Positions 1 to 64,000 of a stretch of DNA of 64,000 nt are shown here, piece after piece; positions within the stretch are counted from its first letter, which is position 1, and every line of letters starts with the position of its first letter. The notes beneath the pieces were generated by a model. The model saw only the letters and a program-made list of their open reading frames with translations. It had not been told where the DNA came from and did no database searches. Both the position numbers and the translations under genes were made by a program. This DNA comes from Nautilus pompilius (Eukaryota > Mollusca > Cephalopoda > Nautilida > Nautilidae): contig JACATO010001143.1 of NCBI GenBank assembly GCA_018389105.1, forward strand, positions 124,001 through 188,000. Direction: 5' to 3'.

Positions 1-2951
1 TTTGTAACTATTATACAGGATGCCTTTTTAAGCTGCGCTACAAGCCAGCTAACCTACATTGTGAAATAGTTAGGAAACTGGGAGAACTTACATTTTTGGA
101 TGGGCCAGTTGTGGTGGGCCTTTTTAACAGCAATTGGAAAACCTCTCTTTTTAGTCCAAAAGAATATTCCTGCTCCTCTGTGTTCTTATACTAAACAAGT
201 GTCAGTTGGGGACTGGGATGAAAATGGAAAATCTCAAACATTCATTCAGTTTTCCCACATAGGTATAGCTTATATATATCTTAGCTCCCCAAAACTTCCC
301 CAACTCAGGCTTGAGATCCCTGCACATAACTAGATGAAGGCCAGAATATAAAAAGTAATAATGGTCTAAAAACACAGTTCAAAATTCAACACATTTATTA
401 CACTTAGCTTATCAAAAAAATTTTGTAATGTAAATTGAAATTTTGTAAAAGTTTAATGTTAATTGGGTGAATTTAAAAACCAAAATATTAAGAGCAATAA
501 TGCTCTACAATCAGAGATTTAAAATTCAAGACGACAATCCTGTAGAGGCCTGTGTTTTGGGACTTTCATTTGTTCCTGAATGTCAGTTAGCATTTGTGAG
601 GTAGCAAGAGAATGATGGAAATGGCCAAGTATCTCCACATTAATATAAAAGATATCTTTTACTGCTCCTTTGTTAAATGTGACATTAATATGTGGCTGTG
701 GAGTGTGGATAAAACAAGATACTGATGGTAATCTGGTTTTGAGAAGTCTAGCAACCATGTCAACAGCATTATCTCTAATGACCAAATAGACATTATCTAG
801 TGGTATTTCAACTCTTCAAACTAGCCAAAATTTGCTCACTTATGTGGCTGGTTGTATGTGATTCTAGAAATGAAGCAACATTTAGGATGGCTCCATGCTC
901 TTTAAAATCAGGTGTTTGCCAGTAATGACTGGAGATACTAAGAAATGGTGTTTCACCTGTGCTCTAGCTATGCATCCAAATGTCTGTTGTCAATGGTATG
1001 CTTGTCATTTCTTGTAGCATTTTCTGGAGTTTTTGAAGTAGTGTTGAGAAGTGACTAAGTATCTTTTTAAATCTAATGTCTGCTACATCTGAGTTAATTG
1101 TAAATGAATAACAATCATCTCTATTTTTTTTGGTGTATGGCTGTGGTTTGAGGATCTCTGATGTCCCATAAGCAATTTCTCCATAGTCATTTGTCTACTA
1201 CTGCCTGGCCTGGGTTTGGCATGTTTCACCTTTTAAATGGTTTATCATCTTGGTAGATGTAAAAGTCTGCTATCTTTCCACTTAAATATTTCTTGATTGC
1301 AAAGCTTGCATTTAGCTTTGATAGAATCTTTCTGTATCCCAAAATAATTATACTCATAAATCCTCAGCTAAACAGCATCTGAAAAATCTGACCAGTCCAA
1401 TATTCAATTTTTAAAATAATGACTAACCTAAATATAGGTTCTATGACATCCATGATTAATTAAGTATTGTAGCATTACTAACAAAGCCTGCTCTGGTTAT
1501 TAATTCCAGCTACAGTAAAAACAGTTACCTTTTAATCGCAGAAGCCATGTGGCTCTTGTTACATTACACTTCCAAAAATCATTCCTTGTGTTAGATATTG
1601 TCCATACGAGAAACATGATCACAATCAGAGCTTGATCACTTAGCTTGTTAATATTTAAAAAAACATTTCAATTAACAATCTCTGATAAGTTAACACAGAT
1701 AATATTACTAACGAGGGCAAAAAATGCTGAAGAGACAGATTATACCATGAAAATTACATCTGTTTTTGTGGAGAAAAAAAAAATGGTGATATTCTAATAA
1801 TAATGCATTGCAATATAGCCACTCTAGGCAATGATCATCTTTGGTTTCAACCAAACCTTTACATATTTTTCAAAGTCTGTACATCTGTTTTTGTTTTTTC
1901 ATCTTCCATCAAAAGAACCTACAATGGCAGCATGTGTTCAGTATAGCACAAATGCTCAACGCTTACCTGAAGCGAGCAATTATTCATGGTGTTTTAAGTT
2001 TTAAAATTTTCATTAACAAATAAGTTTTTATTGCGAAGATTTTGGGCAGTCAAATAAGATTTGGATACATGAACACGAAGTTTTGTGAGGGAAAGAGGGC
2101 AAGTCTTTTGTACCTGCTTATTTTTCGGTTTGTAATATTACTCTTGTGTACAGGAATAAATTTAATCTCTGTCCTCTCAGTAGGAGTAGGCCAAAAATTC
2201 TTTTATGCTAATCAGCTACTGTGATAAAAGGCACATTCCTACATAAATTTACTGAAGGCTAGTACATACATGAATTTTAGCAATTTAGCACCACTAAATT
2301 AACTTTGCATAGTATTTACTGTTCTGTGATTAGTGCTTCTTCTTTATGAATTCACTATGTTGAATGTGAAATGTTTCTTCATGAAATGCAGCTCATTTCT
2401 TTTTAAAATAATTTTCTTTTATAGCTCCAAATTATAGCACAAAATCAATGTCAGCATCATCTAGGAAAAAAGAAGTCAGTCTCTGTTGATATAAGCTATT
2501 GTTTGGTAGGGTGATACGCAGAACTGTATTCTTACCTGTGTATTTGTAATTAAAACAAAGAAAGCTTTTTTTTTTTCTTTATTTGCCTTATGGGAGTAAG
2601 AATTTGATAGCAAAAATGGTAATGCTTTCTTTCTTAGATGAAACAGAATATTGTAAAAAAAAACAACAGCATATTTAAAGAAAAAATGTTAGTTAATAAA
2701 TCTTTCTTTTTGCATGTAGATAATAGTCGGCTTAGTTATTAATTAATTTTTATCATGCTTTTAGTAAATTAATGATACTGGAATATGCTATGAAATTTAA
2801 GTGGTTTTAAAAGATGGCTTGTTTGTGAAAACCCCCAGTGTTTCAAATACTGGATTGGAGCCCCGTGGTTCTGGTCACTATTTTGTAATGAGGGTCTATG
2901 AACCAGCTGGGTGTGGTACTTGTTCATTTCCTGTCTTATTACACACTTCAG
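1..2951. other. WNK intron / left flank
   Basis: AT-rich non-coding DNA. Apart from the hAT relic at about 519-1345 I see only poly-A/T runs and no exon I can defend. Confidence 0.5.
519..1345 (-). pseudogene. hAT transposase relic with BED-type zinc finger (ZBED-like)
   Basis: Reading the - strand, the segment near 1320-1265 gives KAKCKLCNQE followed by a broken His part, like the start of a BED finger. At 785-519 an open stretch reads RDNAVDMVARLLKTRLPSVS then CFIHTPQPHINV and GHFHHSLATSQML, TDIQEQ, LQDC. This matches the hAT core pattern 'TDNA.NM.KA...CF.HTLQL.V....' and 'HF..S......L...Q......LIQD..TRW'. Stops and frame changes between the parts show it is long dead. No terminal repeats were identified. 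Confidence 0.6.
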
Positions 2952-2997
2952 CTGTCTAGTGGGAGTGATGATGGTAGGAACTCTGAATCTCAAAGTT
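2952..2997 (+). CDS. WNK: WNK exon (Ser-rich linker)
   Basis: The acceptor ends ...cacttcag and the donor is gtt|gtaagt. It reads LSSGSDDGRNSESQS and leaves one base, which pairs with the two bases that open the next exon. This is the leftmost exon I can join with confidence. Confidence 0.65.
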
Positions 2998-5900
2998 GTA
3001 AGTTGCTAATCGCCACGGATGACCAGTGCCCATTCCTCTTCATTGGCTCGCGTGTTGAAGTTTCTAATTTTGTTTTCACTTACAGCAGTCAGTTCAGAGC
3101 CCTCTACGCAGTTACTACCAGAGGGGACAGGCATGCAGTATCAAGGAAGTACAGCTCATATGGTAACCCTGACTTCTGTCTAAAAAGTTTGTTAAAGAAA
3201 GAAAAGAAGCGTTAGAAATGTCTTTTAGTGGACTTATAGCAATAGTTTTGGTGAGTGGTCAGTTACTTCATGTGTTAGTGCACTGCAGGACCAACAGTAC
3301 AAATGTCTAGGATATGTAGCTACATACCAGAACATTCTTTCTCAGGTTTTAAACAACAATAGGTGATTATAATATTTCATTTGCACATTTATAAAATGTA
3401 TACATGTAATCTACTAATTGCAAAGAAGGATTTAGTTTGATGAAGCTATTAAAATCAGTGCCAGCCTTGTAGTAACTAAAAGTAATTTAAAGAAAGATCT
3501 TTAAAATATTTTTGATTCTCAGCAGTATTTTGGTTTGTTTTTTTTTTTTCTGTTTTTCTATCTCTTAATAAGTTGTTTTTTTAATTGTTTTTTAATCTGT
3601 AGCAATCAAACAAAGCTAGCGTACCTGTGATCAGTCAAGATGTTCAATAACGTTTACAAAGATCCCTTGACAAGTGTTGTTCAGTTCAAATTATGATTTT
3701 TTTTTGCTTGCCAAAACTTAGAAACACTACTTTTGAAATGTGGTGGGGGGGGGGAATAAATAATAAATCAATCTATATTCTTGCTTTCATTTACCCACTC
3801 AATAATTCCTCTTCAGCATCTAATAAACCGAATAACTAGTTGTTGTTTTTTTTAAATGATGATGATGTTAGATTTAGATTAGATAAAGCCATTATTACGA
3901 ATATGGTTAATTTTTTAACGAACATTTTAGACTGGAATTTTTAGTTTTCTTTCCGTGGGTGTCTTTGATTGGTGGCCAGGTCAGTTTAAGAATCACCAAG
4001 GAACTGTATAACATGTTTGTGTGTTTGCTTGGTTTCAGCCCGGCCATCCTCCTCCAGGTAATAAGTCCATGAGTTCTGGCGCACCCTTCAAACAGATGGA
4101 AGGATATCCTCATATCCAACACCATTTTCATCAGTTCCTTTGTGCACTTCAGGTACATCTGAAACAAGTTTTAACAATTTTAATAAGCCATTTCTCTCTC
4201 TCATGTAGTGTGTAAAGTAGTTGTGTGCTGAAATGTGGCAGTGTTGGTTGTTGTCTGTCTAATGTGTATGCTGATGTAGAAACGCTAACAGTAACTCACT
4301 CTGTACTTCTGAAATTCCAGGATACATTTTTGTTTTTTCTTCAGGCCACTCATTTTTTCCAATTCTAGGTTTATGAATGCTTCTACATACTTTGACCTAA
4401 TGGAAGTTTAAGGAAGGCATTCATTACTGGACATGAACTTAGTGTATAGATAGAAAGTCAAGTGTAGATTTCTTTAATGCTTTCTTTTGCCATTGACTAA
4501 AAGTAACACTTGCCTTGATCAGAAGTTAACTAATTTTTCTCTCAATCTGATTTTTTAAAAAAAATGTAATTAGACTATTGCATGTTAAATCTGTTTCTGA
4601 AAATATAAACTTACAATCATTAATTTTTTTTCTTTTTTTCCCTTATGTTTAAAAATTCTGTATTGAATACTGTGTATGTCTAGCATGAAATGTAAGACAT
4701 ATCTCCTAAATGGTGTGTCTTCCCCTTAGATCCCTCCAGATGGTATTCTATTGACATGAAAATCAATAACAGGTGCTTAGACGTTTCTTCTCGCAAAATT
4801 GAAGCATGTATCTTCATAAATCACATTCAGCAGCACAGAACCTGAAACATTATTATAAACAAGACAAAAGGTACCCAAGCCACTAGAGCTAACTTGTCTG
4901 TTCTAGGACGGATATTATCTAGTGGACCTGAGAGGGTGGTGAGAATAAAATATTGTTTCTTTATAAATTTGTTAGGTAACTCAGCATTATTGTCACAAAT
5001 AAGCAAAAATGAGTGGCTGCTTTAAAACAGCTGGAGGGGTGATTTGTTTTGTCGTTTAAAAATAAGATCTGACAAATTCTTTGCCCTATAATTGCAAACA
5101 AACCCTAGTTATTTAATTTAAAGATACACTTGGAATGGTTGCTGTGTACTCCTGTTTGTAATTTTTTTTTTTTTGAAGAGACAATGGCCCTGTTGTAATT
5201 TATCAAGTGGATACACAATAGTTTGAAGATGTTAGGATTGATGTAATTAGATCTTTTTGAAGAGACAAACATGATTTCAACTGAAATTGTTTATATATTT
5301 GTTAGATTAAAGGTTTGTTTAGGCTGTGGTCTGTTAATTTTGATGCTTCTGACTGCTTGTTGACTGTTGAGGCAAGTTTATTTTAAAAGATGGAAAGGAT
5401 AAACAACAAAAAGGTCCTCTCACTATAGTATGCCAAGAGTTCTCACAGGAACCTAAAGTTAGTTATATGCCTACCTGGATTTATCCTGCAGTGATAAGTT
5501 AGAAAACTTGAGCATTTTGATTGTTAACTTTTAAAAAATTGTCAAAATAATTTGGGGTCAAATTTTGACTGCCATGATGATGAAAAGTGTTTATCTGGTG
5601 AATGAGATTCTGCTTCTATAACCGCTGCAAAGAAGAACGAAACAAAACCGGTTGTGATTTTCTGTATTGATTTTGTGTTTTGTTGTTTGTTTGTTAATTG
5701 CCTGAAGAAAAGTCTCCAGGCTGCTGAACGGAAACCTCTTTAGTAGTTGTTGTGCGCTCCATTTATCATGCAGGGTCAGAGCAATTCTACTCCGAGCATC
5801 ACAGTTCAAGACTCCTCAAATCAGGGTGAAGTCCCCTCCGTGAACTCTGCTCCGGGTTCACAAAACAGCAGGTTACAGGCCAAGGTGTGTTCACCAGTCA

Positions 5901-8900
5901 GTCAGTCAGTCAGTCCCTCATAGATTTCCTTAATGCCACTCACTGTCTTAGCGATTTGCAGTGCTTGCATTATTTTATTATTTGCTACTCATCTAATTGC
6001 ATCTTTAAAACATTGAAACAGGCAAACACCATAGAAGTTTAGAAAACAAACAGACCAACAAACCAAAAATGCTGAAACTAAAAAATAAGTTGCAGTCATA
6101 AAAGAAAAACAGTTTTCCATCCATTTAGAACTGTGAACAGTTTTCACCTAAAGATGCCATGTAGACAGACACAGCGGAGCTGGCTACATAGTTACTCAGC
6201 TCAGTATTCCAGTCATGCCGAAGTAGTTTGTCAAGCGTATTGTATTTTCCTTGGCGATTCAATCCTGACATCTCCGTTTAATAAACTTTGTTTAAACTTG
6301 CAAGTAAAAATCAGTCTGGATCCGCTCCTGGTAAAACTCAAGTTAATAATCTGCAATTACTTCACATGAATAACCTGGCAGTTGAGAATCAGAGTTGAGA
6401 TTGAATTGGTAGTTTGAAACTGATAATGAGTTTAGAGTCCCTAGGAAGTAAAAGGATGAGAAGAAATGGACTTTGTTAATTTGTAGGTTCTTCTGACATG
6501 ACCATATTGTTAAAAATTTTCATTAAGGGGCTCAAACTAAATAAAGTTCTAACTACTACTACTATTTAAGAAGAAACTGGATGGAATTTTAATAAAAATA
6601 AATATAAATGTGATACAGAATATGCTTAGTTTATTTCATTAGTTTGTTATAACAGTTTAACAGATTGGTGCAGGTGAAAAAATAAAGGGAGGCAACTGTG
6701 TTGATGTTGTTACCTTTGAGACAAATGTGTTTTTAAAACTTTAAAAATTTTTAAAAATTATTCTTTAGTTTCAAGTTTTGGGTTGTATTTAGTTTTTACA
6801 AGGAGGCAAGTAGCTATCATGGGTTATACAAGCCATCAGTTCAGTTCAGTTCAGTTATTATAAGGACTTAAGCAAAAATGTCCATAACTGGTTGCTGAGA
6901 TTGGATTTTACTAAGATCGTTTTCGCGTGAAACACCAATTCATGCTTTGGGATAGTCTGCTGTTATTTCTGTTGAATACACACGTTTTGGAGAGAAATAA
7001 AAGAATAATAGAAAAGTGCAAGAATGATAATTTTTGACAATATATCTTTTTTTTTAAAATTATTAAAATAAAGGTTTGCTTAACGCTTGATCAGGATACC
7101 ATCAGTGTTTGAAAGACAAAAACAAACAACAAAAAAACTCGACAACTTTAGTTTGCATTCTGTTTCAGAAGTTTTTGTTTGACTAAAGAGTTCAATTTTT
7201 CAAAGGCTTCTTGTCTTCATACTCGCTGTTTGGTCTGCCTCAAGAAGCGTTTTTCCTTGAGCCTTACCCAGCTATTTCCCTTTTTTCTCAGCCTTTACTC
7301 ATGTTTTCATGTATTTATTTTTGCTTAAACATAAATAAATACAAGCAGTTGTTTTGAACACACTTATCGGGTTCTCGCACGACTGTCTTGGGGTTTTGTG
7401 GGGCTTCCTTTCTGTTTTAGCATGCGTCAGTTCTCGCTTGAGTGCTTTGTGGCTTCTACTCGCAGCTTCTGCAGAGCCGCCAGCTTACTTGTTTTTCTCG
7501 CTCGTTGCACCAGCTGATAATAACTCGGGTTTTCAGGCATGCGGTGTGTTTTGAATTTTGTTTATAATCACATTACTGCAGGTTCCTTTGTTTTGTTTGC
7601 TATTTTTTAAAATTCCAGGTAAAAACTAAAGTAAATTTTGCATGTGTGTGTGTGCAATATAGACCATTTAAATGAAGTGTTTCTAAAAACATTAGGAAAG
7701 ATAATTTCAAAACTGTTAACTTTTTACAACAACCCTGACAGCTTGGTTGTGTTTGAATGTGCTGCTGTTATAGTTCGTTCTTCTTTCTAAAGTTTTATTT
7801 GAACAGTGAGCCAAATATCCACTTCGGAAACTGCTCTCGTTTTAATTGAATGAGCTAACGGTTAAAGAGAGTTCTTAAACTTTTTAGAATTGGTAGATTA
7901 ATTCTGTTGAACTGTGAAGGAAAAAAGATTTTAGAGAGGAAGGGTTGGTTTTGTTTTCTATGACAGCTGAAGAGTTGGGTGATGTTGGAAGTTTGAGGGG
8001 TGACAAATGGTCCCAATTGCAGACAGGCAGGCTAATTTTGAAAGTTCAAAATGAGAATGTGGAATGTTTAATTTAATACTACTGCCTTTCTTTAACACAC
8101 AGCTGACCAGTGAGAGGTGGGTGCACGAGGCATTTTTCCCCTTTTAAATGAACATATTACATACACGTCCCATTGTTTTATTTGCCAGGGCACCTGTGCA
8201 CTGAAGCTCTATTCAGTCACAAACAATTCTTTTATCGAGAAATTATAATGATTACACTGGTCAACAAATTTTTATTTTTTTTCTTTGGCAGACCATCTAG
8301 GAGTGTTTTCTGGGGTTTTGAAGGTCGCTGATTACGAATATAACATTGGTTTTGTCTGATTGGCTCTAGTTTAGAAGATATTGATAGCCTCAAATAAGCC
8401 TAAACTGCTAAAATTCTCCCTGAAATACTTCAATATAGAAGCAGTAAATAATAATTTTCTGATATTATTGAATCATTATAACATACTATAGGACAAGGGA
8501 AGGCAGCTTGCTTCGTTTCTTTTCTAAAGAAGATGACCTGATCTTTTGTAATGACGTTTCTGCACTTCTTAACTGCATGGGGATCTCGTCATATGACCCA
8601 GCAGATTGGCGTCTCTTTATAGATAGCTCGAAAGCAAGTCTAAAAGTTGTACTTTTGCATAATGGCAATAAGTTTGCTCCTGTACCACTTGGCCATTCTA
8701 CCAAGATGAAAGAAGAGTATGATGGTATCCAATTTGTTCTTGAAAAGCTAAATTACAACACTCATAAATGGCTGATTTGTGTGGACTTGAAAATGGTGAA
8801 TTTTCTGCTTGGTCAGCAAAGTGGGTACACAAAGTATCCCTGCTTTCTTTGTTTGTGGGATAGCAGAGCAAGAATCCAGCACTGGAGAAGGGAGAACTGG

Positions 8901-11900
8901 CCAGAACGAGAAAGTCTCGAAGTCGGCACAGCCAACGTCATCAATGAGCCTTTGGTACCCAGGGATAGAATCATCTTCCCTCCATTGCACATAAAACTAG
9001 GGCTCATGAAGCAGTTTGTTAAGGCGTTGAACAAAGATGGGGATTGCTTCAAGTACATATGCAGGCAATTTCCAGGTCTTTCCATCGAAAAAGCTAAAGG
9101 TGGCATCTTCGATGGACCTCAGATTCGAACGCTCATGAGGGATTCTGACTTCACTAATCATATGAACATGGTTGAGTTAAATGCTTGGGTGTCCTTCACA
9201 GATGTAGTGACAAACTTTTGGGAAATCACAAAGCTGACAATTACAAGCAATTGGTCCGTAAGATGCTTACTGCATACGAAAAACTAGGGGCAAATGTGAG
9301 CATCAAAGTTCATTTCTTGTTTAGCCACCTCGACAGATTTCCTGGTAATCTTGGTGATTACAGTGAGGAGCAAGGAGAGAGATTCCATCAAGACATCAAA
9401 ACAATGGAAGAGAGGTATCAAGGCAAATGGGATGAGCACATGATGGCAGACTACTGCTGGAACCTTTTGAGAGACTGCCCGAAAGTTGCTCACAAGCGAA
9501 AATCGTATAAACGTCAATTTCACTTTTGTGAATAAAATATTGTTTTGTGTGTTCATTGTAACTAAGAATCTAGTGTATAATAATGCTTTGCATTAATTTA
9601 TGATATATAACTGATTATGTAAATGTTTTTTCCCTTGGAGAATTAAAATTCAGCAAATTTTTAGCAATTTTTTGTATATTCTCGAAATATATGAAAAGTG
9701 TTCATTTATTAATAAATGAAATGATGTTATATCTAACTTAACTTGTTAGATTGAGATTTTACACTGTCTTTGTGGTTTTGGATTATCATAAAAATCAATA
9801 TCTGACATTTTTGCACTATTTAGCCGTTTTTTGTACGTTTAGTTATGGTCGCGAATGGGTGATTTCAGACGAACGACCCCCCTGTGATATCTCCAAAACT
9901 AGAGCCAACTTGAAAAAACAAATGTCAGATTCGGATTCAGCGCCCTTGAAAACCCCAGAAACCAGTCTCACTTTTCCTGCCAAAAATATTGTGTTGACCA
10001 GTGTTATTAGTGTTTTGTGCTACACACAAAAATATAGTGATTAGGCAATACACTGACCGACATTGGTACTCAAACTAAACCACTTTGATAATTAATAACT
10101 TGTGTCCAACCGAGCAAAAAGCATGCACCCCAGCAGCCTCCATCAGACATGTCAGTTCTCCAGGAAGTGCATCATATTGTCCAACTTTTAAGCAGTAGTA
10201 TTCACCTTCACGTTGGCTGTCAGTAATGGAGCTGCCACATTGTCACTGAAATGAGGCTATTTCAGCCACAGGAATTTGGCAGAAACTATTTTAACAACAC
10301 TCATCATAGCTGATGAGATAGTCTGCTGGTCTGGTCTTTCAGGCTCCTTTCTGGTCAGCTGTAGGAGCAGTCTGGCAGAAAGAATCCACCCGTCCTAAAG
10401 CAGTTGGCAGTCATCACTGACAGCATCCCATGGTTACACAGTCATGGCCAAACATTGCAGTGTGGTGTTCCACATTGGTCAGTATAGAGAATGCCCTCCC
10501 TTCTCAATTGCAGGGAGTTTTGGCAGAAGTAACTTTGTGTGAATATTCTCAACTGCTGGGAAGCACAAGTGCAAGGGCAGATTGTCTATCAAGAGTAGAA
10601 TATTTCAGTTATCTTTGCTAAGCTCTCAATACTACTGTTGCTCATTTCTCAAAATTCCTGTTTATCCACCATGTAATTTTTTTTTTTTAAATGTTTGAAA
10701 CTGGCAGAGATGCTGCATTGATGCTCCACAGACTGCAAGAGTATCTGCTTTTGCCAATCACCAGCATCTTGGCTCAATCAGTGCTGGACATGTTGTTTAC
10801 ATGAGCAATGTAATGTGGTTCTTTGCTTTCTTGGACCTGCTCAGTGTTGCCTTGCTGTAAATCACTGACCCATTAGATATGGCACAGTAGTAAGGACTGG
10901 TCTAGTCTGCATTGTTGATATTAGGCATTTAACAGGTCAGACATGGTTGCTTCTCCAGTCGTCTATACTTGCCATGTGGTGTATACTTGTATGCAATTTT
11001 GTACCGTTCTTTCTAGCAGCTTGATTCGGTCTTTCCTCATCTATGGGCAAGACACTGTCTTGGCCTTCTAGGATGGGATCGTTCATTGGAACTGTTTCTC
11101 TGCTAACTATTTCAGTGGCAAACCGCACACCTTCTCAACCTCTGAAATTTTTGCGTGACTATGTCTTCTTGCAGGCAGGACTGGGTGTTCTTTTTGATCT
11201 TGGGATGGACATCCTTCCTCTACAACTGCTGCTAAACTAGTGTGCAGTCGCACATTTCTTGTCTTTTCGTAATCAATTTACCTGAATTCGGTTTTCAGTG
11301 ATTGGTCGGCAGACAAGTGCACACTGGCAAGTTGAGCTATCGGCAATTTTTTGTTAGTCTTTACCCATTCCTACTAAGCAGCAAATTACACGCCATTTTG
11401 TTCCTCATAAGTGGCGTCTCTTTAAACCAGTCAACCATATGATCCTCACTTGTATGTAACACTAATGATTATTTCCTTTTTCTGTCTCTAAAATTCTTCA
11501 TTCCCTGGCAGTAAAATAAACAAAATAGGAGAATACTTAATTCATTTCTTTAAAAGGTGGACAATTTTGATTATTGCATTGGTGAAATAGAATTTTAAAC
11601 TAACTTAATTACTGTTCTTTAAAAAATAATAATAATAGAAGAAGAACAGAGACAGTGTCATAAAATGAACTAATTTTGGTTGAGGGTGTTCTTAAATATC
11701 TATTTACACACAATGTTTTGTAATCATTAGAGTAGATTGTATATGCAATGTGTAGATTGGTTAGTAAAAAATTGATTTTATTTTGAATTTAACCAAAAAT
11801 CTTTTTTAAAAAGAAAAAAAATGGGCTTAATAGAAAGTTGAGCAACAGGTGTGCTAGTTGGTGTATATATATTCCTGTAAGTGTCAATGCTCATATTACT

Positions 11901-14900
11901 TTTCTGTGTTTTGCTTTAAACCTGCACTAAGAAGTAGTTTGGCTATGAAAGAACCCTTTAATACAAATTGTTCAAATAGTATGAAAAAAAAAAAGAAAAA
12001 CTTTTTCCTATACATTTAATGATTTTCTTCTCTTACTATTTGGAATCTCTGCCAGGATCATAAGATTAGTCAGTACCAGTCAGTTTTTATGATGACATAA
12101 TAAGGTTGTCCTTAAATTTTTTTTTTTTTTTTTTTGCCTTGCAGGCTGTGAATTTGAGCGGGTTGGACATCTTTGCTGCTCAGCAATATCAGCAGCAAAT
12201 GTTTCAGCGTCTAGCAGCCACCGGCAGCCTGTCTGCACCAGAACACCCAATTACTTCTGCTGGCATTCTGGCTGATGAACACAGCCGTGAGAGGTAAAAA
12301 CGTTCTAAGCTCACCAACCTACAGTGTTTTCTGTTGTGAGATTTTGGAAGAGTAAAACTTTCTGCAGTCAGTTTGCTTGTAACTCCCAAACTATAACATG
12401 TGTTAATGGAGGTAAGTTTGCATGCACAGGGGGTGCTATCTGGCTGGTTGGTTGGTTGGGGGGGGGCTACTTATGCTACATATGTAGCATTCGCTCTGAC
12501 TTTTTTTTTCTTCCTGTATACAAATTTGCAGAGTTGTCAGGTTTCTCTCCTACATAACATAGCACTCAAAGTTTTTCTGTAGCAATAAAGGTAATGTAGG
12601 GACAGCCTTGTGTGCCTTTTGTCATGATGGATGCTTGTCAGCATTCAGTTACACACACTGCCACCTACAGTAGCCAGTTGGTCGTGGTCGCTGCAGATGC
12701 TAACAAGTTCAACCAGCTAATCGTTGTATTAAATTGGTGTTGGTTATTCACTTTTTCTTTTTGCTACAGTTTATGTAAGAATTTCAGAAGTAACTATGTT
12801 ATGCTGAAACAATCACATCAATTCTAAAAATACTGGAGGTTAGTCCCCGCCCTTTGGCATAATCTGCAAGCTCTGAGAATGCATTTTGCATGTGTTATTT
12901 TGGGAATTGTAAGCAAATGGCTGCTGGAAATAACTTTATGGTCTTCTAGTATGTACTGGAACTTGCAAATGATTTTCCCACTTTGAGGATTCAAAAGATA
13001 TGATTTATAAGTGTTTACCAAAATTATATGTACATAGAACATTACTAAACAGAGCTGCTAAATTATGGAGAAAAATCTGTTATTTCATGAAGAGAAGTAT
13101 AAAGTTGTTGTATTCTACTGTGCTAATCTGATAATGATTATTTCCTGATGGTTTTAATTAATATCATTTATTCTTCTTCAAATGTCCTGAGAATGTAAAC
13201 TCCCATCTTTTATCAGTTATTGTTAAATGTAAGGGCTTTAATTGTTCAGAATAGATTTCAAAATTTTGTTACTTTGGTAATCTCTGCATCTGCCATATTT
13301 GTTTGTTTGTTTTTTTTTTGCAAGAGGAATAACTGGGATTTCTTTAATTAATATTTTAATTTTCAAGAAGAATGTAGCCCATTAATCACTCTATATGCCT
13401 TTGAGGAATGCATAATGTTGTGTGTGCATGGTTTTATATGTTAGATTTGAGTGGAACCCTAATACAAAATGGCAGATTAACCCTTACGATGCTGAAAGCA
13501 TATATTTCTGCTTTGACATTTATAGACATTTGATGCTGGAAGCAGATTTATCCCAAGCTTCAAAAAACTTTTTCCTCTATTGTGATAAGGAAATACCCTC
13601 ATATCCTTGAAATCTCTACAACTTTCCAATTAAATTCCTAATTTCATTTTTTGGTGATAACTGAAACTTTCCAGCCCAAAATTTAATTAAGCATTGAAAG
13701 GGTTAAATAGGGCCAGCTCAGTGGGTTAAATAATTCACTATATTAGTGTTTAGTCTTTTAATCTGCTTGATTTTCGTAGCATTCATTTTAAATTGATTTT
13801 AGTTAATAGCTTGAGATTAAGCAAAATCACTTTTTAATTTAATGCAATTGGGGGGGATCTGTCTTGTGTATATGAATTTGCTGCTCTGTAGTGTGTGTCT
13901 GTGCTTTCAGTATGTAATAGTAATTTTTCATTGTTATCTCTTGAATTTCACTGCTTCAGTTAAGAGTATCCTAAATTCACAAATTAGTCAAGTTTGACAA
14001 GTACACACATTTAAGCAAGATAAAAATTAGCTGGTTAAAGTTGCAAAATGCATAATCTCATGTCTGCCAGAGCAGTTTGGTAACCCTTTCAAACCTATCT
14101 GACCAACAGCGAAAGTGATGGTTCTGCGGCTCCCATCACAGAAAAGTCCCGTCGCAAGTCCCGGGTGAAGAGAAAGAAGGGTGCTGACAAGGCATTAAGG
14201 TTGACTATTCTGAGTGTGGCAGAAGCCGAACAGGAGGTTGAGTGCAGGCTGGATACAGCCAACAAGAACTCTGTCACGTTCCAGTTTGCTCTAGAAAATG
14301 ACAAGCCAGAAGAAATTGCAGAAAATTTGGTAAAATTGCACTTATAGAGATTTTATATGTAGAAACCTTGTTTATTATTATTAGTTCATGTTGACGCTAT
14401 GCAGTGTTTTGAACTAAAATCCAAACTTATAAAATGTCTGGAGTGTTTGCACACCCCAGCGCTCCTCAGTTTGTTAAATACATGCACTAAACATTTTCAA
14501 GCAACTTTATGAAGATATCCATGTGACTTGCTATAATGCTAATAATTGTATTTATTTGCTATTTCATCTTTATTCAGAGATGATGATCCATTATGATTTA
14601 TCACATCTATGAGCATTCTGACTTCTCATTTGAGAAAGTTTGTTTTAAATTCTAGTATTAATGTTATCACTGCTACTACAATAATTCTTATCATTTTTGT
14701 CACACATGCAAAAACTGGGGTCAACCACACTTATCCAAATGGCTCTCGTGTATAACTTTCTGTATTTAATCAGAATTTTAAAAAAAATATATATTGAGTG
14801 AGTCATACAGATTTGGCATCCTTTTTAACATTGTCAAGAAAAAAGGGGTCAGAGATATATATATACCTATATGTACTTCGGTCTAAAAAATTGGTATTGG

Positions 14901-17900
14901 GGGTGTTTCTTCCAAGTTGTGCGTATAGAGACGGGTGACAGTATCATGGGTATTAATGTGGATGCAGATGATGTCAAAGCAAGCATGCAATTAATTGATC
15001 AATTAGTTTTTGAAGCAAAGTAATTAACTTAAGGTTAATTTCAGTATTTTATTCCAGATATTCTCAGAATAAGAAAACAGTTCTTCATGTTGCAGAAAAA
15101 TATATAAACACAGATACTTCAGGAGTCTTATTAAGTATGGTTCACTACTTTCTACGTACGAAAAAAGGGGGTTGATATAGATTAGAGAAGTAACTGACGA
15201 TGGTGCTCTCAGATCTACAAACATTCAGAGGATGAGGGGAGTCTCTGATGAAAAGAAACAGTCTTTTCAGTGGTGCATGTGGTATTAGCTGTTACATGAA
15301 CGGGTGCAACTCGTTCGGTGGGGAGAGACTCGGTTAATAAGAACTACTAAAATGTTTTCGCAGGTAGCAGAAGAACTTCTTCCAGAGCAACAGAGCTCTA
15401 ATTTCATAGAGTTGTTGGAAGGAGTAATAAGACTGGTGAAGGAAAACCAAAATAAAGCCGTGCGGATGTGCATCAGCATTGCCAGTACTCCCACATCCAG
15501 CCCCAGCACCACTCGGAGAACACAGCACGTGGCAGACTTAGAGTTGGCGAAGGTATTGTTTTCTGTTATTAAGACTGTTTTGTAGTATCAGTACACAAAA
15601 ACCTAAATTGTACGTCATTCAACTCCTGTTGTTAATAATAAACCTGACATAGGCAATGGTGGTGTAGATTTTCCATTAAATTCTTATAATGGTTTTAATT
15701 TTTTTGAAGAATTGACTCTCTTGAATGTGGTAGTGGATGGCAGAGATGATCCGCCAGCTTTGGTTTGACCCATGGGCTGGAACCATGGTTTTATGAAATC
15801 TCATTTAAAACTTTCATTCCTTTGAATTTCTTTTTTCAGAATTTAATGTTTATCCAGAAATGAGTAGCTCTAATTTACTCAAAAAAAAAACAAAACAATA
15901 AAACAGAGCAGTTGTATTTCTACAAGTTGTTGTATGGTCTCACTGTTTCAGATTAGTAAAAACAAAAGCTTCACAAAGATGATGTGTTAAGCTTCAATGA
16001 ATGTAGCATTCATTTGTGAAGACGATATCCGAAAAAATCTACTAGAATAACCTGTTTTGGAAGCAGGAGGCAGCAACATGAGATGTGAAAATTGTAGATA
16101 AGAAAAAAGTCTCAGTAGTATGGTGCTGATGATTTCTGATATAATCTACAAATTATTGTGAAAAGATAAACTGTCTTTTCATGTAAAGCATTTTTTTAAA
16201 TTGTTGGTATAGTAAAATCTCAATTTAATGGACTAATGGGGGGGTCCATTAAATCCAGACATTTACATACAATCTTATATAATGGCCATATCTGATAACA
16301 ATTTATACATTGACTTAAAGATTCACTGTCTTCTTCTCTATACTGTCATTTACAAAAACGCCAAAGCCAACCATCCCCAGCCTGAAACTTTGTTCATGTG
16401 GTTTGCTAATGTATTCATGGTGGAGTGAAGTTCAACCATGAACATTTATGCCACTGGAACGTTGCTGCATGTAACACTTATGTACAGCTTCCTTGGGGTT
16501 TATATCCTGTGCCACTTCATATGCCTCTTGTCACCAATTGACAAACCACCAGCTGAAGTATCGGCATCAAACTTTAAGGAAAATTGTTCGAGCTTTTCCT
16601 CGCTCTTACGAATACCCGACACCATTTGTTTCTTCCTGCCACACTCCTCACACACCGGACTCAAGCTTCACCACCATCTTAAGAGGCCATGATGGTTGAT
16701 AACTTCTGTTCACTTTAAATGCTAATAAGCATGAACAAATACTGAATTGAAAGCAAAACTCACAAGGTGAAGACAGTGCTCTATCACAGAATGCAGCCAA
16801 CAACAGTGGGAGATAGATGCTGTGGATGCGCAAAAAGTGCCCGAGCAAAAATTTTTCGCACAGCTCAACGTAGACTTTTGTCGGGAGAAGCAGACAGTGT
16901 CTGTTAAATTGAGGTTTTACTGTATGTGGTTTGTGTAGATTTTCGTTATCTTGATTTTTTTTGTTAAGTTCATGAACTTATAAATATTTACTGTTTTATG
17001 TGTTTATGGAAAGAAAAAAGAAATTCTCTCATTCCTTCAAAATCTAGTTTTGGATCCCCACCCTCATAGATGTAAACAATATTTCTATTGCTTTAGGGTT
17101 AAAGATAATGCATTTGTGATAAAGATCAAATCATTACCAGTAAAAGCTTAGCGATTTTAAAACATTGTATGGTGTTCCATCTTTTTCTGTCGTCATGTGT
17201 ATAATTTTATATTGAAAATACTTAAATAGATAGTCAAAACTAATTTGAGCTCTATAACCAGTCTATAGTGTATGATTTGGATTTGCTATCATTTGACTTG
17301 TCATATTAAATAAATCTTGGTAACAGTAGTTGCATTATTTGTATGTCACCACTGTCTGCTAGAGTCATTTTTATTATTAAACAACATGGAATTCTGTTTA
17401 TAAAGCTTTGACATCTAATCTTGAAATGTTAATAACTTTTTAAAAACAACAACAAAAAAGGATTACCCGAAGTATTGAAATATGAGAAACTGGTAGTACT
17501 TTTCAGTCTTTAATGGACTGTAACCTAAATTTCAAGAAAAACAAGCTATGTGACTTTACCCTTGTTAAATATAATAAGTTTTATTTGCATTGTGACTATA
17601 AAAGTTTGTTTGTTTTTTATTTTTAGAAACTACATTTTGAAGCATCTTCAGATGGAAATCACAGTGTTGATAGCAATAAGTTGCATGGTTCCTCGAGGTC
17701 AATCGAAAAAGAATCTGTTGTGGAGACCAAAAACAAAAGATTCATTATTAACAAAGTTAAGGAAACTCAATTGTTAGAAAAACGCAGTATGCATGAAGAT
17801 GATGGGGAGGATGGGAAGTTACTGCCCGATTCACATGTGTCTGGTGTTGCATCAAGTGAAACCGTTCCCAATTACAGCATGATTTCAGAATCAGATCTTT

Positions 17901-20900
17901 CTTCTCAAGAATTGGACAAATTGTCTCGATCCCAGTCTCTGCCTTCTGATGTTCCTATTGATATCAATGACTTGCAAGCAAAGCTAACAGCCACCCTAGC
18001 AGCTAATCAGAAGGGTACCGGTGCTGCCCTGGTGGCTGGTGTTTCTGCTGATAGCCAATTGAATGTTCTTTTACAGAACCCTTCTTTGTCTACAACCCCT
18101 TTGTCAGAAATACCAAGCTCACCTGGAGGAGAACTGATGGCACAATATGGGCCAGCTCTAGCTCAAGAAAAATCTTTTGTTCTTTTTCAGCAGCAGCTAG
18201 CTCAAGCACAACAACCACAGATACCAGAAGCTGCCCCACCTCTGTCCAATGTAATGCAGTCATCTCACATTCCTTCACAGGCAGCAACTGCAGGCAGTTT
18301 TGCAGCCCAAGACCAAAATGTTGCCCAGCATTACCCAAGCCACTTGCCATCTAATTTTGCACACATTCCTACTAATCAACAACAGTATTATCTCCAACAG
18401 CAGTTGTTACAGTACCAAGGTTTGCTGCTGCCTTACTTTTACACAGCAGATACACTTCTACAGTTGCAGTTGCAGCAGCAGTTACTACAGCAGTATCTAC
18501 AAACTTTGCCACAGCAGCCACAACAGACACAGCCTTTTCCTCTAATGCCAAATGTGATGTTTCCAGGACAGTTACCATTTTGCCCTTTTCTTCCTCAAGG
18601 ATTCAAATGCATGCAAGCCTCTTCTGATTCAGCTGCTGTTCATCCGTCACCACCACCTTCACCAACTCAATCAATGAACTGTGGTGACTTGGAACTACAA
18701 ATTGGTCAGCAGCCGGGTTCTGTTGAGCACTCACACAACAGTCAAGCCAGCCAGCAGGACTGGCATGCTTCTGTCAACAAGGCACCTGCAGATCTCGCCA
18801 ATCTAGAACTAGCACTGATTGAAAAGTTACGCGGCACAAAAAAAGACATTTTGACTGGCACATCTCAGGCCACATCCTCAACGTCATCAATGACAACAGG
18901 CACTGGTGGATCAGAATTTGAAGACCAGTATTCCCTATTTGTTGAATCCAGGGAGGATTTTCTGGAAAATGTCAGTATGTCAGATCTAAAAGCTACAGAA
19001 GACTCGGTGCCTGCTCAAGTTGATGATGCTTCTGAAGCTGAATTTTATGGAAAGATCAGTCATCTGTCTGAGGATTCTGGCATCATGGTTACAGATGCTG
19101 ACACTAAGCTTAATGCTGAAGTTTCTGATTTGCCAAAATCACCAAAGATCAAAAAATCAAGATTCACTATCAGTGCTGTGATGGATGACCCTATTTTAAA
19201 ATCTGAAAGTCTGGATCATCCAAAAGGAAGTCCAAAATCAGAAAAGATAATGGAATCTTCTAATGTATTGGAAACTGATGAATCTGCTGTTACTGACACC
19301 AGCAAACGGTCTCTACAGAAGGGTCGATTCCAAGTTACAACTGTAAAGGATAGTGTGGCAACTGCTGCTTGCAGCTTAACTGGTCGATCTTTGTCTCCAC
19401 GGACAGTTTCAAAACAGCCTAACATAATTGGTGATCAGGCTTCTTCTGCAACTAATTTGCCTGAGGTAATTGGTTCTGTTGCTTCTAAATTTGGCTTACA
19501 GGATAATGGGGTCAGTCAGGCGATTAGTATAAATGTTGATAGTAGCAATCTTTCTAATATACCTACAATTCAAATGCTTTCGCCTAATGGTGCTTTGCAG
19601 CTTCAGTTATCTGGCAATAATGATTTCAGTTCTTTTGATGAAGAAACTGCAGTGGGTAGTGGTCCTCAGCTTGCTAAACTTTCTCTGCCTCTAACACTTC
19701 TGGACCCAATAGTTTTTCCTGTCACTGACATTGCCACACAAACATCCCCTCAGATCAGAGTCTCGGGTTATCAGAGGAAACTGGATTCATTCATAGAACA
19801 GGTATTCTGTGATAAATGTGCATATAAGTTCTTTAATAAAAAATGTAAAACTTCAACATAAAAGTAATTATGTAGAGAAGTGGGCTGATAAGCAAGAGTT
19901 TGACAAAACCTAAAGATTACTGAAGCCTTGTAGACTAGGAACAAGGTATTTCACTAAGGATGCTGTTTGAGATTTTGTGAATAAGTTTGTTTAAAAGCAG
20001 TAAGATTCATTATTTATTTAACTGCCATCCAGTTAATCTACATGCTAGGTTTTGAGACATTGCTAACCAAATTTGTTGAAATTTCAATTACCAGACATTA
20101 TTTCTATAAACTTCGCAACAAAATAATGCTTACTGTACTTGATGTTCTGAACTGAATGTCTGTGTGAGTTTTTAATTGACTACCAGTGTACAAAGTAAAT
20201 TGCCATTATTGTTGACACTGAGAATAGATAATCCTTCACTTTTAGCTGGATTTCCGCAGTGTTTGTAGTTTTTATTTGTCTATCCACAAAGTTAACCTCT
20301 GATTGACATTTTCCAGATACCGTTTTGCAAAACTTAGCAGCAAACTGATTAAAAGGGAAAGAAATTGTTTTATTTATGGAACAAAATTAGTTCTTAAATT
20401 TGTATTTCTTCGCATGGTCTTTCAGAAGGCTTGAATAACCATTTATTCTCAAGTTATGGTTCTAATTAATGCAGATAAAACAGGTTCTTTCTGTACTGCA
20501 ACTTTGCAAATTCTAATAATAAAGTTTAAAAGATAATGGTTAATGTATATTAATTAGCTAGTTAACCTATTTTACTGAACAGTTCAATACACAGGAGCTA
20601 GTTTAAAAATCTTTGCATGTCTAAGCTTTGGACCTTATTCTGTGTGAAACATTTTAAAACACACTACCTTTACTGATTTTGTAGGAAACTTCAGAAGATA
20701 TCCACAGTTCTCATTACTTGTTGGAGAATGACGAGGAATATAAATCATTGATGATGAGGTAAAAGTATCAATTTTTTTTTTTTAAAATTAGAAAAGATTT
20801 TTCTATTGTACTGGTTTTTTTTATTCCATCTGAAACCAACTATGCACAACTTAAAATTTATAATTCATCATGCTTTAAGTTTTGGTCATTTTCAGAATCT

Positions 20901-23900
20901 GCCACGCACATTTATTTATTTATATGTTAATTCAACTGGAATGAAAATTTCAAATTTCATTTTATTTGAAGAAAGAAAAAAAAAGATATGATGTGGCATA
21001 AAACTTCAAACTTGTGCTGTTTAACAGCTCTTCACATTTAATTTATGATAAAATCAGAATTGTATGTTGGTCATTGCTCATGATAGATTGGCTTATGACT
21101 GACTAGCATACTGGACTGCTGAGTGGCAGAGGGTCCAAGTTTGATCCCCTTGTTGGAAACCAACTTGGTTTGGTGAATCTCCCATATCATGGTTCTTCTC
21201 TCTTTTCTAAATCAGTCTGGAGGCATGGGCGCACTAGTTCCTCTTGCATAAGAGATTTGGTAGGAACTTTTCATTTTCTCCTGAAGACACAAGTGCCTGG
21301 CTGCATGAGATGTAGGAATGTCAGTGATTGTTAACAGTTACCATGACACTACGTAACATTTACAAATATATCATCTGATCTAAGATTTGCTGTATTGGTC
21401 TTAGAAACAGCATTGCTTTTAATGCAACCATTCAACTTGACTACTTTGTTTTTTTAAAAGAGGGAGAATTTTTCATCGCTTCATTGGACCTTCAAATGGC
21501 TTTTGATCCACAAAATGATATCTGCTGGATATTTTTTTCTCTCCCTTTCTACTAAGAATATTTATAATTTCAATGTGTACTTTTAAATAGAGTTTCCTAA
21601 AAGACATTTAAAATGTTTGTATTGCTGTCCTTATTAACTTTTTTCATATTTTGATTTACATGTGAAATGTTTCTGAACAGAAGAGTTTTTTTGGTTCCTT
21701 TTTTTTCTAAAAAGTCTGAGGTTTGCAGCAGCTCAGGTCACAGTTTCTAGCTGTGAGATTCTGGTGTGAGGGAACCAATAAAATCTGCCACTATCCTGTT
21801 TGTCTCAAGATATGAACACGCACCCTCATTTGATTTGTTACTCGTCTCGTCTCTTTCTAACGTTGTCGAAAATCATGGGACTAGCCACTGGCTGTCTTTT
21901 TTGTTTTTTAAGTGTACCAGCACACATTACATTTTCAGGAGTGGTATAGAAATCCTTTGCTTAAATAGTAAACTGCATGGTCTTTCTACCAGAACACCAT
22001 TAGTGGTTGGTTACAAAAGGGCAAGAAGCTATCAAGGCGCTCGCCAGGGAAGAGATACAGCCATTAGTGAAGTCGCTCAATATAAACTTGCTGGTAGTTT
22101 ATTCCACTTATTAACGTGTACTAGTAAAAAAAACAAAAAAAACATTTTGTTTCTAACCTTGCTAGAATGTTGGCTAATTTTAATAAATAGATTAGCAGAG
22201 CAATGACATTTGATTTCTTTCTTGAAGATTTTCTGGGCTGTGTGTGGAGTAATTAATACTATTCTAAAAATTCCGTTTAGTAAATGAAGTATTTTGTTTG
22301 CTTGGAGATTTTCAATTTTAGAAGAAATGAAATAAAAGTGTATTCATTAATACTGAAAGGAACTACCTTTTCTAGAAATGCAGATGAAACAAATGGTATT
22401 CATGTTCAGGGGTATATTGTAATTTAATTTTTTTTTATTTTAAAAGATCCTGTTTAATGTTCTTTGTATGCATTTGACCTTTAATTACACTGGTCAACAA
22501 AATTAAATGTAATATACTCATTATGAATGCAAACCAACTTTTTTAGACTAATTTTTCATGCTGATTTCAAAATTTCACTCCATTTGTATGCAGCATGTAT
22601 CAGTTTTTCAGTAGATACATGCAAATATTTACATATTTGTATATATGAAATCATTAACGTAATAAATAAGGACATATTATTTTTAGAAAGTAAATTTCTG
22701 AGTAACATTTCAGAAGATTCTTGATGCCATCCTTGTAGTCCATTGTCTTCTCGTTGCCCAAGAAATTCTCACAGATCCAATTGAAAGCATTCCAGGCAGG
22801 CAGTTCCAGTTCATCCAGTGTTGTCTTGAAGTTGACATCTTTGAATACTTCTCTAATTTGGGGTCTGACAAAGATACCCTCTTTCAACTGCGCCTGTGTG
22901 ATTTTGGGAAACTTTTCTACAATATACTCAAACCCTCTAGCATTTCTCTTCCCTAGTGTCTTTACAAACTGTTTCATCAGTCCAAGCTTTATGTGCAAAG
23001 GAGGCAATAGGACATTACTGGGATCTACAAGAGGTGTATTCTTGACGCTAGACAGTCCTGGCTGGTATGATGTTCTGGTCTGCCAGTTTTGATTCCGAAT
23101 AATGTCTGTCAGTTGCCCGACTATCCCATAGACACAAGAAACAACAGTATTTTGTGAAACCTGACTGCATTCCCATTAACATTCCAATGACTTTTAAATC
23201 TCCACATATTTTCCACGAGTATCTTTCATAGGCAATGGCATGAAGTAAAAGTTCCATATTCTCATGGTCTTTCGGCTCCCTCCATATCATTGGAATAGCA
23301 AAAGGCATGGACTTCTTCCTCTTATTGAAACAGTCACGTAAGCCATTTGAGCAAGCTGAGCAGATAAAATGCAGTGCCCATAACTTGTCCTGATCTCCAA
23401 GAGGACAGTCAAAGTATAGCTTATAAATCTTCTTGATCTCTGGTCTTATTGTATGTACGTTTTTGAGCTTTCACAATAAATTGTCCACAGACACAACAAA
23501 ACACACCAGGAGGATTTCTACAATGTCTTGACATTGTTAACACTGTAAAACAAGTAAGGAAATAGATACAAATGGTTATACTTATATTGAATTTGAGATG
23601 ATGAAATATTTCATCAGACCAATTATGACTGGACAATTTGAGATGTTGAAATACCTATTTCATCAGACAAAACTTGATTGGTTAATTTAAGATGATGATA
23701 TTGCATCTGAACTATGCAGCAATGAATAATGTAGTTTATTTTAAAGGTATGTTTCCATGATGTAAATGAAATACATGCATACACGTCATTAATTGGAATT
23801 TCTATATAATGTATGAGCTAAAACCAAAAAACTTTCTCATCTTGAAAACTGTACGTGATGTCAAAAAACTAACTGTATATTTGAAATCAGCATTAAAAAC

Positions 23901-25363
23901 TACACTAAGTACACCTTGACATATGCTTGATGAAAAATACTTGTTGACCAGTGTTATTAGTTCTGGATTTTTCAACTCAAATTATTATTATTTTTTAATT
24001 TATTTTATCAAACTGTTGGAACTTTGTCAGAAGTTCATCTACTGCAGTAATGTTTTTGAGATTTGAGTAAACCTAAATCTATCAATTTGAAATGTGCTTC
24101 CTTGTCTATTTATTGCTGCTCTAACGTAACAGAAAACCAAGGGTTTTCTAAACCAACCCACTTCAGAAATACGTATAAGATTATTTTTACTTAAACAAGA
24201 ATCGTCAGCCATGATCCAAGACCTTAATTCCCAGATGTGTATTTGGTTTACACACTACTGTGTTGAAATAGCCGACAGCAGATGTTTGTGTAAGACATTG
24301 GTTATGCAACAGTGAATTTTAAATGGTCAACATTCAAGATAATGTAGCCATCATGGAGATCAAACACAGGAGAACCAGTAAACAAGATGTTGTATGTCAG
24401 CTTAAAAGAATTGTGGGAGGGTTTCTAAATCATGTTTTTGATTGATTTTAAGCTGTTGTTTTTCATGGCCAACAATCTCTGTTTCAGTTATTTATTTAGA
24501 GTGATCAAAGTATTGACTGGCTTATTTTTTCTCTCCCTAGACAAAGGCGTGAACTAGAGGAATTGCAAATAAAGCATGAAAACGAGCTTCAGGCATTTAT
24601 GAAGAGGAAGGATTTGCGTGTCCTCAAACAGGTGACAGTAAATAATGGACCACTACTAAGTCCTCTGCCCCTTCAGGCTGTCTCTGGGCCTCTGATGTCA
24701 CCCCTACCGCCTGTGGTAGCATCAGCTGTTCCTGACCAGGAAGAAATATTTCAGCCTTGTTCTCCCAGATTTGAAATAATCAGGAGGTATCTACAGCCGA
24801 GAAATTTTGCTCCTAAAGGTAGAGTAGCTGGACAAGTCCATAACCAGTCTGGAACACGGGACGCATGTCCAGCACCTATTATTTCAGTTATGGAAAGTTC
24901 GGCAAAACCAGAAGATTCTGCTGGATCCAGGTCCCTGAGTCCAGATTGTGAAGTTGACTCCACTCACTGTGATCCACTGAATGTACATTCAGATGCTACT
25001 GTGAAACTCAGAAGTTCTTTTGAACACACAAAGTTGGACAAAAGTGCAGAATCCAGTCTGGCTCCCGAACACGACTTATTAGCTGGCCGCCAGGGTGTTT
25101 TTCCTACAGGGTTTCCAGCACTGCTCCCACACCCAAGAATGCTGCAACCTTGGCAGTATCCAAGTTTGAATATGCATGAATCCAGCACAGCTCCAGTATC
25201 ATCAAGCTCAGCATCTTCCCAATTAGTTACTGAGCACTTTTTGAGACAAGGTATGTTTACATTTGCTGGTCTCCAGCAGCAGCAACAGACTACTTGTTCT
25301 TCACAAACTTCAGATCCAGTCGGAACTAAGTTGCTTGACGTACACACTGAAAATCCAAGTTGA
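2952..25363 (+). CDS. WNK: WNK-family protein kinase, C-terminal part (10 exons, 5' end outside window)
   Basis: WNK kinases sense chloride and osmotic state and phosphorylate SPAK/OSR1, which control cation-chloride cotransporters. Ten exons can be spliced in one frame: 2952-2997, 3086-3162, 4039-4152, 5774-5884, 12145-12293, 14110-14329, 15364-15552, 17627-19801, 20685-20758 and 24541-25363. They total 3,978 nt, or 1,325 codons plus a TGA stop, and every junction has AG and GT with matching phase. Recognition rests on the second PF2/OSR1-C-like fold in the exons at 14110 and 15364, two RFx[V/I] SPAK/OSR1-docking motifs in the large exon, and a Gln-rich, Ser-rich linker typical of WNK C-termini. 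The catalytic domain and first PF2 domain are not in the window and must lie to the left. Family assignment is firm; which paralogue it is, and any alternative splicing, are not known. Confidence 0.88.
3086..3162 (+). CDS. WNK: WNK exon (linker)
   Basis: The acceptor is ttttcacttacag and the donor is atg|gtaacc. Two bases complete the previous codon, then 25 codons follow (VSSEPSTQLLPEGTG...). The intron before it is only 88 nt (2998-3085), the shortest in the window. Confidence 0.65.
3241..4038 (+). other. WNK intron
   Basis: Intron sequence with homopolymer runs, including a G-run near 3743-3753. Nothing else recognised. Confidence 0.4.
4039..4152 (+). CDS. WNK: WNK exon (Pro/His-rich linker)
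   Basis: The acceptor is gtttcag and the donor is cag|gtacat; 38 codons in phase 0 (PGHPPPGNKSM... ending FLCALQ). An internal ccag|gtaata at 4056/4057 could act as an alternative donor. The exon is low-complexity, so homology is weak and the call rests on phase and splice sites. Confidence 0.6.
5774..5884 (+). CDS. WNK: WNK exon (Ser/Gln-rich linker)
   Basis: The acceptor is catgcag and the donor is aag|gtgtgt; 37 codons in phase 0 (GQSNSTPSITVQDSSNQG...). It joins the flanking exons without a frame change. Confidence 0.65.
5885..8251 (+). other. WNK intron, left of transposon copy 1
   Basis: It holds a short GTCA tandem (about 5897-5920), a fragment at about 6836-6868 that matches the 62-bp minisatellite unit, and a GGGAGGCAAC motif near 6688. 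The rest is AT-rich and unrecognised. Confidence 0.4.
8255..10003 (+). mobile_element. TTA-flanked DNA transposon, copy 1 (defective)
   Basis: Terminal inverted repeats CACTGGTCAACA at 8255 and at the right end (10003) are flanked by TTA on both sides (8252-8254, 10004-10006), a likely 3-bp target duplication. Inside the ends, a longer inverted repeat pairs about 8301-8385 with about 9887-9975 (shared core TCTGGGGTTTT, CGCTGA, GGCTCTAGTTT). The element lies in a WNK intron in the gene's orientation and contains a transposase-like gene lacking its N-terminus and carrying one frameshift. Confidence 0.75.
8508..9535 (+). pseudogene. Transposase-like gene of copy 1 (N-terminally deleted, one frameshift)
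   Basis: Two overlapping frames, 8508-9287 and 9185-9535, make one protein interrupted near 9215-9225 in a TTTTGGG tract. Visible blocks: KVVLLHNGNKFAPVPLGHS, CVDLKMVNFLLGQQSGYTKY, CFLCLWDSRA, PPLHIKLGLMKQFVKALN, GIFDGPQIRTLM, then in the second frame NLGDYSEEQGERFHQDIK and RYQGKWDEHMMADYCW, ending with a basic tail. I recognise it as a widespread invertebrate protein usually annotated as uncharacterised. The 'C[VG]DLK', CxxC, 'LH.KLG' and 'GERFHQD...E.RY' spacing looks like a DDE transposase with a zinc insertion, as in KDZ elements, but that is inference. The N-terminal finger present in copy 2 is missing. Confidence 0.7.
10007..12144 (-). other. WNK intron with unclassified coding-like relic
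   Basis: Between about 10080 and 11300 both strands have unusually balanced composition and broken open stretches, e.g. on the - strand at 11128-10937 (ETVPMNDPILEGQDSVLPID). It looks like an old mobile-element gene, but I could not assign a family. From 11300 to 12144 the DNA is AT-rich, with a poly-T tract before the exon at 12145. Confidence 0.3.
12145..12293 (+). CDS. WNK: WNK exon preceding the second PF2-like domain
   Basis: A long poly-T tract and gccttgcag precede it; the donor is gag|gtaaaa. It starts in phase 0 (AVNLSGLDIFAAQQYQQQMF...) and leaves two bases that make a Ser codon with the first base at 14110. The intron to its left is 6.3 kb and holds a transposon copy. Confidence 0.75.
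12294..13476 (+). other. WNK intron
   Basis: AT-rich, with TGG/G-rich repeats at about 12440-12467. No gene or element recognised. Confidence 0.4.
13481..13702. mobile_element. piggyBac-type MITE (222 bp, TTAA target sites)
   Basis: Flanked by TTAA at 13477-13480 and 13703-13706. Ends are CCCTTACGATGCT on the left and, read inward from the right, CCCTTTCAATGCT. TTAA duplication plus CCCTT ends are the piggyBac hallmark; no transposase is inside. Confidence 0.7.
14110..14329 (+). CDS. WNK: WNK exon: second PF2/OSR1-C-like domain, first half
   Basis: The acceptor is accaacag and the donor is ttg|gtaaaa. A basic stretch (KSRRKSRVKRKKG) leads into the beta-strand signature of the WNK PF2-like fold: LRLTILSV, then VECRLDT, then SVTFQFALENDKPEEIAENL. 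In the family this fold binds RFx[V/I] peptides. The 'D-PEEIAE' turn is the clearest signature. Confidence 0.85.
15364..15552 (+). CDS. WNK: WNK exon: second PF2/OSR1-C-like domain, helical half
   Basis: The acceptor is ttttcgcag and the donor is aag|gtattg; 63 codons in phase 0. It continues the previous exon with VAEELLPEQQSSNFIELLEG and the helix VIRLVKENQNKAV, matching the 'V-E-N-F-L...F...L...I' end of PF2-like domains. A Ser/Thr-rich tail follows. Confidence 0.85.
15553..16207 (+). other. WNK intron
   Basis: AT-rich; nothing recognised before the Tigger-like element. Confidence 0.4.
16210..16922 (-). mobile_element. Tigger/pogo-like element (713 bp, decayed)
   Basis: Inverted ends TAGTAAAATCTCAATTTAA on the left and, read inward from the right, CAGTAAAACCTCAATTTAA, flanked by TA dinucleotides (16208-16209, 16923-16924). 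Inside, on the - strand near 16375, FQAGDGWLWRFCK resembles the 'F.AS.GWL.RF..RH' motif of the CENP-B/Tigger DNA-binding domain. Stops show it is inactive. The end sequence and TA target fit the Tc1/mariner superfamily. Confidence 0.62.
16925..17626 (+). other. WNK intron
   Basis: AT-rich, nothing recognised besides the acceptor tract before 17627. Confidence 0.4.
17627..19801 (+). CDS. WNK: WNK large exon: Gln/Ser-rich scaffold with RFx[V/I] motifs
   Basis: This is a single 2,175-nt exon (725 codons, phase 0). The acceptor is tttttag and the donor is cag|gtattc. It is mostly disordered: a Gln/Leu-rich tract at about 18370-18530, then a Pro/Ser patch (PPPSPTQS). Two SPAK/OSR1-docking motifs are visible, RFTI at 19160-19171 and RFQV at 19325-19336, both in basic and Ser-rich contexts as in vertebrate WNKs. 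Large undivided exons carrying the WNK middle region are also seen in vertebrates, which is background knowledge, not something shown here. Confidence 0.88.
19802..20684 (+). other. WNK intron
   Basis: AT-rich; an in-frame extension of the large exon stops at 19861 (TAA), so read-through would add only 20 codons. AATAAA motifs occur near 20518 and could serve an early-ending transcript, but nothing else supports one. Confidence 0.35.
20685..20758 (+). CDS. WNK: WNK exon (acidic linker)
   Basis: The acceptor is gattttgtag and the donor is gag|gtaaaa; 24 codons plus two bases (ETSEDIHSSHYLLENDEEYK...). The leftover AG joins the A at 24541 to make Arg. Confidence 0.8.
21087..21365 (+). repeat. 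tRNA-derived SINE
   Basis: A head resembling tRNA: box-A-like TGGCTTATGACTGACTAGC and box-B-like GGTCCAAGTTTGATCCC about 45 nt apart. A body and tail follow (GTTAACAGTTACCATGACAC). The tail matches the sequence after the 62-bp minisatellite at 39290-39340 (GTTAACAGTAACCATGGCAC). Confidence 0.6.
21366..22484 (+). other. WNK intron
   Basis: AT-rich; a 146-codon open frame at 21766-22206 has no recognisable domain and a composition like the surrounding intron, so it is not called. Confidence 0.35.
22488..23953 (-). mobile_element. TTA-flanked DNA transposon, copy 2 (defective)
   Basis: Ends CACTGGTCAACAA at 22488 and, inverted, at 23953, with TTA on both sides (22485-22487, 23954-23956). Subterminal inverted repeats include ATGCTGATTTCAAA. 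The coding strand is -, opposite to copy 1 and to the host gene. The interior differs enough from copy 1 to be another subfamily. Confidence 0.75.
22654..23534 (-). pseudogene. Transposase-like gene of copy 2 (zinc finger kept, middle and C-terminus deleted)
   Basis: The start at 23534 gives MSRHCRNPPGVFCCVCGQF. After a one-base slip near 23421 the frame continues with YKLYFDCPLGDQDKLWALHF and ICSACSNGL, giving two CxxC pairs, likely one C4 zinc finger. Then MPFAIPMIWREPKDHENMEL jumps directly into CGDLKVIGMLMGMQSGFTKY, CFLCLWDSRA, PPLHIKLGLMKQF and AWNAFNWICENFLGNEK, after which the family's GERFHQD end is gone. Copies 1 and 2 therefore keep complementary parts of one protein. Confidence 0.7.
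23957..24540 (+). other. WNK intron
   Basis: AT-rich; pyrimidine tract and branch region before the last exon. Nothing else seen. Confidence 0.4.
24541..25363 (+). CDS. WNK: WNK last exon: coiled coil and C-terminus
   Basis: The acceptor is ctctccctag. The exon opens with a charged heptad-like helix (RQRRELEELQIKHENEL...), placed where vertebrate WNKs have the C-terminal coiled coil with its HQ motif. Here the pair reads HE. A Pro/Ser/Gln-rich tail follows, with GLQQQQQT near the end and TGA at 25361-25363. The helix assignment is by pattern; any role in dimerisation is inference. Confidence 0.85.
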
Positions 25364-25806
25364 ACTTAATGATGCTGCCACATGTCTTTCATTCATTTCT
25401 TCACAGATGTTTTGATGTAAATAACTTTTTTTTGAAAGGGAAGTGATATTAGCTGCAAAATTTTCTACACATGAAATCTCTTTCCATAGTTGTAGTTAAT
25501 GTTGCAAGCAAGTGAATCATCCAAGGCGTGTTTGCTTTTTGCAGTATTTCTTCTGTTTTGCTTTTCACATTTGAAATGTAATTGAGATTCTGAAAGTTAA
25601 GAACTTCTACCTGGTCGTTAAGATAGACAAAAAACAAGCTGTCAGTGCTGTTGGGTTTATGTACAGTTTGGCTGCATATTTAAGTCTAATCTAGTCCAAA
25701 TATTGAAATGTTCGATTTTGCATTAAACATTGGATTCTGTACAATATCAGTGCAGTAATCTTCTGACTTGTATCTCTTGAAAGCTTAGGGTTTCAAATTA
25801 TATTAA

Positions 25807-25812
25807 AATAAA
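25807..25812 (+). promoter_or_regulatory. WNK polyadenylation signal (candidate)
   Basis: The first good AATAAA downstream of the WNK stop, 444 nt away. It would give a 3' UTR of about 460 nt; usage cannot be confirmed from sequence. Confidence 0.45.
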
Positions 25813-28800
25813 GCTGCATTTGGTGGGCATTATCTTGTAGGTTTTGTTCTTTTTGCTGTATTTGTTTGTCAACCACCCACTATGTTTTAAAGGGTTAGCT
25901 CCACTGTGATGAAATGCAGATTTTTTAATGCACTGTGACAATAACCAGGTGGATTATATTGTAACTCAGACAGTAGCAGGTAATTTCTTTGTGTGCGTGT
26001 GTGTGACATGCCACTCTCTTAATCACATTGAATAATCTAAATCAAGTTGGATCATTATGTAGTCACAGCAAGAATCAAGCGATTTATAGTATTCTATTCC
26101 ATAAGGAGAACCTCTATATCATGTATGATTAAGCTGCCGTGTTTACTATGTTGTAGGTTCAGAACCACTTTTTAGCCCCTGTCGTTAGTCAGTAATCAGA
26201 CAACTCACTTGTCTTGCTATTAGCTGTGGAGTAAAGAAAGCTTATTGGCTGTTTTATTCTGCACTTGTCTCGCCTCCTAACTTTTGCATTATAAGATGAT
26301 CTCACAACCTGGGATTATTTTTATTCTTCAATCTAGTCATCTGCAGTGTTTTCTAATGCTGCAAGTTGAACTCCTCAAGGATTACTCTATTCATCTGGCA
26401 GCCTTATCACCCCCTATGACCCTTTATTTACTGCCTGAAAACTACTGGCCCCTCATGCACAGCTATTTACTTTACAGGAAAATTTTTAATTTTCTAAATA
26501 TTGTAAATTAACAAGGATATTGCTGTTACTGCAACAAAAAAAGAGATTATATTGCAATTTTGTTCAATATTAAGTAATTACCTTCTGTATCTGATGTAAT
26601 ACATGACTTTAAAAAAAAATTTCTTTTCCTTCCTTGAGTTAAATAATCAAATTTTTTTGTTTTTAAAGTATCCTGATATTTGAAACTTTATAGTGAATAG
26701 TTAACTATTGCTTTAAAACCTTAAAAGTCAGTTTCTTGTAGTGTCTTTTGCCCCATATGTAAACAAACTGCTCCAGCATTCACTGATTTAACTAAGTTCT
26801 ATGGTAAAACTTTCCGTGCAGTTGAATAACTTCACATTTTTTCTAGACTAAGCATTGTGAGTATGATGTAGGTGTGTGATTTTGTACAAGTTAGTAGTAT
26901 TGACATGAGATCTGGCTTTGCTAATATATTCATAAGTTAAGAATTTGCTAATTTAAAATTTACCTTTAAAAAAAATAACAACATACTATTCTTGTGTTTC
27001 AAACAAATCTTTTATCTTTTTCCATTTAACTGTAGTATCAAGTTACTCTTCAAAAAAATCTCACTTTATTAAATTAAATAAACTTTAAAATAAAAGTATT
27101 ATGTTAGTTTTCAACTGAAATAAGTTCAAATTGAAATAATATATTTGTTAAAATTTGTATTGGAGATGAATTTTGCAGCTTTGTTGAACTCTGCGTACCT
27201 GTATAGTTGGAATTCTTTTGAAGTGATGGCCACTCTTCGGGTTGGTTGCACATGTAAAAAATTCAGCGTCTGTTGGAGAACTCTCTTAATATCAGATCTG
27301 TTTAGGGGAAAATTTTTTAGATACTTCAAAAATTCTGTGAAGTTGGTAAATTAACTTTATAGAAATTACAATGTATTTTTCTAGGTCTCAGTATTTTCAG
27401 AATTAATTTATGAAACTGATATTGCATTTTTGAATTTGTAATCTGCTTGATTACTCTTACATGTGAAATTTTCTTTAGTACAACAAACAAAACTTGACAA
27501 TTTTTTTTTGTCCTTGCATTTAGATAATTTTGCCATTATTCATAATCTTTGCTCATTAAAAACTGATTTTAGTCTGATATTTGTCAAACAAACAGTGAAA
27601 AGAAATGCGTATATTGCAAACTTTGTTCCAGATTTCTGCTTATTTTTGGCCGTGTGTGTTAGTTTACAAGCAATTTTAAGAGATTTAAGCCATGGGTTCC
27701 AGTTAGGTTTTTGTTGTTTACATGAGGGTTTAATATACATTGCATAATTCTGACTCGGGGAAGAGGGTGGGAGAGAGGCTAAAAATCTTTATCTTGATTG
27801 TAATTTTTTTTCTTTCTTTAAATTTTTTGTGTTAATAAGCCTGAGAAGTTCCACTGTAGGTGTGTGTGCTTGTAACCGTTTGAGAATTTACTTAGTGTGT
27901 GGCAGATTGGGGCAGTTGTCTTGGGAAAGTCTCTCATCCCCTCAAACAACTTACAATATTTAACTATATACTATAATAAACAAGTCATTGGATATTTTTA
28001 ATTGATTTAGATTTTAGGTTTTGCATTTCTACCAGCATAGCTGTTCTAAATATCACACAGTAAAGTTTGTATTTCAGCCTATTTGACATGGTGGTTTATG
28101 TAATGACTGACTGACTTTTCTTAAACATAGGAGGCAGACTAATTAAGCGTTGGTTTTAGTGATATTGGCAGTTGTTTCTTTCCAATTATTCACCGTTTGT
28201 TTGCAATGAAAGCATCCAAAACAGCAGCATTTCTGTTAAGTGGTCGCTTCTTGCTGGGCATCTGATGTGTGCTCAAGTAGTCAGTGCCAGCCATCATCAG
28301 GTAATGTGATTGTTTGGAATTCTAGTTAAGTCATCTGAACCATTCGCTAAAAAAAAGGATCAGCCAGGTATGGCATTAAAGTTGCAAATTCACTGATTTA
28401 ATTATTAGACTTACCTCTAACATTTAATTTTAGTCAACAGCTAATAAGACCTTCGAGCAAGAGCGAAATAGATGCATCATGATGCAGCATCCTTTCTGAG
28501 TACTTAATGCCACCGCAGAGCAAATGTTAACATTTAGTGTCTCCAGGCAGGACAATGCATAAAGACTTTGTTTTACTGACTACCGTGCAACTTGAGCTTC
28601 CAGAAGTTGGTTCTGCATCAGGAAGTCTCAGTGGTTTTAATTCTCTCTCTTATCAGATGTTGGAGGGGGGGCAATATTTCAGTACATCACCGATTTCATG
28701 CTGTGACTTGTTGCCTGTTTTGAAGGATGCTTGGTCGTGTAAGAGGCTTAGGCTGTGTTGGTAACTTCTGAAGAGGTGAGTGAGCATAGGTGCTGGATTC

Positions 28801-29860
28801 TCTGGTTAAGTTTAGTCTGTTGCCATTGTGTGTGTCCGTGCGTGTGTGCGTAATAGCATTTAGATGTGAACAAGAAAGCAGAAGAAAACTTGCATACTTA
28901 ATCAGTATTCTAAAGGAGAGTTGCCGTGGAAACATCTCTTGCTTGTCTGAGATTGCAATGTACATGAGCGCCTCTTCTGGCTTCATATTTTGATTGCTCA
29001 CACTGCTGAGCTACCCAAATTATTATTATTTTTTTTTGAAAAGGGGCTAGCCAACAACTATACGAATGTATCTTGACCCCTGACAAAATATGTGACCTGA
29101 AAACAAACTGAAGGGTAGTTCCTCGCCCCCCTCCCGCAATCTTCCTCCTGCTGCAGAGGTTCGGGTGGAGAGAGAGAGACTGAAGGTGAGGCATTGTAGC
29201 GTTGTGTGAGCAAAGATGCTGATGTGGGATTGCGAAAATGAGTAATTTATTGGTAACTGGAGTCGTGCAGTTAGATGGGGAAAATGAACATTTCTCCCAT
29301 TCTTATAACCATTTATGTTTGATAGAAGTGGAATCTGTGCGCACTCGTTACTGGACAATGGAAAACAAAAAAACCTTCATTGGTTGGTAATTGCTGTTAT
29401 TTTATTTTCAAACTTTGGGAAATGCAAGCTTTCTGAAGTAAAGAAGCATCGTGAAACTTGATTATTTTTTTTTTTGCTTTGTAGTTTATTTTTTTGAGGT
29501 GAAAAGAGTTTTGTTTCATCCTGTTGAGCATTAAACGAGAGAAATTAGATTTTCCCTCACTTCCCTCCCCTTGTCAGGTGGAGAGAACCATGAAAGTATC
29601 ACCTACAAATTGTGTTCGTCGTTGAAGAAGAGACTAGAAAGTGGTTTGGCGGCGCCATGATATTGCAGCACAAAGTCCTAATCACTAGAAGGAACACTTT
29701 TTTAAATGGATGTGCTTGGAAACCATTTTAGGCAAATATATGAAGACTGCTTCTGGATGAGATAAAATGAATTTTCACCTAAAATATCTTTAAAAACTAT
29801 TTTAGTCCAACAACCAGTACTACCTTTGCTTGGTTACAGTCAACTGCTAGCTACACTGTT
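25813..29860. other. Intergenic spacer right of WNK
   Basis: AT-rich with scattered poly-A/T, a GT tract near 25990 and a G-run near 28665. From about 28500 to 29700 GC content and CpG rise slightly, which might mark a promoter for the candidate exon at 29861, but no gene is established. Confidence 0.35.
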
Positions 29861-29929
29861 ATGCACCAGCCTCCTGATGGGCATTTGACAAAGAGACCAA
29901 CTTCGACAAAGGCAGATGATAACAGGATA
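29861..29929 (+). CDS. Candidate first coding exon, unknown gene
   Basis: ATG followed by 23 open codons (MHQPPDGHLTKRPTSTKADD...) ending at a strong donor, ata|gtaagt. The peptide is polar and not low-complexity. No downstream exon with matching phase was confirmed, so this may be chance. Confidence 0.25.
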
Positions 29930-29994
29930 GTAAGTTGTGGTTCTGTAGTCTGTCACTTGAAAAAAAATATGTTACTTCTGGTCTTTCTTATTAA

Positions 29995-30120
29995 TGGTCA
30001 TTCATTTAGGACCCTTGAACCCGCTTGCCAGTGCTTTCACAAGAGGCGTAACCTCTCCCCACCCCCCACCCCCTGGTTTCAGTTCCTTAAACTGAGCAGA
30101 GGTTAGTTGCTGCCTAGTTA
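29995..30120. repeat. SINE-like repeat (shares sequence with 52980-53100)
   Basis: Contains CCTTGAACCCGC, then a C-rich tract and CCCCTGGTTTCAGTTCCTTA, then AGGTTAG. The copy near 53030 reads CCTTCGAACCCGC, a G/C-rich tract, CCCCTGGTGTCAATTTCCTA and AGGTTAG. TTCGAACCC is close to a tRNA T-loop, so a tRNA-derived SINE is likely. Confidence 0.45.
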
Positions 30121-30562
30121 AAAGAAAACAAATAAAAGCATCAATCTTTTTATCACTAAAATGTGCATCCTCATCTTTAATTAACGTTTTATATCTGCTA
30201 TCTGGTGTACATTTGGCAAAACTTTTGTTTCCCTAAAGAGATTAAATAATCATTTAAATTATTACACACATGGTTCATTATTTTAAGTTAGGAAGCCGCC
30301 TACTCAGGAAAGAGATGTTTATCAGTACTTAAACTGATCCTTTCTATCACTATTGAGCAGCATCCATTTAAGATCAGCTGAGTATTGCTTTATTAGGTTA
30401 CTAAGTGAATTGGAGAAGCACGAATCTACTTCCAATGTTTGTTTTACTTTAACACCCCCCTTCCTCTTTGATTAAGAATGCTACAAATGTTGCTCTTATC
30501 ACTTGTGTTGTTTTTTTTTTGTGAAGCAGACTTGTGGAAGATTGGTTGTCTCTTTGTTGTAG

Positions 30563-30604
30563 AGATGATGATAGTGTGAGAGTCAAAGAGGAGCCCTGTT
30601 TATG
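30563..30604 (+). CDS. Candidate short exon, unknown gene
   Basis: The acceptor is ctttgttgtag and the donor tatg|gtgagt. One frame reads DDDSVRVKEEPCLW, with VKEE as a possible SUMO-site pattern. Its phase does not match the candidate exons at 29861 or 31960, so it cannot simply be joined to them. Confidence 0.2.
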
Positions 30605-31849
30605 GTGAGTAGTGTTGATCAAGCTTTTGGGGGAAGTCTTGATGTCGGCCAGAACGTGTAAAGGTTAACCAAGAGTGTGTCATGCCATTATGCGGCAGCC
30701 TCTCACTCAAGAATTCTGGCACATCTTTTGGTTCCCTTCAGATTTTTTTTTTTTGCTTGTGGCATCTCATTCTTTCAGAACACCATCTTCCTCCAATAGG
30801 TCCGATTCTTTCTGTGATTTAGTTCCACTGCATTTGAGAGGTGTTGTTATCTCCCTTTAAATATTTTTTTCAAAAAAAAACCATTGCAACTGTCACCTAA
30901 TTCTAAGATTAAATCTGTCTTTTAAAATCAAAGAGAGAATTTGTTCTGCAACTCCAAGGTTTTCTAGTTCTAATGTTTCTTTGGAAAAATCAAAAGAATG
31001 TCCTTAGGTTGGGTGCAAATGCAAGATTCTGAGGGTGGTAAAAATGTAATCTAAGAGGAGATAATCATGTTCATTACTACTAACGATTTATCTCTAGGTG
31101 AAAATAAGTTACTAAATTTGCTTAGTGTTTTAATGAATTATGTAAGAATGTTTAAGACTAGGTATACTTTTAAAATCAAGTTAAGTTCTTTTGTATTAAT
31201 ACCATGTTAGCAAAATAATAATAATGTTATAAGATGCCTTTATGAGAGAGTGCTTCAAAGTGGGACTTTGGGTTTGAGATTCTAGCAAGGTGGGTACAAA
31301 TAAAAGGAATGTTCTGATGTGATGCTGAGCAGTTTGTTTCTGCTGCTGATGATACCAGATGGAGCATTTGTTTTATTGACTAAGGGGATGATTTACTGTT
31401 CAAATGGCCCTGTCATTTGCTTTGAATTTGATGGATAACGTGAAGAGACTGATCTGAATTAACCACCCAACTTTTTGAGTTACCAAAAATAAGCCTGGCT
31501 CTACTTGACCATTCTCTCCCCCAAGTTCTTCCATAAATTGAATTGGGAGCATTTTGACTCACTGGGGTTAGCAGTACTTTTTACTTTTGGGTTTCTACCT
31601 TCCATCTACAGTGAAGTTATGTTGGTAATTTTGGGAAGGTTTCCCAAACAGTACTAATGTAGCAAAGCTTTTGTTTGTTTTTTTTTTTAAAAATTGCAAG
31701 TTACTGGGGTGGTTCGAATGAAGTTCATCTATAATGGTATCCAGCCAGGTTTCATTTGATTGTTCTAAGAGTATAAGAAGAGTCGGGGGGGTGGTAGTGT
31801 TCCAAAAGAATATGGAGCGTTTGTGTTCATTAAAGTCTTGTGATCGACA

Positions 31850-32095
31850 TTACAGGGGTGGGTAGTGGTTTTGTGTTGTACTGCTGATGCTGCCATACAC
31901 CAGCCTGTGGAGATGTCTAATGATTCTTGATTTTTGCCACATTTGTATCCAATTTTCAGTGTTTGGTTTATAGCACAGTGGTGGTTCTTTTGGCTTTGGG
32001 CAACCAGGATGCACATGAACAGTATCTAATGGCTTCATTTGAACTGGACAGTCAACAATGGAATATCCACCGCCTACGTATGTGCCCCCTTTTAG
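31850..32095. other. Two-strand coding-like segment, unknown
   Basis: On the + strand 31960-32077 is bounded by a good acceptor (ccaattttcag) and donor (tac|gtatgt) and reads ALGNQDAHEQYLMASFELDS. On the - strand, the same bases are open from about 32095 to a stop at 31850 and read VHVHPGCPKPKEPPLCYKPN, TENWIQMWQKSR. Either could be a real exon or a mobile-element fragment; the sequence alone does not decide. Confidence 0.3.
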
Positions 32096-32159
32096 CTTTT
32101 AACCACATGACTTTGCTGATCTATTTGAGTTACAGGGGTTGTCTATTTACTTAAATCAA

Positions 32160-34569
32160 AGTCTTATCTGTAGTAACCATTTTCATATGCTGATTTACAG
32201 TGTGTGTGTGTGTGTGAGAGAGAGCGCGGGAGGGTGGGATAGAATGACTGGTAAAAAATTTTTAAAAAATGGTATCAGAAGATATTGATTTATGTTGGTA
32301 TTTGTCAAAAGTATGTATATGGTCATAGCAGAGTTATTCTTAAATGATACCAAAACATTTTGAACTCGACAGTCAGATTCTGTCTTTTAGCAGAAGCTAT
32401 TCCTTGCTCTCCATTGTTTGCATAGCATAAATTAACCAACTAGAAACTATATGGAGAAGAAATGCTTCTGACTGATTTCTTCCAATCCCAGTCTGGACGT
32501 AGATTTCATCACCGCCACATTTGTAACCAAGCAAATCTCTATTAAGTCATTTTGTACTTTAGTTTAAAGGTTTTGTTTGTATGATAAACAGAGAAGTAAA
32601 TTAAGATGGAATAATCTAGTTGCTACAGGGTTACTACTAAACACCTACCAGTATTTTTTTGTTCTGTTGCTAAAATATCTTTGACCATTAAGTCAGGGCA
32701 ATGTGCAAGGATTCTGGAAATATCTAACACCCAGACTTCAATACTTTCAACCATATATATAGCAGATTGTAGTGTCAGTCTTCAGATTTTTATATAAGTT
32801 CTTGAGAAGGTACAAATGGTATTGGTGTTATTTGTAACTGGGAATAAAAGACAAGTTATTTGGGGGCGAATGGGAGACCGATCTTTTACTGACTTTACAA
32901 AGTCAACAAGAGACTGAATCAATGGCTCCTTCATAGCAATACAAAGCTGGAAAAAAACTTAGGAATGGAAACCATTTAAAGATTATGCTAATAGTGAGCA
33001 GAATGTTGCCCAGATCTGGAAGATTCTGTTAGTTCATGCCAGTCTAAGTAAAAACGTGTGATAACCCTGATTTGACTGACAGTCAGTGCCTGGGGAAGAA
33101 GAAACTGAACCACCTTTTGTAGGATCCAGTGATAGGTTTTCTTCAGTGCTGACTCTCCCTTTAAAAATCCCTATAATCAGATAGTTTTTCTCATATTGCA
33201 CAGTTTCCTGGATCCTGCCCCCCCCCCCATCAACTTCTTTCTTTTTTTACCCCTCTGACTTGTACATTCTCGACAAATTCACTTATGGGGAAGCTGTAAA
33301 GTTTGGCAGATAATTCTAGTTTGTTTTTTTTCTTTTCTCCAAGTGGCGCAATGGTATAAGACCGCAGATGGTGAGCAGGGAATGAACCGACTCTGATCAG
33401 TATTTGAGAGTTAGGGAGACCAGACCTGAATCATTGGGACATACAAAGATGTCTACCAATGCAACTCTTGAATCGATTAATACTATTAATTACACTTAAA
33501 CAATTCCATCATTAGTAAATATCTTCTGATACCATACCATGTGAGAATCTTAGCTAATATGTAATTATGCACTGCTTTTCACATTAAGAATCATGGTTAA
33601 TGATTCTCTCTAGATCCTTTTCTGAAAACTACATTTTCTGGTTTCATGACCCCCCCCCCCACCCTTTTTGATAACTGTACATTTGTTTGATTGTTTTTAA
33701 ATTATAGAAAGGCTTCACATTTAACAAGACCATAGTCAGCTGGACTATAACAGAATACATAGCTTGTGGATTAAAACAACTGATTACTGATATTTTTTAC
33801 ATTTTCATCATTTTTGGCTGCAGCCATTGACTAAATGTTCATCCTTTCCATTGGTAATTTGAAATAGTTCACACTAAACAGCTTACTTAATTGGTTGTCC
33901 TGTTTAAGCATCATTATGAAATTTTAATTTATATTAAATAAAAGTGTGCAAGTTTTTCCTTAAATTAAGCAAATGATCCATACCTACTGCTTGGCCAGAC
34001 CATGTGATGACTTGCGATTATCATCAAAGTTATTACTAACAATGCTTTTTATATACTTCTGGGAGGGGAGCTAATTTGATTTACCTTTGAGGTGTCCACA
34101 TACTGTTATTCTATGTAAGTATAAGACGTGGAGAAATGATTTGGTTGTAAGGTCTTGACACTTGAATGCAGCATCTGAAATTAAACAAATTTTAAAACGA
34201 TTAGGACAGGTTTCTGCTCTACTCATCTATATTGACATCAAGGAGAATAATTTGGTTTAGGGGAAATAAATTTTTGTTATTCCTGTTGTGCTGTACATAA
34301 GATTATAACTGAATCAGAATTTTTTTCTTTTGTATAGTTGATTGTGCTCCTGGCTAGTGAATGTAAATTTATTTGATTATCTGCGTTTAACGGATCATAA
34401 ATTGTCTAAAGTTCCATCACAGGTTTTTTTTAGTAATAGAGCTATAAATGATGGGAATTATTTAGCCAGTAGACTATATTTGTTTCATCTTCATAGCTAA
34501 TGGATTGGTTGATTAACCACTTGGAGTGCACAAACATGGATTCAGACAAAGCCATAATTTGCCACAGGA
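32160..34569. other. Intergenic spacer left of protease
   Basis: AT-rich. It contains a GT/GA microsatellite at about 32199-32225, C-runs near 33220 and 33650, and a weak tRNA-like head at 33343. No gene seen. Confidence 0.4.
33343..33450 (+). repeat. Possible tRNA-derived SINE fragment
   Basis: TGGCGCAATGGTATAAGACC fits an A box at a tRNA 5' region. A good B box is not visible at the right distance, so this is tentative. Confidence 0.3.
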
Positions 34570-34575
34570 TTTATT
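34570..34575 (-). promoter_or_regulatory. Protease polyadenylation signal (candidate)
   Basis: AATAAA on the - strand about 75 nt after the protease stop, which would give a short 3' UTR. Confidence 0.45.
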
Positions 34576-34650
34576 TCCTTTTTTACAGATTCTCTAAAAA
34601 CAGACTATGCTGATTTGCCTTGATCAGATTTATCGGTGACACTTTGTATT

Positions 34651-35325
34651 TTAGTCAATGGACTCGTCAATCCAACTTTTAAACATCCCAACTTGAGTGT
34701 AAACACCAAACCTGTTGCGTAAGTCACAGCCCTGACCCCACGAGACAATGCCGACCAGGATCCAGTGATCGGCGTACTTCATGATCAGTGGCCCACCACT
34801 GTCTCCTTGGCAGGAATCCCCATGGTTTTCTGTTGCATAACCCGCACACATCATGCTATCTGTCAGCGGCGACTCTGGAAATGAGCTCTTGCATCGCTCC
34901 GGCCTGACGTATGGCACCTTGACTTCATGGAGGTACTTTGCCAGTATCCTGGAGTCTTTCCACCCACAACCAGCAGTGATGCCTTGCTTGCCACTCTTCA
35001 ACAAGCGCGCTTTGATCAAAAATTCCTGCGACTCCAAGCAGATGGGTGTAATAGTGGCACTGTACTTCACCGCTTTCTTCAGTTTGATCAGAGCAATGTC
35101 GTTATTGTAATCGATGTTGTCAAGCCGGTAATCAGGATGTAGAATCACATTCCCAAATTCCACAGCAGTGCCATTCTGACCACTGCAGGTCTGCGTGCCC
35201 AGGTATATTCTAACGTTGTTGTTGTTAAATGGCCGCCGTTTTGTGTGCTTGAACTCGCTCACACAGTGGGCCGCAGTCAGTATCCACTGGTTGCTGATCA
35301 GAGACCCGCCACAGAAGGCAGATTT
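34651..35325 (-). CDS. Protease exon 16: trypsin catalytic domain and stop
   Basis: The acceptor is cctctacag. The exon holds the whole catalytic core: WILTAAHC (His), NNDIALIKL (Asp), GDSCQGDSGGPL (Ser, with the S1 Asp six residues earlier) and IVSWGQGC with Gly at the pocket entrance. It ends FKSWIDESID and a stop at 34651-34653. Nothing is missing from the fold, so an active trypsin-like enzyme is expected. Confidence 0.95.
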   Translation of the reverse strand, partial: KSAFCGGSLISNQWILTAAHCVSEFKHTKRRPFNNNNVRIYLGTQTCSGQNGTAVEFGNVILHPDYRLDNIDYNNDIALIKLKKAVKYSATITPICLESQEFLIKARLLKSGKQGITAGCGWKDSRILAKYLHEVKVPYVRPERCKSSFPESPLTDSMMCAGYATENHGDSCQGDSGGPLIMKYADHWILVGIVSWGQGCDLRNRFGVYTQVGMFKSWIDESID

Positions 35326-38300
35326 CTGTAGAGGAAGAAAAGTACAAACAGCTTTTAGTTATTTCTGAAATTCCACTGCCCTTTATAGACCTCCCCTATC
35401 AAATTGTTTAATAAGGAAACGTTAAAAGAGAAAACTGATGATGTTTCTTTAATTTGGTTGGTTGATTTTCCTTGGAAGAAAAATAATGGTAAAGGGGCTG
35501 CAGACAACGACTAGAGGGTTCTTATGTAATGAGATGTGCCATACTACTATCATTTTGATTCATATATTCAAAGTAACTTACTTTTGCACTGTCATGAAAT
35601 ATTGCAAACCATGGTGCTGACCCAACAGGTGCTTTATACCCACTAGTGATTCGTCCTCTAGCTTCAGGAGAATTGATTTTGGGTCGGCCACAAACTGAGA
35701 GAGAGAAAGATGGCAGTCTGGGATTTGATTTTTTGAGCTAAGATGCAAATTAACACAAGTACTCAGAAATTACAGTAACAGTTCAGGGAGATGAATTGCA
35801 AAAAAAAAACCTTATGAGATGAAATCACACACTCTCTCTCTGTCCAAATCATTTAGACGATTGTGAGGAAGACTCTAGTGCGGCTATAAATTATATCTAG
35901 TCAAGGAAACTTATATTTACCTAGATAAAAGTAAAGCGAATCAATTTGTATTTATAATGTAAAACATATTTAAATAGCTAGTTTAGCTTTTTATTTTTAA
36001 TTAGGATATTGTCTCTTACATGCAGGCAGAGGTCTCAGTAAAACTGGAGCTTTATGTAGATGTTACAGAAATTAGTTTCTTCAGATGAAACAAGTTATTC
36101 TCTATGAAAGAGACAGGCAATTTTGGTGTCACAAAGGATAAATCTAGTTCCATCTCTAATTTGTTATCACAAATGCTTTAAAAACTGGTAGATGGATTTT
36201 TAGAAAGAGCTGAGCAAGAAGCCAAAACAAACCAAATAACTTTACCCCTCTTGTTTTAAGAAGGTGGTTAGAAATATTTAGGGGCTTGGAATAGATGTTG
36301 ATAGTAAAGAAAATACATCAAATCATCATGTGGTGACTTACTTTTATGTACCACATTGCGCTTGTTTAACTTCAGCCAGATTGAAATTTTTGAGGAGCAT
36401 TCTCTTGGACTAGTGTGTATACATGTGTACTTCCCTTCATCAAACAAGGTGATGTTCTTTATCTCAAGATAACCTTCCTCAATCTGAAAAATCAATAACA
36501 AACACGTTAAAAACAGTTTTGAGATAAATAAGTGATTAACATTTAATATGTTCAAATATTTACCATTTGTACCTTGGATAAATACTAACTCACCTGTTTT
36601 TGACTGACACTACCCACCATGTACTGTATGTGGAGGTATTGCATCTTCATCACTATCCTTTGAATTTTGGTTAATTTAATGGCACGACTGCAGCCATATT
36701 GCTGAATTGAAGTTTTGACATCAGATGATTCCACACTGAAAAATTCAGTGGGTTCTCGAGCAGTTTCGTTCACTGCGTCACACATCCAATAATGTAAAGG
36801 AGCTTACTTGCATGTGCATCTACATTACCGTCCACACACTGCTAAGCTGTCATTGCAATTAATGTAGAAAAATTTTAACCAAAATGTTAATGAGATGGAC
36901 ACCATCCCAGATAATTTCAAAGCCTACCTTTATTAATTATAAAAATTGATTATAGCCTGAATTAACAGATATTGTCTGTCAGAAAATCAATCAATCATTC
37001 CTATTTATAGACTTGCTATCAATAAAATTTGAAACGCGAGTTTGTTTTTTTCAAAATGTAAGACTATTAAAATAATTGCCGTGAGTTATCTCCCTTTGAT
37101 TTTTAAGACCAAAAATGTTGAAAATGCCACGAGTTATCTCCCGTTGAGTATTTTGTTGCTCATGAATAATGGCCACACGCACACCTTTTCATTAAATTTT
37201 TAAAAGAAAAATGCCAACAGGAATAATTTTCGCAAGTTCAGATTTATCCTCCCCAAAATGAAGCTAAGTCAAAGGCCTAACTCTGTTTGATGGTGCAGTT
37301 TCTTCATCAGCTGGATCCCTGGAAGAAGTGCAGACAGAAGATCACTGGTAAGTCAGATCTCGGGCCAATTTAACAAAAAAAAAAAAAAAAAATCTCCCAA
37401 ACACAACTTTGGAAAAATGCTTAATGCAAACAGAGTTCATTATTTTCTGCCTCTTGAAAGCAGCATTACTACAGTCCAGGGTCTGTGGCATGGCAATATT
37501 TCTTACCGGTGTTTGCTGGACTTCAGACATTGCATTATGGGAATAAGTAAACTTCCTATCTGCTGATATTAAGTTCCACAGACATTCTTAGCCCTAAAAT
37601 AAAAGGTCCACAAGTCTCAAAATCCATTGATATCTCAATTTGATGAGATTTGTTTTGAAATGCATTGAATAGTCTTTTTTTTATAATCTAACCCCCCCCC
37701 AACATGGGATCCACTATCAAATATCAAGATATCTGCTTTCATCCTGAAGAAAATTGGCTGCTGTAAACATTCTGATTATGTATGCAACATGCAACTGTTC
37801 ACACATCTACAACTAACGAGTGAGCTGAGCTCCCTCAGGAAGTAATGTCCATATTGACCATGAAGTTATAAATGCCCTCTCACCTTTAGTTTATCGTTTG
37901 CTGTGATGTCACTGTGGTCTTTCAACCATAGTACAGTTGTTCCCTTTTCTGAGACATCACAAATGAGAAAGACACTTCTATCACCAAGATTAGCAGTTAC
38001 GTTTTTAGGTTGGCGCACATCTTTAAAAAAAGTTATATAATTTGGGTTTAGAAAAACTGAAAAATTGCTACTTGAAGGAGAATAGAGATAATACACAACA
38101 ATGGGGTCATTGGTTGAGTGCAGTAGTAGTGTTACAAAAATAAACAAGCACTTAGAAAATATCTAACTTTATTTATTTCTTTGGTTTTAATTGTTGTTAT
38201 TAAGAAAAAAAAAATCAAATGGCCTTTCACTGAAAGCTTGTGCAAGCCGTGATGTCTCCCTGCCTCCTGGTAATAACTAAACTGGACTGGGGGGGGGACC

Positions 38301-41300
38301 CTGTGCAAGCCGTGATGTCTCCCTGCCTCCTGGTAATAACTAAACTGGACTGGGGGGGGGACCCTGTGCAAGCCGTGATGTCTCCCTGCCTCCTGGTAAT
38401 AACTAAACTGGACTGGGGGGGGGGACCCTGTGCAAGCCGTGATGTCTCCCTGCCTCCTGGTAATAACTAAACTGGACTGGGGGGGGGGGACCCTGTGCAA
38501 GCCGTGATGTCTCCCTGCCTCCTGGTAATAACTAAACTGGACTGGGGGGGGCCTGTGCAAGCCGTGATGTCTCCCTGCCTCCTGGTAATAACTAAACTGG
38601 ACTGGGGGGGGACCCTGTGCAAGCCGTGATGTCTCCCTGCCTCCTGGTAATAACTAAACTGGACTGGGGGGGGACCCTGTGCAAGCCGTGATGTCTCCCT
38701 GCCTCCTGGTAATAACTAAACTGGACTGGGGGGGGACCCTGTGCAAGCCGTGATGTCTCCCTGCCTCCTGGTAATAACTAAACTGGACTGGGGGGGGACC
38801 CTGTGCAAGCCGTGATGTCTCCCTGCCTCCTGGTAATAACTAAACTGGACGGGGGGACCCTGTGCAAGCCGTGATGTCTCCCTGCCTCCTGGTAATAACT
38901 AAACTGGACTGGGGGGGGACCCTGTGCAAGCCGTGATGTCCCTGCCTCCTGGTAATAACTAAACTGGACTGGGGGGGGACCCTGTGCAAGCCGTGATGTC
39001 TCCCTGCCTCCTGGTAATAACTAAACTGGACTGGGGGGGACCCTGTGCAAGCCGTGATGTCTCCCTGCCTCCTGGTAATAACTAAACTGGACTGGGGGGG
39101 ACCCTGTGCAAGCCGTGATGTCTCCCTGCCTCCTGGTAATAACTAAACTGGACTGGGGGGACCCTGTGCAAGCCGTGATGTCTCCCTGCCTCCTGGTAAT
39201 AACTAAACTGGGGGGGGGCCTGTGTAAGCTGTGATGCTTTTCTGTCTCTTCACATGTGAACCAAATGTGGATATATCAGATGTGAGGCACAGAGTTGGTA
39301 ATAGTTGTTAACAGTAACCATGGCACTACACTATCTGATCAAATATTTGCAGTTAAAAAACAATTGTGAACATGCTGAAGCTGAGAGTTTTGTCCACAAT
39401 AAGCTGTTTCCACTGTAGTAATCTTTTTACATTAATATTTTCATTATACACTTAATCCAAATTAGAGTACATGTTCAATAAGTGATATATTGTACAAATT
39501 AGATCACTACTTCTAAACAATGCTTTACAGTAAAATTGTTTCTTATATAACGCATTTGCGATATAGTAGAATCTTGCATTAATCTGATCAACACAAAACA
39601 CACTTTGTAAAATAATAAAATCACAGACACGCACTTTTGATGTCCTTTAATTGTAAACCAATTATAGTAATTCAATAAGCAAAATGTTTTATGATAAGCA
39701 GTTATTAGTGGATTGAGAATCAACCCTAACCTGATTTAATGAGACAAACAAGAATATAATGTGTGTCATTTATAGTGCAAATTCTCTAAAGATCAGATTT
39801 TTCACTTGTATGGTGATGTAGAAAAACAGTTAAAAGAATGGCCAGAAAATTAATATTTAGAATCTAATGATCCAAGAGATGCAGAAAATCTCTTCTTTCA
39901 TTACACTTACAGCTATGGCAGCTAAACGTTTTGCATCACCCTAGGATTTCCTAATTTTGCTTGATAAATTCAAATTAAGCCTGCTGATCTTGCTTACATA
40001 ATGATGTATGTACACCTTTGGGTCTTCCGCACAAGTAATGGAAAGTTTTTTTTTTTAAATTATGAAATGTAACAATTGGAAATTTAACATGCACGCACAC
40101 ACACACAATTACAAAGACCTTATAACAAGTGGGGGTCAATTAGAAGTACGTATTTAAAAGTATCAAATTATAACAGCGTAGATTTGAAGGTAGATTTTTG
40201 TTAAATTTGTAGGGTAGGGGCAAAACATTTGGCCATGGCTGTACACTCTGCAGCATACATACCAACCAATCATCCAAGCTGTTGTAATGGTCCAGTAATA
40301 ATTTTTGTTGGTTCCGAAGGAATCAAGATGCAGATTTAATTATCATAGCTGCTAAATATGGCCGTGAGTTAGGTGTTGCAGTGAGATAGCTAACCTGAAG
40401 GGCAAAAACTGTGATCGGTCTCCATGGAAAAAAATCTATGGCCATAACTTCAGTTTGTTTAGAGACCTCTAATTCTCTTGGCCATCTTGTTTTATAATGC
40501 ATTTTTTTTTCCCACACTAATTGTGTCACCTTCAATAAGGCATGATGGATGAGAAAATAACTTAATACTTTCGTACTCACCGTGTAAGAGTTTAATCTTA
40601 CCTAAACTGCATTTTGGTAATACGTGCAAGAATGTCTTAGCACGGTACTCTTTGCCACCAACTCGGATCGCACATGTGTATTCACCTTCGTACTCCTCTC
40701 TGGCATTTTGGATTATGAGGGTCTTTCTGTTGACCACAGACAGACCTTGGAAGACGCTCTGTTTATCTAAGAGTCTGTCCTCAAACAACCTGATCATCAA
40801 AAAAAAAAAAGAAACAAAGCCAGGTAACTTTAACAAGAACAAATAAATTTTACTTCTGAAGCAACCAATTACTCTAGATCTGCATTACTGGTTGACCCTT
40901 AGGAGCTGTGACAAACAGTACCTTACTCATTACTATATCCCTTTGTAACGACAAATCTGCATATAGTTCAAACCCCCACATGGTTTGTATTATGGGTCTG
41001 TTGACTAAGTATAGAGGCAGTTCGACTAGTGTGAGACTGGGTGCCCCAAGCTTGTTTCTAGTGAATCGTAGTTAAATTTTGTTGCTAAATACATTTTTAA
41101 TTTATCGCAATCTCTCTAAAATCAATTAACTGTTTATTATCCTCCCCAATACAGAAGCTAACAGTGTTGTCCTCTAGATAAGGCTAACCACGTTGATAAG
41201 GTTGATGTTGTAATTGCTAACTCTACAAAATTTTAATTTGTTAATGAAAAGGTCCCATGCATATGTTCAACATCTCGAAAGATTTCTGTGACAGTATCTA

Positions 41301-44300
41301 TTGTTTATTAGATGGCACTGTCATAACTTACCTGATTATAAATTCCTGCAACCTGTTAGATTGCAGCCAAATATCCTTTATGGACCTGCCAAAATGTCCT
41401 GTGACACCTGTTTCGTCGACCACAGGTGTACTCCTGCTAATCCTTGCAACTTGTTTCTATTAATTACTACGGTTTTAAACTGTCAGTGGTGCAGCAATGC
41501 TTGATGGCTCTACTCAGACATTTTAGTTTTGAGGTGTCTAACAGATGGCGTACAGCTGAATGCTGATCATTTGTGTACCTTTCAATAAACTCATTAGAGT
41601 GGCATAGCCTACTGAGTTGCATTCAGTTCCAGCTACCAGTAAAGAGTTGTTACAAAAACTGATTTTTTGGAAGGTTAATTAACGTTTTATGTATTGAACA
41701 TGTATTCTTAAAAGTTGGCTTCTAAAGCTATTTTACTTTTATGGACAATTTTTAATTTATACATACATCAAATTCTCTTTTTTCACTTTCTAGATGGATT
41801 CAGAAATGGAAGCTGCCAAAGGTCATACATTACTTTACGAAACAAAGAAAGAGGAAGTAACTGATTTGAAAAAGATGTCAATGAAAATGATTGCAATGAC
41901 ATTCAAAACTGTAACACACAAAATAAATTTAAAGTTATAAAGAGTTACAGCTTTTCAGCTATTGTGCTAACCTACCATTGGAGTTCCTCACCTCACAGTC
42001 AGATCTTTTCACTTTTCCGGTAAACTTCCAGAAATCAAATAATCTGTAGTTTAGTTACCTCTTGATTTTCCTGCTGATATCTGTCTTAACCAATTGCATC
42101 ATTGTAGCACAGTTGCTCCTGACATCCCTGAGCCACTGATGTCTAATTCATTAATTTTTGGCTGCATCTAACATTTATTTTATTAATAGCAAGTTTTATA
42201 TACAAACTGATGGTGTTGCCATGGGTTACCCCCCTTGGCCCTGTTGTAACAAATACATTTATGTCTTCTAATTACATTACCAATTCTAGGAAGTCATAAT
42301 CTACTTATGAACTCTGGAAGGATCATAATTATATTGTTATTTCTAAGAATTCATCAAATTTAGTGACTTAATATACTTTTTTAAAAAATGAACAGAATTC
42401 TAAATGTATTGAATAAATTACTACTGGTAGATGATAAGAGTGAAAGTACAAATCCATTTAGTAAGCATGTAATGTTGGTTTTTTCCTGAAAAGTGAAATT
42501 CATCCCAAAACAGCAATTCTCCATCACTATAATAACTAAAATATAGAGAGAATCTTGCAGCAGCTACACCATTACAGAGCTCCAATTTAATATTTTGCTA
42601 GGTTGAGATGTTCCACTAAAAACACAACAGAAGCTCAATAACATGTCAAGTCAAAAAAAAAAAAAACAAAAGTAAAACTAAATGAGACAGAAGATATCAG
42701 CAAAACGAATCTGCATGTTTCTTTCAAGTTCTTCCATCCTTATATATTTTAGCCAGTTCATTAAAAGTTAAACAAGAATCACATACTTCTCCATGGCTAT
42801 GTTCTTTTGTTACTTTAGTAAGCTAGAAAATGCATTCTTCAGAATTATTACATTTTCAATATTTCTGGTGTTTATAACCAGTACATAGCATCGATTCCTC
42901 TCTCATCATCAGAGAAAATCACTTACCAAATAACCTGGTCTGTATCATCTCCTATCACATTGCATTGCAGTTTCCCACTTTCTGATCTTTTCAGTGTTGA
43001 AGTCCCTTTTATTTCCAACTTAATCGAGTCCTGTTGGAAGACAATTAATTTGGGAAAACATTACAAAATAAAATCTGTAAAAACAATAATATAAGTTTAA
43101 AATTATTTCGTTATCTCACTAATCTAAAATGTACTCACCTCTCCATGGTTACATACTTCTGTTACTTCACTAAAACCTAAGTGGGAAAGTATACACTTTT
43201 CCCCCCCTAAACTGAAACTCACATTTTCAAAGTTATCCACTTTTTCTATTTAAACAAAAACTAAACAAAAAATTTACATACTTCTTCACAGTTCTTCCCC
43301 TTGAATTCAAAGAGACACTCGCACTTGTATCCAACCAATCCATCTTCCTCACAGGTACCACCATTCTGACATGGATTGCTCATGCATCTTGGAGGTATCT
43401 CACAGTTACTTCCTGTGAAGCTGTTGATACAGAAGCACCTAAAAAAAAAATAACATGACAATTGTTCTTTTCAACTCAGCAGCCAGCTTGGTCTTTGACT
43501 GATTTCACGAAGAAACAATGAAAAGATTTTTTAAAAGAACCATTTTTACACACACACACACACACACTAAAAAAATAATCAATCCGATATTTCATGTACA
43601 TACTAAGGGTGGTCAAACAAAACCCAAGAGTAATGGTATTTGGTCTGGCTAAACATCCCTAATAACTACACATACATGAAAGAAAAAATGTATTAACAAA
43701 GAGCTATATTAAGTTACCTCCATGAAAATATCCTATATTTTTTTGTTTGGTGCCTATTATATGCATTCTTTCCATCTAAGCTCTTAATATCTCCAAAAAA
43801 TTTCATTATTCCCGTAAGTTTCTCCACAACTGCAGAACATTAGTTGACCACCACTACTTTAACCCTTCAGCTTAAACTATCCCAAACAAACCCAACCAGA
43901 TTGAGATATGGAGATTGATGTGGCCAGTTCAGCATTTCCAGGAATTTTTCCTACTCCGTTTCATGGCAGATATTATTTGTTGAGCTTTACAGAAGATCCG
44001 GAGACGCCGACTTGTTTGTTTCCCAGTGAAGTCAGGGCATCAATGCCCCAGAAGGTACAGCAAGACGCTGCAAAAATTCCCATTTTTTTTTGTTTTTCCT
44101 TTGTAGCAAACTCATCAAATCTTTCCAATCTTAAAATTCCTGAAATAGCCCATGTTTTCAAATCGGCCCTCATTTTGCCCTAATGCTTTCTGTGGGCAGC
44201 TACCCAACTCAATCAAGCCAATCTCTCTTTTATGATGGACGTCGTGAAGATGGATGGAGCTTTGTGCAGTAAAAACGTCATCAGCTGCTAAAACTTTCTA

Positions 44301-47300
44301 ACAATTGCTCCGTTGTGTTCCTCTTTTTGTTGTTGTTGTAGACCACAACCGAACCGTGACTGCTTTCCTAGCACCCATCTCTCACACCAGGCCGAGAAGC
44401 TCTTACTTGCCAATCTATTTCAAACTGAGAAAGGACCAAACTTTGTTAAGAGCAGTGATAAGTGCACTGTAATTTCTTGTTTTGAACCAATTTTACCTGG
44501 TCACAAATTTTAAAAAAAGTTGTTCTACTACAGGATACATGCTCATTTTCCACAAAAAATAGCTGCAAAAAGATATTATAATCACTTTATAATTCAATTG
44601 CAAGAACAATCATCAATGACATTCCACAGTTTTTCATTTTCATATTGTTACAGTAGCCAGGCAATGTGGCTCAGTGGTGTGTGTGTGTTGGCTTCAGGAC
44701 CCTAAGGGTCCTGGGCTCAACTCCCGCTAGTGGTACATTGTTGTGACCCTTGAGCGAGCTACTTTCCTGGCATTGCTCCAGTTGTTGCTGGGGAGTGGCC
44801 TGTGTAGGCACTCAGACAGAGGAACCGAGGGCAGGCGGGGGGGGGGGGGCTCTCTGTAGCCATGACAGAGGCAGGTCTCCTATGACAAGGAAAAGTCAGA
44901 AGAATAAACCACTGCTGAAGACGGATGCGCTGGGCCGGAGTGCGAATAACAACGGTGCAACGCATCCCACTTTCATGAAACGAGTGATCGAAGAAGAAGA
45001 ATATTGTTACAGTCAACTTAATACAGGATTTAAAAAAAAAGAATTACACCAGTACTTACTGTCCGCCACGTATACAGGTGCCTCCATTCAGACATGGTCC
45101 AGCACAGCCTAAAGCCAAAAAGAATGAAAAAACATCGAGCAAATAATCAAAAGTAGGCACATTTCTAGTTATCAGTTGAGACTGTAGAAGATCATATTGT
45201 TTAGTTTATACAATTAAATCTTTGGGGGGGAATCTGCTTGGAGTATTTAATTTAAAGTGTTAGGTTGTTTTTTTTTCCATTGGAGTAAAAAGAGAAGATA
45301 CATGTAAAGAGATTCCCTGATGTAAACATCCATCCTTATATCATTTGCAAAGCAGATTTCAGACCATTGAATCTCCTGAGCACTAAAGCAGTCAACATCA
45401 ATAAATAAACACCTTGCAATATTTTTTTCACAGAAGAAACATAAATGGTAAATCAAAAACAAAAATACTTTACAATGAACGATATAATTGAGTGTTGCAC
45501 TACTGTACATCCTTTTCTTTATCCACTATACTCTCTGAAATGGTTATCTAAAGCCACAGGTAGCTGTTGTTTTGCTTAGATGGGCGGCGACAGATTAAAT
45601 TGAGGTTACTGAGTGCAGATCTACGATAACCAACCATACAAGCGACAAGGGCTGCAGCTTTCGTCCTGCAAAGTTAAGCGGATGCAACTTTGTCTCCAAG
45701 AGAAACAAGGGTCTATGACTTACCGCCAGGGATTGAAAACGTATAATTGGCACTGAACCCTGTGTACTGAACTGTGGCATCTGTTATGAATTCCAATCGC
45801 AATCCATTTTCTGTCGATTTGTAAAATTTCACTTCACCTGGTTTCATTATCCCACACAATTTATCAATGGCTTTACTACCTTAAAAAAAGATTAAAATAA
45901 GATTCATTTGCCTGATGGGGTTTTGATTTGATTAACCTCTTTATAAAAAAAATCAAAATTAATAAATATTACCCTGATCTGATGATATCCTAACAAAAGA
46001 AATGAATATCAGAGCATCATTCTATGTTATTACTGGGATACCATTCTTCAACAACATATACAGATATAAAAAGAATAGTAAGAAAAGAGACAACTCTGGA
46101 AACAGCACCAGTATCACCTGCAGATATACTTGAAGAAAAAGAAATGGAAATAGCATCAGACACTATTCCTAGAGAATTTGGGAGGAAAAAAGATAAAAAT
46201 AACATCAGTCTCTTTTCCATTGAGAAATCCAGAAGAAGTATTGGAAATAGCATCAGATTCTATTGCCATAGACACATTTGGAAGAAAAATGCATGGGCTA
46301 TAAGAGTAATCTGTCTGCACATTGTAGCTAAGCCTCTCCACCACGGTTGGACCAACCTGAACAAGAGACTTCCCAGGGCATGGAATGTAAATCATTTTCT
46401 ATCATTAATCCTGGCAGTTAACCCTTTTAGGAGTATATCAGCATATTTACAGGATTACGGTCAGAATCAGTTACCACTTTCTGTAAATATATGGGTGTAA
46501 TCCTCAAAGGGTTAAACACGTGAAAAATTTACATTTCTACTCTCATTCTAAACACTGGATGGAAACTTAGAAATTCACAACTGCACATGTGAGTTTGTGT
46601 AGAAATAGGGGTCTGCTTCTGTGTGTGTGTGTGTTTGTGAGAGAGATGGAGAGAGAGAGAGACATTTGGCAGACTACCTTTCACTAATCTCTCCACAGAC
46701 CCACTGTTTTTCCATTCACTGTGGAGGAAGTGGTGCGGAGTCTTGCACACTTACTGGGGAAGGACCCGTCTTTAATGATGAGGCGGTCGAACTCGCAGTC
46801 GTCGCCATCCTCCAATGCGAAGGCGCTGAACGTCAGGGTGACGACGTAGCTCTCTGGCGCCAGCAGTACCATGATGCAGTTCAGGTTCGGCGGGTAGATG
46901 ACAGGAAAGCCCGGAGAGTACAGCTCGCTTCCCTCTTTCTTGTAGACGCTGTCGCACACTGCAAGCAGCAGAGAACAGATTTATAACAGAGACTCTAATC
47001 AAACAGTAGCGCAGCGCTGTTAACAGGGACAGGGTCGGCGACCACAACACACTTCTCCCGCCTGTCCTTTTCTTGTGAAAGGTGCATTATTATATAACAG
47101 ACAAAGGGGACGTCCCCGGTCGTGCGGTTACTCGGGGCGAGACCGGTGTGTCGGGTCTAAGAGTGGAGGCGAGACCGGCTCCCGGACCTCTCTTCCCCCG
47201 AGATCGGTATTTGCGCCCCTAACCCTGGCTACCTTAACGGGAGCTCGGCCACCACCCTCCACCCCGGAGATACACTCTCACACTCACTGTCACACTCTCA

Positions 47301-50300
47301 CTGTCACTGTCACTGTCACACTCTCACTGTCACGCACCATAAAAAGATTTTAAAAAATCGGTCAAGTCGCGCGCCTAACCCCGTCTCCACGACAACCAGG
47401 TGGGAGGGAGGTGCACGGCTAGAAGAAGACACCCGGTGATATACCACTTGTGTTTTGGACGTAGTTCTTGGCACCTGTTGGATTGGTCACGTTTAGCGGG
47501 CGGCTTGTGATGAACTCGAAATCTGCCTTGAATCCCAAAGGCGACTGGTAGTAGCCGTCGGAGACGAAGCGGAGGAGGAGGCTGATGCCGGACGAGTAGA
47601 TGAACGAGAGCGTGCTACTTCCGCAGAACCTCCCAATTAGACTGGAGTCTGAAAATAAACGAAGGGCGAAATGCGGATCAGTCTCTCCCCATGAAAAAAG
47701 GGCCAAATCCGCGGTAACACCTGTCAGTTATCCGATACGAGAACGATATCTGACTCGTTTTCCTCACCTGCGATCCCGCTCTATCCCTTTTATTTCTTTG
47801 ATAACTAACCAAATCGTATCGTATCATATAAACGACCTAGGGGTTATTAGCTATATTTCCCTGCCCACACCGGCACGAAACTTATTTCCATAATACACAC
47901 CCACAATGGATTATTTACAGCAGACTGTGACGTACAAGAACCTGCCTGACAAAATTTGCATATTTCAGGTGTTATCACGTAGGTAGTGCGCGCTAACATC
48001 CCGTCAAAGATACGATATTTCTCGTGAACTCGCGGCCATTATTTACGTGGGGGATGGGGAAGGCGATGTGACAGCCCCAGCACTTGCCACACTCGATAAC
48101 AGCGACGACAGAAAATAACTTTTAAAAAAAAGGGGGGGAGTCTATTGTTATCTCATCCACTCAGACCTCACGCGCCCCGGGTGGGTGACACGTGAGAGAT
48201 TCTTCTGTCCAATAGAAATAAAACGCTTCGGAAAGTCTGATCAGAGAACATGACGGGTCCCGGCTTCGATATTTCTCGTCGTCTGCAGGTTGCGCCGATT
48301 TTCGGAGGAGACCTGACAAAAGTCTTTGTACCCTAACGTTTTCATCCCACCGTCAAGTGTACAGATAGCAGCCTCATGGTGCGGGCAGCAATCTAGCCAG
48401 ACGGAAAGGTATCTCGACCAAACGCCGTCGCCATCATAAAAAGCAAAAAACGTCAATCTCTCGTTTATTTTCTACAAAAATTAACGATAATATGTATAAC
48501 AACAAGCGGCCATAGTATTTAGCCATGGCACTGCATGGTTATGAACCCCCCTAGTGTTTGTTTTTTGTATTAAATGCAGATAACCAAACACACTTGGCCT
48601 TATGACGATCGTTATCAGACCTCTCGAGTATCGAATAATAAACAACCGAACTATGTAAATCTGATATTTTAAGATAGTTTAATGAGTTCCCCAACGAGAA
48701 AACAATCAGTCGAACTTAGGCTAAATTCTTCCCTACCTTACAAATTTTCTTAAATGTGGAGTTTCCAGGCCTGCCCAGCATTACTCGGGGTGTGTCCAAA
48801 CTAGGCACTCACGAAATGTTATTGTGTGTTTGTGTCTGGCAACTTTGTGAATTATTCTTGGCATTCATTCTATTACCTATATCAGCCGCTAAAATACTTC
48901 GCCCTTGCACTGTAATAACTCAGATTTTTCTCGAAATTACGCTTTCTGATTTAGTATCTGCGATTATAGCTGACTATTAAACTCCATGTCCCCTCCGTCG
49001 ATCATTTATTCAGGTTTCCATCTAAAACTTATCCGCGTCTTTTGGCGGTATTAACTTCAGCAGACATTTTGCCATCGTCTTCAAAACTGTCAGTTGTCAC
49101 CGTCCGACTGCCATTTCGACGGTGATGCCAAGTAAATTCCGTTAAACCAGCACCTTAAAATGCGCGGTAACTACTGCACAAAATAAGAATCCGAGATCGG
49201 ATGCAGGGTGGGTGGGAAAGCGGTTTCTCCGGAAAAACGTTCAACACCGTGTCAGAGGCTCGGCTCGTTTGTGTACAAGATTAAACCGCCAGCTACGAGG
49301 CGAGCGCACACATATATCTCTAACCAAACCAAAAGTAAGCACGGTACCAGTATTTCCTGCTGGAGGTGGACCCATACCTGTGCCGGGGCCGTCGAAGATT
49401 TCCAGAAAGTCGAACCGACAGTACACGTCCTCTTCCAGGTCAAAGGCCGAAAATTTCAGTTTTACCGTCTTCCCTGGTGGAGCCTGCGACATAAAAGAAC
49501 TCGGCAGTTCGTGGAATGCTTCACTGACTGACGGAAACGGAGAAACAAAAGTTTGTCCCAGAATAGGGATTTTTACTGGAATTAATTAGGGGCTCATTGC
49601 TACGTCTTTAATAACTGCCATCAAGGACCAAAAGACTGCCTTTACATGGCACTAAATATGAAAGATAATAAGTTCCGCGCGAGTACCACAAAATAGGGTC
49701 TTCTGGCCTTCTTTCCCCGTTCTGACTGTTGCCTTTGCCACTTTTCGACCCCCGAGAGAATTTCCGTCCGCCCTTAAATCTTATTAGTGTTTTGTTTCTT
49801 TGTTGCATTTTATCCCACCCCTCCAGGAAGAACGCGATCGGGTCCCTTGCAACTATAGACAGCTCCCTCTCCTCCTAGCCCGCAAGGCGCACTCGGACTC
49901 GAACCGCGCCTTCCATCGCTTATATTCTGATTAAGACGAGGGGTGGTGTCCTTTCCATTCATTATCTTTAACCGAGAAGTTTGCTGAGCAATTAGGAAAA
50001 CAGGATATTCTCGGCAAACAGAAACTGGCGTTATTATCAGCTAAAGTGGGCTTCTCGACGCCAGGTGGAGCTTCCGCTCATCTCGGGCTACTTCCGGCAC
50101 GTCCTGGACCGGGCATTGCCGAGCTGCTGAGCGATTTATGTTCCACAAATATATAGGTGCAATGAAACACGACATCTGATGTGGGTTAGAATGTGGCTAG
50201 TTAGTTCCAGCAGACCAGCCTAGAGGCACTACGTGGGGTCAGGGCGATATACGGAATTGTCCTTACAAAGGTTTAGATCAACGGTCAAGTACCGCGTGTC

Positions 50301-53300
50301 ACAGCCTCTATTGGTCAACCTGTAGTGAATAACACAGGTTTGAAGAGTAGTCGGGTGCAAATGAAACGCAGGTGGTATACAGGAAGCTTTAAAATCCCCT
50401 GAAAAAAAAATGGTGATTCGAAACGTGCGTGTGTCAACTGGATCCATTCATCGGCACCATTACCCTCAGTTGTCCTTTCAAACTCGACCACACCCAGCTG
50501 CCACTGACAGATCATCTGCCGTCCACCCCTTCCTAAACACGCATGCTGGGCCCATCTAATCCCTTATTTCTTTGTTTGCCACCCCGTCCTCTAATCTGAG
50601 AACTACAACTCTTCTCCTAACATTATTCTGCGAAAAGGACTGGCATCCGATGAACAGAGGAGTCGCTGTGACCGAAAACTCAGCGAACCACTGAAGTAAT
50701 GAATGAGCTTTTACCTGTGGAGTGGGGAGAGAGAGGAGATACTTACCCTCAGTATGTAATAACAATCGATATTGAATCCATATGGGTTAGGGTAGCCCGG
50801 GCTGAACAACACACCAGGTTCCGTCTTGGTTTTATTACAGGAATACAACGAAGCATTTTCTGTTAAGAGAATAAACGGACAAAATTGAGGTATAATTTAG
50901 TTTTCGTTTAGTAGAAGGGAAGGAAGACATTACTACTGTTACGACTCTCCCAATCTCTAGATGTGAAGAATATTAATCGAATATATATCGGGGCATTTCA
51001 GACATGGTCATGTACACACACACACACACACAGCCGACCCCCGGTTATTCGCGGAATCGCAGACATCTTCCGCGATTTTTTATGGCTTTTTAACGCTAAA
51101 TTATTAACAACAATATAATTTACTAATTTTGTAATATAAATGCTAACGTAAATTCTACGGGAAAATCCGAAAGCTTATCCGGGTGCACTTAGACGAAAAA
51201 TACCTGTACCTTTGTCGGACATGTAGAAGAGTTCAAAGCCTAGAGCTTGGTATGTCTCGTCGCTTTTGAAGGTCATCACGATGCGGTTGGAGGCGGAAGT
51301 AAAGAAGACAGCTGAGGAACCGCAAAAGCGCTGTCGTCTGTCGTCGCCCGGTATTCCGAGATCGCCGATTTCCAAATAGTCCCAGCTGAAATTTGACAGA
51401 AGAGGAGACGATCAGCGATAGTCCGTCGCCTTGGAAACTGGAACCACCGTGACGGTTTGACTCTTAGAAAGATAGCGGTTCCGTTTACAAGCCAACACCT
51501 TCGAATGATGACGTAACGGCTTCTGCAGAGTTAGGTGTCTCTCGAACCGAAACACGTATATTCACCAAACAAAAGGAAACAATGTTTCCTAATTAAACAC
51601 GTAAAAAAGCAAAACAACATCAAGTGGACCTCCGTCCAGGTCAGCAATAACCTACAGAACTAATGGTGTTTACGTTGTATCCTAGTCTCTTTCGTACGTC
51701 ACCCGACCAGCACCCAAGAATGGCTGTTTTTGAGCTTCCCCTGGTATCAACTTCTGGTACCTAGAAAAAAAAGATTTTAAAAAAACGGTAAGCATCTCTG
51801 CACTCACTCGCAATCTCTGCTTTCTTCCAGGGAGAATCTACCAGAATGAACATGAATGGTTTTGCCGACTGGGACATTCACTACCCACACACACCGGGCT
51901 GCTGCAGGGTAGGTACCGGGATACCCCGGACTCCTGATTGACCCGGCAGCGTTGTTAATGCTACCGCCACAGCCTGAAAGCACATGAGGGAAGACTGATT
52001 AGTTTGAAGGTAATAGTCACGTGGTTAAAATAGGTGAATGTCAAAAGAAGCATTGCCAGCTGTAAACAGAAACGTGGGACAGTAGTTGTGTCAGGCGATA
52101 AACTGTTTGGCGGCTGGACCACAATAGTCCAGGGTATGGGGGGAAAGCGGGGGAGAGCATCAGTCCAGGGATCGAGCGGCTTTGCGATCTGGAGCTGTCG
52201 ATGGTTGCGCGCGATGTCGTACACGTCTTCATCTTCCGAGTATCTTTGCACACCGAGAGGAGAGAGAGAGAGCTGACATCCCAGGTCTTGAGCATCTCAC
52301 AGAAATGAGCCATCCAGGCGGCGGGACGCCAGCCTTTGTGACTTGGCAAGTTACCCGAGTGCGGTGTACCCAGAAAATTCACTCCTCTGTTTAGCTGCGA
52401 GAGAAAGCTGGAGAAGAGCGGGACGAAATCGTGCCATGGAGCCAATCCAGACCGAGTCGTCAGCCCTGACGGTTCGGTAAAGTAATTATTCGTGAAAACT
52501 TCTCCCACGGCAAAAAATACCACGCGTAATGTTCACCGATCGGACTCCGTACACACCCTCTCTCCCCCGGTATTCTAATTAATCTCTTCCCATCTGTTTT
52601 AATGATCCAGCATCCTCTCTTTCGCCCAAACAATGTATTGAGGATGAGGGCAAACCAATGAGTTAACACGGAAGCAAGATTTCTCTGACTTATGTTTCAT
52701 ATGGCGGTTAATTATCTTTCTAGCATCCCAGCAGCTTTGCTGGCAGGTGACCTCGCTCTACTCTTTCACGTCTTGCAGATTTTTGTCAATAATAACCAAG
52801 TTTTTCATTTAAAAAAACAGCTACCGAAACTGCCCCCGTCCTACTCCCATCTCATGATGATGAGAGCCCTTCTCTCATCTCTCGCTTGAATGCAGTTTGT
52901 CTTCTGTTTTTTTATGTATTGAACTCGATTTCACGCTTTTATTGACCGATCTAATAAATCGTTCCGGTTTATTTGTAACTTACGCCTAGCAGCTTCGCTA
53001 GTACCTTTAGTACCGTTTCCAGAACCACCTTCGAACCCGCGTGGAGGGAGGAGGGGGGACCCCCTGGTGTCAATTTCCTAAACCGAGGTTAGGCCACACG
53101 CTTAATAAGTTCTTTAGCTACACAACAACCCCAACAATAATGCAATCATCCGAGACAGGGAAACAAAATCGTCTAGCTACAGCGAGAGAACCTGAAAGTG
53201 GGGTATACTTTTCCTTTGCCCTGATTCTCTTCCCGCCCACTATTACTCAGAGCAAGGTTCCGTCAGTACGCCTTTTAAAAATATCTGGCACGTTCATGCC

Positions 53301-53406
53301 CCGTACTTCAAAGAGCGACGGGCGGACACTTACCTGGATCGGACAGCGCTTCTCGAGCGCAAACCCAGATGAAGAGGAGACCGGAAACGCTCGTACACAG
53401 ATTCAT
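34651..53406 (-). CDS. Secreted CUB-EGF-Ig serine protease (complete, 16 coding exons)
   Basis: The predicted product is a 920-aa extracellular trypsin-like zymogen. Coding exons in transcript order: 53406-53334, 51973-51808, 51385-51210, 50859-50747, 49483-49378, 47648-47445, 46958-46755, 45879-45724, 45108-45060, 43438-43282, 43030-42927, 40789-40602, 38020-37884, 36483-36342, 35694-35582, 35325-34651. They sum to 2,763 nt and every junction has matching phase. Domains by residue: signal peptide 1-22, CUB1 26-138, CUB2 about 145-270, CUB3 about 281-399, EGF1 400-430, EGF2 about 432-468, Ig1 469-560, Ig2 566-655, trypsin 660-920. His716, Asp772 and Ser872 form the triad, with a trypsin-type S1 Asp866. 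CUB-linked proteases act in complement, coagulation-like and developmental cascades; the role here is inferred only. I know no named family with this domain order, so no symbol is given. Confidence 0.88.
35582..35694 (-). CDS. Protease exon 15: activation segment of trypsin domain
   Basis: The acceptor is ctctctcag and the donor aaa|gtaagt. CGRPKINSPEARGR then ITSGYKAPVGSAPWFAIF: the expected cleavage is after the last Arg of ARGR, and the new N-terminus would be ITSG. The Cys of CGRP can pair with Cys792 (TPIC), as in two-chain proteases. Confidence 0.88.
36342..36483 (-). CDS. Protease exon 14: Ig2, second half, and linker
   Basis: The acceptor is gatttttcag and the donor aaaa|gtaagt. GYLEIKNITLFDEGKYTCIH is the Ig F-strand. 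A basic linker (KLNKRNVVHK) runs into the protease domain. Confidence 0.85.
36484..37883 (-). other. Protease intron 13
   Basis: AT-rich. It holds two copies of the GAGTTATCTCCC motif 48 bp apart (about 37084 and 37132), and poly-A and C runs. No exon seen. Confidence 0.4.
37884..38020 (-). CDS. Protease exon 13: Ig2, first half
   Basis: The acceptor is tttaaag and the donor aaag|gtgaga. PKNVTANLGDRSVFLICDVS, then TTVLWLKD, gives the second Ig B-strand Cys and C-strand Trp. The poly-G minisatellite begins about 220 bp upstream in the transcript. Confidence 0.85.
38239..39236. repeat. 62-bp minisatellite with poly-G junctions (about 16 copies)
   Basis: About 16 near-identical units of roughly 62 bp (core GATGTCTCCCTGCCTCCTGG, then TAATAACTAAACTGGACT), each separated by a run of 6-10 G and ACCCTGTGCAAGCC. 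Almost all differences between units are in G-run length. The spurious open frames across it are a result of the repeat. A single-copy relative, in reverse orientation, lies at 63775-63865. The array sits in a protease intron. Confidence 0.92.
39237..39352 (+). repeat. SINE tail adjoining the minisatellite
   Basis: Shares GTTAACAGTAACCATGGCAC and surroundings with the SINE at 21087-21365, which suggests the minisatellite grew from an internal segment of such a SINE. Confidence 0.5.
39353..40601 (-). other. Protease intron 12, left part
   Basis: AT-rich, with a CA tract near 40090. No exon or element recognised. Confidence 0.4.
40602..40789 (-). CDS. Protease exon 12: Ig1, second half
   Basis: The acceptor is gatgatcag after a T-rich tract; the donor is ttag|gtaaga. 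RKTLIIQNAREEYEGEYTCA is the diagnostic 'L.I.N....D.G.Y.C' Ig F-strand. Confidence 0.85.
41330..42480 (+). pseudogene. Penelope-like reverse transcriptase relic
   Basis: On the + strand, inside a protease intron and opposite to the host gene. Motifs in order: DLPKCPVTPVSSTTG near 41378-41440 (family 'GLPK.HK...PLRPIVSSTGS'), FYIQTDGVAMGYP near 42190 (family 'Y.Q.DGVAMGSPLGP'), then after a one-base slip in a C-run LGPVVTNTFM, then LWKDHNYIVIS near 42310 (family 'W.RYVDDIF.I'). The catalytic Asp pair is lost and there are stops, so it is dead. Penelope-like elements are the best fit because of the DGVAMG-PLGP box. Confidence 0.6.
42927..43030 (-). CDS. Protease exon 11: Ig1, first half
   Basis: The acceptor is ccaacag and the donor ttg|gtaagt. 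SGKLQCNVIGDDTDQVIW gives the B-strand Cys and the C-strand Trp (the W is completed by the next exon) of an Ig-like domain. Confidence 0.8.
43282..43438 (-). CDS. Protease exon 10: end of EGF1 and EGF2
   Basis: The acceptor follows a T-run and tag; the donor is gaa|gtatgt. CFCINSFTGSNCE closes EGF1. Then RCMSNPCQNGGTCEEDG and YKCECLFEFKGKNCEE make a full second EGF. No Asp/Asn calcium-binding EGF signature precedes the repeat. Confidence 0.88.
43548..43567. repeat. CA microsatellite
   Basis: A (CA)n tract of about 20 bp in the intron left of EGF exon 10. Confidence 0.8.
43605..44200 (-). pseudogene. Tc1-like transposase relic
   Basis: On the - strand near 43925-43870, WPHQSPYLNLVGFVWDSL matches the Tc1 signature 'WP.QSPDLNPIE..W..L', which holds the last catalytic acidic residue (here replaced). 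Sequence on both sides continues in broken frames to the family's C-terminal end. Many substitutions and stops. It sits in the intron between EGF exons 9 and 10. Confidence 0.6.
44651..44990 (+). repeat. tRNA-derived SINE
   Basis: Box-A-like ATGTGGCTCAGTGGTGTG and box-B-like GGGCTCAACTCCC, then a body with TGTGACCCTTGAGCGAGCTA. A long G-run at about 44838-44850 interrupts it. Typical SINE head spacing, no protein. Confidence 0.6.
45060..45108 (-). CDS. Protease exon 9: EGF1, first part
   Basis: A 49-nt micro-exon. The acceptor is ggctttag and the donor aca|gtaagt. It reads GCAGPCLNGGTCIRGG, the first three Cys of an EGF repeat. Confidence 0.85.
45109..45723 (-). other. Protease intron 8
   Basis: AT-rich, with a G-run near 45222. 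Nothing recognised. Confidence 0.4.
45724..45879 (-). CDS. Protease exon 8: CUB3, second half
   Basis: The acceptor is tttttaag and the donor ggcg|gtaagt. KLCGIMKPGEVKFYKSTENG, then LRLEFITDATVQYTGFSANY, completes CUB3 with the expected fourth Cys and C-terminal strands. Confidence 0.87.
45880..46417. other. Protease intron 7, with an internal imperfect duplication
   Basis: A 158-codon open frame on + (46024-46500) has no known domain. Two stretches 96 bp apart share GAAATAGCATCAGA and a following GGAAGAAAAA, suggesting a decayed tandem repeat rather than a gene. Confidence 0.35.
46422..46511. mobile_element. piggyBac-type palindromic MITE (90 bp, TTAA target sites)
   Basis: TTAA at 46418-46421 and 46512-46515. 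Left end CCCTTTTAGGAGTA, right end read inward CCCTTTGAGGATTA; the arms continue with ATATTTACA, so the element folds into a near-complete hairpin. Its ends resemble but do not equal the MITE at 13481. Confidence 0.75.
46619..46660. repeat. GT/GA microsatellite
   Basis: (GT)n followed by (GA)n, close to the 3' side of protease exon 7. Confidence 0.75.
46755..46958 (-). CDS. Protease exon 7: CUB3, first half
   Basis: The acceptor is gcttgcag and the donor ccca|gtaagt. Reads CDSVYKKEGSELYSPGFP, NLNCIMVLLAPE, then LTFSAFALEDGDDCEFDRLI: the third CUB opening through its third Cys. Note it is 204 nt, the same length as exon 6. Confidence 0.87.
46959..47444 (-). other. Protease intron 6
   Basis: GC-rich and CpG-rich. 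It contains a CACTCTCACTGTCA minisatellite at about 47273-47335. No exon. Confidence 0.45.
47445..47648 (-). CDS. Protease exon 6: CUB2, end, and linker
   Basis: The acceptor is ttttcag. RFCGSSTLSFIYSSG, then LLLRFVSDGYYQSPLGFKADF, closes the second CUB; a linker with two N-glycosylation sequons (NVT, NTS) follows. Two donors share phase 1: gtg|gtatat at 47445 and acag|gtgcca at 47475, 30 nt apart. The longer form is given because its donor fits the consensus slightly better. Confidence 0.82.
47649..49377 (-). other. Protease intron 5
   Basis: CpG-rich compared with the rest of the window. No exon or mobile element recognised. Confidence 0.4.
49378..49483 (-). CDS. Protease exon 5: CUB2, middle
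   Basis: The acceptor is tcgcag and the donor acag|gtatgg. PPGKTVKLKFSAFDLEED, then CRFDFLEIFDGPGTG: the CUB 'P-G..I.L.F..F.LE....C.YD.LEI-DG' core. It carries the acidic residues that bind calcium in many CUBs. Confidence 0.88.
49484..50746 (-). other. Protease intron 4
   Basis: CpG-rich. GGTTCGAGTCC, a tRNA B-box match, appears on the - strand near 49894-49904, but no A box was found. A 72-codon frame at 50447-50229 has no domain match and is not called. Confidence 0.35.
50747..50859 (-). CDS. Protease exon 4: CUB2, opening
   Basis: The acceptor is cttaacag and the donor agg|gtaagt. It carries YSCNKT, then GVLFSPGYPNPYGFNIDCYY, a clear second CUB start. Phase 0 at the end. Confidence 0.85.
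51018..51031. repeat. CA microsatellite
   Basis: A short (CA)n tract in the intron between protease exons 3 and 4. Confidence 0.7.
51210..51385 (-). CDS. Protease exon 3: CUB1, second half
   Basis: It completes the Cys-Asp junction as D-WDYLEIGD, the CUB 'YDYLEI-DG' calcium-site strand. RFCGSS supplies the fourth Cys, and IVMTFKSD then GFELFY form the C-terminal strands. The donor is aaag|gtacag, phase 1. Confidence 0.88.
51808..51973 (-). CDS. Protease exon 2: CUB1, first half
   Basis: The acceptor is gctttcag and the donor ga|gtgagt. It shows CGGSINNAAGSIRSPGYPGT, the classic CUB opening (Cys, 'G-I-SPGYP-YP'), then CVWVV for the second Cys strand and FSLEESRDC leading to the third Cys. 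Confidence 0.88.
51974..53333 (-). other. Protease intron 1
   Basis: CpG-rich. The open frame of 160 codons at 52523-52041 has no domain and no splice support. A SINE-like copy lies at its 5' end (52980-53100). Confidence 0.4.
52980..53100. repeat. SINE-like repeat (shares sequence with 29995-30120)
   Basis: CCTTCGAACCCGC, a G/C-rich tract and CCCCTGGTGTCAATTTCCTA then AGGTTAG, parallel to the copy near 30 kb. Confidence 0.45.
53334..53406 (-). CDS. Protease exon 1: signal peptide
   Basis: ATG at 53406-53404 starts MNLCTSVSGLLFIWVCA, a typical short signal peptide with a hydrophobic core and small residues before cleavage. An upstream in-frame start at 53538 would add 44 polar residues and bury the signal, so the inner ATG is preferred. 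The donor is ccag|gtaagt, phase 1. Confidence 0.8.
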
Positions 53407-53536
53407 GTCGATGCGCGGATATCGCAGAAATACCGGCCAGAGCTCAGGACCTGACCGACTGCAAGAATAGAGCCACCAGCTAGCCAGCCTCTTCTCCCAG
53501 GTTGAATTCTGGGGCACTTCCTCCTCTTCTAGTCTC

Positions 53537-53590
53537 ATTATAAACAGGAAACGGAGGGTGCTGCTGCTGCCGGCTGCAGATAGCCAATCA
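53537..53590 (-). promoter_or_regulatory. Protease core promoter (TATA-like box with inverted CCAAT)
   Basis: On the - strand TTTATAATG lies about 130 nt before the chosen ATG, and ATTGG (inverted CCAAT) lies about 45 nt further upstream. Spacing fits a TATA promoter with a 5' UTR of about 100 nt. Motif-only evidence. Confidence 0.35.
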
Positions 53591-54423
53591 GTTTATAAAC
53601 GGTCAAACACTTGAGCTTTCCAGGAACGAGTTGGCACCGTCACAAACGACGGTTTTTCTGCTCAAACACGAGAACTTATCGCCACTATCACTGCTAGGTG
53701 TTCCCCTAACGGCAACATTAAAACCTACCGGGCCAATCAACGATTGCATCGTAGCTCCACATTCAACAAGATGGTCAGGGCCGCTTTTGGGGACGACTGG
53801 GAAGCAAACCGAGACAAGGCTGTCTGACCTTTGTAGGTTTCACCATCAAGCTGTCGAGACGGTTACTACGTCCGTCCAGCTTTAAAATCTGGATGTCAGA
53901 GTAATGATCGTATTGACGCATCATCAAGTGTTCTGAATCATTAGTTGAACTTATTAAGTCCGCCGTCTGCCTAGATAGATGTTGCCGCGTTTATACAGAA
54001 TAGATTAATACCGGAGATCTGGTTAATATCGACGCTGGTGCCTTTTGGATGCCATACCAGCTATTCTTCCGTTTTAGACTTACTATCTAATTACTGCACA
54101 CCGCAAAACGCTTTGCTTCACCGTTCTATACTATAGTATGCTTCATCAGTACCTTATCACACCTCTATTCTATAATACTATCCTGTTACACATTGCATAA
54201 TATGTACATAAGATTATATCAAACTAGCATAGCAAATATAAGCTAGAGTATATAGTAGAACTAAGCTGTTGTACTGCAATTCTCTACGATGTAAAACATA
54301 TACTATATACGATTGTATTATAACTACAGCAGCATAAACTATTACATAGCCATCATACATTACAGGCACACTAAACTCTGGTTCTCTAAGGTAGCCATCA
54401 AAGGAAACGTAAAAATGAATTCT

Positions 54424-54522
54424 TACCTCACGCTCCCCGGGGTCTGCTAAGGATATTGTTCTGGGACACCTCGCATTCTCTGATTTTCGAAAATCTTCAA
54501 AGTCCTTATCTCCTCTAGAAGA
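54424..54522 (-). CDS. Orphan exon candidate upstream of the protease
   Basis: On the - strand ATG opens 33 codons (MSSRGDKDFEDFRKSENARC...) ending at a strong donor, gag|gtaaga. It ends in phase 0, whereas protease exon 2 needs phase 1, so it is not an alternative protease start by simple splicing. Possibly an unrelated short gene or chance. Confidence 0.25.
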
Positions 54523-54549
54523 CATTTGAAAAAGCCAAGAATTCAAAAT

Positions 54550-56190
54550 CCCATTGCTTGTTTCACTGGCAATTGTGCTTTATTTGGGGAGCCTGGTTAT
54601 TGTTTTTATTAGCCCCTTCCCGGGGTTAGCTTGTTCTAAGTGTCAGTGAGCCTGACGCCAACCGAGTGGTTTTTGTTTTGGTTTTAAAGTCCGGGGAATT
54701 CTGAAAATGTGAGACAATTCACGGTATTCTGAGACTGAAAAAAAGCACACACACACACACACAATATTAAATCGATTCCGAGGATAGCAAAAACGGTCTT
54801 CAGTAGCGGTTTCGTCTCCGGCTGGTCGGCAAGGGGTATTAGCATATTTAAATATACCGAAATTATAATAGCTCCTTTTCATTGCCCCCTGTCCCTTATT
54901 AACTAAACAAAACGACCGGGTTCCCCGATCCGTAACACGGTTTCGCAAGTTTAGTCTTCAAATTATTATAGTAACCAATTTACCCGGAGCGGACTCTCCA
55001 TTCTCTGAGGCATGACAGCTACTCAGGATTACGTGTCAGGCCAAGTGTAACCGAAGCCCACCTGGTGGGCAGCCAGATCTTCGACTAGGTCACGTTTTTA
55101 ATGGCCCCACCCATACTCCATCGATCTTGGACCTATTCGCTCATTCGATCATCAGAACGTATCATCGCTAACCTTAGGTTTCCTCGTTCAGATGTTTATA
55201 AGGAAAGAAACAAGTTTACACAATTCATTAAGGGGCAGATTTTCAAAGGGATTTTTCCTAACACGAGTGGAATTTGTAAACGCTTAATTTCCTTCACTGA
55301 ATCGTCTTTCTTATCCGTAAAAGGAGCTGAAGATCGAATCCCGGTCGGCATATCGCCCTTCTTCTCGGTAGGGATCGCTGCGGTGAGGGTCTCGCGAACA
55401 TTCGAAGTGGAACGAGAAGACGCAAGGATACCAAGGAAAGTTAAAAAATCCGCGATGGCCGGACTCGGTGAGGGCAGTCGGGGCCAGTTAGCAGGATTTG
55501 ACAACACACCAGAAAGCCCTCCGGTATCAGCGTCACCTCGGAGTAGTCGCCCATCGCTTTCGTAACCAAATTTTTTTAAAAAAAACGTATGTAATATGGA
55601 TTCTTCAACAGGGTGTCGTCCTCTCCCATTTGGAAAATCTGACTACCACCGAATATTTTTTTTGTTCGTTTTTCCTAAAGAGATATTTATTACAGGCAGA
55701 TCCTAGAGGGATTTACCGTGACGATCCAAACACGCTAGAGGTCGCTACGGGCGGCATCCACTAACAGTGAAAATATGTAAAATTATTCAATGGATGGAAA
55801 ACGCTGTACGTCTCCTCGAACCCTGCAGACCATGGAGGTCAGAAATAAGAAGTTGCCAATTTCTTATTTTTACATGGACAGAGGAGGTTCGTCTTTGTCA
55901 ACTCTTGTAGGTTCCTTAGATCTAAAACCCTTCATGAAGATGCCACACATTACGCGCTAGATCAGTCATTCGCAAGGGAAACCACTCCTGCAACCTTATC
56001 GTATCGTTCTTAATATCTCAAAACTTCAAAACAAACAAACAAACAAACAAAAACTAGTGTAAGTTTGTAAACTTTGAGCTAATTTTATCTCAGACCATCT
56101 GCACATTCTTTTAATTCACTAACTTTTGTTCTCCTGCTTGGTGGTAGCATCTGAGCCCAGGAGAAATTTGGGACCAGTATGTATCCTGCT
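54550..56190. other. Upstream intergenic region of the protease, CpG-rich
   Basis: A CA tract at about 54748-54763. Overlapping open frames on both strands at 55101-55565 and 55507-55196 are in CpG-rich DNA, where stops are rare, and have no domain; they are not called. A CAAA repeat lies near 56030-56050. Confidence 0.35.
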
Positions 56191-56194
56191 ACAG

Positions 56195-56920
56195 CGGTTA
56201 TAATAGTTTGGACACCTGTTTAAAGAATAACAGATTGTAAGAAACAGCAAAGACAAGCAGTAAAATTTGTCATGTTGGTACCTGGTCAAGCCACTTTTTT
56301 TCCAGCAGCAGCAGCAGCTTCTATCCTGTCTGGATTTGAATCAGAGATTTTTGTATAATGATCTGGTCTAGATTCTACTATACCAGTGTGAAGTTTCTTT
56401 AATTCCATCATATTGGTAAGATACAGTGCTGCTCTCAGCTGAAGATACAAATGCTCTTACACTGGTGCTAGAGGAGGGGTTGCCCAGGGAAGAAGTCAAA
56501 AGTGTTGATTTCTCTTCCAGACTTTGGTCATACCAGAGGTGTGGCATGTAGCCCCATCCTCCTCAAGAACATGGGTGTCTAATCTCAGTGAACTTTGTTA
56601 GTACAGTGGCAGAAATGTGCCTAGCGAAATTGAGACGTCCTACTGCCATACTTGATAGTGAATTGAAAATAAAGGAGCTGAGGGTTTTCATTAAGTCTTC
56701 TCCAAATTTAGGTGCAATCTCTAACCATGTGAAATGCTGAAACCTGGACTCATCAGATCTGAGGTTCTGAAGTATTTTATTCTTATTGGACAGAAGAGTT
56801 TCTTGCATGTTACACACCCTCTGAAACCAAGTCAACAGAGAGGTCACTGGACGATTCCTTCCTTTCTGTTGCAGGGGAAATGTCAGCAAGAGAATCTTCA
56901 ATGTGTACCTGGACACAGTG
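56195..56920 (-). pseudogene. Second Tc1-like transposase relic
   Basis: On the - strand at about 56760-56730, NLRSDESRFQHF matches the Tc1 'VLFSDESRF.LF' motif around the second catalytic Asp. At its far end near 56205, GGTGTCCAAACTATTA resembles the usual Tc1 terminus. Frames are broken and the last motif is not recognisable. Confidence 0.45.
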
Positions 56921-56949
56921 AGGTGGTAATATGACAGCCAGCTTTTCCA

Positions 56950-58068
56950 TGTTGTTTAAAATCAAGAAGAAATATCGTATCTCTGGCAAGCTGTCACTGA
57001 CTATGATCGCAGTGTAAACAACTTACGATACAATCTTGGGTAATGGAGAAATATCAGGGGTTTTGGCGGGGTGGTAGTGCACATTAACTGGTCATCTACC
57101 ACCTAACCTCAATACACATACATACATACATAATCACACCTGAAATATGTAAATTTTGTCAGATATATTGTTTTATGGGGCACACCCAAATTATTATAGC
57201 ATGGCACCATTTACGTTCTGTCAAAGGGTTCAATGTTATATACCACACAGACATACATAATATATAAAGAAAAAGAGAGAGAGGAAACAAAAATGGAAAT
57301 AAAAGCATTAACATAAAGATATTAAAGGTAAATCTGTTTATTGACATATCTAGAAGCTTGTTTTCTTGCTATTTTCTGAAAATAAACAAAATTTTAAATA
57401 CATTATCTCCCTTGGCCATGCTTACTTTTTACTGTTTAATTTCCATCATGATTATATTTGTCACTAGTAAGAAAATAATTGACATAGATCTATTTATTTA
57501 AAGTATCATGTCTAAACTAATGTAAAGTGAAATTCTCAACAAAAGAAACTGGATTTATTTTCTTAAAATTCTGAAGGTATAAAAATAATTTTAAAATTTA
57601 CCTGGCTTTGTTTCTTGGATGCTTCCATGGAATAGTGCTAATAATTTCAGGGGAAGACAATCTCCTCCCCATCAATCATTTCTTTTGCTGGCCACATATA
57701 CAAAAACCAATTTACCACCACCTTAAGGTGTCGCCTCAATAACACCTGATAATGTGAGTTACCCTGTGAGTGATTTTAAAATAGTTATTAACAAGCTTCC
57801 ACCATTCTGAGATAAGATAAAAAAGAAAAGAAAATGGAAACTGACCAAAACCAAAGCATTACCAGTCAAAAAAAAATTTATAGCCCCTCCACTTTTTTTT
57901 TTTTTTTTTGTGATTACTAAGTGTATACTCATTTTACTTATTTTTTTAAGAATTACTGCTTTCTTGGTAAGAGAATCATTCCAGGAATCATTCTCAATAC
58001 GATATAGATAAATCACAGGACAACAGATAGGCCCAGAAAGATTCCAAATCTCAGACTGTCCAAAAATT
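56950..58068. other. Spacer / LTA4H 3' flank
   Basis: AT-rich, with a CATA repeat near 57110-57130, TTATCTCCCTTGG near 57405 and a poly-T run near 57892. The LTA4H 3' UTR should lie here, but no close AATAAA stands out. Confidence 0.35.
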
Positions 58069-58189
58069 TCACGGATTCAAGCAGAGATCTTTTGCAACCA
58101 TGGATGCTGTAAGATTGTGCATTTCATTTTTATGACTTATGTAATTCTTAATGGCAATGTCCCGTGCTTCTTCCCACTTGTATAGAGCC
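58069..58189 (-). CDS. LTA4H: LTA4H last exon
   Basis: The acceptor is cctttcag. ALYKWEEARDIAIKNYISHK, then MHNLTASMVAKDLCLNP and TGA at 58071-58069. Matches the conserved 'H.ASMHPVTA.LV.KDL' end. Confidence 0.9.
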
Positions 58190-61100
58190 CTGAAAGGAAA
58201 GTGAACAGTTCCATTCAACAAATAGTTACCATCCCACACAAGGCTTTCCTTCAAACATTCGTGGAACAATTCAAAACATTCAATTTTTCCTTATCTGACA
58301 GTTAGTCAAAACTATAATCCAGTGACGATTCTCATTTTTTCAATGTGGAACTTTTAACAAAGGAGATGCTGCCTTGATTATTTCTCATGATAACATCTTT
58401 TAAACATTGAGAGTTTACTCTCAAACACTTATCCACCCCAAGGTCCCCCCCTCTTTCTGTCCACCCTCTCTCACAAGCCATCTTTCTTTCTCTTCCACCC
58501 TTCCTTTGTCTCACGTCTTCTCTTTATTTCTTTCTCTGTTTCTTGTACTCCCACTTTCTTTCTGCCCCATTTATTTACTTACTTACCTTTCACAAAGATA
58601 TGCATCTATGAAAGCAAAAATCCTGTAAACTATTTTTAATAAAAAAACAGAAAAACAACCAGTCGTCCCAACTGGGTTGTGAAATGCCAGAGGCTGCTTA
58701 CTTATAAAGTGGTCTAACAAATTTCATCCGTCCCTGCTCATTAACAAACTGCAGTGTGTGAGGTATGGCCTCATCCCATCTGGTTTGCAGACACAACAGC
58801 AACCACCTAAAAGACAAAGTTGAAGCCCTCTCAGTTTATATTAATAAAAACAAAAACAACAGAACAGCTCCAACTATACAGTTTACATTACCAGAAATCT
58901 GCTTATTTATTTATTATGGTTCCAATATTTAAAAAAGGCTTTCATGATCTATTTACACAGACTTTAACTTACCTATTTATTTTTTCAAAAGGACATTAAA
59001 CACTTTATTAAAACTTTTCATCTGACCAACATTTTCTTTCTTTTCAGAAATGGAGATGCAATATCTAGCTACATATTTTTATCTGGCTAAAATGTAGAAT
59101 GTACATGGCAACCAATCTTTTCTGTGTAACAGATGAAATTCATTTTAAACTGCTTCAAGATTTATTGATCAGAAGCATACCTGAGATTAGTGTTGCATGG
59201 AAACAGTAGGCAGAAAAGGTAACTAACACAAAACTTTGCACACTCTGTAGTAATTATATTTCCCTTACAATCATGGAAGAATAGTAAACAGAAATAAGGC
59301 ATTTTCGGTGTCACCACAGAAGATACTCCTTCAAACTTGCATGCCAAAATCAGCACATAAACTCCCTATCAGAAGAGAACAAAATGCATTAGCTTGTGAA
59401 AAGCAATAAAATATGCTAGAGATTTGAAGTCAGGGCCTCAACCATAGCAGTCCAGTAGTCTGCCCATAGCTATAGTTCATCCACATCTTGATATGCAGGA
59501 AAAATGAAAAGTCGAAACTGGTAATTAAAAATTGTCAGTAAAGATAATGATAAAAACCTTCAAATCAATTGTTATGAAAGAATTTGTTCCTAAATCTTTA
59601 TATTGGAGTTATTTCCCTTGGATCGTTTCCAAGTAGAAAAGTATTGCTTATTTTATTAAGTTTCAAAATAAAAAAATTACTCTTGAATATATTTTGATAA
59701 TATTAAAAAAACTGAATTATTTATAAAATCGATATTTTTCTCCTTTTTTTGTCATGTAAAAAATTTTTCGTAAGAAACATTTATACAGGTTTTTGCATTC
59801 CATGAGTTATTGACCTTGAATCTTCTCTTTCATTAATTACATTAAATATTTTATGAACATATATGAATTTTATTTTGTGTACATGCATATATTATTAAGA
59901 CCATTCCAAATAAAGAAAAAAAACAAAAGACTGGCCAGTTAGTAAACAATTCAATAATAGTAGTAACCCAAATGTTTCTTATGATCCAAACTCTGCAAGT
60001 TTTAGGTTGCCAATATAACATGAAATCATTTTTTTCAAGTAACAACTTTGGATGCCAACTGCGAGGACACCAACGAGTTTTGAAGGGAGCAAGAGTAGGG
60101 TGTTTGTAGCCAACATTTAAAAAAAAAAAAGGTATTAAGGAGCACTGGGTAAGATTCCTTTCCATAAACAGAGCAGCCAGTAAGTCTGGTACCAGTTGAG
60201 GCCGACTGTGCTTTCTCCTCTGCAGCCTCCCCAGTCCAACAGCACTGCCTCTTAGCTATACCTCCCCAGCTCAACGAGAGCAACAAATGGACCCAAACCT
60301 TCAGTGTGTAAGCCTAAGCAAAAAAATTAGGAGGTAGAGGCTTGCCTTAAGGCCAACCCTCCATCCCTCTTGACAGTACAGGATAGGCCCAAAGTTGTGG
60401 AAGTCCAAGATGTTTGGAGGCATAACAAAAATAAAATAAAAGAAGAAAAATGTTGATTAGGCGTAAGTGGTGCTGAAAACAATTGGCACATCCAGCGATG
60501 ACAAATTTGTCAAGAAATTTTGACAAAACTCTTCCTTGTCTTTAAATGGCATCATAACCAAGCTCATTGATTTAATAATTTGATACTGCCATACACGCAG
60601 AGCTGGGTGCAGATGCTTAAGCAAATGGTAGAATTTATATGAACCTCTGTTGCAGATGTTCAATTTTACATGAAAACCAGCTGATGAGAGCAAATGGAAT
60701 GTCTCAAATCTCTTCCAATAAAAATTAAGCAATTTGAGTCGCTTCCCCCTAGATTGGAAAACCAGTCCAAATCACCTGTGCCTGATCTCTGAATTCTTTA
60801 CTGTAAACATTTGGTAAATTTCCTCCATTCTTTTTACTTTAGCAGTTGAAAATGTTTTCTGAAAAACAGCAAGAGTTAGTTCGTTGACTATATGTCATCT
60901 TGAAATACTTTTTTTTAAAGTAGAGATCACATAAGTTTTAAAATCTTTTTCCTCCATATCTGCAGTAGCAGCCCAAATTATTGCATCACCCAAAATAATG
61001 TTTTTTTATTTTTCAGTGCAATTATCCCCAACCAATGCAGTGTTTTGGGGGTGATTTTTTTCTGATTTTTCGTTTATGTTAACACTCACAGTGCCAGGAA

Positions 61101-62792
61101 AGTGTTTGGGTGTCTCAGCAGAAGCTCAAAGATATGTACAGATGAAATCAGATACATTGGTTGTTCCAAGAAGAAACTGACAGAGAAACTTTTTTTAAGA
61201 GGAAAGGAGGCACCCTTACCTCCAACAGTAGCTGGTTAAAAAACACTTCCACCTGCTTTGGAGACAGAGACTTCAAGTCAGTTAAGGAGAACTGAGATAG
61301 ATCATCTTCATTTGCTTGAACCCAAGATTCACAAAGATTCAGAGAAATGTCTGCAAGATTTGTGTTGTAGCTAAAAGTAATGAGGACACAAAGAAAATTG
61401 AACATAGAAAATTAGTGATGCTAAAAATCATATAAATGCTGTGCAGCACACAATCTTGGTCAACTATGACCCACAACCAAACAGCACACAGCACTGAACA
61501 CAACCAGGACCCACAACCAAACATCAAACAGCATTGAACACAACCAGGACCCACAACCAAACAGCACACAGCATTGAACACAACTACGACACACAACCAA
61601 GCACCATACAGCATTGAACACAACCAGGACCCACAACCAAACACCATACAGCATTGAACACAACCAGGACCCACAACCAAACACCAAACAGCACTGAACA
61701 CAACCAGGACCCACAGCCAAACACCATACAGTATTGAACACAACCAGGACCCACAACCAAACATCAAACAGCATTGAACACAACCAGGACCCACAACCAA
61801 ACAGCACACAGCACTGAACACAACCAGGACCCACAACCAAACACCATACAGCATTGAACACAACCAGGACCCACAACCAAACACCATACAGCATTGAACA
61901 CAACCAGGACCCACAACCAAACACCATACAGTATTGAACACAACCAGGACCCACAAACAAACATCAAACAGCATTGAACACAACCAGGACCCACAACCAA
62001 ACACCATACAGCATTGAACACAACCAGGACCCACAACCAAACACCATACAGCATTGAACACAACCAGGACCCACAACAAACATCAAACAGCATTGAACAC
62101 AACCAGGACCCACACCAAACACCATACACAGCATTGACACAAACCAGGACCCACAACCAAACACCATACAGCATTGAACACAACCAGGACCCACAACCAA
62201 ACACCATACAGCATTGAACACAACCAGGACCCACAACCAAACATCAACACAGCATTGAACACAACCAGGACCCACAACCAAACACCAAACAGCATTGAAC
62301 ACAACCAGAACCCACAACCAAACATCAAACAGCATTGAACACAACCAGGACCCACAACCAAACACCAAACAGCACTGAACACAACCAGGACCCACAACCA
62401 AACACCAAACAGCACTGAACACAACCAGGACCCACAACCAAACACCCACAACCAAACACCATACAGCATTAAACACAACTACGACACACAACCAAGCACC
62501 ATATAGCACTATGCACATCTACAATAAGCACTTAAAGATGTTTTTTTCCTTCTTGACGAAAGAGCTTGCCACCATCCATGTATGTTTTAAAAATATCAAA
62601 AGTTAATGACACAGGTGAGCATTTAAAAAAATGCCCTAGATTAAATTCTGCTGTAATATGACCAACTTCGGAGATCTTTTAAGAGGTCATCTTGTTACTA
62701 AGGACTAGTTCATACTTTGGTTTGACTGGTGGCATGCCAACTCCATAAAACCACTTCTTCCAGTCAACCTCATCAAATACTCCTTCTTTCAC
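58069..62792 (-). CDS. LTA4H: Leukotriene A4 hydrolase, C-terminal part (5 exons, 5' end outside window)
   Basis: LTA4H is a cytosolic M1-family zinc aminopeptidase and epoxide hydrolase. Five exons are visible in transcript order: 62792-62699, 61350-61220, 60858-60776, 58806-58702 and 58189-58069. They total 534 nt (177 codons plus stop) with consistent phases. They cover the end of the linker and the helical C-terminal domain (Leuk-A4-hydro_C). Signatures are DEVDWKKWFYGVGMPPVKP, ANEDDLSQFS, VKNSEIRHRW, EQGRMKFVRPLY and MVAKDL near the C-terminus. In the family the Arg and Lys of GRMKF bind the substrate carboxylate; both are kept. The HExxH zinc site lies right of the window. Aminopeptidase B is the nearest alternative, but the VAKDL ending favours LTA4H. 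Confidence 0.9.
58190..58701 (-). other. LTA4H intron
   Basis: It contains a pyrimidine-rich (CT-rich) stretch at about 58440-58590. No exon. Confidence 0.4.
58702..58806 (-). CDS. LTA4H: LTA4H exon (substrate carboxylate-binding segment)
   Basis: The acceptor is gtcttttag and the donor ataa|gtaagc. WLLLCLQTRWDEAIPHTLQF leads into NEQGRMKFVRPLY, which holds the Arg and Lys equivalent to human Arg563 and Lys565. Confidence 0.88.
58807..60775 (-). other. LTA4H intron
   Basis: AT-rich; a GAGTTATTTCCCTTGGA motif near 59607. No element or exon recognised. Confidence 0.4.
60776..60858 (-). CDS. LTA4H: LTA4H exon (C-terminal helical domain)
   Basis: The acceptor is gtttttcag and the donor acag|gtgatt. 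VKRMEEIYQMFTVKNSEIRH corresponds to the family 'IKRMQEVY.F..INNSEIRFR'. Short, but phase-consistent on both sides. Confidence 0.85.
61220..61350 (-). CDS. LTA4H: LTA4H exon (C-terminal helical domain)
   Basis: Reads ISLNLCESWVQANEDDLSQF, then TDLKSLSPKQVEVFFNQLL. The acceptor cttgcag at 61351-61352 keeps phase with the preceding exon. A second AG at 61371 gives four more codons and fits the family length, but breaks the phase, so the start is uncertain by about 20 nt. The donor is gag|gtaagg. Confidence 0.82.
61445..62520. repeat. 40-bp satellite array (about 27 copies) in an LTA4H intron
   Basis: Tandem units of 40 bp with core CACAACCAGGACCCACAACC, then AAACACCATACAGCATTGAA. Units differ in small blocks (ACCATA / ATCAAA / AGCACA; GCATT / GCACT / GTATT). 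Because 40 is not a multiple of 3 and the unit lacks stops on one strand, several long frames read through it on the - strand; none is a gene. Confidence 0.93.
62699..62792 (-). CDS. LTA4H: LTA4H exon (linker to C-terminal domain)
   Basis: The acceptor is cccctccag and the donor ctta|gtaaca. VDWKKWFYGVGMPPVKPKYE matches the family 'VDW..WLY.PG.PP.KP.YD'. Ends in phase 1. Confidence 0.85.
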
Positions 62793-63774
62793 CTGGAGGG
62801 GAAGAGAGAAAAGGAATGAAAAAGCAACATGTTTTTAACAAATAAGCTACCCCCAATAGAAAAAACAAACAAAATCTTGACTTTAAGGCTGTTGTGAAAA
62901 AAAAAATTTTTTTTTTACGTAAAGGGAGGTAACTCTGGTAAAAAGGTAAGCATTCAAGAAAGGGAAATAATTCGTTTGGAAAAAGAAAACGCATTCCAAA
63001 TCTAGATTATTTAATATTTATATTTTGTTGATTTGCATGAAGCTATATAATGACAAAATATATTGTTTTTTGGAAATACTTTCTCTGAAAAACTGTAAAT
63101 AAATTTTGTAACATTTTAGCCTGATTACCATTACATACTTTATAAAGCAAATGTTGTCAAATATATATACACAGTTAAAAAAAAAGCAGCAAAAGGATAT
63201 TGAATGAATCTCACTGAATGAATGTATTTCTTCAATAAACAAACGTTTGGTATAACACACACAAGTGCATACAATGTTAGCATCTGGTCATAACATCGCA
63301 TATCTTGATATATGGCAGAATGATTGAGGCATATACAATCAATGTTAACACTTATTAATAACATTGTATCACACTCAGAATCCAAACAGGACATACAAAA
63401 ATGTCTCTAGCTCCTGAGAAGAGCAGAAATCCAGGGAATCCTCATCTTTCCTGAAGTGGCACACCCAGTTCTAGGAACTCATGTATAAGCTGTGCATGTT
63501 GTCATGCATCTACCCCAGATGTCCACACATTGTCATGGCAAAAGGTCAGGAGGTGACATGGATGGATTTTTCAGGCTGGAGAGTTTTTATCTCTCAGCCA
63601 CTGTCATCCTGGAATATCTGACTAACACCCCTACATTTGGTAGAAGGCACAATGTAAACTTTAATGATATCTGATACAGACTTGGCAATGATACCAGATC
63701 CTCATGCATATCTGTCATGCAGATAATGGTAGCCAAACGGTACTGTTCTCCTTTGATATTGCCCAATCCTCACA
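62793..63774 (-). other. LTA4H intron / right flank
   Basis: AT-rich. It holds AAAGGGAGGTAACTC near 62924. No further LTA4H exon could be found in the window. Confidence 0.4.
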
Positions 63775-63870
63775 CAGTTCAGTTATTACAAGGAACCAGT
63801 AAGACATCATGGAGGCCCCCATTTCAGTTCAGTTATTACAAAGAGACAGGAAGGCATAATGGCATATGTA
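63775..63870 (+). repeat. Dispersed relative of the 62-bp minisatellite (two units)
   Basis: Two units with core CAGTTCAGTTATTACAA, then a GACAGGAAGGCATAATGG type tail and a CCCCC junction. This is the reverse complement of the unit at 38239-39236, at lower identity. Confidence 0.65.
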
Positions 63871-64000
63871 GGAACCCCATCAGGGAAAATGCTATAAATA
63901 ACCATATGACCAGAAATTCCCTAAGAAGCAAAGGTAAAGCACTTGAGTTTCTTTACGGACTTATTAAAAAGTAGATACATGTTTCTAGATAAAAATCATG

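Follow-up and report, generated by a model that had tools for sequence, protein, structure and literature searches.

A gene on the minus strand of the window, the whole stretch of 64,000 nucleotides of Nautilus pompilius DNA analyzed here, probably encodes a secreted MASP-like protease of the protostome kind (MASPL/MReM), which would dock through its CUB domains, await activation as a zymogen, and act on a C3-like substrate. The gene runs from 53406 to 34651 and is a real, intact animal gene.

Reading frames were listed, splice sites scored, and exons joined, which yielded 16 exons in one open frame (Table 1), as the earlier note had described. All 15 introns are of the GT-AG type. The spliced frame comprises 911 codons including the stop and, thus, encodes 910 residues. 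The earlier count was 920 codons; its single open frame stands, and the length obtained here is nine codons shorter. Two alternative in-frame donors would together account for exactly this difference, one for exon 3 at 51204 instead of 51210 (two additional codons) and one for exon 12 at 40581 instead of 40602 (seven additional codons). Both score slightly above the donors of the 911-codon model, and the two lengths stand side by side as possible. Splice sites were scored with hand-written weight matrices. The 15 donors fall within the 90th to 100th percentile among 1224 GT sites, and 14 of the 15 acceptors within the 96th to 100th percentile among 1296 AG sites; the acceptor of exon 13, at the 71st percentile, is the weakest. 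Since the sites were picked partly with the same scores, these percentiles are no independent test. Exon 1 is the least certain piece of the model. Its signal-peptide-like N terminus was judged by eye, and a 19-residue hydropathy window with a cut-off of 1.6 flagged nothing anywhere in the protein. Past the 3′ end of the gene lies a WNK kinase gene on the plus strand (CCTL2_WNK at 14084-14344, E 8.3e-15), and past its 5′ end a leukotriene-A4-hydrolase-like gene on the minus strand (Leuk-A4-hydro_C at 58072-58290, E 1.1e-5, 25.9 bits at a cut-off of 27).

Table 1. Exons of the putative MASP-like protease gene and the domains that they encode; positions are those of the window.
Feature	Position	Strand	Basis and remarks
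Exon 1: start codon and signal-peptide-like segment	53334..53406	-	donor score 12.6; signal peptide by eye; putative first exon
Exons 2-3: CUB1	51210..51973 (51973-51808, 51385-51210)	-	Pfam; ligands E74, D82, D122
Exons 4-6: CUB2	47475..50859 (50859-50747, 49483-49378, 47648-47475)	-	Pfam; ligands E193, D201, D242
Exons 7-8: CUB3	45724..46958 (46958-46755, 45879-45724)	-	Pfam; ligands E319, D327, D371
Exon 9: EGF1, first part	45060..45108	-	Pfam
Exon 10: remainder of EGF1 and whole EGF2	43282..43438	-	Pfam
Exons 11-12: Ig1	40602..43030 (43030-42927, 40789-40602)	-	Pfam
Exons 13-14: Ig2	36342..38020 (38020-37884, 36483-36342)	-	Pfam; exon 13 acceptor weakest
Exon 15: linker with C650, activation site R663-I664, protease domain residues 1-23	35582..35694	-	spliced model
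Exon 16: remaining trypsin domain, residues 687-910, H706/D762/D856/S862, stop	34651..35325	-	spliced model, Pfam

Pfam matches on the 910-residue protein follow the order CUB-CUB-CUB-EGF-EGF-Ig-Ig-trypsin, identical to the one first proposed. They exceed chance by far, with E-values of 2.1e-70 for CUB (three stretches), 2e-54 for Trypsin (one), 9.1e-20 for I-set (two), and 1.1e-7 for EGF (two). Sushi (CCP) is not one of the 18 Pfam families reported at E-values of up to 1, a range in which the filters remove most matches above 0.1. In the PDB, the CUB part matches cubilin best. For the Ig domains, the best matches (best 60 of 83 sequences) are titin, Dscam, myosin-binding protein C, Robo, and other Ig-chain proteins, likenesses that appear generic. 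By eye, neither EGF1 nor EGF2 contains a counterpart of the DVDEC motif of the calcium-binding EGF in MASP-1. Seven N-glycosylation sequons are found in the protein. Classical MASP-1/2/3, C1r, and C1s show the architecture CUB-EGF-CUB-CCP-CCP-SP with a calcium-binding EGF and no Ig. A member of that classical group is ruled out here by the order (not CUB-EGF-CUB), by two Ig domains replacing the two CCPs, and by EGF domains devoid of the calcium motif.

Such a replacement has been reported before. Passages of PMC11312191 describe MASP-like proteases of Arthropoda, Mollusca, and Annelida that lack the two CCP domains, some of them with two IG domains instead; an arthropod C1s-like protein is given as CUB-EGF-CUB-IG2-Tryp_SPc. 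The MASPL members mentioned there come, among others, from Crassostrea gigas, C. virginica, C. angulata, L. littorea, O. sinensis, M. californianus, and E. scolopes, and these passages name no particular mollusc member as a carrier of the Ig pair. The discussion in the same source, citing oyster work, credits a CCP-less mollusc MASP with the ability to induce cleavage of C3. Passages of PMC9835746 cite Gorbushin 2019 for MASP-related molecules (MReM), which are suggested as a possible complement starter in other spiralians, none having been found in the nemertean studied. Tandem Ig domains in front of the protease are, hence, an arrangement already described for MASP-like proteases (PMC11312191), and the earlier statement that no known family places them there does not hold. 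The same note had proposed an undescribed secreted cascade protease, perhaps acting in immunity or matrix signaling; a secreted immune cascade enzyme stays plausible, and the word undescribed has to be given up. Judged by the wording of PMC11312191, the Nautilus protein agrees with MASPL/MReM in its front of CUB and EGF domains, the lack of CCPs, the C-terminal trypsin domain, and the two Ig domains that precede it in some members. It differs in order, the arthropod example being CUB-EGF-CUB-IG2-SP as opposed to CUB-CUB-CUB-EGF-EGF-Ig-Ig-SP. No text passage found in the open-licence papers searched gives this precise order, with its three CUBs and two EGFs, and it may be a variant of the described kind.

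In MASP-1, calcium is bound by Glu49, Asp57, and Asp102, and in the MASPs a lysine of the lectin collagen stem touches three calcium ligands (passages of PMC5300068). Aligned with MASP-1, all three CUB domains of the Nautilus protein carry Glu/Asp/Asp at these positions. The position of Ser104 is occupied by Thr, Tyr, and Thr in CUB1 to CUB3, and that of Asn105 by Tyr, Tyr, and Val. From the ligand set of the classical family (Glu, Asp, Asp, and Ser, with Asn in addition in CUB1), the Glu/Asp/Asp part is, thus, what is present. The site would be compatible with docking onto a lectin. CUB domains with this triad also occur in other proteins, and hence the triad is no proof of such docking.

In the protease domain, catalytic H706, D762, and S862 are in place, in agreement with the intact triad recorded earlier, and D856 occupies the specificity position. 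The linker CGRPK...RITSG..A..G..PW aligns with CGLPK...RIFNG..A..G..PW of MASP-1, and R663-I664 would be the activation bond. The catalytic serine codon is AGT, and the domain is spread over two exons, with its first 23 residues in exon 15 and residues 687-910 in exon 16. In MASP-2/3, C1r, and C1s, the protease domain is encoded in one exon and the serine codon is AGY. The histidine-loop cysteines are kept here and in MASP-1 and are absent from MASP-2/3, C1r, and C1s. The protein also has two additional cysteines, C733 and C806; they are unusual and might be bonded to each other. What the protein has in common with MASP-1/2/3, C1r, and C1s is the calcium triad of the CUBs, a like linker and activation site, and a trypsin-domain identity of 30-34%.

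Among the 60 of 700 PDB matches listed, the protease domain alone scored best with thrombin (157.9 bits), a protein heavily represented in the PDB. Factor X reached 139 bits and enteropeptidase 130, and no MASP, C1r, or C1s was among these 60. These top-scoring proteins have different accessory domains, and the likeness is one of trypsin domains in general. In BLASTP against 10 chosen sequences, the scores were 146 bits for factor X, 135 for MASP-3, 132 for enteropeptidase, 129 for MASP-1, 127 for C1r, 125 each for trypsin and MASP-2, 119 for matriptase, 113 for C1s, and 108 for chymotrypsin. The highest identity within the 11-row set is that to bovine trypsin (39%). In the corresponding 11-row tree, the protease domain stays unplaced; it branches at an open fork together with factor X and MASP-2/3/C1r/C1s (88/86), and long branches linking it to factor X are flagged. 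None of the starred sets of this small, long-branched tree, built from the protein and the 10 chosen sequences, contains the protease domain. Taken by itself, the protease domain supports no firm assignment to the MASPs in any of these comparisons.

Herein lies part of the case for a cascade protease of separate, non-MASP origin, the undescribed class of the earlier note, in which CUB, EGF, Ig, and trypsin modules were put together to serve matrix or developmental signaling. The protease domain is tied to the MASPs neither by the PDB matches nor by the tree, the module order and the EGF type are unlike those of a MASP, and the three CUBs and Ig2 are flanked by phase-1 introns, which would ease shuffling, although Ig1 begins at phase 0. 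This origin is nevertheless considered unlikely, since all three CUBs carry MASP-type calcium ligands, common as these are to other CUB proteins. Protostome MASP-like proteases with an Ig pair preceding the protease are, moreover, already described in the passages of PMC11312191, which equally argues for the MASP-like reading.

Much less probable is that two adjacent genes, one for a CUB-EGF secreted protein and one for an Ig-trypsin protease, were read as one. Exon 10 read beyond its donor runs into a stop, so that a short CUB-EGF isoform is possible, and the model is derived from genomic sequence alone. However, intron 10, which separates the EGF exons from the Ig exons, measures only 251 bases and the intron before the last protease exon 256, spans into which a gene end, a promoter, and a signal-peptide exon would hardly fit, and the frame is continuous across all 15 introns.

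The genome (727,640,739 bases in 2558 contigs) was searched for related genes. A search with the protease domain at a threshold of E 0.001 yielded 31 matches, two of which are exons 16 and 15 of the gene itself; the remaining 29 are weaker, the best having an E-value of 1.2e-8 at 38% identity. The PF00089 profile gave 115 matches, and two of them extend over at least 150 positions of the 220-position profile within a single frame, namely this gene and a match at 1028989-1029495 of contig C936. These sequence and profile searches of the genome revealed no close paralog of the protease domain. Profile scoring covered all 144 trypsin candidates, 150 of 228 CUB candidates, and 150 of 487 Sushi candidates, and the contig overlaps, read by eye, are therefore lower bounds. 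CUB and trypsin matches occur together on at least three contigs, namely C1097 with the present gene, C309, and C660, on the last of which some 536 kb separate them. Joint matches to CCP and trypsin are found on at least the contigs C612, C619, C2063, C335, C893, and C2008. No contig combines CUB, CCP, and trypsin among the scored matches (150 of 228 CUB, 150 of 487 Sushi), and hence no classical MASP was seen in the genome.

On C309, the plus-strand frames read by eye contain CUB halves, split trypsin exons, and a MAM-like stretch, and no Ig was noticed by eye there in frames of at least 38 residues with two cysteines or of more than 70 residues. This second CUB-then-trypsin locus, together with several CUBs and a trypsin domain in the gene itself, could suggest an ovochymase-like or other CUB-trypsin protease. 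Ovochymases have several protease domains interleaved with CUBs and are not known to carry EGF and Ig modules, whereas a single C-terminal trypsin stretch accompanied by EGF and Ig modules is found here, and on C309 at least three exons make up the trypsin domain, unlike exon 16; this assignment is considered very improbable.

With regard to a possible substrate of the MASP-like protease, the TED_complement profile has 23 matches on seven contigs. The MG2 profile has no match in the genome, nor has the ANATO profile, for which the control was uninformative, and the three NTR matches are all located on contigs without TED matches. Taken together, the TED, MG2, ANATO, and NTR profiles fall short of demonstrating a C3 gene in this genome.

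For the MASP-like protease, the following course of action can be envisaged. It would be made as a zymogen, and its three CUBs would use their MASP-type calcium sites to dock onto basic residues on a target or recognition protein. Both EGF domains would serve as spacers, and the two Ig domains would replace the two CCPs as a stalk and possibly as an exosite. A cut at R663-I664 would then generate two chains, presumably linked by C650-C782, and an enzyme predicted to cleave after Arg or Lys. A C3-like thioester protein would be its likely substrate.

The gene most likely belongs to the already reported MASP-like (MASPL/MReM) kind. In favor of this are the calcium ligands of the CUBs, the MASP-1-like linker, the AGT serine codon, the TED matches, and the lack of a contig that combines CUB, CCP, and trypsin among the scored matches; the module order, the EGF type, the cubilin match of the CUB part, the unplaced protease domain, and the MG2, ANATO, and NTR results speak against it. 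The gene bears on how complement is initiated in protostomes, for which MReM is one candidate in spiralians (passages of PMC9835746). As a tentative and rather unlikely extension, a MASP-like variant with three CUBs and two EGFs, beside which no classical MASP was seen, might be the sole initiator of C3-type complement in this lineage. In such a variant, the Ig pair might act as the CCP pair does, as a stalk and an exosite for the substrate, and with its third CUB one enzyme might hold more recognition stems than a vertebrate MASP. With a complete gene model whose activation, catalytic, and calcium-site residues are intact, the replacement of CCP by Ig domains becomes testable.

The protease domain of the predicted MASP-like gene, most of which is encoded by exon 16 (34651-35325, minus strand), contains two extra cysteines (C733 and C806) and reads ITAGCGWK where SGWG is usual. 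The exons of its two Ig domains are separated by intron 12, in which the minisatellite of the window is located.

Features of the window and of a second locus in the same genome
Feature	Position	Strand	Remarks
Minisatellite	38239-39211		62-base unit, 15.8 copies, 97% matches
Tandem array	61461-62446		40-base unit, 24.6 copies
Open frame A	8472-9287	+	segment around PPLHIKLGLMKQFVK common to frame B
Open frame B	22654-23175	-	segment around PPLHIKLGLMKQFVK common to frame A
WNK kinase gene	14084-25363	+	Pfam CCTL2_WNK at 14084-14344
Leukotriene-A4-hydrolase-like gene	58072-61411	-	Pfam match at 58072-58290, slightly below cut-off
Second CUB-trypsin locus (L024-L025)	G000:C309:1141500-1159000		trypsin exons split

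Of the neighboring genes, the WNK kinase gene has a putative later part, judged by eye, in the long frames 17627-19861 and 24500-25363 (plus strand), and 61151-61411 (minus strand) likewise resembles leukotriene-A4-hydrolase; a Pfam search returned no match for any of these stretches. Neither of the open frames A and B was matched by Pfam (0/2), and the pair possibly represents a repeated or mobile, unnamed gene.

Elsewhere in the genome, a MAM-like stretch, seen by eye, lies downstream of the split trypsin exons of the second CUB-trypsin locus. Among the genome matches listed, contigs C612, C619, and C2063 each carry Sushi followed by trypsin matches on the same strand within ~30 kb; these loci are candidates for other complement-like proteases.
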